Both the position numbers and the translations under genes were made by a program. Below are positions 1 through 44,454 of a DNA stretch of 44,454 nt, piece by piece; position 1 is the stretch's first letter; each line of letters starts with the position of its first letter. A model generated the notes under the pieces. That model made no database searches and was not told where the DNA came from. It was given only the letters and a program-made list of their open reading frames with translations. The DNA lies in assembly GCA_011369465.1 (NCBI GenBank), contig DRQG01000062.1:1-44454 (forward strand), written 5' to 3'. The stretch is from Caldithrix abyssi. Lineage in GTDB: Bacteria; Calditrichota; Calditrichia; Calditrichales; Calditrichaceae.

Positions 1-558
1 AACGGAAATACCGTCTACAAGATATTTCGTTTCCCGTCCACGCCCGCCACGTATATGGATCCCATCTTCCGAGGAAATGACACCCGCCTGTAAATTAATC
101 ACCTGATCGATGCTTTGGACGGGCATGGCGTCAATATCTTCCGACTGAACAGTGGACATAGTACCGGTTAAATCTTTTTGAATAATCTCTTTCTTTGCTT
201 CTATTTCTATAACTTCACCTTGCACAAAAGTGGGATTAAGGGAAAAATCGATTCGTGTAGTTAAATCGATACTTATATTTACATCGCGTACGACTTGCGA
301 TTCATAACCAACAAATTCCGCTCTAACAGTATATGTACCCGGAGGAATATTGATAATAGCATACTGGCCATCCAAATCGGTAGAAGCGCCGAGAAAGGTT
401 CCTTCCAAAATAATATTCACACCGGGAAGCGGTTCACCCGATTCTTTATCCACGACAAACCCTGCTATTTTACCCGTAGTTCCGGCAAACAGGACGCTAC
501 CAAGAAATAAAAAGAAAACTGCAGTTATGAAGTTCGACTGTAACAACTTCCATTTCAT
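1..558 (-). CDS. TonB-dependent receptor, N-terminal part (truncated by window edge)
   Basis: The reading frame is open from an ATG at 558 to the window edge, giving 186 codons with no stop, so the C-terminal part lies outside. A GGAGAAGG ribosome binding site precedes the ATG. The protein starts with a signal peptide (residues 1 to about 25). A carboxypeptidase-regulatory-like beta-sandwich follows (about 28-110; GKIAGFVVDKESGEPLPGVN and PPGTYTVRAEFVGYES). Then comes the start of a plug domain (about 125-186; ending RGGRGRETKYLVDGISV). This order is typical of outer-membrane TonB-dependent receptors of the Bacteroidota/Calditrichota type that import large ligands or glycan fragments. The gene lies on the same strand downstream of the PpiC-like gene. 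Substrate unknown; a linked SusD-like partner, if any, would lie outside the window. Confidence 0.88.
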   Translation of the reverse strand, partial: MKWKLLQSNFITAVFFLFLGSVLFAGTTGKIAGFVVDKESGEPLPGVNIILEGTFLGASTDLDGQYAIINIPPGTYTVRAEFVGYESQVVRDVNISIDLTTRIDFSLNPTFVQGEVIEIEAKKEIIQKDLTGTMSTVQSEDIDAMPVQSIDQVINLQAGVISSEDGIHIRGGRGRETKYLVDGISV

Positions 559-716
559 TTTGCCTTCTCCATTTCGTCATTCCTCAGATAGATGGTGAGA
601 AAACGATTCATCATATTGTTTATAATTTTTTAAATGAAAATACCCGTTCAGCATCACTTCGTTTTTTTGTTATTTCCTGCTTTTGCAGAATCAAATAAAT
701 CACGATAAAATCGTAA

Positions 717-2222
717 TTATTGATTGTTCGTTTTTTTTGAAATCGGGTTTAGCAGACCTGCTATTTTCATACTTTTGCCGAAGTCCAGTTTATTATCAAT
801 TCCTAAAGGCGGAAACTCGGGTACAATTTTCGAATACGGTACAAACTGTTGTAATGAAACAAAATCGGTGTTGGAAAGTCGGATATCTTTCAGAGCAGCA
901 TAGTTTATTTCTATAACACTACTATATTTGCTCTGTAAACTGTCCACATAAGCATCAATATATGTATAACGGGATTTCATTCTTTCCGGGTCAAATTTTT
1001 TATTTGCTTTTAGCTGATCGATATATCTCTGTCGATGTCGGCGTGCCAGAAATGCATCTTCCCACATTTGTGTTTGGCGTACGATAAAATCGGATTGATC
1101 AATCTTTTGAGCATAGGCCTCACGAGTAACATAGTAATCCTTCATCAGGTCGATTACCGCTAATTTGAACTGATGTAAATATTCCTCCGGCGCCATGTCC
1201 GGTTTTCTAAAAACCAACGGATGAGATAAAACGAGGCGGCGAAAATCTTTCACCTTCCAGGTTTTTCCATCCAATTCGAACATAGGCGAGTCCATTATTG
1301 AAGTTTTGCCGGAAAGAAAATTAATAAAATCTTTTTGCTCGGGAGGCTGGGATAATGTATTGTCTGTCTGGTTCATAAACTGTTGAGCATATATTTTTGC
1401 AACCTTAAAAGTAACCTGTGGATTAAAACGGATAGATTTTTGATGCATCAACCTGGATAAAAAGCGGTTCCAGCGGACATTCGATTCTTTTTCGACCATC
1501 CGCTCTATTACCTGACTGCGTCTCTGTCGGTATTCCGTTTCCGAGACGATCGGTTTAAAGAGAACCCGTTTTATCCGCAGTACCATGTGTTTTGTTTCGC
1601 GAAGGCGAACCGGTCCTATGACATCTCCTGTTTCCCACGCTCTCGAATACAAGGCATGGTGTAAAGCGGGATACTCCGGGTCCTTGTATTCAACCGTATG
1701 TAGCGGCACCTTGTCTGTAAGATCAATTTTATTAAATATGGCAGACTTTTCCTGAGGTCGTTTTTGGAAATCTCTTTTGATTTTCTCCGCCTGGTCGTCA
1801 TTTAGTTTATAAAACTCCACCTCGTACACATTGCAACTCAAACGCATTATAGCTGCAATTTCCGAACTATCTAACTCAGAGGGCCGACACGCCATACGCC
1901 GAAAAAGTTCTTCACGCATATACTGCTCTTTTCGTCCCCTGATGTATGCAATAAATAACGAATCTTTATAAAGATCGCTTTGCCTTCCCTCTTCGATCGC
2001 GAACAGTTTTTCCGCAATGAGCGCATTTAGTGCAATGATTTTATCACCTTCCGATGAACCTCTGCAATAAAACGGTCGCGGTGTCAGCTCCATTCGCGAG
2101 GTAAATTCAGAAATACTGATTTCCCGGTCGCCAATTTTAACCAATATGTCACTTTTGTCCTGATTGGTACAGGCAATCGATAAGACAAATATTAGAACTG
2201 TAAAAACATATCGCGGCATCAT
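717..2222 (-). CDS. SurA/PpiC-like periplasmic foldase, lipoprotein
   Basis: The 501-aa product begins with a hydrophobic signal ending in a lipobox (LSIAC, Cys18), so it should be a periplasm-facing lipoprotein. Residues from about 26 (ILVKIGDREISISEFTSRM) match the start of the SurA N-terminal chaperone domain: a beta strand followed by the ISxxEF helix. The charged helical middle resembles parvulin-type peptidyl-prolyl isomerase/SurA proteins. I cannot place a convincing complete PpiC catalytic core, so it may act only as a chaperone. It lies between a TonB receptor and a T9SS-tailed protein, consistent with folding of outer-membrane or secreted proteins. Two consecutive ATG codons (2222 and 2219) could serve as start. 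Confidence 0.7.
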   Translation of the reverse strand: MMPRYVFTVLIFVLSIACTNQDKSDILVKIGDREISISEFTSRMELTPRPFYCRGSSEGDKIIALNALIAEKLFAIEEGRQSDLYKDSLFIAYIRGRKEQYMREELFRRMACRPSELDSSEIAAIMRLSCNVYEVEFYKLNDDQAEKIKRDFQKRPQEKSAIFNKIDLTDKVPLHTVEYKDPEYPALHHALYSRAWETGDVIGPVRLRETKHMVLRIKRVLFKPIVSETEYRQRRSQVIERMVEKESNVRWNRFLSRLMHQKSIRFNPQVTFKVAKIYAQQFMNQTDNTLSQPPEQKDFINFLSGKTSIMDSPMFELDGKTWKVKDFRRLVLSHPLVFRKPDMAPEEYLHQFKLAVIDLMKDYYVTREAYAQKIDQSDFIVRQTQMWEDAFLARRHRQRYIDQLKANKKFDPERMKSRYTYIDAYVDSLQSKYSSVIEINYAALKDIRLSNTDFVSLQQFVPYSKIVPEFPPLGIDNKLDFGKSMKIAGLLNPISKKTNNQ

Positions 2223-2579
2223 TTTGCGCCTTTTTTAATTTAACAACCAAACTTCCATATACATTTGGCATTGTTGTTGTACCCCCACATGGTACCGAGC
2301 AGAAATAGAATATTCTAATGAAATACCGATCCGTTTTCAACAAATCCGGAACCAAAATTTGGATGCTTCGAACACAACAACAAAAAATCGACGGTTATTC
2401 TATTTTTGGCTATTAAATTTGAGATTAATCTAGCGTGTAGGGACTTTAATTAAATTTTCCTGCTTTAACAATAATCCATTAGTCCCTTATTTTATCCGTA
2501 CAACGATATCCTGATTAATGTTAGCGACACCAAAAGTATAACGATCAAAATTCATTCAAAACGCTTCATATCTTTATAT
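2223..2579. other. Intergenic region without a recognisable gene
   Basis: This AT-rich stretch separates the foldase gene from the T9SS-tailed gene; both are on the minus strand. It should hold the foldase promoter. I see no convincing ORF. A 7-bp inverted repeat (AGGGACT at 2439-2445 and AGTCCCT at 2481-2487) has a long loop and is probably incidental. Confidence 0.5.
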
Positions 2580-2583
2580 TAAA

Positions 2584-2611
2584 CCCTGCCCGATCAAGAG
2601 ACCAGGCAGGG
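2584..2611 (-). terminator. Stem-loop terminator after the T9SS-tailed gene
   Basis: CCCTGCC (2584-2590) and GGCAGGG (2605-2611) form a 7-bp GC-rich stem. Read on the minus strand, it lies about 30 bp past the stop codon at 2642 and is followed by a TTTAATAT run. This fits an intrinsic terminator with a short U tract. Confidence 0.6.
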
Positions 2612-2641
2612 ATTGGCAAAAATCCGGAAATTGTTTCCGTA

Positions 2642-3715
2642 TTAGCGCAAAAGAATCATTTTACGCGTTTGTACAAATTCTCCCGAAACGAGACGGTAGA
2701 AATAAACACCGGATGTAAATGAAGAAGCGTCTAAAGAGACGGTATGGAACCCGCTGTTCATTTTATTATTAATTAGAGTAGTAACCTTTTGCCCTAATGC
2801 ATTATAAATAGTAAGTGTAGTAAATCCGGGCTTACCAAGATAGAACGATATTTCTGTCGTAGGATTAAACGGATTGGGGTAATTCTGGTCCAGATGATAT
2901 TTGGTAATTATAGTATTGGTGATGTCATCCCCGATGGCATCAGGTGTTCCCTTTAAAATCCAGTCTATACCGGCATCAATCAGCTTATAACCATCTTCTG
3001 TGATATAATCATTGGCGTCAGAAAAAATGCCCACGGCCGCAGCCCGGTTCTCCGATTTAAGGGTATCGCTTAAGGTGCTGTCCGTATCAAATAATTGCGT
3101 ACCGGCCTCCACACCGAACACTACCGACAATTCGGCATCGTATTGAGAACGGGCAATGTCGATATAATCCACTTCCGGAGTACAAAATGTCAGCGTTGCC
3201 AGAGCATCGCTGTTCGTACTGTCTACTATCTGTACTACATCGCCATAGTTAAAACCGGCAGCCAATTCATGCCCCGTTTGATCGGTGATTACAACCGTCT
3301 TACCCGTTCCGGTAGAATCGAAAATAGCGCCGTATTGGCCGTCTCTGCTTACCCAACCCGCTATGGCTGCTTTGGAAGCATACAGCTCCAGGTACATCAA
3401 GGGAATGGGTACCGTCGTCAGCTTGGGAATACCATATTGCAGCGTCCAGGTTCGTACGGATTCGCTCAGAAATCCGAAATCGTATTGTTTTAGACTATCT
3501 ACCGTTAATGTTGAATCATAGAAAGCGCCGTCACTTATCACTCTAACATCATAATATTTTGAGAGATGTTCGATAAGCAAAGAGTCTTTGGGGCTGTTTC
3601 CCTTTTTACTAATGAAAAGGCAGGAATACCTTCCTTCCGCAAAAAGACTTCCGGATAAAAAGAGCAGCCATAAGAAAATAACTGCTGAAAAAACAAACGT
3701 CTTCATTTTGAACAT
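2642..3715 (-). CDS. Secreted protein of unknown function with T9SS type A sorting tail
   Basis: The product is 357 aa from the ATG at 3715. A GTG at 3730 is in frame, but AGGAGA sits just upstream of the ATG, so the ATG is preferred. The N-terminus is a signal peptide (about 1-27). The last ~80 residues carry the sorting domain: YPNPFNPTTEISF, then LTIYNALGQKV, GVYFYRL and a basic end (TRKMILLR). The protein should therefore be exported by Sec and then secreted or surface-anchored by the type IX system. The central ~240 residues (SLLIEHLSKYYDVRVISD onward) look like an alpha/beta, possibly ThuA/glutamine-amidotransferase-like fold, but I do not recognise a catalytic triad. Function unknown. 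Confidence 0.8.
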   Translation of the reverse strand: MFKMKTFVFSAVIFLWLLFLSGSLFAEGRYSCLFISKKGNSPKDSLLIEHLSKYYDVRVISDGAFYDSTLTVDSLKQYDFGFLSESVRTWTLQYGIPKLTTVPIPLMYLELYASKAAIAGWVSRDGQYGAIFDSTGTGKTVVITDQTGHELAAGFNYGDVVQIVDSTNSDALATLTFCTPEVDYIDIARSQYDAELSVVFGVEAGTQLFDTDSTLSDTLKSENRAAAVGIFSDANDYITEDGYKLIDAGIDWILKGTPDAIGDDITNTIITKYHLDQNYPNPFNPTTEISFYLGKPGFTTLTIYNALGQKVTTLINNKMNSGFHTVSLDASSFTSGVYFYRLVSGEFVQTRKMILLR

Positions 3716-3822
3716 AACTCTTCTCCTCACTTAAAATTGAGTTTAGATCGTTACTACGAAACCTGCGTAATGATTTTTTTTCTTGTCCTCCTTTCCTGAT
3801 AAAATATTAAACAATTTAGGTT

Positions 3823-4191
3823 TTATTTAGAAGATTGATTAATAACCTGATTCACAACTTTAAAAAGTTGTTCTTTATTAATCGGTTTCATCAGAAACTC
3901 AACCGGATTATAGCGTTCGGCTTCCTGAATATACTGGTTAAAAAAAGATGAAATAAAAATGACCTTAAAATCACCTTTCACCTTTTTTAATAACTCAAAA
4001 CCGGAAAAATCAGGAAGGTGGATATCAAGAAAGAGGATGTCCGGTTTAAGTTGACTGATCTTATCTAATGCTTCTTTTCCATTTGCAGCTTCACCGGCAA
4101 CTTCAATACCGGAAATATCTTGCAACAGTATTTTCAGCTCCGTCCGGATAAGGCGTACATCATCAATGATAATTGCTTTTAGGGCGTTCAT
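3823..4191 (-). CDS. Receiver-only response regulator (orphan CheY-like protein)
   Basis: This 122-aa protein is a single REC domain: acidic pair D10/D11, phospho-acceptor D56 in LFLDIHLP, Ser in the FISS position, and K in LMKP. Its closest relative in the window is the receiver of the LytTR regulator at 15473-16201. They share the IDD(V/A)xxIRxELKILxxD opening and the same D56 position, but this protein stops right after the receiver. The ~90 bp downstream of the stop hold no visible LytTR remnant. It is divergent from the LytS-type kinase at 4558. It could be a phosphate sink, a modulator of the kinase, or a protein-interaction output. Two LytTR-like direct repeats lie upstream in the orientation to drive it. 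Confidence 0.85.
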   Translation of the reverse strand: MNALKAIIIDDVRLIRTELKILLQDISGIEVAGEAANGKEALDKISQLKPDILFLDIHLPDFSGFELLKKVKGDFKVIFISSFFNQYIQEAERYNPVEFLMKPINKEQLFKVVNQVINQSSK

Positions 4192-4262
4192 GTGGCTATC
4201 GCTGTTTTACTTGTGCTGTACAATTAAAAACTATTTTAGAGGCTATTTCAACAAATAAGGAT

Positions 4263-4290
4263 TAAGTGGAGAGATAACGCCTTAAGCGGT
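4263..4290 (-). promoter_or_regulatory. Predicted LytTR operator, proximal site upstream of the receiver gene
   Basis: On the minus strand, ACCGCTTA (4290-4283), a 12-bp spacer, then TCCACTTA (4270-4263). The two octamers are direct repeats with a 20-bp period, agreeing at six of eight positions. The octamer resembles half-sites of LytTR regulators such as E. coli BtsR (ACC[GA]CT[CT]A). It lies 71 bp upstream of the receiver ATG. Its spacer does not match the other sites, so this is one of the weaker members. Confidence 0.5.
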
Positions 4291-4367
4291 AACTTTTTAT
4301 TTCCTATTCCATTCGTACCTTATAAGCGCAAATTAATAAAAACTGTATTCATACAGTAATCAAAGAA

Positions 4368-4395
4368 TAAGCGGCAAAATAAGGGAATAAACGGT
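4368..4395 (-). promoter_or_regulatory. Predicted LytTR operator, distal site in the receiver/kinase divergent region
   Basis: On the minus strand, ACCGTTTA (4395-4388), a 12-bp spacer containing CCCTTAT, then GCCGCTTA (4375-4368). The period, octamer sequence and pyrimidine-rich spacer match the sites at 26266 and 28508. A TTGATT hexamer (4363-4358) follows on the minus strand and could be a -35. The orientation favours the receiver gene, but the site could also affect the divergent kinase promoter. Confidence 0.6.
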
Positions 4396-4557
4396 TAACT
4401 TGATAATATTATTTTATTATTTTTAAATAGTATTTGACATTCCTGCTTTTTTTTATAATGTTTAAATCGTTCTTACTGAAAAGACATAATTATAAAAAGT
4501 TTATTTTATATAATTATGATCAGTAAGCCGTTCGACTTCTTTTAATGAGATAAAACC

Positions 4558-7500
4558 ATGTATAAATATTACTTTCTCTGCATTTTCGTACTATCTGTTT
4601 TCCTTTGGTTTCCTTCTTTATCTTTCTCCATAGAGTATGAATTACGCTTCAAACATCTGACTATCGATCAAGGTTTATCCGGAAACAAAGTGAATACGAT
4701 TTATCAGGATACTCAGGGTTTTATCTGGATTGGCACCAATGAAGGGCTTAATCGTTATGATGGGTATGAATTTAAAATTTATGATAAAGGCGTGAACGAT
4801 CCGAAAAAACTTTCGGATGATTTTATCCAATACATTCTGGAAGACAGCCAGGGCCGGCTATGGATAGGCACAGGAAACGGTGGGCTTAACCTGTATGATC
4901 GGGCAACCGATACATTTACCTATCTGACCACTGATTCTTCATCCGAAATACAGCTGAGCAGCAATGCTCTACGAGCTATTATTGAGGGAGCTGATGGTAA
5001 AATATGGATTGCAACAGAATTCAGCATTGAGCAAATTGATTTACAGCGTAAAACATCCGAAAGTTATATACCCGATCATTTTTTAAATAATCGAAAAGAT
5101 ATTCTTACAATTACCTGTTTATTCGAGGATAAAGACAATAATTTGTGGTTTGGTACCGCAGGGGCCGGCCTGTGCCTATTCGACAAAGAGAAACATACTT
5201 TCACCTATTTCAGGCATGATCCTGCCAATCCGGGAAGCATCAGCGACGATGATGTACGCTGTATATATGAGGACAATGACGGCGTTTTATGGGTTGGCAC
5301 ATATAACGGCGGATTGAATCGTTATAATACACAAACAAAAAGTTTTACGCACTTTTATCCGGATAGAGAAGTTCAGGAAAGCCTAACCGTCAAATCGCTT
5401 TTGTGCGATGACCAGGGTCGTTTATGGGTCGGAACGCGCAACGGATTATTTTTGTTTGATAAAACACGTCAACAATTCCAGCATTTTAAGCACGATATAT
5501 TCAACCCTACCGGTTTAAACAATAATAATATTCAGGTAATATTTAAAGACCGGCGCGGTGATTACTGGTTTGGCACCAAAGAAGGTGTTAATTTTCTGAA
5601 TACCACCAATCGCCCTTTCATCCATTATCGTGCCGGCGCCTATAACAGACGCGGGTTAAATCATAAAACCGTCGCAGCTATTTATGAAGACCGCTTCGGT
5701 TATATTTGGTTTGCCACCGTAGAGGGTGGTTTAAACCGTTTTGACAGCAAAAAGAGAACATATACATATTTCACTCATAAAGCGGACGATCCGTATAGCA
5801 TAGGCAGCAATAATGTCAACAGCGTTATAGGTGACGACAAAGGAAATTTATGGATCGGTACCTTTCAGGGTGGTCTGAATTTTTTTGATCGGAAGTCAAA
5901 ACGCTTCTATCGTTATAAAATTAATCCGAACAAGCCACTCATCCTTCAACAGGCAATTAATACGGTTATGGTGGACGGTGATTATGTTTGGGTAGGAACA
6001 GAAAGCGGACTGTATCGATTTAATATCACCCTTAAGAAGTTTACCCGCTTTAAATTAACCGAACGAGACGATAGTTTTAGTATTAGATGTATTGTGAAAG
6101 ACAGCGTCGGAGAAATTTTAGTTTCCGGTAACGATTCTCGTTTGTTTGTCATAAATCCTAGCGATTTATCCTTGAATACCTATAAACTTCCCACCAGTAC
6201 TAAATATTCAATAATAACGGAAGTAAAAGAAGATATTCATTCGAATCTATGGATAGGAACCAGAGGTGGCGGTTTAATTTTCTTTAACCGGAAGAACTCG
6301 TCGTTTACGATATACACTAAAAAAGACGGTCTGCCCAGCAATATCCTGTTAGGGATATTAATAGATGAAAATGAAAATCTGTGGATAGGTACGACCTATG
6401 GTTTATCTAAATTTAATCCAAAAACAAAAAAATTTACTAATTTTTATAAAGAAAACGGCTTACCGAGCAACGAGTTTACTTCCGCCCGGTTCAAATCTCT
6501 CTCGGGAGAAATGTTTTTCGGTGGAATTAACGGAGCAACATCCTTCCGACCGAAAGAGATTAAAGAAAACAATTTTGTACCCCACGTGGTTCTAACGGAT
6601 TTTCAGATATTTAATCATTCCGTGCCAATCGGAGGTAAAAACCCCATATTGACGCGGCATATTTCGGTTGCCAAGAAAATAAACCTCACATATCGGCATT
6701 CCGTTTTAACCTTTACCTTTTCCGCATTAAATTTTGCCTCCAATGATCAAATCCAATACGCCTATATCATGGAAGGATTTGAACAAGATTGGAATTATGT
6801 TGGCACGCGGCGGTTTGCAACATATACGAATCTGAATCCGGGAGTATACACCTTTCGGGTTAAAGCCACAGGCAATGGCGGTTTATGGCCACAGGAGGAC
6901 ACTTCTATCCTTATTACGATTGCCCCGCCTTTTTGGGAAACCTGGTGGTTTCGTATGGTTATCGCTTTTGCGGTTCTACTTACTTTATGGCATTTTGCTA
7001 TGTATCTTAAACAAAAACGCGATCTTTTAAAAACCAAAGCGCTGGTTAATATAACTCAACTAAAACTGTTCAGAAATCAGATGAATCCTCATTTTTTACT
7101 GAACACCTTCAGCGCTATTCGGGCTTTAGTTTTAATCGATAAAAACCAGGCCTGGAATATGATATCCGAGCTTTCGGAATATTTCCGCTATGTGCTACAT
7201 AATTATAACCGAGTTGAAGCATCTCTAAACGATGAAATAGATGCGGCAAGGAACTATATCAATATTCAACGTTTATTGGATGATACACTGGAAGTTACTT
7301 TTACGGTTGACGAGTCATCCAGAGAATGTATCGTGCCGGCCTTTATTTTGCAGCCGCTTATCGAAAATGCCATCAAGCACGGCAGCCGCACTCTTTCCTT
7401 ACCGCTTACAATACATGTTCATATATCTTACACCAATGGTATTCTTTCTATTGATGTATCGAACTCCGGGAATTTAGACCGCGGGGAAGTGGGAAAAAAC

Positions 7501-7701
7501 CGGGATGATAACGTGCATGGCACATCTATCATAAATATAAATAAACGGCTGCATATTATGTTCGACAATCATTACACATTCGAATTATACGGCGAAAACG
7601 GCTGGGTACATGCCAAAATCTGTATAGAATACGAAAAAAACAATCTTTTCAAATTACTGGAAAACGATTCCGTAAAAACAGCACAGCCTCTTATCCGGTA
7701 A
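4558..7701 (+). CDS. Reg_prop beta-propeller / Y_Y_Y / LytS-type sensor histidine kinase
   Basis: The 1047-aa protein has a signal peptide (about 1-25). About 14 Reg_prop blades follow, of the form (L/I)WIGTxxGGLNRYD, spaced roughly 45-50 residues (about 50-690); the eleventh is degenerate. A Y_Y_Y domain (about 700-795, YAYIMEGFEQDWNYVG, TNLNPGVYTFRVKA) and one transmembrane segment (about 797-815) come next. The cytoplasmic part is a LytS-type kinase: the H-box FRNQMNPHFLLN has phospho-acceptor His845, followed by an HATPase with IENAIKHG. Family knowledge: periplasmic Reg_prop sensors usually bind glycan fragments. Unlike Bacteroides hybrid two-component sensors it has no receiver or AraC domain, so it needs a separate regulator. 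The candidates here are the LytTR protein at 15473 and the orphan receiver at 3823. Confidence 0.92.
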   Translation: MYKYYFLCIFVLSVFLWFPSLSFSIEYELRFKHLTIDQGLSGNKVNTIYQDTQGFIWIGTNEGLNRYDGYEFKIYDKGVNDPKKLSDDFIQYILEDSQGRLWIGTGNGGLNLYDRATDTFTYLTTDSSSEIQLSSNALRAIIEGADGKIWIATEFSIEQIDLQRKTSESYIPDHFLNNRKDILTITCLFEDKDNNLWFGTAGAGLCLFDKEKHTFTYFRHDPANPGSISDDDVRCIYEDNDGVLWVGTYNGGLNRYNTQTKSFTHFYPDREVQESLTVKSLLCDDQGRLWVGTRNGLFLFDKTRQQFQHFKHDIFNPTGLNNNNIQVIFKDRRGDYWFGTKEGVNFLNTTNRPFIHYRAGAYNRRGLNHKTVAAIYEDRFGYIWFATVEGGLNRFDSKKRTYTYFTHKADDPYSIGSNNVNSVIGDDKGNLWIGTFQGGLNFFDRKSKRFYRYKINPNKPLILQQAINTVMVDGDYVWVGTESGLYRFNITLKKFTRFKLTERDDSFSIRCIVKDSVGEILVSGNDSRLFVINPSDLSLNTYKLPTSTKYSIITEVKEDIHSNLWIGTRGGGLIFFNRKNSSFTIYTKKDGLPSNILLGILIDENENLWIGTTYGLSKFNPKTKKFTNFYKENGLPSNEFTSARFKSLSGEMFFGGINGATSFRPKEIKENNFVPHVVLTDFQIFNHSVPIGGKNPILTRHISVAKKINLTYRHSVLTFTFSALNFASNDQIQYAYIMEGFEQDWNYVGTRRFATYTNLNPGVYTFRVKATGNGGLWPQEDTSILITIAPPFWETWWFRMVIAFAVLLTLWHFAMYLKQKRDLLKTKALVNITQLKLFRNQMNPHFLLNTFSAIRALVLIDKNQAWNMISELSEYFRYVLHNYNRVEASLNDEIDAARNYINIQRLLDDTLEVTFTVDESSRECIVPAFILQPLIENAIKHGSRTLSLPLTIHVHISYTNGILSIDVSNSGNLDRGEVGKNRDDNVHGTSIININKRLHIMFDNHYTFELYGENGWVHAKICIEYEKNNLFKLLENDSVKTAQPLIR

Positions 7702-7802
7702 TTATAAATCAGGAAGAGTATCAAAGAACGTATTGCCTTTTTATCAAAAAACCGTTTTCCCCGCCAGATACGATCCCAAAATATCTTTTTCCGTAAAAAA
7801 TG

Positions 7803-7847
7803 TCCTTTTACTCCTTTATATTGCCTTTCAGCGTTTTTATCTTGTTT
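7803..7847 (+). promoter_or_regulatory. Predicted LytTR operator and promoter of the exported-enzyme operon
   Basis: TCCTTTTA (7803-7810), a 12-bp spacer (CTCCTTTATATT), then GCCTTTCA (7823-7830) form a 20-bp-period direct repeat. The spacer resembles those at 26274 and 28516. A -35-like TTGTTT begins at 7842, exactly 12 bp after the last base of the second octamer, as in the two transporter promoters. A GATTAT hexamer 17 bp further (7865-7870) is a candidate -10. The operon's first ATG is at 7907. Confidence 0.55.
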
Positions 7848-7906
7848 ATTGAAATAGCTATATCGATTATTGTTTGTTTCTAAATCGGACAACTCAGGAG
7901 AACATC

Positions 7907-9052
7907 ATGAAAAAAGAGCACCCATACCTATTCATTTGGTTTCTTTCTATTTTTCTGTTCATATCATTTCAAATGCTTCCGGCGCAAATGGATTATTTAA
8001 AATCCATAAAAAAGATTGATGTACACACCCACATCGATAATGATGCCCGGTTTTTACGCGAGTTTTTGGATGATTATAATATGAAAGTGGTAACTTTGTG
8101 TACAGGCGGGCTGGACACTGCCCGACTAAATTTTCGCATGAAAGGTGCCCGGCGGTTTGCCAACAAACAACCCCGTTATTATGCCTGGGTAACCTCGTTT
8201 GAACTGGTGAACCGCAACGATCCCGACTGGACGGAAAATATTATTCAACAACTGAAAGACGATTTTGCTCATGGAGCCGTTGGTGTTAAAATATGGAAAG
8301 AGATCGGTATGGGCATAAAAGATGCGGAGGGTAACTATATTCAGGTGGATGACCCCATGTTCGAACCTATTTTTAAGTTTATCTCAGACCAGGGTAAAAC
8401 ACTCATCGCCCATATCGGCGAACCCATCCAGGCCTGGATGCCAACTTACCCTATCAGCAAAGACAGACCCGGCGTATATTGGGCAAAGCATCCGCAGTTC
8501 AGTTTCTGGGATAAACCGGATTTACCTTCGTTTAGTGAAATTATGGCCGCCCGCGATCACATAATCGCCCGGAATCCCAACCTGCGGTTTGTTGGTGCCC
8601 ATTTGGGCAGCCTGGAGTTCGATGTTAACGAGATCGAAAAGCGACTGGAAAAATACCCAAACTTTGCGGTTGAAATCGGCGGTCGGATGCGCTATCTCAT
8701 GTGGCAGGCGCGTGGTAAAGTACGCGAATTCTTTATCAAGTATCAGGATCGTATCATGTACGGAACAGACCTGGCAGCCGGAGATTTTAGATGGGACGGA
8801 AAAAAGGGACGAAAATCCAGCGAGAAAGAAATAGAGAAAAATCTGCAACGCCTGCATTACCGTCACAATCTCTTTTTCCGCTATCTGGCTACAGATGATG
8901 AAATTCCCTGGGGTAATTATATCATAGGGGATCATGCTTTGCCGGAGCCGACATATACGGTAAAAGGCCTGGCGCTTCCCAAAGAAGTTTTAAAAAAGAT
9001 TTTTTATGATAATGCGGTTAAATGGTTTCCCGGCGTGGAAAAAAATTATTAG
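7907..9052 (+). CDS. Exported amidohydrolase-2 family metal-dependent hydrolase
   Basis: The ATG at 7907 is chosen because AGGAG (7896-7900) precedes it; an upstream in-frame TTG at 7874 lacks such a site. The 381-aa protein has a signal peptide (about 1-27, ending MLPAQ). It then forms a TIM-barrel amidohydrolase of the PF04909 type. Metal-binding motif DVHTHID gives His40 and His42. Later histidine and aspartate ligands are in IAHIGEP, VGAHLGSLEFD and MYGTDLAAGDF. Family members hydrolyse or decarboxylate small acids and lactones, so the substrate cannot be named. It is the first gene of an operon of five exported proteins, with the M20 peptidase 48 bp downstream. Confidence 0.83.
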   Translation: MKKEHPYLFIWFLSIFLFISFQMLPAQMDYLKSIKKIDVHTHIDNDARFLREFLDDYNMKVVTLCTGGLDTARLNFRMKGARRFANKQPRYYAWVTSFELVNRNDPDWTENIIQQLKDDFAHGAVGVKIWKEIGMGIKDAEGNYIQVDDPMFEPIFKFISDQGKTLIAHIGEPIQAWMPTYPISKDRPGVYWAKHPQFSFWDKPDLPSFSEIMAARDHIIARNPNLRFVGAHLGSLEFDVNEIEKRLEKYPNFAVEIGGRMRYLMWQARGKVREFFIKYQDRIMYGTDLAAGDFRWDGKKGRKSSEKEIEKNLQRLHYRHNLFFRYLATDDEIPWGNYIIGDHALPEPTYTVKGLALPKEVLKKIFYDNAVKWFPGVEKNY

Positions 9053-9100
9053 TTAGGCCCTTAAGATACTCTTGGGAATGTACTTGTGAGGTAAAACTAT

Positions 9101-10339
9101 ATGAATCTGCTTATCCTGCTTTTTATTCTGTTTAACATTACATTTTTGGCAGCCGGTAATAAAACGGCCATTTCCGAACACGAGTCGGTAAAAAAAGCGC
9201 TTTTGTATTTGGAACAAATCGAACCGGAAACGATTGACGAACAAATCAAAATCTGTGAAATACCGGCGCCTCCTTTCAAGGAACAAGCCCGGGGTGAATA
9301 CATAAAACAGCGTTTCCAAAATATCGGTTTGCGTAATGTTCGTATTGACGAGGTCGGAAATGTAATCGGTGAATTCCCCGGTAAAAAAAACAGACCCGCC
9401 TTGGTACTTTCTGCCCATCTGGATACGGTATTCCCTGAGAACACCGCAGTACAAGTCAATCGCAAAGGCGCCATCTTAAAAGCGCCGGGGATCAGTGACG
9501 ATGCCCGGGGGTTGGCCGTTATTCTGGCTGTAGCCAGAGCCTTGCAACACGCCGATTTAAACACGAAAGGTACTATTTATTTTGTAGCCACTGTGGGTGA
9601 AGAAGGATTGGGCAACCTGCGCGGAGTACGTCATCTTTTTGAACGTAGTCTTAAAAACGGAATTACACATTTTATCTCCGTGGATGATGTGGGGTTAAAG
9701 ACAATAAGCAAACCGGTGGGCAGCAACCGTTATAAAGTTATTTTTCATGGAACCGGCGGGCACAGCTACGCTAATTTTGGCATACCCAACCCTTTGCACG
9801 CCCTGGGTCGGGCCATCGCAAAAATTTCGGCTTTTCAGGTACCGCAAAAGCCCAAAGCAACCTTCAGTGTCGGCAGGGTTGGCGGTGGCACTTCTGTAAA
9901 CTCCATCGCCCATACAGCCTGGATGGAAGTTGATTTACGATCCGAAGACGCCGTCGAACTTGCAAAACTGGACGAGTCATTTCATCAGGCTGTCTATTCC
10001 GCTTTGGATGAAGAAAACAAACGCTGGAGTCTCGGCGATACGTTGACCGTCCAAATCAAAACCTTAGGCAAAAGACCACTGGGGAAACTGGCACAAGACG
10101 CGGATATCCTGCAAGCCGTATGGCAAGCAGATCGTTCTCTCGGCATCAAAACCAATTTAACTTCCGGTAGTACCGATTCCAACTTTCCACTAAGCATCGG
10201 GATTCCATCCGTTACATTGGGCGGTGGAGGCGGAGGAAGTTACAAGCATTCTCTTCAGGAAACTTTTGATACGCACAACAGCCACCTGGGCACGCAACGG
10301 GTTTTGTTGACGGTTCTTAATATTACCGGTATAAAATAA
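9101..10339 (+). CDS. Exported M20 family zinc peptidase / amidohydrolase
   Basis: The 412-aa product has a short signal peptide (1-19, ending LAAG). It has the M20 co-catalytic zinc core: LSAHLDT (His106, Asp108), GISDDARG (bridging Asp133), VGEEGLGN (catalytic Glu167 and zinc Glu168). The dimerisation lid carries GGTSVNSIAHTAWMEVDLRSE, and the last zinc His lies in GGGGSYKHSLQETFD. It resembles the PepT/CPG2-like branch of di- and tripeptidases and N-acyl-amino-acid hydrolases. Five bases separate it from the glycosidase. In this context it may remove an N-acyl or amino-acid substituent from a glycan fragment, but that is inference. Confidence 0.87.
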   Translation: MNLLILLFILFNITFLAAGNKTAISEHESVKKALLYLEQIEPETIDEQIKICEIPAPPFKEQARGEYIKQRFQNIGLRNVRIDEVGNVIGEFPGKKNRPALVLSAHLDTVFPENTAVQVNRKGAILKAPGISDDARGLAVILAVARALQHADLNTKGTIYFVATVGEEGLGNLRGVRHLFERSLKNGITHFISVDDVGLKTISKPVGSNRYKVIFHGTGGHSYANFGIPNPLHALGRAIAKISAFQVPQKPKATFSVGRVGGGTSVNSIAHTAWMEVDLRSEDAVELAKLDESFHQAVYSALDEENKRWSLGDTLTVQIKTLGKRPLGKLAQDADILQAVWQADRSLGIKTNLTSGSTDSNFPLSIGIPSVTLGGGGGGSYKHSLQETFDTHNSHLGTQRVLLTVLNITGIK

Positions 10340-10344
10340 GACGG

Positions 10345-11691
10345 ATGAAAAGTAAATTTATCATGAAGAATTATTTATATGTATTAACGGGGTTGTTTCT
10401 TTTTTCCTGCACCGCACAGCCTCCGAACAATGAAGGTAGTTGGGAAACGCTGGAAAAGGAAGTATCACAATTAGGAAAAAAAGAATGGCGGCCCATGCTG
10501 CAATATGTAGCCGATTTGCATAAAAAAAGCACACATCCGGCCGCCTACCCCTTTGATTACGAATGGGAAGAGATCGGACCCGGCTATGTGTACGGCCCGG
10601 CCTTTGGCCATTGGGATATTGTACATCAGATTATTGACGTACTGCCCTCCTTCCCCACACACGCACTGCACCAACTTCTTAATGATGTAAAAAATCAGGA
10701 ACCGAGCGGTCTTTTGCCCGGTTCTATATGGATGCCCGGCGGCGAGCCTGTACCCGGCTGGCCTACACCGCGTAAAAAAGTGGAATGGATAAAAAAAGAT
10801 GCCGGACACCCTCCCCTTTGGGTTATTGGCGTGCAGGATTATGTAAATTTAACCCGCAATACGGATATCCTGAAAAAATTTTATCCGCACTTGGTACGTC
10901 AGATTACCTGGTTTGAAAATGCACGTAAGGCCGATAGTGAAGGATTTTATTACAACGATATTTTGATCAAGAAATGGGAGAGCGGCGTAGATCAGGGCGT
11001 CCGTTTTGACGAAGTCGGCATGGGCAAATGGGCTTGTATAGATGCTACTTCCCATGTTTATTTATTGTATAAAACAGCCAGTCGTTGGTCTATTGCCCTC
11101 GGTTTTGATAGCTCTTTTTTCAAGAGACGGCAAAATGAGTTAGAGACATTTATCCGCAAAGATTTGTATAACCGGAATGACGGTATGTTTTATGATATTT
11201 GGGCCATGAAAGATTCTACGCTGCGTCATACCGTATTCGAAAGTATGTGGCCCCTCGTAGTGGGGGCGGCCACCAAAGAGCAGGCCGACCGTTATATAGA
11301 CAGCTATCTACTCAATCCGGAGGTTTTCTTTACGGAACATCCTATTGCCACCGTTGGGATAAAAGACCCAAAATTTGAACTGCGGATGTGGCGCGGCCCG
11401 GCCTGGAACAGCATGACGTACTGGGCGGCGCGCGGTTGCCTGCTATATGAGCGACAGGATGCTGCAAGAAAACTGCTGGAAAAGGCGTTGGACGCTACGG
11501 CCAAACAATTTGAAAAAACCGGTACAATTTGGGAATTTTATGATCCGTTTGGCGGTGCCCCGCAACAATTACAGCGCAAGCCGCATACACAGTTTAACAG
11601 CCCCTGCCGGGATTATCTGGGCCACAATCCGCTGATTGCCATGGCCAGACTTTATTCGGTATTACAAGCATCACAAAAGGATGACCAATAA
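10345..11691 (+). CDS. MGH1-like (GH63-type alpha/alpha barrel) glycosidase lipoprotein
   Basis: The 448-aa protein starts at ATG 10345; an in-frame ATG at 10363 is an alternative. It has a lipoprotein signal (LFLFSC, Cys22). The rest is an (alpha/alpha)6-barrel of the mannosylglycerate-hydrolase-like/GH63 group. Markers are HWDIVHQIIDVL, SGLLPGSIWMPGG, HPPLWVIGVQDY, WESGVDQGVRFDE, FESMWPLVVGAAT, WRGPAWNSMTYWAARG and GTIWEFYDPFGG. Family knowledge: members cleave alpha-glycosidic bonds of short substrates with inverting chemistry. Its stop (11689-11691) overlaps the next ATG by one base, so translation is probably coupled. It likely trims oligosaccharides in the periplasm. Confidence 0.83.
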   Translation: MKSKFIMKNYLYVLTGLFLFSCTAQPPNNEGSWETLEKEVSQLGKKEWRPMLQYVADLHKKSTHPAAYPFDYEWEEIGPGYVYGPAFGHWDIVHQIIDVLPSFPTHALHQLLNDVKNQEPSGLLPGSIWMPGGEPVPGWPTPRKKVEWIKKDAGHPPLWVIGVQDYVNLTRNTDILKKFYPHLVRQITWFENARKADSEGFYYNDILIKKWESGVDQGVRFDEVGMGKWACIDATSHVYLLYKTASRWSIALGFDSSFFKRRQNELETFIRKDLYNRNDGMFYDIWAMKDSTLRHTVFESMWPLVVGAATKEQADRYIDSYLLNPEVFFTEHPIATVGIKDPKFELRMWRGPAWNSMTYWAARGCLLYERQDAARKLLEKALDATAKQFEKTGTIWEFYDPFGGAPQQLQRKPHTQFNSPCRDYLGHNPLIAMARLYSVLQASQKDDQ

Positions 11692-12638
11692 TGAAAAAAA
11701 TGAGCCGTAGAAAATTCATACCTGCGGCAGCTTCTGCTGCGGCCGGCGCCGTGTTAACGATGGGAAATATACGTAAGACACACGCACAGGCTAAAAGACA
11801 TTCCGCAGAAAATCCCGGGCTGCCCTTGCCGAAAAAAATCTGCCCGGTTATCGATTGTCATCTGCATTCTCCCAGTACGTCTACCGGAAAGTTGCAGCAA
11901 TGGTATCCCGTACAAACCACAACCGAGGATTTTGTTCATTACCTGAACCGCTGCGGCGTCGATTACGGCGTAGCTGCCTCTGTACGCGGGGTTGAAGGAA
12001 AAGAGAAAAACGATTTTATACAGGCCAACCGCGAATCACTCGCACTTGCTGCACAATATCCCAACCGTTTTATACCGGCCTGTCTGGTAAACGGGCGTTT
12101 TCCCCAGGAATCCGTCCGAGAGCTGATCGAACACCGCACAAAACACGGTGTGTTTTGGGTTGGTGAATTAGCCGGCTATATGACGGATTTTACTTACGAT
12201 ACACCCGGTTTTAAAAAAATTATGGACACTATTGCCGAATATGACATGATCTGCCATATCCATGCCCGGACAGAACAAATTGAGCAATTGGTTCGCGACT
12301 ATCGGCAGGTTACTTTTATCCTGCCGCATTTTACACCGGTAAAAAAACGTATCTTTTCCCGTATCGCCTTTGTTAAAGAGAACAAAAACGTTTATTTGGA
12401 CATCTCCGGCGTCAGCTTTTCCCGCATGGGTATTCTGGAATATGCGGTGAAAGAAATCGGAGCAGACCGTGTTCTTTTTGGGTCCGATTATACCGTAAAC
12501 GATCCCGCTTCGGTTATTGTCCGCGTTTTAAATGCAGAGCTACCAACAGAAATTAAGAAACATGTTCTGTTTCATAATGCCAAAGAATTGATCGCCAAAT
12601 ATGATAAAGCAAAGAAGTTTACCCCGTTCTTGCGCTAA
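11691..12638 (+). CDS. Tat-exported amidohydrolase-2 family protein
   Basis: The 315-aa product starts at an ATG overlapping the glycosidase stop. It opens with a twin-arginine signal (SRRKFI, residues 5-10, then an alanine-rich stretch ending THAQA at about 34), so it should be exported folded with its metal bound. The amidohydrolase core has VIDCHLHS (His57, His59), a ligand histidine in CHIHART, then FILPHFTPVKKR and the terminal aspartate in LFGSDYT. It is a distant relative of the amidohydrolase at 7907. Two PF04909 proteins in one exported operon suggest successive steps on related acids or lactones; the substrates are unknown. Confidence 0.82.
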   Translation: MKKMSRRKFIPAAASAAAGAVLTMGNIRKTHAQAKRHSAENPGLPLPKKICPVIDCHLHSPSTSTGKLQQWYPVQTTTEDFVHYLNRCGVDYGVAASVRGVEGKEKNDFIQANRESLALAAQYPNRFIPACLVNGRFPQESVRELIEHRTKHGVFWVGELAGYMTDFTYDTPGFKKIMDTIAEYDMICHIHARTEQIEQLVRDYRQVTFILPHFTPVKKRIFSRIAFVKENKNVYLDISGVSFSRMGILEYAVKEIGADRVLFGSDYTVNDPASVIVRVLNAELPTEIKKHVLFHNAKELIAKYDKAKKFTPFLR

Positions 12639-12659
12639 AATAACAGGAGATAAACAAGG

Positions 12660-14192
12660 ATGAAAAATCTAATAGTTAGTCTTTTGATTACTCTCGTAAT
12701 TTCACTTGTGCTGATAACCTGTACCTCAAATCAACGGGAACCATCTAAGAGCCCGAACATCATCTTTATTTTGGCTGATGATCTGGGTTATGGCGAAGTG
12801 GGCGCCTATGGTCAGGAAAAAATTCAAACACCGGCCATAGATGCCCTGGCAGAAAGCGGTATGAGGTTTACACAATTTTATGCCGGTTCGCCGGTATGTG
12901 CCCCTTCGCGTTGTGCCTTGCTCACCGGAAGGCATCCCGGCCACATGATTATTCGCGGCAATGACGAATGGGCGGAGCGCGGGGACGTTTGGGATTATGT
13001 CAAAGCTTCCAAAGACCCGCATTTGGAAGGACAGCGCCCCCTGCCGGCATCCGCTGTTACCATTGCAGAAGTGTTGCAAAAAGCCGGTTATACAACCGCT
13101 TGTGTAGGCAAATGGGGATTGGGAGCGCCCTATAGCGAAGGTACCCCGAATAAACAGGGCTTTGATTTTTTCTTCGGCTATAACTGCCAAAGGCAGGCAC
13201 ACAACTATTATCCTTCACACCTGTGGAAGAACGATGAAATTGTTCCGTTGGATAACCAAATCGTTGCACCGGGCACAAAACTTGCGGAAGGTGCGGATCC
13301 GCTGGACATACGTAGTTACGCCCGCTTTACACAAAAAGAATATGCTCCCGATTTAATGATCGACGAAGCTTTGCAGTTTATGGAAAGGAATAAGGACAAA
13401 CCATTCTTCCTTTATTACGCAACCACAATCCCTCACGTGGCCTTACAGGCGCCCGAAGAATATGTTAAACGATACGTAAAATTGTTTGGAGATGAGAAGC
13501 CTTATCTGGGAGAAAAAGGCTATTTTCCCAATCGGTATCCTCATGCAACCTATGCAGCCATGATAACTTACCTGGATCACCAGGTAAAACAAATGATAGA
13601 TAAATTGAAAGAGCTAAATATTGATAAAAACACCATTGTCTTCTTTACCAGCGATAACGGGCCGGCCTATAAAGGCGGAGCCGATCCGGAATTCTTCGAT
13701 AGTGCGAAACCATTCAAATCCACTCATGGCTGGGGTAAGGGATATGTACACGAAGGAGGCATCCGTGTACCAATGATTGTAAGTTGGCCGGATAAAATTG
13801 CCAAAGGCAGTCAAAGTGATTTTATCGGCGCTTTTTGGGATATTTTTCCAACGCTTAGTGAAATTAGCGGCGCAGCCATACCGGACAGCATTGACGGTAT
13901 AAGCTTTTTACCCACCCTGACAGGTGAAGGCCAACAAACCGAAAGGGATTATCTCTACTGGGAATATCCTTTCTTTTCCGGACAGCAGGCCGTTCGTATG
14001 CAGCAGTGGAAAGCAATACGGGACAGTATATTCTTTGGTAATAATGATATAAAACTCTACAACTTAGATAAAGATATCCGGGAAACCCATAACGTCGCGG
14101 CCCGTAACCCGCAAATAGTATCAGAGATTAAACAAATTATGCGTGAAAGTCATCGCCCTTCGTCGCGTTTTCCTTTGTTCGAAAACGAATAA
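12660..14192 (+). CDS. Sulfatase lipoprotein (formylglycine type)
   Basis: The 510-aa product has a lipoprotein signal (VLITC, Cys21). The alkaline-phosphatase-fold core begins with NIIFILADDLGYGE, providing the two metal aspartates. The modification motif CAPSR (Cys80-Arg84, the CxPxR form) is intact, followed by LLTGRHPG. Further signatures are VGKWGLG, IPHVALQAP, FTSDNGPA, HEGGIRVPMIVSWP and DIFPTLSEI. The Cys must be converted to formylglycine by an enzyme outside the window. It resembles arylsulfatase A-like and glycan sulfatases. As last gene of the exported operon it implies that the target glycan carries sulfate esters; the position cleaved cannot be predicted. Confidence 0.93.
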   Translation: MKNLIVSLLITLVISLVLITCTSNQREPSKSPNIIFILADDLGYGEVGAYGQEKIQTPAIDALAESGMRFTQFYAGSPVCAPSRCALLTGRHPGHMIIRGNDEWAERGDVWDYVKASKDPHLEGQRPLPASAVTIAEVLQKAGYTTACVGKWGLGAPYSEGTPNKQGFDFFFGYNCQRQAHNYYPSHLWKNDEIVPLDNQIVAPGTKLAEGADPLDIRSYARFTQKEYAPDLMIDEALQFMERNKDKPFFLYYATTIPHVALQAPEEYVKRYVKLFGDEKPYLGEKGYFPNRYPHATYAAMITYLDHQVKQMIDKLKELNIDKNTIVFFTSDNGPAYKGGADPEFFDSAKPFKSTHGWGKGYVHEGGIRVPMIVSWPDKIAKGSQSDFIGAFWDIFPTLSEISGAAIPDSIDGISFLPTLTGEGQQTERDYLYWEYPFFSGQQAVRMQQWKAIRDSIFFGNNDIKLYNLDKDIRETHNVAARNPQIVSEIKQIMRESHRPSSRFPLFENE

Positions 14193-14227
14193 GATTTTTC
14201 TTCCTCAGGCAGAGAAATCTGTGCCGC

Positions 14228-15364
14228 TCAAACTTCTTGCCCTGAGAACACTACCTTCTGCATAACGATTTGTCTGTTTTCGACAGAGAAGAGGATTAAA
14301 TCGGCCCGCGTTCCGGTTTTGATACGGCCGCGATCTTCGAATCCGTACAAAGCGGCGGGATTGGCGGTTACCATGTCAATGGCTTCCGCTAAAGAGCAGC
14401 CGGCATAACGGATCATATTATTCACCCCGCTAAGCAGCGGCAGAGAAGCGCCGCCAAAGCAGTTTTCCTGTGTATAGCGTATCACCCCGCTCCCTTCAAG
14501 GACCACTTCTTTTCCATTCCAGATGTAACTTCCAGGCGGTAGCCCGCCTAACATGGTTACATCGGAGGTAAGGATTAAACGCTTAGCGGTTTTCGACCTG
14601 TAAAATACTTTTAATTGCTCCTCTTGTAAATGATGCCCGTCTGCAATTATACTTGCTGTTAACCGGTCTTCCGCCAGTTGCGGCCAAAGAGGGTTCTCAA
14701 AACGATGGATGGTATTGGCGCAGCCATTCCCTAAGTGTGTAACTGCCCTGGCACCTGCATCAACGGCTTTTTTTATCTGCTCGGTAGAAGCGTTATGGTG
14801 GCCCAATGAAACGGTGATGCCTCGTTCCGTACATTTTTCGATAAATTCTATTGCACCGTCCAGTTCCGGGGCCAAAGTGACTTGTAAAATTTTTCCCTCG
14901 GCCGCATCGTTTAAACGGCAGAATTCTACCCAATCGGGCGGACGAATATACTGGGGGTTATGCGCACCCCGGTACCCTTTTAATGGTGAAATATAAGGGC
15001 CTTCCAGATGAAAACCCGGAACAGCAGCTTCAATTTTGGGATTGTTTAGAGCCTTGGCAAGATTTTTAAAGGAAGCAAGTAAGATATCCTCAGAAGCAGT
15101 AATCACGGCGGGCAAGAAAGAAGTTACCCCCTTTTTTTGCAATCCGGTAACCACTTTGAGTAATTCTTCTTCCTTCAGATCAGCGGAAGTGAAATCTACG
15201 CCCAGATATCCGTTGACCTGATTATCGATAAATCCGGGTGCAATATAGATATTTTTACCAGCCACCGTATCATCCCGATAATCGATTTTTTTAATATATC
15301 CATTATCTATTTCGATAGATAATGGCTTTCCGTTGGAATAGAGCAGCGCTTCTATCTTCTTCAT
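14228..15364 (-). CDS. nagA: N-acetylglucosamine-6-phosphate deacetylase (NagA-like)
   Basis: The 378-aa product has the NagA layout: a short N-terminal beta domain, FIDNQVNGYLGVDF, the metal glutamate in GFHLEGPYISPLKGYRGAH, SLGHHNAS and VTHLGNGCANTIHRF. Substrate-side residues follow (ASIIADGHHL), then the catalytic aspartate in LTSDVTMLGG. It would convert GlcNAc-6-P to GlcN-6-P plus acetate in the cytoplasm. No NagB deaminase or GlcNAc kinase is in the window. It lies 108 bp downstream of the LytTR regulator on the same strand and converges on the sulfatase operon. An altered N-acyl-sugar specificity is possible. Confidence 0.82.
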   Translation of the reverse strand: MKKIEALLYSNGKPLSIEIDNGYIKKIDYRDDTVAGKNIYIAPGFIDNQVNGYLGVDFTSADLKEEELLKVVTGLQKKGVTSFLPAVITASEDILLASFKNLAKALNNPKIEAAVPGFHLEGPYISPLKGYRGAHNPQYIRPPDWVEFCRLNDAAEGKILQVTLAPELDGAIEFIEKCTERGITVSLGHHNASTEQIKKAVDAGARAVTHLGNGCANTIHRFENPLWPQLAEDRLTASIIADGHHLQEEQLKVFYRSKTAKRLILTSDVTMLGGLPPGSYIWNGKEVVLEGSGVIRYTQENCFGGASLPLLSGVNNMIRYAGCSLAEAIDMVTANPAALYGFEDRGRIKTGTRADLILFSVENRQIVMQKVVFSGQEV

Positions 15365-15472
15365 ATTTATTTATCTCTTTTCATCGCTGAAAATTATATC
15401 TAACCGGATAGAGCTATTCTTAAGAAGAGGATAAGGTAATTTTTTATCTTTTGAGACCATAGGATTCTGAGA

Positions 15473-16201
15473 TCAGGCGTTTAACATTTTCTTTAGTTTT
15501 GCTGCATAGCGACGGCTAATCGTAAACGGCTCTTCCCGTCCTTTTAAATATACTTCATACGTGTAATTCTTGAGTTTTTTAACCGATTCCACAAATTCAA
15601 AATTTATGATAGTAGATCGATGTATGCGGATAAAATATTTTGGGGGGAGTATTGTTTCCCATTCCAAAAGCGTTTTCGATACCAGATCTTTGTTTTTCCT
15701 GTCGGCATAAAAAATATAAGAGTATTTTCCTGCGGCAATAATACATTTTAATAATTTTACTTTAATAAACTTGAAAGAACTGTTAATCATCAGATATAGC
15801 ACATCATCGTAGTCCAACACCCTGTGAGGTTCGGATATCCGTGTATTTTCAGGATGTAGTTTTTGAAGCGCTTTTCCCAGGCGTTCTTTTTTGATCGGCT
15901 TAAGCAGATAGTCCAAAGCATTTACCTCAAAAGCTCTGATAGCATATTGGTCATAGGCTGTTATAAAGATGATTTTGAAATGAACATCGATTTTTTCCAG
16001 CAGATCAAAACCATTTTCATTCCGTAATTGAATATCCAGGAAAACGACATCGGGACTTTGCTCATGGATTATTTGAATCGCTTCGTCCAGGCAAGAGGCC
16101 TCACCGATTATTTCAATTTCCGGGTAGTCGGCAAATAATATTTTGAGCTCCTGCCGGATGATTGCAGCGTCATCAACGATAAGCGTTTTGATTTTTTTCA
16201 T
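15473..16201 (-). CDS. LytTR-family response regulator
   Basis: The 242-aa protein from ATG 16201 (an in-frame GTG lies 9 bp upstream) has a receiver domain: D10/D11, phospho-acceptor D56 in VVFLDIQL, FITAYD, and DYLLKPI. A LytTR DNA-binding domain follows from about 135 to 242 (SFKFIKVKLLKCIIAAGKYSY, IRIHRSTIINFEFVESVKK). This is the classic partner of LytS-type kinases, and the only such kinase here is at 4558, some 8.5 kb away. It is the natural candidate to bind the direct repeats upstream of 7907, 26486 and 28614 and in the 4.2-4.4 kb region. A TATAAT hexamer lies upstream within 16202-16250. Confidence 0.93.
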   Translation of the reverse strand: MKKIKTLIVDDAAIIRQELKILFADYPEIEIIGEASCLDEAIQIIHEQSPDVVFLDIQLRNENGFDLLEKIDVHFKIIFITAYDQYAIRAFEVNALDYLLKPIKKERLGKALQKLHPENTRISEPHRVLDYDDVLYLMINSSFKFIKVKLLKCIIAAGKYSYIFYADRKNKDLVSKTLLEWETILPPKYFIRIHRSTIINFEFVESVKKLKNYTYEVYLKGREEPFTISRRYAAKLKKMLNA

Positions 16202-16307
16202 ATATCCCACACCATAAAATGTATGATCAAATTATACCAAAACCGTATTCGTGGATATTTTTATGAGTCCCTCTAAAAAAGGTACTACGAATAAAATGTT
16301 ACCCTGC

Positions 16308-16492
16308 ACCCTGGTCTGACGTCAGACAGGCTCGTTTCAGCATCCAATGTTTTAGAAGACGAGATTCCGAAACAAGTTCGGAATGACATCAAAAGTCATG
16401 CTGAACCCTGGCCTGACGCCAAGACAGGCTTGGTTCAGCATCCATAAAATATTATTCGGAATTCCGATCCCGCCGGGACGGGACGGAATGAC
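16308..16492. repeat. Palindromic intergenic repeat cluster
   Basis: A ~39-bp unit beginning ACCCTGG and ending TCAGCATCC occurs at 16308-16345 and again at 16405-16443, with a few mismatches. The second copy lies inside a long inverted repeat with a perfect 10-bp stem (ATGCTGAACC at 16398-16407, GGTTCAGCAT at 16432-16441). Between the copies is ATTCCGAA/TTCGGAAT (16364-16371, 16377-16384). After them is ATTCCG/CGGAAT around a CCCG/CGGG core (16461-16489). This is REP- or MITE-like dispersed repeat material. It sits between the PreA-like gene and the LytTR regulator and may stop transcription between them. Confidence 0.7.
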
Positions 16493-16522
16493 TTCTACAA
16501 CCTTTTAGATTGGACTCTTCTA

Positions 16523-17809
16523 TTAAACCGGTATATCTCTGCGATCTGCCGGCACCGGTTTCCATTCGAAGCAATCGGTTGGACAAAGGTCGAAGCAGGT
16601 GGAACAACCTGTGCAGTTGTAAGGATTAACCCGTGCCACCATTCCTTTTTTATTTCTGCCCTTCCACCCTTCGCCCTTAACCATCTCGATGGCGTAACAA
16701 TGACCGATAGGAATGCATACCTCGCAGCCGATGCATTTTTCTTCCATAACATAGGCTACCGCTTGCTCCAATTCCAGGGTTTGCGCCGTACGTATATGGG
16801 GTACCAGTAAATCGCGTAATTCTGTAACGCTTTGATAATTATGGCGTTCCAGATATTCTTTTAACAGGATTATTTCTTTGTATAAAAAATCATACCCCCG
16901 AATCATTGTATCCGTACAAATTCCCACAAGGTCTGCCCCGAACATAATCATTTCCACATAGTCTTTCCAGTTGGACATACCGCCATAACCGCAAATGGCC
17001 GCTTGCGAGCCGTTTAAAAGACGGATTTCATATACATCGCGTAGCGCCAACGGTTTTAGCCACGGGCCGGTTAAATCGGTGAGCGAAGGATTCTTTTGCA
17101 GACGAATGGGACTGGCCAGTGGATTTTCGATATCGGGGATCGGCGGCATTCCCAAACGATTTCCCACCGATGAAACGACATCGGCACCGGCACGATAAGC
17201 GGCCTGGGCAACTTCCGCAATATTGCCGCCTTCCGGTGTCAGCTTCACGAACAGAGGAATGGAACTCTCCTCTTTCACAGCCTTTACGACATCGGCTACC
17301 ATTTGCGGATTCTTTCCCATAGAAGCGCCGGTACAGTGCCGGCTGTCCTCACCGCAAACTTCCACATTGTAGGACATGTTCGGGCAACACATATTCAATT
17401 CGTTACCGTCTGCTCCGGCTTCCTCAAAAGCTTTGGCCATGCGCACCCAGCCATCCAATCCATCAGGGCCATCATAGGTAATATTGCTGAATATTTTAGT
17501 AGTTCGGGCAAACTTTTTACCTTGTTCGCAAATACGCAGCGCTTCATCCAGCTTGATGCGTTTCTCGGCAGTAAAGGTGTGCATTTTGTATTTTTTCCAC
17601 CAACGGTAGCGTGGTTCATTGCTTATGTACGGCTCGGGGTCTATGGTCAGTTTGATGAAGGCGGCTCCCCACCCGGCCCGGTCAATTTTACGGATCATAT
17701 CCACTGTTTTTACCGTAGGACCGGAACCTACACAAAAGGGATTATAAAAATCAATACCGCCTACTTTTAACGGCAGGTATGTTGCTTCCAACCGGTCTAT
17801 GTTATTCAT
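16523..17809 (-). CDS. PreA-like dihydropyrimidine/dihydroorotate dehydrogenase-fold flavoprotein with ferredoxin tail
   Basis: The 428-aa protein has a DHOD-type FMN barrel (about 12-345). Markers are FYNPFCVGSGPTVKT, WGAAFIKLTIDP, NELNMCCPN, FVKLTPEGGN, VVSSVGNRLGM and ICGYGGMSNW. A C-terminal ferredoxin domain (about 365-425) follows. Its second cluster motif is canonical (CTGCSTCFDLCP). The first is CIGCEVCIPIGHC, with the fourth cysteine five residues on instead of three. It is named by similarity to PreA, the catalytic subunit of bacterial dihydropyrimidine dehydrogenase. No PreT partner or other pyrimidine genes are present. It ends a sugar-acid operon, 20 bp after the Gfo/Idh gene, so it may instead reduce or oxidise a catabolic intermediate. 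Confidence 0.75.
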   Translation of the reverse strand: MNNIDRLEATYLPLKVGGIDFYNPFCVGSGPTVKTVDMIRKIDRAGWGAAFIKLTIDPEPYISNEPRYRWWKKYKMHTFTAEKRIKLDEALRICEQGKKFARTTKIFSNITYDGPDGLDGWVRMAKAFEEAGADGNELNMCCPNMSYNVEVCGEDSRHCTGASMGKNPQMVADVVKAVKEESSIPLFVKLTPEGGNIAEVAQAAYRAGADVVSSVGNRLGMPPIPDIENPLASPIRLQKNPSLTDLTGPWLKPLALRDVYEIRLLNGSQAAICGYGGMSNWKDYVEMIMFGADLVGICTDTMIRGYDFLYKEIILLKEYLERHNYQSVTELRDLLVPHIRTAQTLELEQAVAYVMEEKCIGCEVCIPIGHCYAIEMVKGEGWKGRNKKGMVARVNPYNCTGCSTCFDLCPTDCFEWKPVPADRRDIPV

Positions 17810-17829
17810 TGCTTACCCTTCTTCGGCAG

Positions 17830-18873
17830 TTATAATTTTATAAGTCTTTTCTCGGCAGCCGATTTATAGATAGCAAAAACCGCTTCCAAGGCTGTTAAGC
17901 CGTCCTCTCCCCGAACACCGGGTTGGGGATTCCGATCATTCAGTACGCAATCTACAAAATGGCTCATTTCATTTACATATCCGAGAGACATAAATTCATC
18001 GACCGCAGGCTGCGTCCAGCCATGAGTAAAATCCGCTTTCTCGATAGCGTATCCGTAACCGGGCCGGCTGTAAACGTGCAGCGGTGAGCCTTTCGTCAAA
18101 TCCACATGGATATTGCCTTCCGTACCATAGATTTCAATCTTATCATCCATGCCGCCCACCGTAATATAATTGGCTTCGATAAAACCCTTTATTCCGTTTT
18201 CGAGGGTTAAAAGCGCTGCTGCCCAATCTTCGACGGTATAGTCATGATGGACTAAATTCTTTTCACTTCCGCCCGAGGTCATTCCCATCACTTCCTTTAT
18301 TTTACTGCCGGCTAAATAAGAAATGAAACCTACCGGATGGATACCAAGATGAATTAACGAACCGCCGCCGGCATATTCCTTTTTTTGCGCATAAACCGAG
18401 TGTGAGCCATTATGGCTTTCTTTGGCCTTTATATAGAGTATTTCTCCTATTCCGCCTTCATCAACAATTTGCTTTGCTCTTATCAAAGCCGGAGCGAAAA
18501 TCCAATCTTCCGCATACATTAATTTTACCTTATTCTCCCGGCATACCTCCACCATTTCTCTGGCGTCTTCGACCTTAGTGGCCAGGGGTTTTTCCGAAAT
18601 GACGGCCTTTAACCCGGCGTCCACCGCTGCTAACACAACTTCTTTATGAAGAAAATTAGGTATACAAACACTGATTAAATCAAGAGATTCCCGATCGAAC
18701 ATTTCTTTATAACTTTTATAGCGGTTGGGAATATCGTATTTATTCCCAAAGTTTTCCGAGTTTTTTAACGAAGCAACTGCCTGAATTTTAACCGCAGGCA
18801 GACGTATGTAGGATTCCGCATGAAGCATGGCCGCAAATTGCGAACCTACTATTCCCACTTTAATTTGTTTCAT
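17830..18873 (-). CDS. Gfo/Idh/MocA family NAD(P)-dependent sugar oxidoreductase
   Basis: The 347-aa protein has an N-terminal Rossmann fold (KVGIVGSQFAAMLHAESYIR), the catalytic EKP motif (ISEKPLATKVEDA) and a C-terminal substrate domain with HLGIHPVGFISYLAGS carrying the active-site histidine. Family members oxidise or reduce free or nucleotide-linked sugars, inositols and sugar acids. It lies 37 bp downstream of the SDR gene in the minus-strand catabolic operon. It is distinct from the second Gfo/Idh protein at 24054, which has an altered EKP motif. Substrate not assignable. Confidence 0.88.
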   Translation of the reverse strand: MKQIKVGIVGSQFAAMLHAESYIRLPAVKIQAVASLKNSENFGNKYDIPNRYKSYKEMFDRESLDLISVCIPNFLHKEVVLAAVDAGLKAVISEKPLATKVEDAREMVEVCRENKVKLMYAEDWIFAPALIRAKQIVDEGGIGEILYIKAKESHNGSHSVYAQKKEYAGGGSLIHLGIHPVGFISYLAGSKIKEVMGMTSGGSEKNLVHHDYTVEDWAAALLTLENGIKGFIEANYITVGGMDDKIEIYGTEGNIHVDLTKGSPLHVYSRPGYGYAIEKADFTHGWTQPAVDEFMSLGYVNEMSHFVDCVLNDRNPQPGVRGEDGLTALEAVFAIYKSAAEKRLIKL

Positions 18874-18910
18874 TTCCGGTTCTCCGATTGATATATCAAA
18901 TTGCCAGCGC

Positions 18911-19690
18911 TTAAATCGTCATGGCCGTAAAACCGCCATCTACCCGAACAACCGAACCGGTGGCAAAGGAAGAAGCCTTTTCGGAAGCCAGCCAAACCAC
19001 AGCTCCCACCAGCTCTTCGGGGTCGCCAAAGCGTTGCATTGGCGTGTGCCGCATGATATCGGCCACTCTTTCTTCGGTTAACACCTTGCGGTTCTGCTCC
19101 GCCGGAAAGAAACCCGGCGCCAGGGCGTTGACGCGCACCTTGTGCGGCGCCCATTCTCTGGCCAGATTTTGCGTTAAATTATTTACTCCCGCTTTGGATA
19201 CGCTATAGGTGAATACTTTTGACAAAGGCGGGCCGGACGAAGCCGAAGAAATATTAATAATGCTTCCACCCTTGCCCGATTCTATCATCTTTTTACCGAA
19301 AATCTGGCAGGCTAAAAACATGCTGCGCAAATTTACATTCATGATTTTATCCCATTCATCCACACTAATTTCAAAAAAAGGTGTGGCTGAATTGATACCC
19401 GGCGCGTTGATGAGTATATCGGTTGTACCGAGTTGAGCGGTTACCTGCTCACAGGCATTTTCGATGTCTTCCTTGCTGGTAACATCCGCTTTTACAGCTA
19501 TCGCTTTCACCCCGTGTTTTTCTGTCTGCTCAGCCACCTTTTGAGCGTTTTCCAGATTCAGGTCCAAAACAGCTACGCTGGCGCCCGCTTTGGCCAAACC
19601 GACAGACATGGTACCGGCTAATACGCCTCCGCCGCCTATTATTACGGCGACTTTTCCTTCCAAAGAAAATAGATCTTCCACAAAGCTCAT
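18911..19690 (-). CDS. Short-chain dehydrogenase/reductase, KduD/UxuB-like
   Basis: The 259-aa classical SDR has a cofactor motif GGGGVLAG in place of TGxxxGxG, with DLN at the end of beta-2 suggesting NAD(H). NAPG stands in the NAG position; the catalytic set is Ser in NISSAS and YSVSK. It ends in GSVVRVDGGFTAM. It resembles SDRs that act in uronate and sugar-acid catabolism, such as D-mannonate oxidoreductase-like, 2-keto-3-deoxygluconate 5-dehydrogenase and gluconate 5-dehydrogenase. The neighbours support this: it lies 23 bp downstream of the KDPG aldolase and KDG kinase genes. No mannonate dehydratase is in the window, so the exact step is open. Confidence 0.8.
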   Translation of the reverse strand: MSFVEDLFSLEGKVAVIIGGGGVLAGTMSVGLAKAGASVAVLDLNLENAQKVAEQTEKHGVKAIAVKADVTSKEDIENACEQVTAQLGTTDILINAPGINSATPFFEISVDEWDKIMNVNLRSMFLACQIFGKKMIESGKGGSIINISSASSGPPLSKVFTYSVSKAGVNNLTQNLAREWAPHKVRVNALAPGFFPAEQNRKVLTEERVADIMRHTPMQRFGDPEELVGAVVWLASEKASSFATGSVVRVDGGFTAMTI

Positions 19691-19713
19691 TCTGTACTTT
19701 CCTGTTTTTTGTT

Positions 19714-20454
19714 TTACTCTGCCATACTTTCTTTAAATTGTTGCAAGGATTTTCGTATCGTCTCTGCGTCACCCGGTTTCTTTTCCCCGGCCACCAGCGC
19801 CAGAGGAGCGGACATGCCCAAAACCGGTATATAACCGGCGGCTGAAATCGATTTACGGAATGCCGCAGCCGTTTCCGAGTTTACGCCTCCTGTGGGCATA
19901 ATAATGCGACCCTCGTGACGATCGCGTACATAAGGGGCCAGCAAGCCCCCTATACCGGAGGCGCCGTGCACACCGGCCGGAAAGACCTTGATGGCGTCCG
20001 GTTCCAGTCCGTCAGGCCGTTCGATAAAATATTGTAATTCCGTCGGGGTCAGAATTGCGGGGGCGGAAAATACTTCGGCTTCACGTGTTATTTTAACGAA
20101 TTCCGCGCCTTCTCCATGCCCTCCCATTACATTGCCGGGAGCCACAATCATATCAAAGCCCATATCGATGGCCTGTTCCAGTTCATCCGGATTGATGACA
20201 CTGCCGCATCCCAAAATGAATGGTTTTTCTTTCGGCGATTCTTCACGCATCCCTGTCAATTCTTTCATGGCTTCCCGTAGAATACCCGCATCGATACGGA
20301 AAGTGGTTTCCGCCACAAAACCGGCCTGGTACACTTCCCACATAGTCGTGATCATATCCTGCGGATTGGTTACGTGCTTTTTATTCATCACCACTACCAC
20401 ACCGCTTTCAATCAGCGCTTCCCGCACCTTCTTACGATCTTTATGATATGACAT
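19714..20454 (-). CDS. eda: 2-keto-3-deoxy-6-phosphogluconate (KDPG) aldolase
   Basis: The 246-aa class I aldolase has the KDPG/KHG layout: Glu49 in AETTFRIDAG, GCGSVINPDELEQAIDMGFDMIVAPG, ILTPTE, Schiff-base Lys156 in DAIKVFPAG and the phosphate loop MPTGGVN. It would split KDPG into pyruvate and glyceraldehyde-3-P. It is longer than E. coli Eda (213 aa) because of an N-terminal extension and an internal stretch near residues 68-78. AGAGGGAT lies upstream of the start. It follows the KDG kinase gene by 26 bp, and together they form the lower half of a uronate-type pathway. Confidence 0.88.
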   Translation of the reverse strand: MSYHKDRKKVREALIESGVVVVMNKKHVTNPQDMITTMWEVYQAGFVAETTFRIDAGILREAMKELTGMREESPKEKPFILGCGSVINPDELEQAIDMGFDMIVAPGNVMGGHGEGAEFVKITREAEVFSAPAILTPTELQYFIERPDGLEPDAIKVFPAGVHGASGIGGLLAPYVRDRHEGRIIMPTGGVNSETAAAFRKSISAAGYIPVLGMSAPLALVAGEKKPGDAETIRKSLQQFKESMAE

Positions 20455-20480
20455 TTTAGTATCCCTCTTTTTAACTGATA

Positions 20481-21629
20481 TTACCTGACCGCTTTAACAC
20501 CGCCGCCGGATCTGGCACGCTTTACTTCTCTTTCCACATCTTTAAGCGTTACCATGGTGAAATCGCCGGGAGTTTCCTGCACCAAAATACCATGAGCGGC
20601 TCCCCATTCAACGGCGGTTTGCAAGTCTTTGTTTAACATCAATGCAGAAAGCACGCCTGAGGCAAACGAGTCACCACCGCCGGTACGGTCGGCTATTGGA
20701 ATATTCCGCCGAACGGGAGCGACATAAAATGCATCTTTCAGGGCATCATATAGAACAGCGCCCCAATCAATTACATCGGCATTTATGGCACCGCGCCATT
20801 GGGTACCTATTAAACTCAGGTTGGGGTAATCTTCGGATACTCGCTTAACGGTTTCTTTGTACGCATCCAGCCATTCCTCAAAGGATGCATTTTTACTCGT
20901 TTTGGTTTCGTAACCCAGGGCGTCATATAAATCGGAATCATTCCCGACCAGAAAACCCAGATAGGGAGCAAGCTGTTGATTGATCTTACGCGCAATACCT
21001 TTATCAGGCTGAACCTTGGAGCGATAATTCAAATCGGCTGCCACAAAGGTACCGTATTCATTCGCTTTTTTAACGGCTTCCAGCGCAACTTTTGCCGAAT
21101 TTTCGGAAATCAGGGTAAAAATACCGCCGGTATTGAACACGCGTACGCCCCATTTCCCGAATATCTCATCCCAGTCGAAGTCGCTTGGTTTTAATTGTCG
21201 AATCGCCGAATGCGCCCGATAATAGACCGTATCGGAAGGGATGACGCCCTTCCCTTTAAAGGTGAAGTTTATCCCGTTCATCAAACTGCCCTTCTGATCG
21301 GTGGAATGGGCGGATTGATCATTCGCTGTATTGAACCAGATGATCTGACCGGTATCCACACCAGCTTCCCGCAGTTGGTTTCGGATATTCAATCCGATGT
21401 TATCGTCAACCAGAGCGGTTAATACGGCGCTCCGCAAACCGAACGTATAAGCCTGACCGCAGGCCACATTGGTCTCACCGCCGCCTTGCGATACGCGGAA
21501 CAGCCTGGCTCTTGCCGTAGGAACATCATAGGGGTCCAGACGCAGCATTACCTCGCCCAAAGACATACCGTCATAGCGGCACTGATCCGCCGTTTTGATT
21601 TCATTGTAAGTAACAATCTTATCCTTCAT
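20481..21629 (-). CDS. kdgK: PfkB-family 2-keto-3-deoxygluconate kinase
   Basis: The 382-aa protein belongs to the ribokinase/PfkB family: GEVMLRLDP near the start, GGGETNVACGQAYTFGLRSAVLTALVDDNIG, and the C-terminal signature DRTGGGDSFASGV with the catalytic aspartate. It is longer than the usual ~310-aa KDG kinase, with extra residues at the N-terminus. The assignment as KDG kinase rests on family resemblance plus the KDPG aldolase immediately downstream. It would phosphorylate KDG at C6 in the cytoplasm. A GAGGAAAAA ribosome site precedes the ATG. Confidence 0.82.
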   Translation of the reverse strand: MKDKIVTYNEIKTADQCRYDGMSLGEVMLRLDPYDVPTARARLFRVSQGGGETNVACGQAYTFGLRSAVLTALVDDNIGLNIRNQLREAGVDTGQIIWFNTANDQSAHSTDQKGSLMNGINFTFKGKGVIPSDTVYYRAHSAIRQLKPSDFDWDEIFGKWGVRVFNTGGIFTLISENSAKVALEAVKKANEYGTFVAADLNYRSKVQPDKGIARKINQQLAPYLGFLVGNDSDLYDALGYETKTSKNASFEEWLDAYKETVKRVSEDYPNLSLIGTQWRGAINADVIDWGAVLYDALKDAFYVAPVRRNIPIADRTGGGDSFASGVLSALMLNKDLQTAVEWGAAHGILVQETPGDFTMVTLKDVEREVKRARSGGGVKAVR

Positions 21630-21659
21630 TTTTTCCTCATTGTTTTAAGAACCGAGCGG

Positions 21660-22670
21660 CTACAACTGTTTTAAAACTTCTTTGTTCACCACAAATTTCG
21701 GGATATTACCGGTCATATAATCAATAACCGCCTCGGTTGACATGATTTGCATACCGACTTTCCCCATATCCGTATCAGAGCCCACATGCGGACTGACAAT
21801 GATATTCATCCCCTCTAAAGAAAGATCCTCCTCCAACCAGATTTCATCCAAACCGTACCCCCAAAGTTTTTCCTTTTTTACGGCGTGATAGGCGGCCCGA
21901 TTATCCACCAGAACACCTCTAGCACAGTTAACCAAAACCGTGGTGGGGTGCATCATGCTCAATTCTTCGCTGCCGATAATTTGCCGATCGGCTGAAGCAT
22001 GCAAGGTAATAAAATCCGCCTGTGTATAAATTTCTTTTGCAGAAACATACTTTACATGATTGGCTTTTGCCCAGGTTTCATCGGGATAAAGATCATAAGC
22101 AAGAACATTCATTTTGAAACCGCTCATCAATTGAACAACATTTTTCCCGATTGTACCGGTACCGATAACTCCCAACGTTTTACCGTACACATCCAGGCGT
22201 GATGGGCCATGTTTCGGCTGACCGGCTGCCGCGTTTTGATGCTGCAAGATGCGGCGTCCGGCAACGGACAAAATCGTATCTTGAGCCCATTCGGCGGTAG
22301 GCATGGCGTTACAACCCGGAGCATTGGTAACCATAATGCCGTTTTCCGTAGCCGCCTGCAAATCGATTGAATTATAGCCGATTCCATAACGAGCAATCAA
22401 ACCTAATGTCCCGCCGTTTTTTTTACCGACGCGTTCCAACAGGTCCCGATTGTATGGTTCCAAATCGGCTATTACGGCGTGTACATCGGTCAGTTCTTCT
22501 TCTCTCATTGGTTGTGTGGGATCGCGTTCGGTACGATATTCCACTTCGATCTCATCGTTGGAGGTTTGGGCCAATTCTTCTAATTTTTTTCGGGCCAACC
22601 CCTCTTCTTCAGGATGAGTCATCAGTTCATCCAAAAAGCTGGTCGCCAAAACCAATATTTTCTTTTTCAT
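21660..22670 (-). CDS. D-isomer-specific 2-hydroxyacid dehydrogenase
   Basis: The 336-aa protein has the D-2-hydroxyacid dehydrogenase organisation. The NAD-binding motif GTGTIGKNVVQLMSGFKM is followed by YDLYPD. Catalytic Arg lies in NCARGVLVD and the terminal catalytic His in SPHVGSDT; the usual histidine context (HxGxxT) is kept. Family members include phosphoglycerate, glyoxylate/hydroxypyruvate and erythronate-type dehydrogenases. It lies between the aminotransferase and the KDG kinase (18-30 bp gaps), so it probably handles a 2-keto or 2-hydroxy acid arising in this catabolic route. Substrate not assignable. Confidence 0.87.
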   Translation of the reverse strand: MKKKILVLATSFLDELMTHPEEEGLARKKLEELAQTSNDEIEVEYRTERDPTQPMREEELTDVHAVIADLEPYNRDLLERVGKKNGGTLGLIARYGIGYNSIDLQAATENGIMVTNAPGCNAMPTAEWAQDTILSVAGRRILQHQNAAAGQPKHGPSRLDVYGKTLGVIGTGTIGKNVVQLMSGFKMNVLAYDLYPDETWAKANHVKYVSAKEIYTQADFITLHASADRQIIGSEELSMMHPTTVLVNCARGVLVDNRAAYHAVKKEKLWGYGLDEIWLEEDLSLEGMNIIVSPHVGSDTDMGKVGMQIMSTEAVIDYMTGNIPKFVVNKEVLKQL

Positions 22671-22688
22671 TTAATCGCCATTCCCAAA

Positions 22689-24053
22689 TTATTTTAAAAC
22701 TTCGTCACAAGCTTCATCCAAAACCCCGATGCCTTCCTGCAGAGCCTCTTCCGTAATGCTAAGCGGAGGACTAATTTTGATGCACATGCCGCCGGCACCT
22801 ACCGGCGCAAACATCAGCAACCCTTTATGAAAACAGGCTTCGTTTATTTTTTGCGCTGTTGCGCCGTCGCCTTCTTTTGTGCCCGGTTTTACAATCTGCA
22901 AACCGGCAACCAACCCTTTTCCGGAGACAAAACCGACCTGCGCCGGATGTTTCTTCTGTATTTTATTTAATCCCTGCATAAGAACCGCTTCGAGTTCGGC
23001 TGCATTTTCCACCAACTTTTCCTCTTCAAGGGCTAAAAGATTGGCCACAGCCGAGGCCACAGGCAGCGGGCTGCCCGAATGGGTGGAGGTCATGCTACCG
23101 GGAGCGTATAATTCCATCACATCACTGCGACCAATCACCGCGGCAAGCGGCAAAGAGGATGAAATACCTTTTCCACAGGCGATCAAATCCGGTGTTACCC
23201 CGTAGTGCTCAAAGGCAAACCATTTACCCGTGCGCCCGAATCCGGCCTGCACTTCGTCATAAATCATCAGAGCATCATTCTCACGGCAGAATGTCTCCAG
23301 TTGTTGAGCGTAAGCTTTGGGCATAAAAAACGGCCCGCCACCCTGGTAGCTTTCCGTAATAACCCCGGCTACATTTTTCGCTTCAACACCGAGAGAATCC
23401 AGAGTTCTTAAAAATACATCAAAACTAGTATCTTCCTGAAAAAATCCATCCGGAAAGGGCACTTGTACAAAGCCGTGATCTACGTTAACAATCCACTCTT
23501 TTAAAGCCGGGATTCCGCCGGCCAGTTGCGCGCCCAGGGTACGTCCGTGGAATGCATTATGAAAACTGACAATAATATGTTTCTCTTTTCCGCCTTTTTT
23601 TATACCATACGTTCGTGCCAGTTTGATGGCGTTTTCCGTAGCTTCGGAGCCCGTGGTTAAGAGAAAAACCTTATCCAGACCTTGCGGAGCCTTCTCTGCC
23701 AAAAGCTTAACCAGTTCCGCGCGTTTTTCGTGATAAAACACATAGCTGGAAATCAGTTTTTGATTTAACTGACTTTGAAGCGCCCGGATAATTTTAGGGT
23801 GGGCGTGGCCGGCATTGGTGATCAGCACTCCCGAGGACCAGTCCAGCCACATATTGCCCCATTTATCAAAAACCTGGAAACCTTCCGCACGATCCCAGAT
23901 CAGCGGCGGCTGACCCTGCATGGATTGCGGTTCATATTTTCTAAGCTGTTCAATGATTGGGATAGATTCCGGCACCGGCAGCGCAGTGCGAATTTTACGA
24001 TATTTTGTATCCACCTGAGGCACCTTTACCGGTTGAATAGTATACAATGCCAT
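22689..24053 (-). CDS. Class III PLP-dependent aminotransferase
   Basis: The 454-aa protein shows all class III landmarks: VFDKWGNMWLDWSSGVLITNAGHAHP, LLTTGSEATENAIKLAR, SFHNAFHGRT, the PLP-binding aspartate in LMIYDEVQAGFGRTGKWFAFEH and the Schiff-base lysine in ACGKGISS. Relatives act on 4-aminobutyrate, ornithine, beta-alanine and amino-sugar-like omega-amines. Its ATG begins directly after the stop of the upstream Gfo/Idh gene, with zero spacing, so the two are probably coupled. An aminotransferase amid sugar-acid enzymes suggests an amino-sugar or amino-acid-substituted substrate, matching the exported M20 peptidase. Confidence 0.88.
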   Translation of the reverse strand: MALYTIQPVKVPQVDTKYRKIRTALPVPESIPIIEQLRKYEPQSMQGQPPLIWDRAEGFQVFDKWGNMWLDWSSGVLITNAGHAHPKIIRALQSQLNQKLISSYVFYHEKRAELVKLLAEKAPQGLDKVFLLTTGSEATENAIKLARTYGIKKGGKEKHIIVSFHNAFHGRTLGAQLAGGIPALKEWIVNVDHGFVQVPFPDGFFQEDTSFDVFLRTLDSLGVEAKNVAGVITESYQGGGPFFMPKAYAQQLETFCRENDALMIYDEVQAGFGRTGKWFAFEHYGVTPDLIACGKGISSSLPLAAVIGRSDVMELYAPGSMTSTHSGSPLPVASAVANLLALEEEKLVENAAELEAVLMQGLNKIQKKHPAQVGFVSGKGLVAGLQIVKPGTKEGDGATAQKINEACFHKGLLMFAPVGAGGMCIKISPPLSITEEALQEGIGVLDEACDEVLK

Positions 24054-25316
24054 TTAATCACTCCTGTATTCTTTAAAATGGACGCCCGGTTTATTACCGT
24101 ATTCTATTTCCACTTCACGTCCGTTGTTCATTATGGACATCCGGCCGGCTTCAACGACCAGTTCGTTAAAAGAACTGTTGGCCGGTGTTGCTAAGATACC
24201 TTCTTCATCAATAATCTTAATCGTTTTTTGTCTTTGTTCCAAAGCATCATCATCCACGCGGTGTACACCCTGCACAAGCCCTTCGATACTGCGGTAGCCG
24301 TAGCCGACCGGCGTTAAGCCTTCTCCGCCCCGTTCGATCAATTTAAAATAATCCGGGCTGGGTTCATTGTAATAGGTATCGCCGGGATGATCGCCTTTGG
24401 TTATGTATGAATGCTTTAGCCCGCGGTACTGATCATCGTGAAAAATGAGCCCTCCGTCGTTTTCGCCCTGAGTAAACATCCATAACCCCTGCGAATTGCC
24501 TCCGGGCCCCACATTGGGATAGCCCATACCGTTTATCACCGTTAAACTGGCGCCGTTTTCCCAGATAACCCGGGCATTTGTCCAAAGAAACCCTTCATTG
24601 CCGTTGGGGTATTTTTCCCGCGTACCATAAACGGAGACGCGGACGGGTAAAAGACCGGTGATCATGTGTACCTGATCCACATAGTGACAGCCGATATAGG
24701 AAAACATATCCGAGTTCTCAACGGTGCACCAATTTTGGAAATTGGAATCGCGATAATACCACGGTTCGATTAAAGTGGCGTATCCGACACGGAATTCCCC
24801 CAAATCGCCGTTGCGATATTTCAGCCGGGCTATGCCCACGCGGTCATCAAAGCGTTTATGGTATTCCGTGCCCACAAACAGCCCTTTTTCGTAGGCCAGT
24901 TGTTCAATTTCCTGAGCCTGTTCATAACTAAGGGTTAAGGGTTTTACGCTGATCACATGCTGATCATGCTGCAAAGCAAATTTGATCGTTTCATAATGCA
25001 TTTGGTCGGGTAAGGCCACAAAAACGATTTGACGGGGCTCAAGAGCCGCAATAACTTCATTTTTTAAATCGGGAAAGTTTTTATCTGCCGCTCCTTTATG
25101 TATATCCGGGTAAGAACGAAACGTTTGCCCCGGAAAAGCCTTCTTCAGTTCTTCATTTTCTGCCAGGCGTTTAAGCGGAGGCGTGTTTAATGCGCATACC
25201 GAAATCTCATTGATCCGTTGCAGGCGCTGCAGGTGATACAATGACGGCAAAATTTGCATCTCTGTAATCATGCCGCCGCCGATTACGGCCACATCAAAAG
25301 ATTTTTCTTTTTGCAT
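24054..25316 (-). CDS. Gfo/Idh/MocA family oxidoreductase with a VKP motif
   Basis: The 420-aa protein begins with a Rossmann motif (VAVIGGGMITEMQILPSLYHL). A C-terminal Gfo/Idh substrate domain follows (FSYIGCHYVDQVHMITGLLPVRVSVYG). The usual EKP motif is VKP here (ISVKPLTLSYEQA): the catalytic lysine is retained, but the preceding glutamate is replaced by valine. EYHKRFDDR occurs in the following strand. It is longer than the ~340 aa typical of the family. It is the first enzyme gene after the DeoR regulator, 27 bp away, and probably catalyses an early oxidation in the operon's pathway. Substrate unknown. Confidence 0.85.
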   Translation of the reverse strand: MQKEKSFDVAVIGGGMITEMQILPSLYHLQRLQRINEISVCALNTPPLKRLAENEELKKAFPGQTFRSYPDIHKGAADKNFPDLKNEVIAALEPRQIVFVALPDQMHYETIKFALQHDQHVISVKPLTLSYEQAQEIEQLAYEKGLFVGTEYHKRFDDRVGIARLKYRNGDLGEFRVGYATLIEPWYYRDSNFQNWCTVENSDMFSYIGCHYVDQVHMITGLLPVRVSVYGTREKYPNGNEGFLWTNARVIWENGASLTVINGMGYPNVGPGGNSQGLWMFTQGENDGGLIFHDDQYRGLKHSYITKGDHPGDTYYNEPSPDYFKLIERGGEGLTPVGYGYRSIEGLVQGVHRVDDDALEQRQKTIKIIDEEGILATPANSSFNELVVEAGRMSIMNNGREVEIEYGNKPGVHFKEYRSD

Positions 25317-25343
25317 TGCTTGTACCCTGATAATGATTGAAAC

Positions 25344-26102
25344 TTACACTACGTCTATCTGAATATGCCGCTTGTTCAGCTCATCCAGATATTTCGGTTG
25401 AATACCTTTATCCGTTATAATGCGGTCTATTTCATCCAAACCGCAAATAAAGGCCATGGCTTTTTTGCCGAATTTGGAAGAATCTGCTATCAAAATGACT
25501 TCGGAGGCTGCATGGATCATCAAGCTATTGAGTTTTGCCTCTTCATAATTATATGCGGTTAATCCTTTGTCCAAATCGATGCCGTCAACACCTAAGAAAA
25601 GTTTATCCGCCACGGTATTGGCAATCACATTTTCAGCAAACCTGCCGGAAAGGCCAAATGTAGTTTTGTTAAAAACCCCGCCGGTTAAAACCAATTCGTT
25701 ATCGCTGCCTACAATCTCATTGGCTACGTTCAACCCGCCGGTGATGATTTTTATCCCACTACGTAGTTTTAAGCGCCGGGCAATATGTACCGCAGTGAAT
25801 CCGGAATCCAAAATCACAATATCACGGTCATGGATCAGCTTTTCGGCAAAAGCGGCTATGCGTTCCTTTTCTTTTAAATGAATGTTTTCTTTCTCGCTGA
25901 TCGACAGATCCGTCATTATCGTTTGATTCAGTATCCCCCCGCCGTGTACGCGGGTAAGCACACCTTCTTTTTCCAAAACATCCAAATCCTTGCGGATGGT
26001 GACCGGCGTGGTATCAAATTCACGACATAATTCCTGAATGAGCACGCGGCGCTGGGTTTCGACTTTCTGTTTAATGGCCGCTCTTCTCTCAGCACTTAAC
26101 AT
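25344..26102 (-). CDS. DeoR/GlpR-family transcriptional regulator
   Basis: The 252-aa protein has the DeoR N-terminal winged helix (VLIQELCREFDTTPVTIRKDLDVLEKEGVLTRVHGGG). The DeoR sensor domain follows, a ribose-5-phosphate-isomerase-like fold: DSGFTAVHIARRL, GVDGIDLDKGLTAYNYEEAKLN and ILIADSSKFG. Such regulators are usually repressors released by a sugar phosphate. It heads the minus-strand catabolic operon ending at the PreA-like gene, so a KDG-pathway intermediate is a reasonable but unproven effector. It is divergent from the symporter gene across a 383-bp intergenic region. Confidence 0.92.
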   Translation of the reverse strand: MLSAERRAAIKQKVETQRRVLIQELCREFDTTPVTIRKDLDVLEKEGVLTRVHGGGILNQTIMTDLSISEKENIHLKEKERIAAFAEKLIHDRDIVILDSGFTAVHIARRLKLRSGIKIITGGLNVANEIVGSDNELVLTGGVFNKTTFGLSGRFAENVIANTVADKLFLGVDGIDLDKGLTAYNYEEAKLNSLMIHAASEVILIADSSKFGKKAMAFICGLDEIDRIITDKGIQPKYLDELNKRHIQIDVV

Positions 26103-26485
26103 TCTTTTTACACCTTTTTCTATCTTTTACTATCTTTTTATTTCGTTTTGTTTTCTATATAACAATTTTTTTGTTTCTATGCAAATATTTAGATATTTTT
26201 ATTTGCCATATTTGATAAACAAAATTATCGAGACCAATAAAAAACTGTTCTTTTATATTTATCCTACCATTTACTACCCTATGTAACCGTTTAAATCCTC
26301 AGAGTTGGTTATCTGTAAAATTTGGTTTTATTATAATGATTATTTTGAACTGTAGATTTTAGGAAGGGCTAAAGTTACTCCGCGCTTGCATACATTTTGG
26401 ATTTATCGTTAAAATGGAGTACAAGCTAAATAAGACAACGGCTTCCTGAAAACTGCTGAAGATTCAACAAAACAAAAGGATATTT
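26103..26485. promoter_or_regulatory. Divergent control region between the DeoR operon and the symporter
   Basis: This AT-rich region has no credible gene. Near the DeoR side, AACAATTTTTTTGTT (about 26161-26175) is an inverted repeat that could be an operator. The plus-oriented LytTR-like repeat (26266-26293) and its promoter elements lie in the middle. The ~140 bp before the symporter ATG would form a long 5' leader; I see no known riboswitch in it. Confidence 0.5.
26266..26310 (+). promoter_or_regulatory. Predicted LytTR operator and promoter of the symporter gene
   Basis: ACCATTTA (26266-26273), a 12-bp spacer CTACCCTATGTA, then ACCGTTTA (26286-26293): a direct repeat agreeing in 7 of 8 bases with a 20-bp period. 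The -35-like TTGGTT begins at 26305, 12 bp after the last base of the second octamer. TATTAT (26329-26334, 18-bp spacer) is a possible -10. About 25 bases align at 22 identities with the site upstream of the EamA gene, which is unlikely by chance in unrelated intergenic DNA. Confidence 0.68.
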
Positions 26486-28405
26486 ATGCTCGGTCTGCAC
26501 TATCTGGATATCCTCGCCATCGGCGTTTATTTCCTTGCCATCATCGTTATAGGACTTATTGCCAAACGGCAAATCAAGGGCAAAGAAGACTATTTTATGG
26601 GAGGACGAAAACTAGGCAAGTTCGTTTCGGTTTTTCTTGCTTTCGGTTCCGGAACAAGTGCGGATACGGCTATTTCCGCTTCACGAGAAACCTATCGCGC
26701 CGGAATGTCCGGTATCTGGATTCAGCTTTTGTGGTTGTTTATTACCCCATTTTATTGGATTATAGCGCCATGGTACAGGCGGCTGCGCGTAATCACCGGC
26801 GGGGACTATTTTTATGAAAGGTTTGGCAGCAAAGTATTGACGGGTTTATATGTGGGGTTTAGTTTTCTTTTTTTAATGTTTCATATTGCCGTCGCATTGA
26901 CAGCCATCGGTAAAACGGTAGAAATTTTGACCGTCAAACAAGAATTCGAATTAAATTCTATTGAAAAACAAAACGTCAAATTGTATAACGAATACAGTCA
27001 ATTAAAATCGAATTTAAACGAACTGAATGAAAAGGAAAAAGAGCGATTCAACGAACTGGAAATAAAGGTACAAAACGACGAGATACAACCCCACTATTCC
27101 CATTTGACCTCACGAGAATCGCTTCCGGTAATCGCTCTTATAATTATTGTTTACGGGGTGTTGGGCGGTTTATTTGCAGCAGCCTGGACCGATACATTGC
27201 AAGGTGTTTTAATTCTGGTACTGTCACTGATTCTTTTGCCAAGCGGTCTGCAGCAGGTCGGCTGGTTTTCCGGGATGCACGACAAAGTACCTGCGACAAT
27301 GTTTAATATCATCAGTGATCAAATAACGAGCGAATACACCTGGTACTACATCCTCATATTAATTTTGATGAATCTCGTCGGCGTCATATCCATGCCGCAT
27401 TTTTTCGCCACGGGCGGCGGCAGCGCAAAAAATGAAATGACCGCCCGCATTGGATTGGTGGCCGGAAATTATCTAAAACGCTTCACTTCCATTATGTGGG
27501 GACTTACCGGTGTGATGGCCTTTGCTTTATTCGGTAACGTGGTCAGCGATCCGGATATGATTTGGGGTTATGCCACAAGACAACTGTTAGGGCCTGGCCT
27601 GGTTGGTGTAATGATCGCCTGTCTGCTGGCGGCCGTAATGTCCAGCGCAGATGCATTTATGGTTGGCGGTTCTGCGCTGTTTACACGGAATTTTTACGAA
27701 TATATCTTTCCGGATAAAAAGGAAGCGCATTATGTTTTTGTGGGGCGTATTGCTTCTGCGGGAATGATTATCGGTGCGGTTGTTCTTAGTTTTTATTTCA
27801 ACAATATTTTAAGTCTTATTAAATACATCTGGCAGTTACCGGTTATTTTCGGTACGGTTTTCTGGCTAAGCTTATTCTGGCGCAGGCTTACAAAAGCCGC
27901 GGCTATTACCACCGTAGCCTACTCATTCATTATGATTGTTGTACTACCGAACTTACTTCCCGAAATATCATGGGTTACGCAGCACAAATACGCGGATATT
28001 ATCGTATATCCCAACTTATTCATTCTGCATACCCTGGGTATCAACTTAAGCGGGTTATCCGTATCGTGGTTGATGACTATTAACTATGCCATGCAGATTT
28101 CCATACCTTTTATTTTATTATTTGTAATCAGCTATATTTCAACCCCGCCGGATAAAAGGACAGTTGATTTAATTTTTGCCAAACTTAACACACCGGTTTC
28201 CGAAGACAAAGAGGAAGACGAAAGACAAATTGAGCAATATCTGAATAATCCGCAGCATCCCAATAACCGAAGGTTGTTCCCTCATTCCGAATGGGAGATC
28301 AACAAGCCCGATAAAACTCTGGTTGTGGGTTTTTTGGCCAGCTTTGGCATTGCTCTGGCCATATTGGGATTTGCCTTTCTGATTTCTCGCCTCACTATCC
28401 CGTAA
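26486..28405 (+). CDS. Sodium:solute symporter (SSS family) with a coiled-coil insert
   Basis: The 639-aa membrane protein belongs to the SSS/SGLT family. Signs are the first membrane helix from about 8-25, GKEDYFMGGRKLGKFVSVFLAFGSGTSADTAI (sodium-site region), and VYGVLGGLFAAAWTDTLQGVLILVLSL with further helices to about 635. Between helices near residues 122-142 and 212-235 there is a hydrophilic segment (about 150-210) with heptad-like charged repeats (NEYSQLKSNLNELNEKEKERFNELE), predicted as a coiled coil. A second hydrophilic stretch (about 555-610) precedes a final helix. It would import a sugar, uronate or related solute with sodium. A LytTR-like promoter lies upstream. Confidence 0.9.
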   Translation: MLGLHYLDILAIGVYFLAIIVIGLIAKRQIKGKEDYFMGGRKLGKFVSVFLAFGSGTSADTAISASRETYRAGMSGIWIQLLWLFITPFYWIIAPWYRRLRVITGGDYFYERFGSKVLTGLYVGFSFLFLMFHIAVALTAIGKTVEILTVKQEFELNSIEKQNVKLYNEYSQLKSNLNELNEKEKERFNELEIKVQNDEIQPHYSHLTSRESLPVIALIIIVYGVLGGLFAAAWTDTLQGVLILVLSLILLPSGLQQVGWFSGMHDKVPATMFNIISDQITSEYTWYYILILILMNLVGVISMPHFFATGGGSAKNEMTARIGLVAGNYLKRFTSIMWGLTGVMAFALFGNVVSDPDMIWGYATRQLLGPGLVGVMIACLLAAVMSSADAFMVGGSALFTRNFYEYIFPDKKEAHYVFVGRIASAGMIIGAVVLSFYFNNILSLIKYIWQLPVIFGTVFWLSLFWRRLTKAAAITTVAYSFIMIVVLPNLLPEISWVTQHKYADIIVYPNLFILHTLGINLSGLSVSWLMTINYAMQISIPFILLFVISYISTPPDKRTVDLIFAKLNTPVSEDKEEDERQIEQYLNNPQHPNNRRLFPHSEWEINKPDKTLVVGFLASFGIALAILGFAFLISRLTIP

Positions 28406-28507
28406 AATTAAATATTCACAACAGATACTATCCTTACTGTGCTGTTTAATAAAAGACAGGTTTTCGTTATATCTTTAATTGGCTCCCGTTTAAAGCAGTC
28501 CTTTTCT

Positions 28508-28574
28508 GCCATTTATTACCCTATATAACCGCTCGATACAAAAGGATTGATTAAAAAGAAAAAAAACGTATCAT
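28508..28574 (+). promoter_or_regulatory. Predicted LytTR operator and promoter of the EamA/sugar operon
   Basis: GCCATTTA (28508-28515), spacer TTACCCTATATA, then ACCGCTCG (28528-28535), again with a 20-bp period. A -35-like TTGATT begins at 28547, 12 bp after the last base of the second octamer. A -10-like TATCAT (28569-28574) lies 16 bp beyond. The first ATG of the operon is at 28614. This is the best complete operator-plus-promoter arrangement in the window. Confidence 0.7.
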
Positions 28575-28613
28575 CAGTACATTAAACCTCGTTGATTAGG
28601 GAGACACGCCTTT

Positions 28614-29549
28614 ATGGGAAAAAAATTATGGTTGTTTTACGCTTTGACAACCGCGTTGCTATGGGGTGTTTGGGGCGCATTTATCGAAATACCGGAAAAA
28701 GCCGGTTTCCCGGCCACCCTGGGATATTCGGTTTGGGCGTTAACAATGATTCCCGGAGGCATTTTTGCCCTTATTAAGCTAAAGGGCCAGCTGGATACGG
28801 ATCGACGCTCTGTTTTTCTGGGACTTGGCGCCGGACTTCTGGGGTGCGGCGGTCAGCTCATTTTATTTGAAGCTCTCCGAATAGGTCCCGCTTACCTCAT
28901 ATTTCCTTTTATTTCCATCGCGCCGGTGAGTACTATAATCCTTTCCTATATTTTTTTAAAAGAACGCGCCCGCAGAGTAGCATGGTACGGAATAGGGGCT
29001 GCGGTAATAGCCGTATTCCTATTGTCGTATCAACCGCCGGGGCATTCCGTTGTTAGCGGTTATTTATGGATTCTATTATCTCTCCTGGTGGCATTTATGT
29101 GGAGCATGCAATCCTTCACTTTAAAATTCTCCAATAATTTGATGAGAGCAGAAAGTTTGGTGATTTATACAGTGATTGCTTCTCTGCTCCTTATACCGGT
29201 TGCCATCTTGATGACCGATTTTTCACAGGATATTAACTGGAGTTTTGAGGGACCGGGATTAACGGCAATAATACAATTTTTAAATGCCATCGGTTTTATA
29301 ACGCTGGTTTTCGCTTTTAGATACGGTAAAGCCATTTTTGTCAGTCCGATGGTAAACGCTATGCCGCCGGTGATCACGGTTGTCCTTTCCCTTATCTTGT
29401 ATCAGGTGATTCCTCACCCTATTACAATAAGCGGTATGGTTTTGGCCGTACTCGCCGCCTTTCTGATGGCTTTGGAACCGGATGAAACGACTGCACAAAA
29501 TTCCGATAAAATTAATTCTTCCAAACTTATTCCAAATTCCGAGGAGTAA
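28614..29549 (+). CDS. EamA/DMT-superfamily transporter
   Basis: The 311-aa protein has about ten hydrophobic helices in two repeated halves, the EamA (DMT) pattern. Markers are LWGVWGAFIEIPEKAG at the start, GGQLILFEALRIGPAYLIFPFISIAPVSTIILSYIFLKER ending the first repeat, and FAFRYGKAIFVSPMVNAMPPVITVVLSLILYQ in the second. The GPAYLIF/KAIFVSP-type helices followed by a conserved proline are usual for the family. Three bases separate its stop from the sugar isomerase ATG, so it probably transports a sugar metabolised by that operon, or exports a by-product. Confidence 0.87.
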   Translation: MGKKLWLFYALTTALLWGVWGAFIEIPEKAGFPATLGYSVWALTMIPGGIFALIKLKGQLDTDRRSVFLGLGAGLLGCGGQLILFEALRIGPAYLIFPFISIAPVSTIILSYIFLKERARRVAWYGIGAAVIAVFLLSYQPPGHSVVSGYLWILLSLLVAFMWSMQSFTLKFSNNLMRAESLVIYTVIASLLLIPVAILMTDFSQDINWSFEGPGLTAIIQFLNAIGFITLVFAFRYGKAIFVSPMVNAMPPVITVVLSLILYQVIPHPITISGMVLAVLAAFLMALEPDETTAQNSDKINSSKLIPNSEE

Positions 29550-29552
29550 ACA

Positions 29553-30935
29553 ATGAGCAAACCAAAAGTTGGATTTATCGTTTATGGTGTGCACAAAGAC
29601 GGGCTTTTAGACCCTATGGGCACTCCTTTCATCAATGATCGCCTGATAGAAAACGCCAAAAAAGCGTTAACGGAAGCCGGCCTGAATTTAATCGAGCATG
29701 ATTTAATCATTGCCTCCAAAGTAGAGGCAAAAGCCTGTTTTGCTAAGTTCAAAAAAATGGATGATTTAGATGCTGTTGTTTTGTTTTCGGGCACCTGGGT
29801 CTGGTCAGCGCATCTAATCGGCGCCATCCGCGATTTTTCCTTTACCGGCAAGGGAATCGTGATATGGACCAACCCGGGTTCCCAGGGCTGGCGGCCGGTG
29901 GGCGGTTTGGTGATGCAGGGCGCGCTTAAGGAGGTCGGAATCCGGCATCGTTTTGTGTACGGCGACTATAAAGACCTCAAAGAAATAAACAGAATTGTTT
30001 CTTATTGCCGGGCTTCCATGGAAAAAAACAAACTGAATATGAGCACCGTCGGCGTTTTCGGCGGACGCGGCATGGGACAAACCTGCGGTGTGGCCGATCC
30101 TTCCCAGTGGATGCGTATGTTCGGCATTGATATTGATTCGCGCGATACCACCGAACTGCTTAATACGGCAAAAGCGGTTACCCCTGCGGAAATAGCTGCC
30201 GCCCGTAAAGAAATCCAGCCATTGTTTGCAGAACCCATCCCGGAAGGTGATCAGGCCGACCGCTCCATCAGCTTGTATGTGGCTATTCAGAAAATCCTCA
30301 AAAAAGAAAAATGGGACTATTACACCATTCAGTCCTTTCCGGGTTTGGGCGATGATTACAGCGCCACTTGCTTCGCCCAGAGCATGATGCTCAATGATGG
30401 CGTGGGTACATCCACTCTATCCGATTTTAACACCTTGCTTACCGCCATGCTGCTAACGGATTTAAGTGACGATCCGGTATATTACGGCGATTTGCAGCAT
30501 GTGGATAAATCCAATAATGAGATAAAAATTATCGGCGACGGCGCCTGTCCGCCATCGCTGGCCGGAGAGGTCGGCCCGGCAGGTTTTGCCGAGCATGGTA
30601 TACCCACCGAAGGCGAAGCCGGCGGCCTGTCCGTTAAACTGGTTTGCAAACCGGGGGAAGGCGTGCTGGCCCGCATCGGGCGCAATAACGGTCGTTTCGA
30701 GATGGTTTTAACGCGCTGCACGGTGTTCGAGCCGCCCAAAGAAGAATTGGAAAAACGGCAGCTGGAATGCGGCATTCCCTTCTGGCCGCATGCTTTCGTA
30801 ACCGTTCATTGCGATATCGACGAACTCCTGCAGGCCTGGAATAACGAATACGCCGTGCTCGGCTATGGCGAGCATCTTTATGACGATCTGTCCGCGTTTT
30901 GCGAACTAACGGGAATCAAATTAATTGCATTATAA
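29553..30935 (+). CDS. L-fucose/L-arabinose isomerase-fold sugar isomerase
   Basis: The 460-aa protein resembles the FucI/AraA superfamily of aldose-ketose isomerases. An N-terminal Rossmann-like region (PKVGFIVYGVHKDGLLDP, AVVLFSGTWVWSAHLIGAI) is followed by a middle domain (TVGVFGGRGMGQTCG). The C-terminal domain has EGEAGGLSVKLVCKPGEGVLARIGR, with candidate metal ligands in CDIDEL and the TEGEAG segment. It is shorter than FucI (~590 aa) and AraA (~500 aa), placing it in the 'L-fucose isomerase-like' group whose substrates are mostly unknown. Followed by mutarotase, class II aldolase and FGGY kinase genes, it probably converts an aldose to a ketose. Confidence 0.78.
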   Translation: MSKPKVGFIVYGVHKDGLLDPMGTPFINDRLIENAKKALTEAGLNLIEHDLIIASKVEAKACFAKFKKMDDLDAVVLFSGTWVWSAHLIGAIRDFSFTGKGIVIWTNPGSQGWRPVGGLVMQGALKEVGIRHRFVYGDYKDLKEINRIVSYCRASMEKNKLNMSTVGVFGGRGMGQTCGVADPSQWMRMFGIDIDSRDTTELLNTAKAVTPAEIAAARKEIQPLFAEPIPEGDQADRSISLYVAIQKILKKEKWDYYTIQSFPGLGDDYSATCFAQSMMLNDGVGTSTLSDFNTLLTAMLLTDLSDDPVYYGDLQHVDKSNNEIKIIGDGACPPSLAGEVGPAGFAEHGIPTEGEAGGLSVKLVCKPGEGVLARIGRNNGRFEMVLTRCTVFEPPKEELEKRQLECGIPFWPHAFVTVHCDIDELLQAWNNEYAVLGYGEHLYDDLSAFCELTGIKLIAL

Positions 30936-30947
30936 GCAGGTATTACT

Positions 30948-31802
30948 ATGAAAGAAACATTCCGTTACAAAAACTGGGAGGTGGTATATACGCCGGAAGA
31001 CGGCGCCCGGTTGGATAAACTGGCATACAATGGTGTGGATTTGCTCACCACCGAGCCCGGGACATTCCGCCCCCCTAAAACGGATTACGGCAGCTATGAA
31101 ACACGTCCTGTTTACGGTTATGACGACTGCTTCCCCAGCGTGGAAGAATGCGCCTACCCGGGCAGCTTCTGGCAGGTGCCGGATCACGGTGAAGTGTGCT
31201 GGCTTTCCTGGAACTGCGAGCGACATACTGACCGCCTGTTGTTTTCCGTGGAAAGCGAAGCTTTGCCGGTCGTGTTCCACCGGGAAATGAGATTTGCCGA
31301 AAACACGCTCATCTGGTCATTTCTTGTTCGCAATAAAAGCGACAGGATGCTGCCGTTTCAGCATGTTATCCATCCATTGATGCCCCTTTCACAAATAAAA
31401 GAGGTTCAACTGCCCCCTTTCGATTCCGTATATGACGAAATCGGACAAAAGACATTGAATTTAAAACAACCGGAGGAGGTCCGGGCTTTTCTTGCCGACC
31501 AGTCCATAGGAACGGCAAACATGCTTTTCCTGCGCAAGATTAAAGAAGGTAAATTAAGCCTTACTTTCCGGGCCGGACTGACCCTGGAAATGACTTTCCC
31601 GTCTGCGCTGTTTCCTTCCATCGGCATCTGGTGGAACAACGCAGGTTATCCCGACGAGCCCGGAATACGGCGGGATGAATGTGCTTTTGAACCTATCCCC
31701 GGCTTGAACAGCCGTTTAAGCGACGCCCATGAAAACGGCCTTTGCCTGAATCTTCCGCCGGAAGACGAAACATCCTGGCAAATTGAGTGGAAAATAACTT
31801 AA
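30948..31802 (+). CDS. Aldose-1-epimerase (mutarotase)-like protein
   Basis: The 284-aa protein looks like a galactose-mutarotase-type beta-sandwich: WEVVYTPEDGARLDKLAYNGVDLLTT at the start, PVYGYDDCFPSVEE, the central MLPFQHVIHPLMPL with a histidine in the catalytic-His region, and IGIWWNNAGYPDEPG with later acidic residues near the C-terminus (CAFEPIPGLNSRL). Such proteins speed anomer interconversion of sugars or sugar phosphates. It lies 12 bp after the isomerase and 13 bp before the aldolase, which fits a role in presenting the right anomer to the isomerase. The sugar is unknown. Confidence 0.72.
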   Translation: MKETFRYKNWEVVYTPEDGARLDKLAYNGVDLLTTEPGTFRPPKTDYGSYETRPVYGYDDCFPSVEECAYPGSFWQVPDHGEVCWLSWNCERHTDRLLFSVESEALPVVFHREMRFAENTLIWSFLVRNKSDRMLPFQHVIHPLMPLSQIKEVQLPPFDSVYDEIGQKTLNLKQPEEVRAFLADQSIGTANMLFLRKIKEGKLSLTFRAGLTLEMTFPSALFPSIGIWWNNAGYPDEPGIRRDECAFEPIPGLNSRLSDAHENGLCLNLPPEDETSWQIEWKIT

Positions 31803-31815
31803 TTATGAGAAAAAG

Positions 31816-32838
31816 ATGCCGCTTGTTTTAGATCGTGAACAGGTGTTGGGACTTTATGCCGAAGCGGCCGAACGAAAGTGGGTTTTACCGACCTTCAATG
31901 CCGAAAACCTGACCACCTGTGAGGCCATTTTAAGCGCCGTACTCGAATACGGACAGACTATCGATATCCCCGATTTGCCCGTTATTATCGGCATTACGAA
32001 TCTATACCCACCGCGCCCTCAGTCGCTGTATTACACCCATACCCGGCAATGGCAGGTCGGCCTGCGCTTGTTTTTGGAAGAAATGAAGGTGCTGCTGTCC
32101 GACACGTCTCCTTTTGCCGAATTAAGAGTAATGCTCCATTTAGACCATATTCAATGGGATATGGATGCAGAAATCTTACATTGGGACATGTGTTCGTTTT
32201 CATCGATCATGTACGACGCTTCCAACCTGCCGCTGCAGGAAAATATAGCTCGTACCGCTGCCTTTCGGGAAAAGTACGGTCACTCTGTTGTTGTGGAAGG
32301 CGCCTGCGACGAAATCGGTAAAACTGGTTCGGCAAACCAAATGTATTTGACTTCACCGGATGAGGCCGAGCGTTACTGGAAGGAAACCGGAGTGGATATC
32401 ATTGTCGCTAATCTGGGTACCGAACATCGTGCCGCGGCTTCCGAACTGCGTTACCATGCTCAGTTAGCGCGGGAGATCACCCGCCGCATTAAACCCTGTC
32501 TCTGCTTGCACGGGACCTCCTCGGTTCCTGTCGATTCTCTGCACAATCTTTTTAACGACGGTATCCGCAAGGTAAACATCTGGACTGTTTTGGAACGCGA
32601 AAGTTCCGCTTTGCTTTTTAGAGAAATGGTTAAAAATGCCACAAAAATCGTTGGGCACGAAGAAGTAAAACGGATGCAGCGAGACGGCCTGCTCGGGCCG
32701 CAAGCGAAAACCGCAGAAACCGCTTCCGTTGAGTATTTTACCACAACCTATCGACAGGGGATTGTTTTCGAAAAAATGAAAGAGATTGTAACACGGTATT
32801 TAAAAGCATTTTACCGGTATAAAAAAGAGAATGATTAA
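31816..32838 (+). CDS. Class II (zinc) fructose-bisphosphate aldolase-family protein
   Basis: The 340-aa TIM barrel shows class II aldolase markers: LPTFNAENLTTCEAIL, zinc histidine in MLHLDH, SSIMYDASNLPLQENI, the glutamate in VVVEGACDEIG, then GTEHRAAA and LHGTSSVP in place of the usual GTxHG and HGxSGxP, and IRKVNIWT in the phosphate loop. The altered zinc-site surroundings and an extended N-terminal loop (PPRPQSLYYTHTRQW) suggest a substrate other than fructose-1,6-bisphosphate. The preceding isomerase and following FGGY kinase imply cleavage of a ketose-1-phosphate to DHAP plus an aldehyde. That is inference. Confidence 0.82.
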   Translation: MPLVLDREQVLGLYAEAAERKWVLPTFNAENLTTCEAILSAVLEYGQTIDIPDLPVIIGITNLYPPRPQSLYYTHTRQWQVGLRLFLEEMKVLLSDTSPFAELRVMLHLDHIQWDMDAEILHWDMCSFSSIMYDASNLPLQENIARTAAFREKYGHSVVVEGACDEIGKTGSANQMYLTSPDEAERYWKETGVDIIVANLGTEHRAAASELRYHAQLAREITRRIKPCLCLHGTSSVPVDSLHNLFNDGIRKVNIWTVLERESSALLFREMVKNATKIVGHEEVKRMQRDGLLGPQAKTAETASVEYFTTTYRQGIVFEKMKEIVTRYLKAFYRYKKEND

Positions 32839-32877
32839 GGCCAATCGTTCCGTTAGCTTTTTAGGGAAAATCCGCTT

Positions 32878-34383
32878 ATGAAGATAAAAAACTATCTGGG
32901 TATCGATATCGGCACCAGCGGCTGTAAAGCAGCTGTTTTTGATGCGGCAGGCAGCCAGATTACGCTTGCCGCACAGGAATACGACGTCATTTTTTCCGAC
33001 GACGGCGGGGCGGAGCTGAATTCCGACGAAGTGATAGAAAAATGTTTTCGGGTAATACGTGAATGCGCTGCTCAGGTAGAGAAACGTTCCATCGCTGCGT
33101 TAGCCATTGCCAGCCAGGGCGAAGCCTTTACCGCCATTGGAGAAAACGGTCAATCCTTATGTAACGCCATGGTTTCTTCCGATATGCGTTCGGAAACGCA
33201 TGTACAGCAGTGGACCGAACGGTTCGGTTCGGAAAAACTGTACAAGATAACCGGCCATACGGCACACCCCATGTTTACTCTATTCAAACTGTTTTGGTTA
33301 AAAACGGAACGGCCGGAAATCTGGAAAAAGACTAAAAAATTTCTCTGTTTCGAAGACCTGCTGCAATTCAGATTAGGTTTATCCCCGGCGATCGCCTGGC
33401 CGCTGGCCGGGCGCACTATGTTGTTTGACGTAAACAGACATTGCTGGTCTCCGGAAATTCTGACTTCTCTTGGTTTAGATTCTGAGCAGTTAGCCGTACC
33501 CGTGCCATCCGGCAGTGTGGTCGGCCGTTTGGATACAGAAACGGCGCAAAGACTCGGCCTGGCCGAACAAGCCATGGTGGTTACAGCCGGGCATGATCAG
33601 CCGGTGGGGGCGCTGGGCGCCGGAGCCACGCAAGCGAAAACGGCCATGTACGCCACCGGAACCGTGGAGTGCATTACGCCCGTAATCAAAAAAGCGGTTT
33701 ACTCGGAAGCGTTACGCCGGAATAATTTGTGCACGTACGATTATGTTTTAAAAGATTATTATACCACGGTCGCCTTTAGCCTGACAGGGGGAAATATTTT
33801 AAAATGGTTTCGGGATGAATTCGGTCAGCCGGAGCTGCGGGAGGCGCAGCAAACCGGGATAAACGCTTACGAACTTCTTCTTAACGCCGCCGCAAGCTCC
33901 CCAACCGATTTATTGGTGCTGCCTTATTTTACACCTTCCGGTACGCCCTATTTCGATACAAAAACCAGGGGAGCCATTGCCGGGTTACGGTTATCCAGCA
34001 AACGCAGCGAAGTTATCCGCGCCTTGCTGGAAGGCGTGGCTCTGGAAATGCGGCTCAACATCGATATACTCGAAAAGTCGGGCTACAAAATAAAAGAATT
34101 GCGCGCCATTGGCGGCGGTGCAAAATCGCCAAAATGGACGCAGCTGAAAGCGGATGTAACCGGGAAAAAGATCATTACCCTAAAAGTAACGGAAGCGGTA
34201 TGTATGGGAGCCGCTATGCTGGCCTGTGCTGCAGATACGGGTAAACCGATCGCGGAGCTGGCCGAAAAATGGGTATGCCCGGAAAGTACCGTTTATCCCG
34301 ACCCGGACAACACAGTTTGGTACGGTAAAGTATTCAAAAAGTACAAACAGCTCTACCAGGCGATGAAAAGTTTAAATATTTAA
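32878..34383 (+). CDS. FGGY-family carbohydrate kinase (xylulokinase/fuculokinase-like)
   Basis: The 501-aa protein has both FGGY domains. The N-terminal domain begins YLGIDIGTSGCKAAVFDAAG, with the catalytic aspartate region VVTAGHDQPVGALGAGA (about 236-252). The C-terminal nucleotide-binding domain has GVALEMRLNIDIL, LRAIGGGAKSPKWTQLKADVTGKKI and EAVCMGAAMLA. It would phosphorylate a ketose or polyol with ATP in the cytoplasm. It is the last gene of the plus-strand sugar operon, 39 bp after the aldolase and convergent with the SorE-like gene. Xylulose, L-fuculose and L-rhamnulose kinases are all close relatives. Confidence 0.88.
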   Translation: MKIKNYLGIDIGTSGCKAAVFDAAGSQITLAAQEYDVIFSDDGGAELNSDEVIEKCFRVIRECAAQVEKRSIAALAIASQGEAFTAIGENGQSLCNAMVSSDMRSETHVQQWTERFGSEKLYKITGHTAHPMFTLFKLFWLKTERPEIWKKTKKFLCFEDLLQFRLGLSPAIAWPLAGRTMLFDVNRHCWSPEILTSLGLDSEQLAVPVPSGSVVGRLDTETAQRLGLAEQAMVVTAGHDQPVGALGAGATQAKTAMYATGTVECITPVIKKAVYSEALRRNNLCTYDYVLKDYYTTVAFSLTGGNILKWFRDEFGQPELREAQQTGINAYELLLNAAASSPTDLLVLPYFTPSGTPYFDTKTRGAIAGLRLSSKRSEVIRALLEGVALEMRLNIDILEKSGYKIKELRAIGGGAKSPKWTQLKADVTGKKIITLKVTEAVCMGAAMLACAADTGKPIAELAEKWVCPESTVYPDPDNTVWYGKVFKKYKQLYQAMKSLNI

Positions 34384-34462
34384 ACTTTTATCGTTCTTAG
34401 GCAAAGCCCGTGTGTCCTGTACTAATTTTCCTTGTATAAGCTCTAAATTCGAATAACTTTGT

Positions 34463-35719
34463 TTATTCAATTCTTTCCGCATTTTTAAGCAGATATTCTT
34501 CCGCCTCTTTGGACCAAAGGCCGTTATTCTTTTTGGTTATTTGCGCCAGTTCCCCGAATAACGTATCCGCCTTGGCTTTTTCTTCAAACTCATCAAGCGC
34601 AGTTAACGGCAATGATATTTGCGGATAAATCAGTTTTTTACCGCCGGGTATTTTGGGAAGGTTTAAGATGGTTTGCACGGCACTGTCCAACCCGCCTATA
34701 TGAGTAATCATAATAGCCGGATTAATACGGTTTTTTTTAATCATCCGCAGGGCGTCGAGCAAATCTTCGCTGTTACTTCCGGCGGAGCCGATAATATGAT
34801 GTCTGTTATAGTGGACGTCGTAAAAATTAATTTCGGCGCTAAAATTTTTCTGCGACGGGCCCGCAAAAAAATTTAAACAGCCTCCGGGAGCCATTAACTG
34901 CTGGGCCTGTGTTACCAGTTCTTTAACCGGAACAAAAATAAAAACATCATCAAAGCGAACACCGCCGGTTTGCGCCAAGATTTCCGCTGCCGTCCTGCCT
35001 CCGCTGTTTACAAACAATAATTCGACGTTTTTTTCATCGCAAAACAGTTTTTCCGCCCGGTCAAGTTTTGCCTGATCGATATCGGTAAGCAGAATGCGCG
35101 CCGGTTTTTGATCCATGTTCAAAAGGATATCAATCATGGCCAACCCCATGGGACCGCCGCCGCCCAATACGGCCACATTCCCCTGTTCCTTTATACCCGT
35201 TTTGTGCCCGTATTGATTTGTTTCGTAGTGAAACTGCTCTTTTATAGCGCCGAATATACAGGCAATCGGTTCGGCCAGCGAACCTTTGAAATAAGCGTCC
35301 GCCTCGCAGGGAAGGAGACAATTTTGTTCCATGACCTCGCCGGGAATAATCACTTTGGTGGCATTTCCGCCTAAATAGAAAAACGAGTAACCCGGCGCTT
35401 CCGCTTCCCTTCCGGGAATGTTTAAAGCCGGCTGGATTGTAAATTTACTGCCAGCCTTAAATCGGTCTTTATATGCATTGCCCACCTCGAGGATATTTCC
35501 GCACAGTTCATGCCCGATAATAACGGGATTTTCAGCCACATTGTCTGGAACTCTTTTGTGATCCGCCCCCTGGATAACCGCCTTATGGGACGACATGCAG
35601 ATACTATTGCTGATGACCTCGGCTAATATCTCGTTTTCCCTGATTTTCGGTAACTCAAAGGATTCCATCCGTAAATCGTTTTTGCCGTAAAGTCTTATTG
35701 CGGTGGTCTGTTTTTTCAC
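34463..35719 (-). CDS. sorE: L-sorbose-1-phosphate reductase-like zinc-family dehydrogenase
   Basis: The 418-aa medium-chain dehydrogenase matches what I recall of Klebsiella SorE in length and distinctive segments: ISNSICMSSHKAV, HKRVPDNVAENPVIIGHELCG, GGNATKVIIP, GGCLNFFAGPSQKNFSAEINFYDVHYN, and MITHIGGLDSAVQTILNLPKIPGGKKLIYP. The NAD motif is AVLGGGGPMG. SorE interconverts L-sorbose-1-P and D-glucitol-6-P. Here it lies 6 bp downstream of a fused 2-oxoacid dehydrogenase E1, which is not its usual company, so it may act on a related ketose-1-phosphate. No sorbose PTS is seen. Confidence 0.75.
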   Translation of the reverse strand: MKKQTTAIRLYGKNDLRMESFELPKIRENEILAEVISNSICMSSHKAVIQGADHKRVPDNVAENPVIIGHELCGNILEVGNAYKDRFKAGSKFTIQPALNIPGREAEAPGYSFFYLGGNATKVIIPGEVMEQNCLLPCEADAYFKGSLAEPIACIFGAIKEQFHYETNQYGHKTGIKEQGNVAVLGGGGPMGLAMIDILLNMDQKPARILLTDIDQAKLDRAEKLFCDEKNVELLFVNSGGRTAAEILAQTGGVRFDDVFIFVPVKELVTQAQQLMAPGGCLNFFAGPSQKNFSAEINFYDVHYNRHHIIGSAGSNSEDLLDALRMIKKNRINPAIMITHIGGLDSAVQTILNLPKIPGGKKLIYPQISLPLTALDEFEEKAKADTLFGELAQITKKNNGLWSKEAEEYLLKNAERIE

Positions 35720-35725
35720 TTTGGA

Positions 35726-38188
35726 TTACACCCCCTTCTTGTTTCGGTATTTTAGTTCCTCGATACTTTGATTGGTCGATACCCGGTGACCCGGAAGCGG
35801 CAAAAGTCTTTCATGAATTGCATCTATAATCCATTCCTTTTGCGGGAAAAACATATTTTCCAATTCGGCGGCGGGGGTAATCCAATTTCTGGAACCAACA
35901 ACTACAGGAGGCCCGTCCAACTCGTCAAAAGCAAGCTGTGTAATTTGCGCCGCCATAGTATTGAGAAAGGAACCCCTTTCCACGGCGTCGGAAACAAGGA
36001 CTATTTTTCCCGTTTTTTTCAGGGAATCGACTATTAAATCATAATTGAGCGGATTAATAAAACGGGCATCAATAATTTCCGCTTCCAGGTCATATTGCTC
36101 TCTTAACACCTCCGCCGCATCCAAAGCGGCATAAAGAGCGGCGCCAATGGTTACAATGGTTATATCTTTTCCGGTAGTGCGTATTACCGGCTGCCCCTCT
36201 TCTATTTCATAATATCCTTCGGGCACTCCCTCTGTATGAAACATTTCTCCCACATCATATATTTTCTGGCTCTCCAAAAACACGACCGGGTCTGTGCCGC
36301 TCAGAGCTAAATTCATCATGCCTTTGGCGTCGTAGGGGGTGGCGGGAAACATCACTTTTAAACCCGGAATGTGGGCAAGCATGGCCGACCAATCCTGAGA
36401 ATGCTGTGCGCCGTACTTGTTACCTACCGAAATGCGCAGCACCAGCGGCATTCGAAGAACGCCCGCGGACATGGATTGCCATTTGGCCATTTGATTAAAT
36501 ACCTCATCGCCTGCTCTGCCCAGAAAATCGTTATACATCAATTCCACAAGGGCGCGGCCACCGGACAGAGCATACCCAACCGCCGTGCCGACGATGGCGC
36601 CTTCGGCAATGGGTGCATTGAACAGCCGATGATAAGGCAAGGCTTCGGTAAGTCCCCGATAAACGGCAAAAGCGCCGCCCCAATCCCGGTTTTCTTCGCC
36701 GTAAATCACCAACGTCGGGTCGATGTAGGCGCGATGGATAATCGCTTCGAATAGAGCATCGCGCAAAAGAAACATTTTATTTTTGGAATACAGTTTGCCG
36801 CTGCGGTCGTAGGCATAACGTTCTTTTTTTGCTAACGATTTTAATCGGGAATTTTCTTCCAATGGCAGCAGCACTTCCGGCTCTCTGTTTTCGAATTTTT
36901 CTATCTTCTGATTGGAAAACATTACGCCGGCAATATACTCCGAATGCAGCGCTTCACGGGGCGAAACAGCCATATCAACCGCTTTGGCAAAATTGCCCGC
37001 TATTTTGTTGCGTGCTGTTTCCTTAAAGGCCAGCAGTTCTTCCTGAGAAAGAACATCATGTTTTATTAAATAGCGGGCGTACTCATTTACGGCATCGTTC
37101 TTTTCCCATAATTCCAGTTCCTCTTTTGTTCTGTAAGACGAAGCATCCGAGGGGGAGTGTCCCGAATAGCGGTAGGTAATGGTATCCAGTAGAACCGGCC
37201 CCCGGCCTTCCTGTAATATTTTTCGTTTTCTTTCAACAGCATCGGCCACGGCCAGCGGGTTGTAACCATCCACCCGTTCGGCATGAAGCTGATCGCTGTT
37301 AACACCCGCACCGATTCTGGCCAGTGTATTAAAACCCATTGTCTCACCCACAGTTTGCCCGCCCATGCCATAAAAATTGTTAAAATAGTTGAAGATCACG
37401 GGAGGGGCGCCAAATCCTTTCCCCCATAATGTTTTGTATTGATCCATCGAGGCAAAAGCCAGAGCCTCCCACGTAGGTCCGCAGGCGGAAGCGCCGTCGC
37501 CGATATTGGAAATAACGATGCCATCCTTTTTGTTCACCAATTTATAGAGCGCAGCGCCTAAAGCGATGTCGGCTGAACCGCCCACTATAGCGTTATTGGG
37601 CATACTTCCGAAGGGTGCAAAAAAGGCATGCATAGAACCGCCTAATCCTCTGTGAAATCCGGTCACTTTGGCAAAGATTTCGGCCAGCATGCCGTACAAG
37701 ATGAAATCATAGGCTAAATCTTTAATATCGGAATGTGAACCGTCCTTTTCAACAACTTTAAAGATGGCGCCGTCCAGATAGGTTTTCATAATTTCGATTA
37801 AGTCGCTCTCGCTTGTTTTTACAATAGCGGAAAAACTCTTGGCAAGTATTTCACCGTGACTGCGATGCGAACCGAAGATCAAATCGTTTCTATCCAGGGT
37901 GAGGGCCTGCCCAACGGCAGCAGCCTCCTGCCCCAAAGACAGATGAGCCGGTCCTTTATGATTATATTTGACGCCCTGGTACACGCCTTCCGTTTTTATT
38001 TTATTCAAGGCGTATTCGAATTCCCGGATGATCAGCATATCCATCAGAATACGCCTTAATCCCTCGATGCCATATTTTTTAACCTCACGGGAAAAGTCGG
38101 GTTTATATTGGTTTAACGGAATGTCCCGCAACTTTAGTATGCCGGCTTTTCTAACGTCGGCGGGATCAATTAAAATCGATTTTGGCAT
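35726..38188 (-). CDS. 2-oxoacid dehydrogenase E1, alpha and beta subunits fused
   Basis: The 820-aa protein joins E1 alpha (about 30-400) and E1 beta (about 470-800). The alpha half has the thiamine diphosphate motif starting IGDGASACG and closing at [11 protein letters not shown], plus the phosphorylation-loop-like [13 protein letters not shown]. The beta half has [51 protein letters not shown] and the transketolase C-terminal domain ([18 protein letters not shown]). It decarboxylates a 2-oxo acid, or cleaves an acetoin-like ketol, and passes the acyl group to E2 lipoate. It is larger than the usual ~660-aa fused E1 because of an N-terminal extension and extra residues near 110-175. Substrate unknown. 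Confidence 0.88.
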
Positions 38189-38206
38189 TCTGTTCTCCGC
38201 TGGTTC

Positions 38207-39562
38207 TTACTGTGTATCTTCCAGTTCCCATAAGGTATCCTTAATGGCTTCGGATACTGTGGGATGCGGAAAAATGATTTCCTTGATATCTCTAACTCTG
38301 AGTTCCGCTTCGATCATAAGCGCCGCACCGTAAATGATCTCCGAATTTGTACCACCCAGTAGAAACAGGCCTAAAAGCAGATTATTCTCGGCGTCCACCA
38401 CCACCTTACAAAGGCCCTGTTCCCTTCCGTGTTCCGCATAAAAACGGCCATTGGCTCTTAGTTGCAGGGTTTTTGATTTTGTATGATATCCCCGCTCGGC
38501 GGCCTGTGCTTCGCTTAATCCCACGCCGGACAACTCCGGATATGTATAGATGACCCAGGGAATGGCATGGTAACGCATCCTGTCTTTAATGCCTGTTATG
38601 GTATTTACGGCCACTTCAGCCATGCGATAGGCGGAATGGGCCAGCGCCGATTTTCCCGTAACATCTCCGACTGCAAAAATGCCGGGTATGTTGGTTTGCA
38701 TTCTATCATTTACCTCTATTCCCCTGCTGCTGTAATCGAGATTTAATCTTTCCAAACCAAGCCCCTGCACATTGGGCGCCCGGCCGGCAGCCAGAAGCAC
38801 CAAATCGGCCTCACAACTCATTTCATTGCCGTTTTTCCGATAAACCACCCACCGGTTTTCAATCCTTTGTACACGGGCGTCTGTAATGATGGTACAGTTT
38901 TTAAGCGCGTTGCCCAGCGCTTTGGCGATTTCAACATCCACCTGGGGGAGTATTTCCGGCAGCATTTCCAGTACCGTTACCTCCACACCCACCATGCCAA
39001 AATACGAGGCGAATTCCAGCCCGATAACCCCGCCGCCTATGATAACCGCTTTACGGGGCAACTTTTCAATAGAGAATATGGTGTCGCTGGTAAATACATT
39101 TTCCCTATCGATACCTTCAATGGGAGGCAAAGCGGCAGACGAACCGGTTGCAATGATTATATTGTCCGCCCTGTAGGCATTGCTGCCGACCTTTAGTGTG
39201 TTTTTATGTTTAAATTCGGCAAAGCCTCTCAGCGTTGTAACCTTGCTGCGTTTCATGCGGAAAGACACGCCTTTGGTCATTAAATCCACAACTTTGTTTT
39301 TCCAGGCAACTGCTTTTTCAAAATGGTATTCTGCACCCGAAACAGAAACACCGTATTGTACGCTGTTTTGGGCTTTATAAAATATTTTGGCGGAATGAAG
39401 CCAGGTTTTCGTGGGTATGCAGCCTCTGTTCAGACAAACGCCTCCCAGCCGCTCTTCTTTTTCCACGAGCAGAACCTTCAGTCCTTTATTGCCGGCTCGT
39501 TCGGCGGCAAGATAGCCTCCCGGCCCGCTTCCGATAACAATTAAATCATAGTGTTGTTGCAA
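38207..39562 (-). CDS. lpdA: Dihydrolipoyl dehydrogenase (E3)
   Basis: The 451-aa flavoprotein has the FAD motif IGSGPGGYLAAERAG, the redox disulfide GGVCLNRGCIP (Cys43, Cys48), the NAD motif VIIGGGVIGLEFASYF, the second FAD motif GIFAVGDVTG and the catalytic His-Glu pair in HPTVSEAI. It reoxidises dihydrolipoate on E2 with NAD. It sits between E2 (24 bp upstream) and fused E1 (18 bp downstream), so the operon encodes a complete dedicated complex rather than borrowing a housekeeping E3. Confidence 0.93.
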   Translation of the reverse strand: MQQHYDLIVIGSGPGGYLAAERAGNKGLKVLLVEKEERLGGVCLNRGCIPTKTWLHSAKIFYKAQNSVQYGVSVSGAEYHFEKAVAWKNKVVDLMTKGVSFRMKRSKVTTLRGFAEFKHKNTLKVGSNAYRADNIIIATGSSAALPPIEGIDRENVFTSDTIFSIEKLPRKAVIIGGGVIGLEFASYFGMVGVEVTVLEMLPEILPQVDVEIAKALGNALKNCTIITDARVQRIENRWVVYRKNGNEMSCEADLVLLAAGRAPNVQGLGLERLNLDYSSRGIEVNDRMQTNIPGIFAVGDVTGKSALAHSAYRMAEVAVNTITGIKDRMRYHAIPWVIYTYPELSGVGLSEAQAAERGYHTKSKTLQLRANGRFYAEHGREQGLCKVVVDAENNLLLGLFLLGGTNSEIIYGAALMIEAELRVRDIKEIIFPHPTVSEAIKDTLWELEDTQ

Positions 39563-39586
39563 AGTCCTCTCCTGTTTTGCGAGCAG

Positions 39587-40924
39587 CTATATCGCAACGA
39601 GTATATTAATGTTTTTTATTGCTTCCGCCAGTTCCTGTAAAAAACCGGTGCCTGCCGCACCGTCGATGACCTGGTGATTTATGGTCAGCGACAAACCAAT
39701 GTGGGGGGTAAATTCTACCCCTGCTTCCGTTTGAACCGGCTTCAGATGGATCGCATTCAAACCCAAAATGGCGTTTTGCGGCAAATTCAACACCGGTGTG
39801 AAACTCTCAATACCAAAAGAACCCAGGTTGGTAACCGTAAACGTGGCCGGGGACAGGTCTTCTTTGTGTATCCTATTATTGCGGCAAGCTTCCGTCAGCC
39901 GTTTTATCTCTTTGGATAGAGAAAGCAGATCGAAGTTTTGCGCGTTTTTTACGGTGGGAACAATCAATCCGCGTTTCGTGTCAACGGCAAAACCGAGATG
40001 GATGTTTTTGTAATACTTAACGGTATAGTCGTTCAGCAAGCTGTTGATAACCGGATGATTGGGCAATATTTTTATCACTGCAAACATCACAAGATCGTTG
40101 ATATTGACCGAAGCAAAAGGATGATTGAGGGCGCTCTTCTTGAAACCCGCCCTCAAAGCCAGTAAAGCCGACGCATCCGCGCTGCGATGTAGCGTTAACT
40201 GCGCCGAATTTTGCAGGGAAGCCAGCATTCTCTCGGATATGATTTTACGCACACCTTTCAGGGGCTCTTCCCGGACAATATCCTTTTCCGGTTCAGCCTG
40301 GGAAGAAGATAAAACATCCTGCCTGGTTATCCGGCCGCCCAAACCGCTGCCCTCGGCAGGAAGGGGTGCATCAGTTACCAAGACCGCCTCCCTGGCTGCC
40401 GGCGTCAAGGGTTGCCTGATCTGCATTACATTCAGAACATCCCTTTCGATAACCCGCCCCATAGGACCGCTGCCCTGTATTCCGGAAAGCGAGATGCCGT
40501 GCTTTTTCGCTAATTGTCTGGCCCGCGGCGAAACGCCACGTCTGTTGTTTGATGTTTTTTCAGTAACCGGTATCTTTTCTTCACTCTCTTTGTGTCCTGT
40601 TTCAGGTGCCGGAAGGTTTACCGGCGATTCCTGCGGTTGTTCAGGGATATCCGTTTGAGCCGGGCGTAAATTCTCATAGTCCTCACCTTCTTCACCGATT
40701 GCCGCAATATGGGTTAAAACCGGTATATCGTCCCCTTCCTCAAAAAATAATTCAAGCAGCGTCCCTTCTTCTTCCGCTTCTATTTCGAACACCGCTTTAT
40801 CGGTCTCCACCTCGCAGAGGATATCGCCTTTTTTTATTTTATCACCCTTTTTCTTTCTCCAGGACAATAGAATACACGATTCTACCGTATTCCCCTGACG
40901 GGGCAAAATTACAGCTTTTGCCAT
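39587..40924 (-). CDS. Dihydrolipoamide acyltransferase (E2)
   Basis: The 445-aa protein has one lipoyl domain (1-80; lipoyl Lys43 in ETDKAVFE) and a linker rich in Pro/Glu (81-128). A peripheral subunit-binding domain follows (131-163; SPRARQLAKKHGISL, GSGPMGRVIERDV). A second, degenerate copy appears at 174-205 (TPAAREAV, GSGLGGRITRQDVL). The catalytic domain (about 220-445) has the active-site NHQVIDGAAG. It transfers an acyl group from E1 to CoA. Its start codon follows directly on the stop of the MtlD-like gene. Acyl specificity cannot be read from sequence. Confidence 0.9.
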   Translation of the reverse strand: MAKAVILPRQGNTVESCILLSWRKKKGDKIKKGDILCEVETDKAVFEIEAEEEGTLLELFFEEGDDIPVLTHIAAIGEEGEDYENLRPAQTDIPEQPQESPVNLPAPETGHKESEEKIPVTEKTSNNRRGVSPRARQLAKKHGISLSGIQGSGPMGRVIERDVLNVMQIRQPLTPAAREAVLVTDAPLPAEGSGLGGRITRQDVLSSSQAEPEKDIVREEPLKGVRKIISERMLASLQNSAQLTLHRSADASALLALRAGFKKSALNHPFASVNINDLVMFAVIKILPNHPVINSLLNDYTVKYYKNIHLGFAVDTKRGLIVPTVKNAQNFDLLSLSKEIKRLTEACRNNRIHKEDLSPATFTVTNLGSFGIESFTPVLNLPQNAILGLNAIHLKPVQTEAGVEFTPHIGLSLTINHQVIDGAAGTGFLQELAEAIKNINILVAI

Positions 40925-42208
40925 TTAGCCGCTCCCTTTTCCCGCAAAATGAAACTGTTCCATAAATTCATCATACTGTGCCATAATTAAACTCAGAACC
41001 ATATCTTTAAGCCCGTCATCTTCCGCTTTTTCCCAAATAGAAATGAGTATATCTCGCACCCTGTTTTTGCTTAAACAAGAAATATCTTCCGGAAGCGGGA
41101 TTCCTTTTTCCTGTCTGTTCTTTATCAAAAAACAAATACCCCCCAAAACACCTTTGGCGATGGTATTTGCCTGAACCTTCTGTTTAAGCGCTTCTCTGAT
41201 GGTACCGATCAACCTGTCGCCATATCCTAACTTGCGTAACGGATCACGGCAAATTCTTTGTACTTCATCCCTTAAGAACGGATTGGTCATACGCTGTAAC
41301 AGGTCTTCGCCGTAAGCGGCAAAGCCCCTTTCGGTGAATAGCGAGTCACCCAGATGTTGATATTTTTTTACCAGGAATGCGCCGCTTTCCTTTTTAAAGG
41401 CCGTTTCACCGTAGGCCCACAACATTTGGTCATTTTTAATTTCATCCATATAGTTATAGGATTTCATATCGGCTAAAAAGCCGAGCATCGAATGAACCGC
41501 ATTGTGACCAAACAGTTTGGCTTCTTCGAAGGGCAAGAGATTTTCTTTTTCTACAAAGACGTCTATCCCCCGGGTAAAGCCGGGTAGAGTAATTTTGCTG
41601 ACGATGATGCTGTTAAATGCTTCCACTAAAACAGCATAGGAACTTTCCCGGGTAATCGTGCTTAGGTCAAGCCGTTCTATGGTTTCTTTATTTTGTATGA
41701 TTCCGCTCATTTTTCCAATGACCGTATTAAGGGGCTGAAAATTAACCAACTTTTCGGACCCGGCTATCTGTTGAATTTGCTTGTAAAGAATTTCAGCTGC
41801 GTAATTATTGTTTTCCGCGGCATAGAGTATTTGTTGCCTGGCCGGATTGATGTTTTCCGCCAGCAAAGAAACAATAGAATTTTCGCCCTTCGTATAAAAG
41901 TCGATGCTCGGAACGGCAGTAGCCATTTCATCCGCGCAACGGATGGCCGCTTTTATTTTTTTTACATCCTCTGCATTTAGGGGGTTATACACTTCAATAT
42001 TTTTGATATGGAATTTTTCTATCTTGCTGTCCGTAGCAATATTGACGATGATGGAATTTCCTTCGTGCCTTACTTCGCTGACCAATTTTTCATTAATTTC
42101 GGCTATGACCAAACGATCGAAATTACCCGATTTAGTCGCTTCCAACAGCATCAACCCGGATTGGATAGCTCCCAGACCGAAACCAAAAAATGTCTTTTTC
42201 CTATTCAA
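40925..42208 (-). CDS. Mannitol-1-phosphate 5-dehydrogenase-like polyol-phosphate dehydrogenase
   Basis: The 427-aa protein resembles the mannitol dehydrogenase family. The N-terminal nucleotide motif (FFGFGLGAIQSGLMLLEA) is followed by a middle region with a possible catalytic lysine segment. The all-helical C-terminal domain has the family marker RDPLRKLGYGDRLIGTIREAL. MtlD oxidises mannitol-1-P (or, in relatives, glucitol-6-P or other polyol phosphates) to a ketose phosphate. It lies between the HAD phosphatase (16 bp) and E2 (0 bp). With the SorE-like enzyme in the same operon it could form a ketose-1-P to polyol-phosphate to ketose-6-P conversion. The glycine motif is unusual for MtlD, so function is uncertain. 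Confidence 0.7.
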   Translation of the reverse strand: MNRKKTFFGFGLGAIQSGLMLLEATKSGNFDRLVIAEINEKLVSEVRHEGNSIIVNIATDSKIEKFHIKNIEVYNPLNAEDVKKIKAAIRCADEMATAVPSIDFYTKGENSIVSLLAENINPARQQILYAAENNNYAAEILYKQIQQIAGSEKLVNFQPLNTVIGKMSGIIQNKETIERLDLSTITRESSYAVLVEAFNSIIVSKITLPGFTRGIDVFVEKENLLPFEEAKLFGHNAVHSMLGFLADMKSYNYMDEIKNDQMLWAYGETAFKKESGAFLVKKYQHLGDSLFTERGFAAYGEDLLQRMTNPFLRDEVQRICRDPLRKLGYGDRLIGTIREALKQKVQANTIAKGVLGGICFLIKNRQEKGIPLPEDISCLSKNRVRDILISIWEKAEDDGLKDMVLSLIMAQYDEFMEQFHFAGKGSG

Positions 42209-42224
42209 AAAGAAATCCTAAGAT

Positions 42225-42803
42225 TTAAATATACTTTCTTATATCCGTTACGATCATGCCTGCTTTTTCGGCCGCCTCTATACCGTAATCGCCATCTTCA
42301 AAAACCTGGCACCGTTCCGGTACAACGTTTAAACAACGAGCGGCCTCAAGAAACATATCGGGAGCCGGTTTGGGGGCCAGACCGTCATCAGCGGTCAGTA
42401 TCACCTTAAACAGCCCGGCTAACCCGACAGCCTGCAGGGAAATTCTCACGCTTTTTTCCGGGCTGCCGGAACAAACAGCCATGGGTAGAATACCCGCATG
42501 ATGCCGTACAACTTCAGCCACCGGTTCAATGGGTTTAACGGTCTGCAAACGCTTTAAGGCTATTTCTTCCTTTATTGCAGTAAATCTCAGCACATTAAGA
42601 TGGTCGTTATAATGTCGGTTATACTCTCGTACTACATCCGCTACCCGCATGCCTTTGCGTGCATTTACAAAGTCATGAGGATAAGAGCGGCCAAACTTTT
42701 TAAAGGTTTCCCGCCAGGCTTCAAAATGCAGAGGCATTGAATCCACCAGTGTACCGTCACAGTCAAAGATCAATGCCTGTATATTTTTTTCTATTTTGAT
42801 CAT
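42225..42803 (-). CDS. HAD-superfamily phosphatase/phosphomutase (beta-phosphoglucomutase-like)
   Basis: The 192-aa protein has the four HAD motifs: FDCDGTLVDS (nucleophile Asp14, acid/base Asp16), AVCSGSPE, the lysine in APKPAPDMF and the acidic pair in VFEDGDYG. A helical cap sits between motifs I and II (FEAWRETFKKFG). It resembles YqaB/beta-phosphoglucomutase-like sugar phosphatases. Its start overlaps the DeoR stop by 4 bases (42800-42803), so translation is coupled. It may dephosphorylate or isomerise a sugar phosphate in the same pathway, or clear a dead-end one. Confidence 0.87.
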   Translation of the reverse strand: MIKIEKNIQALIFDCDGTLVDSMPLHFEAWRETFKKFGRSYPHDFVNARKGMRVADVVREYNRHYNDHLNVLRFTAIKEEIALKRLQTVKPIEPVAEVVRHHAGILPMAVCSGSPEKSVRISLQAVGLAGLFKVILTADDGLAPKPAPDMFLEAARCLNVVPERCQVFEDGDYGIEAAEKAGMIVTDIRKYI

Positions 42804-43564
42804 CCTACAAGCACCATATTCACATCAGCTTCTTCATATTTTTTGACAACTTCATTGTCTACCGCCTTATCCGTTATCAATACATCGATATCCGTGAGGG
42901 AAAGGAATTTGTAAAAGGATACTTTTTCTATTTTAGAGGAATCGCATAACAGAAACACCTGGTCAGCAGAAGTGGCAACGGTTTTGCTCACATTTGATTC
43001 GTTGCTGTCATAAGCCGTCAAACCGTCCTTTAGCGAAACACCTTCCGTGCCGATAAAGGCCTTTTTAACATGATACCTCGATACTTGTTCAACAGCCGTG
43101 GGACCGTAAATGGATCTTCTTTCCGGTACGATTTTTCCGCCGATCAAAATTACATTCCAACCAGGATAGTTAATCAATTCGGAAGCAGCCGGCAGAGAAT
43201 TGGTTATAATACGCAGACCTTTTTTATTTTTTAAATATTGGCAAATACGTACCGTCGTTGTACCGCTATCGATGTAAATTGTGTCATTATCTTTGACGAA
43301 CGAGGCGGCACGTCGTCCTATGGCGATTTTCTTTTCTTTGTATCGGTCAATCCTCCTGGAAAAACTAAACATATTTGAGAGCGGATCATTTTTTACAGCA
43401 CCGCCGTGAGTGCGCAGCAGGTATCCGCGTTCCACCAGTTCGGCAATGTCCCTGCGGGCGGTCATACCGGTAACTTTAAACTGCTCAACTATTTGATTAA
43501 TCGACACTTCGCCGTTTTTTTCAACCGTATCGAGAATGAATTTTTTTCTTAAGTCCTGATTCAT
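42800..43564 (-). CDS. DeoR/GlpR-family transcriptional regulator
   Basis: The 254-aa protein has a DeoR winged helix (GEVSINQIVEQFKVTGMTARRDIAELVERGYLLRTHGGA). The sensor domain has DSGTTTVRICQYL, GTEGVSLKDGLTAYDSNESNVSK and LLCDSSKIEKVSF. It is the first gene of the minus-strand operon carrying HAD, MtlD-like, E2, E3, E1 and SorE-like genes, and so probably represses it until a sugar phosphate binds. It is a paralogue of the DeoR protein at 25344 but clearly divergent. The upstream DNA holds a cluster of AACAT repeats. Confidence 0.92.
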   Translation of the reverse strand: MNQDLRKKFILDTVEKNGEVSINQIVEQFKVTGMTARRDIAELVERGYLLRTHGGAVKNDPLSNMFSFSRRIDRYKEKKIAIGRRAASFVKDNDTIYIDSGTTTVRICQYLKNKKGLRIITNSLPAASELINYPGWNVILIGGKIVPERRSIYGPTAVEQVSRYHVKKAFIGTEGVSLKDGLTAYDSNESNVSKTVATSADQVFLLCDSSKIEKVSFYKFLSLTDIDVLITDKAVDNEVVKKYEEADVNMVLVG

Positions 43565-43592
43565 ACAAATAAACCTTGCGTTATATTTTTAG

Positions 43593-43664
43593 AACATTTT
43601 TGAACATTAATATAAACATTAAACATAGCTATATCAATATTTTTTAAAGATATATATTGAACAT
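43593..43664. promoter_or_regulatory. AACAT repeat cluster upstream of the second DeoR operon
   Basis: AACAT occurs five times on the plus strand in 72 bp: 43593, 43603, 43615, 43622 and 43660 (start positions). The first two are in a TTxGAACATT context spaced 10 bp. GlpR/DeoR operators often contain CGAACAT-type half-sites, so this may be the autoregulatory operator. The region is very AT-rich, which raises the chance of coincidence. Confidence 0.4.
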
Positions 43665-43724
43665 ATATGAATTTTTTATTAAGCAACAATCAAAATTTTT
43701 TCTAAAAGAGAGGAGGTTCTCAAC

Positions 43725-43930
43725 ATGCTAAACTCGCGGGATATTTGGTGAGCTCCGGCGTTGTTCCAGCCATCTTGTGCTTTGCCTTTGGTCTTCGAAA
43801 CGATTTGACATTTAAATTCCTCAAAAACCTTCCATTCTGGATGCGGCCAATTTCCTTTAAGATGTTCTATGGAAAATTAGAGCTGCTTGAAAAAGCAGAT
43901 CGGGTTGGAGTGGATCAAATGAAGAAATAA
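43725..43930 (+). pseudogene. Small hypothetical protein with a frame break next to its start
   Basis: A strong ribosome site (GAGGAGG, ending at 43716) precedes ATG 43725, but that frame stops after eight codons (TGA at 43749-43751). A different frame is open from 43706 to 43930. It would read MAKLAGYLVSSGVV if one G followed the ATG, and continues through FAFGLRNDLTFKFLKN and FWMRPISFKMFYGKLELL to QMKK. So a one-base deletion, or a sequencing error, may have broken a ~68-aa protein. Alternatively GTG at 43748 overlaps the TGA and could reinitiate, making the first ORF an eight-residue leader. I do not recognise the protein; the N-terminal third is hydrophobic, and the C-terminus amphipathic and basic. 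Confidence 0.45.
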
Positions 43931-43959
43931 CGGAAAACGATCATTCCGGGGAATAAAAA

Positions 43960-43997
43960 AAGGACTTATGGCAATTAAACACATTCCAAAAGTCCTT
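43960..43997 (-). terminator. Stem-loop terminator downstream of tRNA-Leu
   Basis: AAGGACTT (43960-43967) pairs with AAGTCCTT (43990-43997). On the minus strand the stem follows the tRNA 3' end and is immediately followed by a run of T residues, a standard intrinsic terminator. A shorter T-rich stretch on the plus side could make it work in both directions. Confidence 0.78.
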
Positions 43998-44007
43998 GTT
44001 TTTATTG

Positions 44008-44094
44008 TACCGGGGACCGGACTTGAACCGGTACGGGCTTTAGGGCCCGAGGGATTTTAAGTCCCTTGTGTCTACCAAATTCCACCACCCCGGC
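44008..44094 (-). tRNA. tRNA-Leu (anticodon UAA)
   Basis: The 87-nt gene folds as a class II tRNA on the minus strand. The acceptor GCCGGGG pairs with CCCCGGT, closing with a G-U pair. The D-arm region contains GGTAGACAC, the anticodon stem AGGGA/TCCCT encloses CTTAAAA with anticodon TAA, and a long variable arm (CGGGCCC/GCCCG) precedes the T arm GGTTCAAGTCC. The discriminator base is A. The next bases are not CCA, so CCA must be added after transcription. Confidence 0.95.
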
Positions 44095-44117
44095 AGTGTT
44101 TCTGCGCTATTTTTCGC

Positions 44118-44251
44118 CAGGCTTCGACGGGCTCAGCCTGACATAGTAATTTGTTTCCTTTGAAGATCAGGTGTCATATAGAATTAATTGAATGCCATCC
44201 TGAGTCTTTCCAAGGATGAGGCGACGGCCGGATTCGCCCGCCTAAGGCGGG
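44118..44251. repeat. Palindromic intergenic repeats
   Basis: Three short hairpins follow one another: CAGGCT/AGCCTG (44118-44123, 44135-44140), CATCCT/AGGATG (44196-44201, 44213-44218) and CCCGCC/GGCGGG (44237-44242, 44246-44251). The first two look like the common dispersed 'TTCGACGGGCTCAGCCTGACA' and 'CATCCTGAG...AAGGATGAG' intergenic elements. They are the same style of material as at 16308-16492 but not the same sequence. Confidence 0.55.
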
Positions 44252-44264
44252 TTGCAGACCTCTT

Positions 44265-44454
44265 CTAATATCCTAAAGTCCGCAAATATTCACGGCCTTT
44301 GCCTGTTTTTAAAAACCTCTCTCGTTTAAGCGCTGAGCTTCTATCTTCAAACACTTCTCGATAGACTAACTTCATCGGTCTGCGCTTTCTTGTCGACTTT
44401 ACCAGACCTTTATTATGCTCAGCAAGTCTTCTTTCCAAATCTGCGATTGAGCCG
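44265..44454 (-). CDS. GIY-YIG nuclease-superfamily protein, C-terminal part (truncated by window edge)
   Basis: The frame is open from the window edge to TAG at 44265-44267, giving 62 residues. It reads DLERRLAEHNKGLVKSTRKRRP, then KLVYREVFEDRSSALKRERFLKTGKGREYLRTLGY. This is the C-terminal half of the small stand-alone GIY-YIG (YhbQ/UvrC-N-like) proteins: RRLAEHN, the KSTxxRRPxKLVY stretch, and the A(L)KRExxLKxGxGRE end with the catalytic-side glutamate. The GIY and YIG motifs lie beyond the edge. Such short genes, often next to tRNAs and repeats, are of unclear cellular role and sometimes mobile. Confidence 0.85.
   Translation of the reverse strand, partial: GSIADLERRLAEHNKGLVKSTRKRRPMKLVYREVFEDRSSALKRERFLKTGKGREYLRTLGY

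Follow-up and report, generated by a model that had tools for sequence, protein, structure and literature searches.

Zinc aldolases that yield DHAP close several described pathways of sugar breakdown. The L-fucose (fucI-fucK-fucA) and L-rhamnose pathways place such an enzyme after an isomerase and an FGGY kinase; a five-gene run in a genome of Caldithrix abyssi contains a protein of the same fold as that isomerase, an FGGY kinase and a presumably DHAP-yielding zinc aldolase, and presumably shares the ketose-1-phosphate intermediate, but its aldolase is of the F_bP type (PF01116) rather than the FucA/RhaD type (PF00596), its isomerase-fold protein lacks two metal ligands, it also encodes a mutarotase-like protein, and its transporter is a different one. 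The aga/kba module of Calditrichota (AgaS, KbaY/GatZ, PfkB) follows the same isomerase-kinase-class II aldolase logic, uses the same EamA subfamily, has related DeoR regulators and some island genes in common, and coexists with the five-gene block in one genome; unlike that module, the block has a FucI-fold protein for the SIS-type AgaS, an FGGY kinase for PfkB, and an aldolase without GatZ for KbaY-GatZ. In E. coli, the ydj cluster (kinase YdjH, aldolase YdjI) has an F_bP-type aldolase that is annotated for a ketose-1-phosphate, lacks Arg331, as our aldolase seems to in the alignment, and likewise has Zn dehydrogenases nearby, but the kinase is of PfkB type, there is no isomerase, and our aldolase is only a distant relative of YdjI (44 bits). 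Finally, the sulfo-EMP2 pathway (SqvD, SqiK, SqiA) joins a FucI-family isomerase to a class II aldolase that releases DHAP and an unphosphorylated aldehyde, whereas the protein described here falls far under the isomerase cut-off, the kinase family differs, and no sulfoquinovosidase was seen among the window proteins scanned. Literature searches on YdjI with sorbose, on L-galactose and L-tagatose routes, and on clusters of FucI, FGGY kinase and class II aldolase returned nothing useful.

Layout of the locus

The window, by which we mean the whole 44,454-nucleotide stretch that was analysed, carries five open reading frames on its + strand, separated by gaps of 3, 12, 13 and 39 bases: an EamA-family transporter (28614..29549; Pfam EamA, 84 bits); ISO, a FucI/AraA-fold protein of 460 residues (29553..30935); MUT, an aldose mutarotase-like protein of 284 residues (30948..31802); ALD, a zinc class II aldolase of F_bP type with 340 residues (31816..32838); and an FGGY kinase of 501 residues, presumably a ketose 1-kinase (32878..34383). 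Open reading frame calls and Pfam bear out the gene set and positions given in an earlier note on this DNA. An SSS-family sodium:solute symporter (26486..28405, + strand; Pfam SSF, 114 bits), possibly the importer, ends 208 bases upstream of the EamA gene, and a 64% relative of it stands upstream of the ISO block in L012 and L023. Divergent from the operon is a DeoR-family regulator (25344..26102, - strand) whose top curated match is AgaR (227 bits, cut-off 260) and which scores 39-44% to regulators adjoining AgaS modules.

Beyond the kinase, on the - strand, a SorE-like (L-sorbose-1-phosphate reductase-like) dehydrogenase gene (34463..35719) is convergent to the operon; the SorE call, already made in the earlier note, holds at 46-47% over 99% of the length to annotated SorE. 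On the same strand follow fused E1, E3 and E2 genes of a lipoamide 2-oxoacid/acetoin dehydrogenase-like complex (35726..40924; Pfam), an MtlD-like polyol(-phosphate) dehydrogenase (40925..42208; 104 bits, cut-off 368), and a fructose-1-phosphate phosphatase-like HAD protein with a second DeoR regulator (42225..43564; HAD 127 bits, cut-off 215; AgaR 183 bits, cut-off 260). The SorE-like, E1-E3-E2 and MtlD-like genes are optional partners of the block: the first forms one run with ISO, MUT, ALD and FGGY in L036, the second accompany ISO in L019 and L036 and more distantly in L030 and L044, and the third accompanies it in L019, L036 and L034.

Folds and active sites

ISO has the three-domain FucI/AraA fold (TM about 0.8 against AraA, 0.74-0.80 against FucI); its Pfam scores, for Fucose_iso_N1 and Fucose_iso_C, lie below the cut-offs (Fucose_iso, 23.1 and 22.9 bits vs 29.3 and 28), and a single-sequence search of PDB returned no sequence relative. 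With the metal ligands of FucI as reference (Glu337, Asp361 and His528, FucI numbering), the corresponding columns of ISO hold Leu289 (codon 30417-30419, + strand), Asp313 (30489-30491), which is kept, and Glu432/Tyr433 (Glu432, 30846-30848); these residues do not vary among the 34 ISO relatives aligned. Two of the three ligands are replaced in every one of the 34 ISO relatives examined, among which His316, Asp329, Glu353 and Glu432 are invariant; all three are present in eight other superfamily members compared, a set from which L082, a wrongly chosen reading frame, was left out. Because the replacements extend to all 34 relatives, a canonical Mn isomerase of the FucI/AraA kind is not supported by the alignment, and isomerisation by ISO, which we presume turns an aldose into a ketose, is unproven. 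The ketose-1-phosphate route proposed in the earlier note retains its logic of aldose, ketose, ketose phosphate and DHAP plus aldehyde, but not its working canonical isomerase. MUT has no Pfam match; the best PDB match of its family profile, a weak one (E 0.002), is the aldose 1-epimerase 3nre, and His80, His142 and Glu248 are invariant in five relatives. The presence of a mutarotase-like protein in the block implies a free reducing sugar.

ALD scores 123 bits against PF01116 (cut-off 25.5), its zinc histidines (H111, H204, H232) are intact, and the catalytic aspartate (D110) is present. A residue map against FbaA, KbaY, GatY and YdjI shows that the FbaA residues Asp109, the three zinc histidines, Ser267, Asn286 and Thr289 are kept and most of the DHAP site is retained. 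The zinc-site surroundings had been described as altered, and the phosphate loop beside the ligands is so, although the ligands themselves are conserved: relative to FbaA-type enzymes, the loop glycine beside one zinc histidine is Arg205, Asp288 is Trp256, and the Glu174 motif is changed. Across 14 aldolases of several phyla GTEHR (residues 201-205; 32416-32430, + strand) is invariant and HGTSSVP (residues 232-238; 32509-32529, + strand) nearly so. The position aligned to FbaA Arg331, the second-phosphate arginine, is threonine, and ALD thus seems to lack the arginine that binds the 6-phosphate. Together with the retained zinc, catalytic and DHAP residues, this apparent loss fits cleavage of a ketose-1-phosphate; the nearby invariant Arg313 leaves room for a bisphosphate substrate. 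The predicted model (pLDDT 88) resembles class II aldolases, with SqiA as its top structure match. An FBA-type aldolase that yields DHAP plus an aldehyde, as had been suggested, is in keeping with the data, and YdjI is an annotated ketose-1-phosphate precedent.

We rejected the idea that ALD is the housekeeping fructose-bisphosphate aldolase. It is the sole PF01116 gene in the genome, glycolysis is served by a separate class I FBA on contig C83 (506 bits vs cut-off 327), and the ALD subfamily occurs in five of 40 genomes; the earlier note's assignment of a non-housekeeping role stands. In a plasmid search the relatives of ALD were generic class II aldolases only, and ISO gave one distant match.

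The kinase has FGGY_N (179 bits) and FGGY_C (117 bits) domains, both above their cut-offs, and invariant Asp10 and Asp240. It is the only kinase in the block, which counts for a ketose-1-phosphate route. The xylulokinase (XylB) model gives it 296 bits, below the equivalog cut-off of 380, and xylulokinase phosphorylates O5; this nearest affinity, and the many loci in which ALD and FGGY do not adjoin ISO, count against such a route.

Distribution and the link to AgaS modules

The order ISO-MUT-ALD-FGGY is kept in other genomes of several phyla, in neighbourhoods that we defined by homology searches rather than by longest open reading frames, which include shadow frames in G+C-rich contigs. In a set of 40 genomes of the phylum, close relatives of ALD occur with ISO in the same five and in none of the others, a coincidence with a chance of 1.5e-6 on the assumption that genomes are independent, which they are not. 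Gene order and co-occurrence together indicate that the block is not a chance assembly.

The EamA subfamily ties the block to a second module. Its strong placements in the 40 genomes number 19, and all but one are neighbours either of ISO or of a galactosamine-type module with AgaS, GatZ or PfkB. AgaS lies no more than 2.6 kb away from 13 of them, ISO no more than 5.3 kb away from four, and one adjoins GatZ-PfkB; the remaining copy is at a contig end. An AgaS-GatZ-EamA-PfkB run lies on contig C53 of the genome from which the window comes, and the window operon itself has no AgaS, GatZ/KbaZ or KbaY. ISO as a substitute for AgaS was considered and set aside, since both occur in the same genomes. 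The ISO route is probably a sister of the AgaS-type pathway, and its substrate is perhaps a sugar that cannot be 6-phosphorylated. Because of AgaS, GatZ, the AgaR-like repressors and the shared EamA, the comparative evidence points to a galactosamine/tagatose-type pathway, without proving any sugar; the L-hexose that the earlier note called compatible gains no specific support and is weakened.

Proposed route and its alternatives

Our best explanation, to which we give an even chance, is that the block is a catabolic module common to several phyla, which isomerises, 1-phosphorylates and cleaves its sugar and has the AgaS-GatZ-PfkB-KbaY pathway as its sister. A free aldose would enter via EamA, the SSS symporter or both, MUT would supply the right anomer, and ISO would convert the aldose to a ketose; FGGY would then phosphorylate the ketose, most likely at O1, and ALD would cleave the resulting ketose-1-phosphate, releasing DHAP and an aldehyde that carries no phosphate. 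The route and its sister in those genomes have a transporter subfamily and a regulator family in common; their substrates would be related, and that of the ISO route is probably not phosphorylated at C6. The analysis establishes the order and conservation of the genes, the folds, the intactness of ALD's zinc and catalytic residues, the absence of the canonical ligands from ISO and the tie to AgaS modules, while every reaction, the phosphate position and the sugar are inferred.

In a special form of the same reading, possible though on balance doubtful, ISO would need no metal and would serve as isomerase/deaminase for a free 2-amino sugar, in the manner of AgaS or NagB, acting after an amidohydrolase has removed the acyl group, and the ketose then passes to FGGY and ALD. 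The lost ligands of ISO, the AgaR-like regulators and the EamA common to AgaS modules suit this proposal, and phosphorylation at C1 rather than C6 would make sense if the substrate were a 6-deoxy amino sugar, for instance fucosamine. AgaS- or GlmD-like, NagB-like and GatZ-like genes adjoin ISO in several loci, and a PF04909 amidohydrolase does so in about 18; a relative of the latter adjoins a BadF kinase, SIS and GatZ in Pelagibacterium. These points are all associations, however: the amidohydrolase, for which PDB held no sequence relative, has no known deacetylase function, the NagB-like genes of the same loci would already deaminate, and an AgaS module does not necessarily serve an amino sugar. 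It is rather improbable that ISO catalyses another reaction altogether, perhaps epimerising or dehydrating a substrate such as a keto-sugar from Gfo/Idh enzymes, and that the ketose for FGGY and ALD arrives otherwise. The site is uniformly rebuilt around its four invariant residues, Gfo/Idh and LacD genes adjoin ISO in five loci, and in 16 loci ISO has no ALD or FGGY nearby, but most loci lack Gfo/Idh and LacD, and the order of MUT, kinase and aldolase suits isomerisation, phosphorylation and cleavage.

The branch raised in the earlier note, in which the kinase makes an L-ketose-1-phosphate, SorE reduces it, and MtlD oxidises the reduced product again to give a ketose-6-phosphate, is improbable. 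It draws on the SorE identity, on the single run of SorE, E1-E3-E2, MtlD and the ISO block in L036, on their proximity in L019 and the window, and on MtlD beside ISO in L034; it would, though, make ALD unnecessary, its genes are missing from most loci of the block, and the MtlD-like protein is far under its cut-off. We reject, as very unlikely, a sulfoquinovose-type route in which isomerase, kinase and a class II SqiA aldolase give DHAP and sulfolactaldehyde. Its attraction is that ISO matches no curated model other than that of sulfoquinovose isomerase (SftI, NF048012) and that SqiA heads the structure matches of ALD, yet ISO reaches 65 bits of the required 700, a cut-off attained in no genome of the phylum; a closer relative of the model (L075, 143 bits) retains the metal ligands absent from ISO, the kinase is of a different family, and no GH31 was found among the window proteins scanned.

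Returning to the catabolic module as a sister of the AgaS-type pathway, we would suggest only tentatively that ISO founds a new group of enzymes with the FucI/AraA fold. Such an enzyme would act on a free sugar, perhaps an aminated one from which ammonia is lost, without relying on the canonical metal site, and would thereby begin a route of isomerisation or deamination, 1-phosphorylation and cleavage common to many poorly cultured phyla. The automatic label "L-fucose isomerase" is unsafe for ISO, in which nature has rebuilt the active site of a fold that is itself well studied. Given the dedicated EamA subfamily and the sister module with AgaS, the substrate can be tested directly. Carriers of the block are mostly known from metagenomes (Calditrichota, KSB1, Lentisphaerota, Kiritimatiellota, Planctomycetota, Anaerolineae and others), and naming its sugar would reveal a recurrent carbon source of those lineages.

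The operon and its altered isomerase-like protein

The five plus-strand genes proposed in the earlier note are borne out. An EamA transporter gene (28614-29549), the FucI/AraA-fold isomerase-like protein ISO (29553-30935), the mutarotase-like protein MUT (30948-31802), the class II F_bP-type aldolase ALD (31816-32838) and an FGGY kinase (32878-34383) are separated by 3, 12, 13 and 39 bases. Domain scans back each gene name save those of ISO, which matches Fucose_iso domains below their cut-offs only, and MUT, for which a Pfam scan gave no match. Convergent to the operon lie genes for SorE-like, fused E1/E3/E2, MtlD-like and fructose-1-phosphate phosphatase-like HAD proteins and a DeoR regulator; AgaR is the best curated match of both regulators in the window, each below cut-off. 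The SorE-like dehydrogenase, fused E1, E3, E2 and MtlD-like protein form a single minus-strand run (34463-42208). Relatives of the fused E1 (52-53%) on Rhizobium and Agrobacterium plasmids neighbour a lipoyl-domain protein, an alpha/beta hydrolase and sugar genes, and the complex may be acetoin-dehydrogenase-like, cleaving a sugar-derived ketol.

The isomerase assignment is safe as to fold (model pLDDT 87.5; TM ~0.8 against AraA and 0.74-0.80 against FucI) but not as to function, two of FucI's three metal ligands being replaced. The canonical ligands are Glu306, Glu333, His350 and His450 in AraA, and Glu337, Asp361 and His528 in FucI. HMMER, MAFFT and hhalign alike align Leu289 of ISO with Glu306/Glu337, and Asp313 occupies the position of FucI Asp361; two multiple alignments place Glu432/Tyr433 at the C-terminal His, a replacement made a little less certain by the gapped C-terminal end of the hhalign alignment with AraA. 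Leu289, Asp313, His316, Asp329, Glu432 and Tyr433 are invariant in all 34 ISO proteins aligned, whereas AraA, FucI, a Chlorohelix homologue and five Calditrichota homologues (L008, L075, L079, L080 and L081) keep the Glu, Asp and His ligands. Since the changes are invariant in one set and the ligands intact in the other, the alignments mark ISO as a separate, uniformly altered group within the superfamily. ISO may hold a metal differently, with Asp313, Asp329, Glu432 and His316 as candidate ligands, or may work without one. On a Chlorohelix plasmid, a FucI-family protein with intact ligands (L090:7641-8981) adjoins nitrite/sulfite reductase, siroheme and sugar genes, possibly a sulfosugar locus.

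Conservation and neighbours of the block

Close relatives of ISO (79-84%) occur in 5 of 40 Calditrichota genomes, the window's own included. Those of ALD (58-62%) are confined to the same five, each adjoining ISO, and the remaining aldolase matches are ~30% identical; the chance of this co-occurrence is 1.5e-6 if genomes are independent, and in truth higher, since the genomes are related by descent. Scanning species genomes once with the isomerase alignment yielded 53 loci, nearly all metagenome-assembled and open to binning errors; among the taxa in their record titles are Calditrichota, KSB1, Melioribacteraceae, Bacteroidota, Lentisphaerae, Kiritimatiellota, Verrucomicrobia, Planctomycetota, Chloroflexi and others. 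Among the 34 loci that extend 3.5 kb or more downstream, ISO is adjoined by ALD in 12, FGGY in 15, MUT in 14 and none of the three in 16. Two loci carry, between MUT and ALD, a protein of ~485 residues with a signal-peptide-like start (L036:12770-14221; L058:12485-13939). A PF04909 amidohydrolase adjoins ISO in about 18 loci, lying directly upstream (L040:8824-9987 and about 17 others); it matches no NCBIfam model and sequence comparison finds it no relative in the PDB, and its relatives in Pelagibacterium, Embleya and Nonomuraea adjoin GH4 and ABC sugar transporter genes.

Across the 40 genomes the EamA subfamily is matched strongly 19 times. Thirteen of these matches fall within 2.6 kb of an AgaS-family gene and four within 5.3 kb of ISO; one (L131) adjoins GatZ and PfkB, and one (L130) is on a contig that stops after LacD and Gfo/Idh, where a sister locus has ISO next. 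AgaS modules run DeoR, AgaS, GatZ, EamA and PfkB, often with KbaY and an amidohydrolase. An AgaS-family gene is also present in four of the five genomes with ISO, at 348-387 bits against a curated cut-off of 529, and G037, the fifth, has weaker ones; the ISO block therefore accompanies the AgaS module and does not replace it. At L021 the order runs AgaS (367 bits), a KbaZ-like gene, PfkB, then EamA-NagB-PfkB-ISO-MUT-ALD-FGGY. The AgaS island of genome G020 shares with the window an aminotransferase (72%), a LytTR regulator (71%) and an amidohydrolase (58%).

NagB-like genes lie near ISO at five loci, L042 has a GlmD-like SIS gene 3' of ISO, and L034 and L056 have MelA-like GH4 genes above cut-off in the vicinity of ISO, as Embleya has next to the amidohydrolase. 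This context, AgaS and AgaR included, is an association and does not prove a galacto-configured or amino sugar. The NagB-like subfamily that recurs near ISO (70-76% identical; L022:5476-6372, with relatives in L021, L040, L064 and L069), accompanied by a PfkB kinase, has the motif DGHxAYNQ where NagB has DGHIAFNE; its catalytic Glu may also be replaced.

Elsewhere in the window, positions 7874-14192 encode two amidohydrolases, an M20 peptidase-like protein, an MGH1-like glycosidase and a sulfatase with an SGSH-type C-terminal domain; the ISO island of genome G016 also carries M20 and LytTR relatives. A minus-strand cluster (14228-25316) holds a class III aminotransferase, Gfo/Idh proteins, a 2-hydroxyacid dehydrogenase, a PfkB kinase, a KDPG-type aldolase, an SDR and a ferredoxin-fused dihydroorotate dehydrogenase-like protein.

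The aldolase and the proposed route

ALD is the only PF01116 protein of its genome. A role as the glycolytic fructose-bisphosphate aldolase is ruled out because a class I enzyme, above its curated cut-off, is encoded on contig C83. Alignment with E. coli FbaA, KbaY, GatY and YdjI (FbaA numbering without the initial Met) indicates that ALD retains the zinc site and catalytic Asp, together with most of the DHAP site (Asn35, Asp109, His110, Asp144, His226, His264, Gly265, Ser267, Asn286 and Thr289). It differs at Gly227 (Arg205), Asp288 (Trp256), the Glu174/Glu182 region and Arg331, to which the second phosphate binds in enzymes that act on bisphosphates. Arg331 is likewise absent from YdjI, whose annotation is ketose-1-phosphate aldolase. 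The loss in ALD is uncertain, as it has an invariant Arg313 nearby. The AlphaFold model (pLDDT 88) matches class II aldolases, SqiA first, with many others scoring nearly as well.

The most likely route, to which we give about an even chance, is one in which MUT would act first on a free aldose, ISO would convert it to a ketose, FGGY would form the ketose-1-phosphate, and ALD would cleave this to DHAP and an unphosphorylated aldehyde. That there is one kinase only, that a mutarotase is present and that the 6-phosphate Arg is probably missing all favor phosphorylation at C1 with C6 free. The pathway logic of the earlier note is plausible, but the L-hexose it thought compatible is unsupported. 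Its further suggestion, that the kinase product is reduced and reoxidised, draws on SorE, MtlD and the lipoamide complex, which accompany ISO in the window and in L019 and L036 (in L036 as one gene run) and have a looser link to it in the Chloroflexi loci L030, L034 and L044. Because they are not linked to ISO in most core loci, this branch would be an optional extension. The ketose-1-phosphate route itself would belong to the known isomerase-kinase-aldolase type, as a variant in which one enzyme, ISO, may follow a different chemistry.
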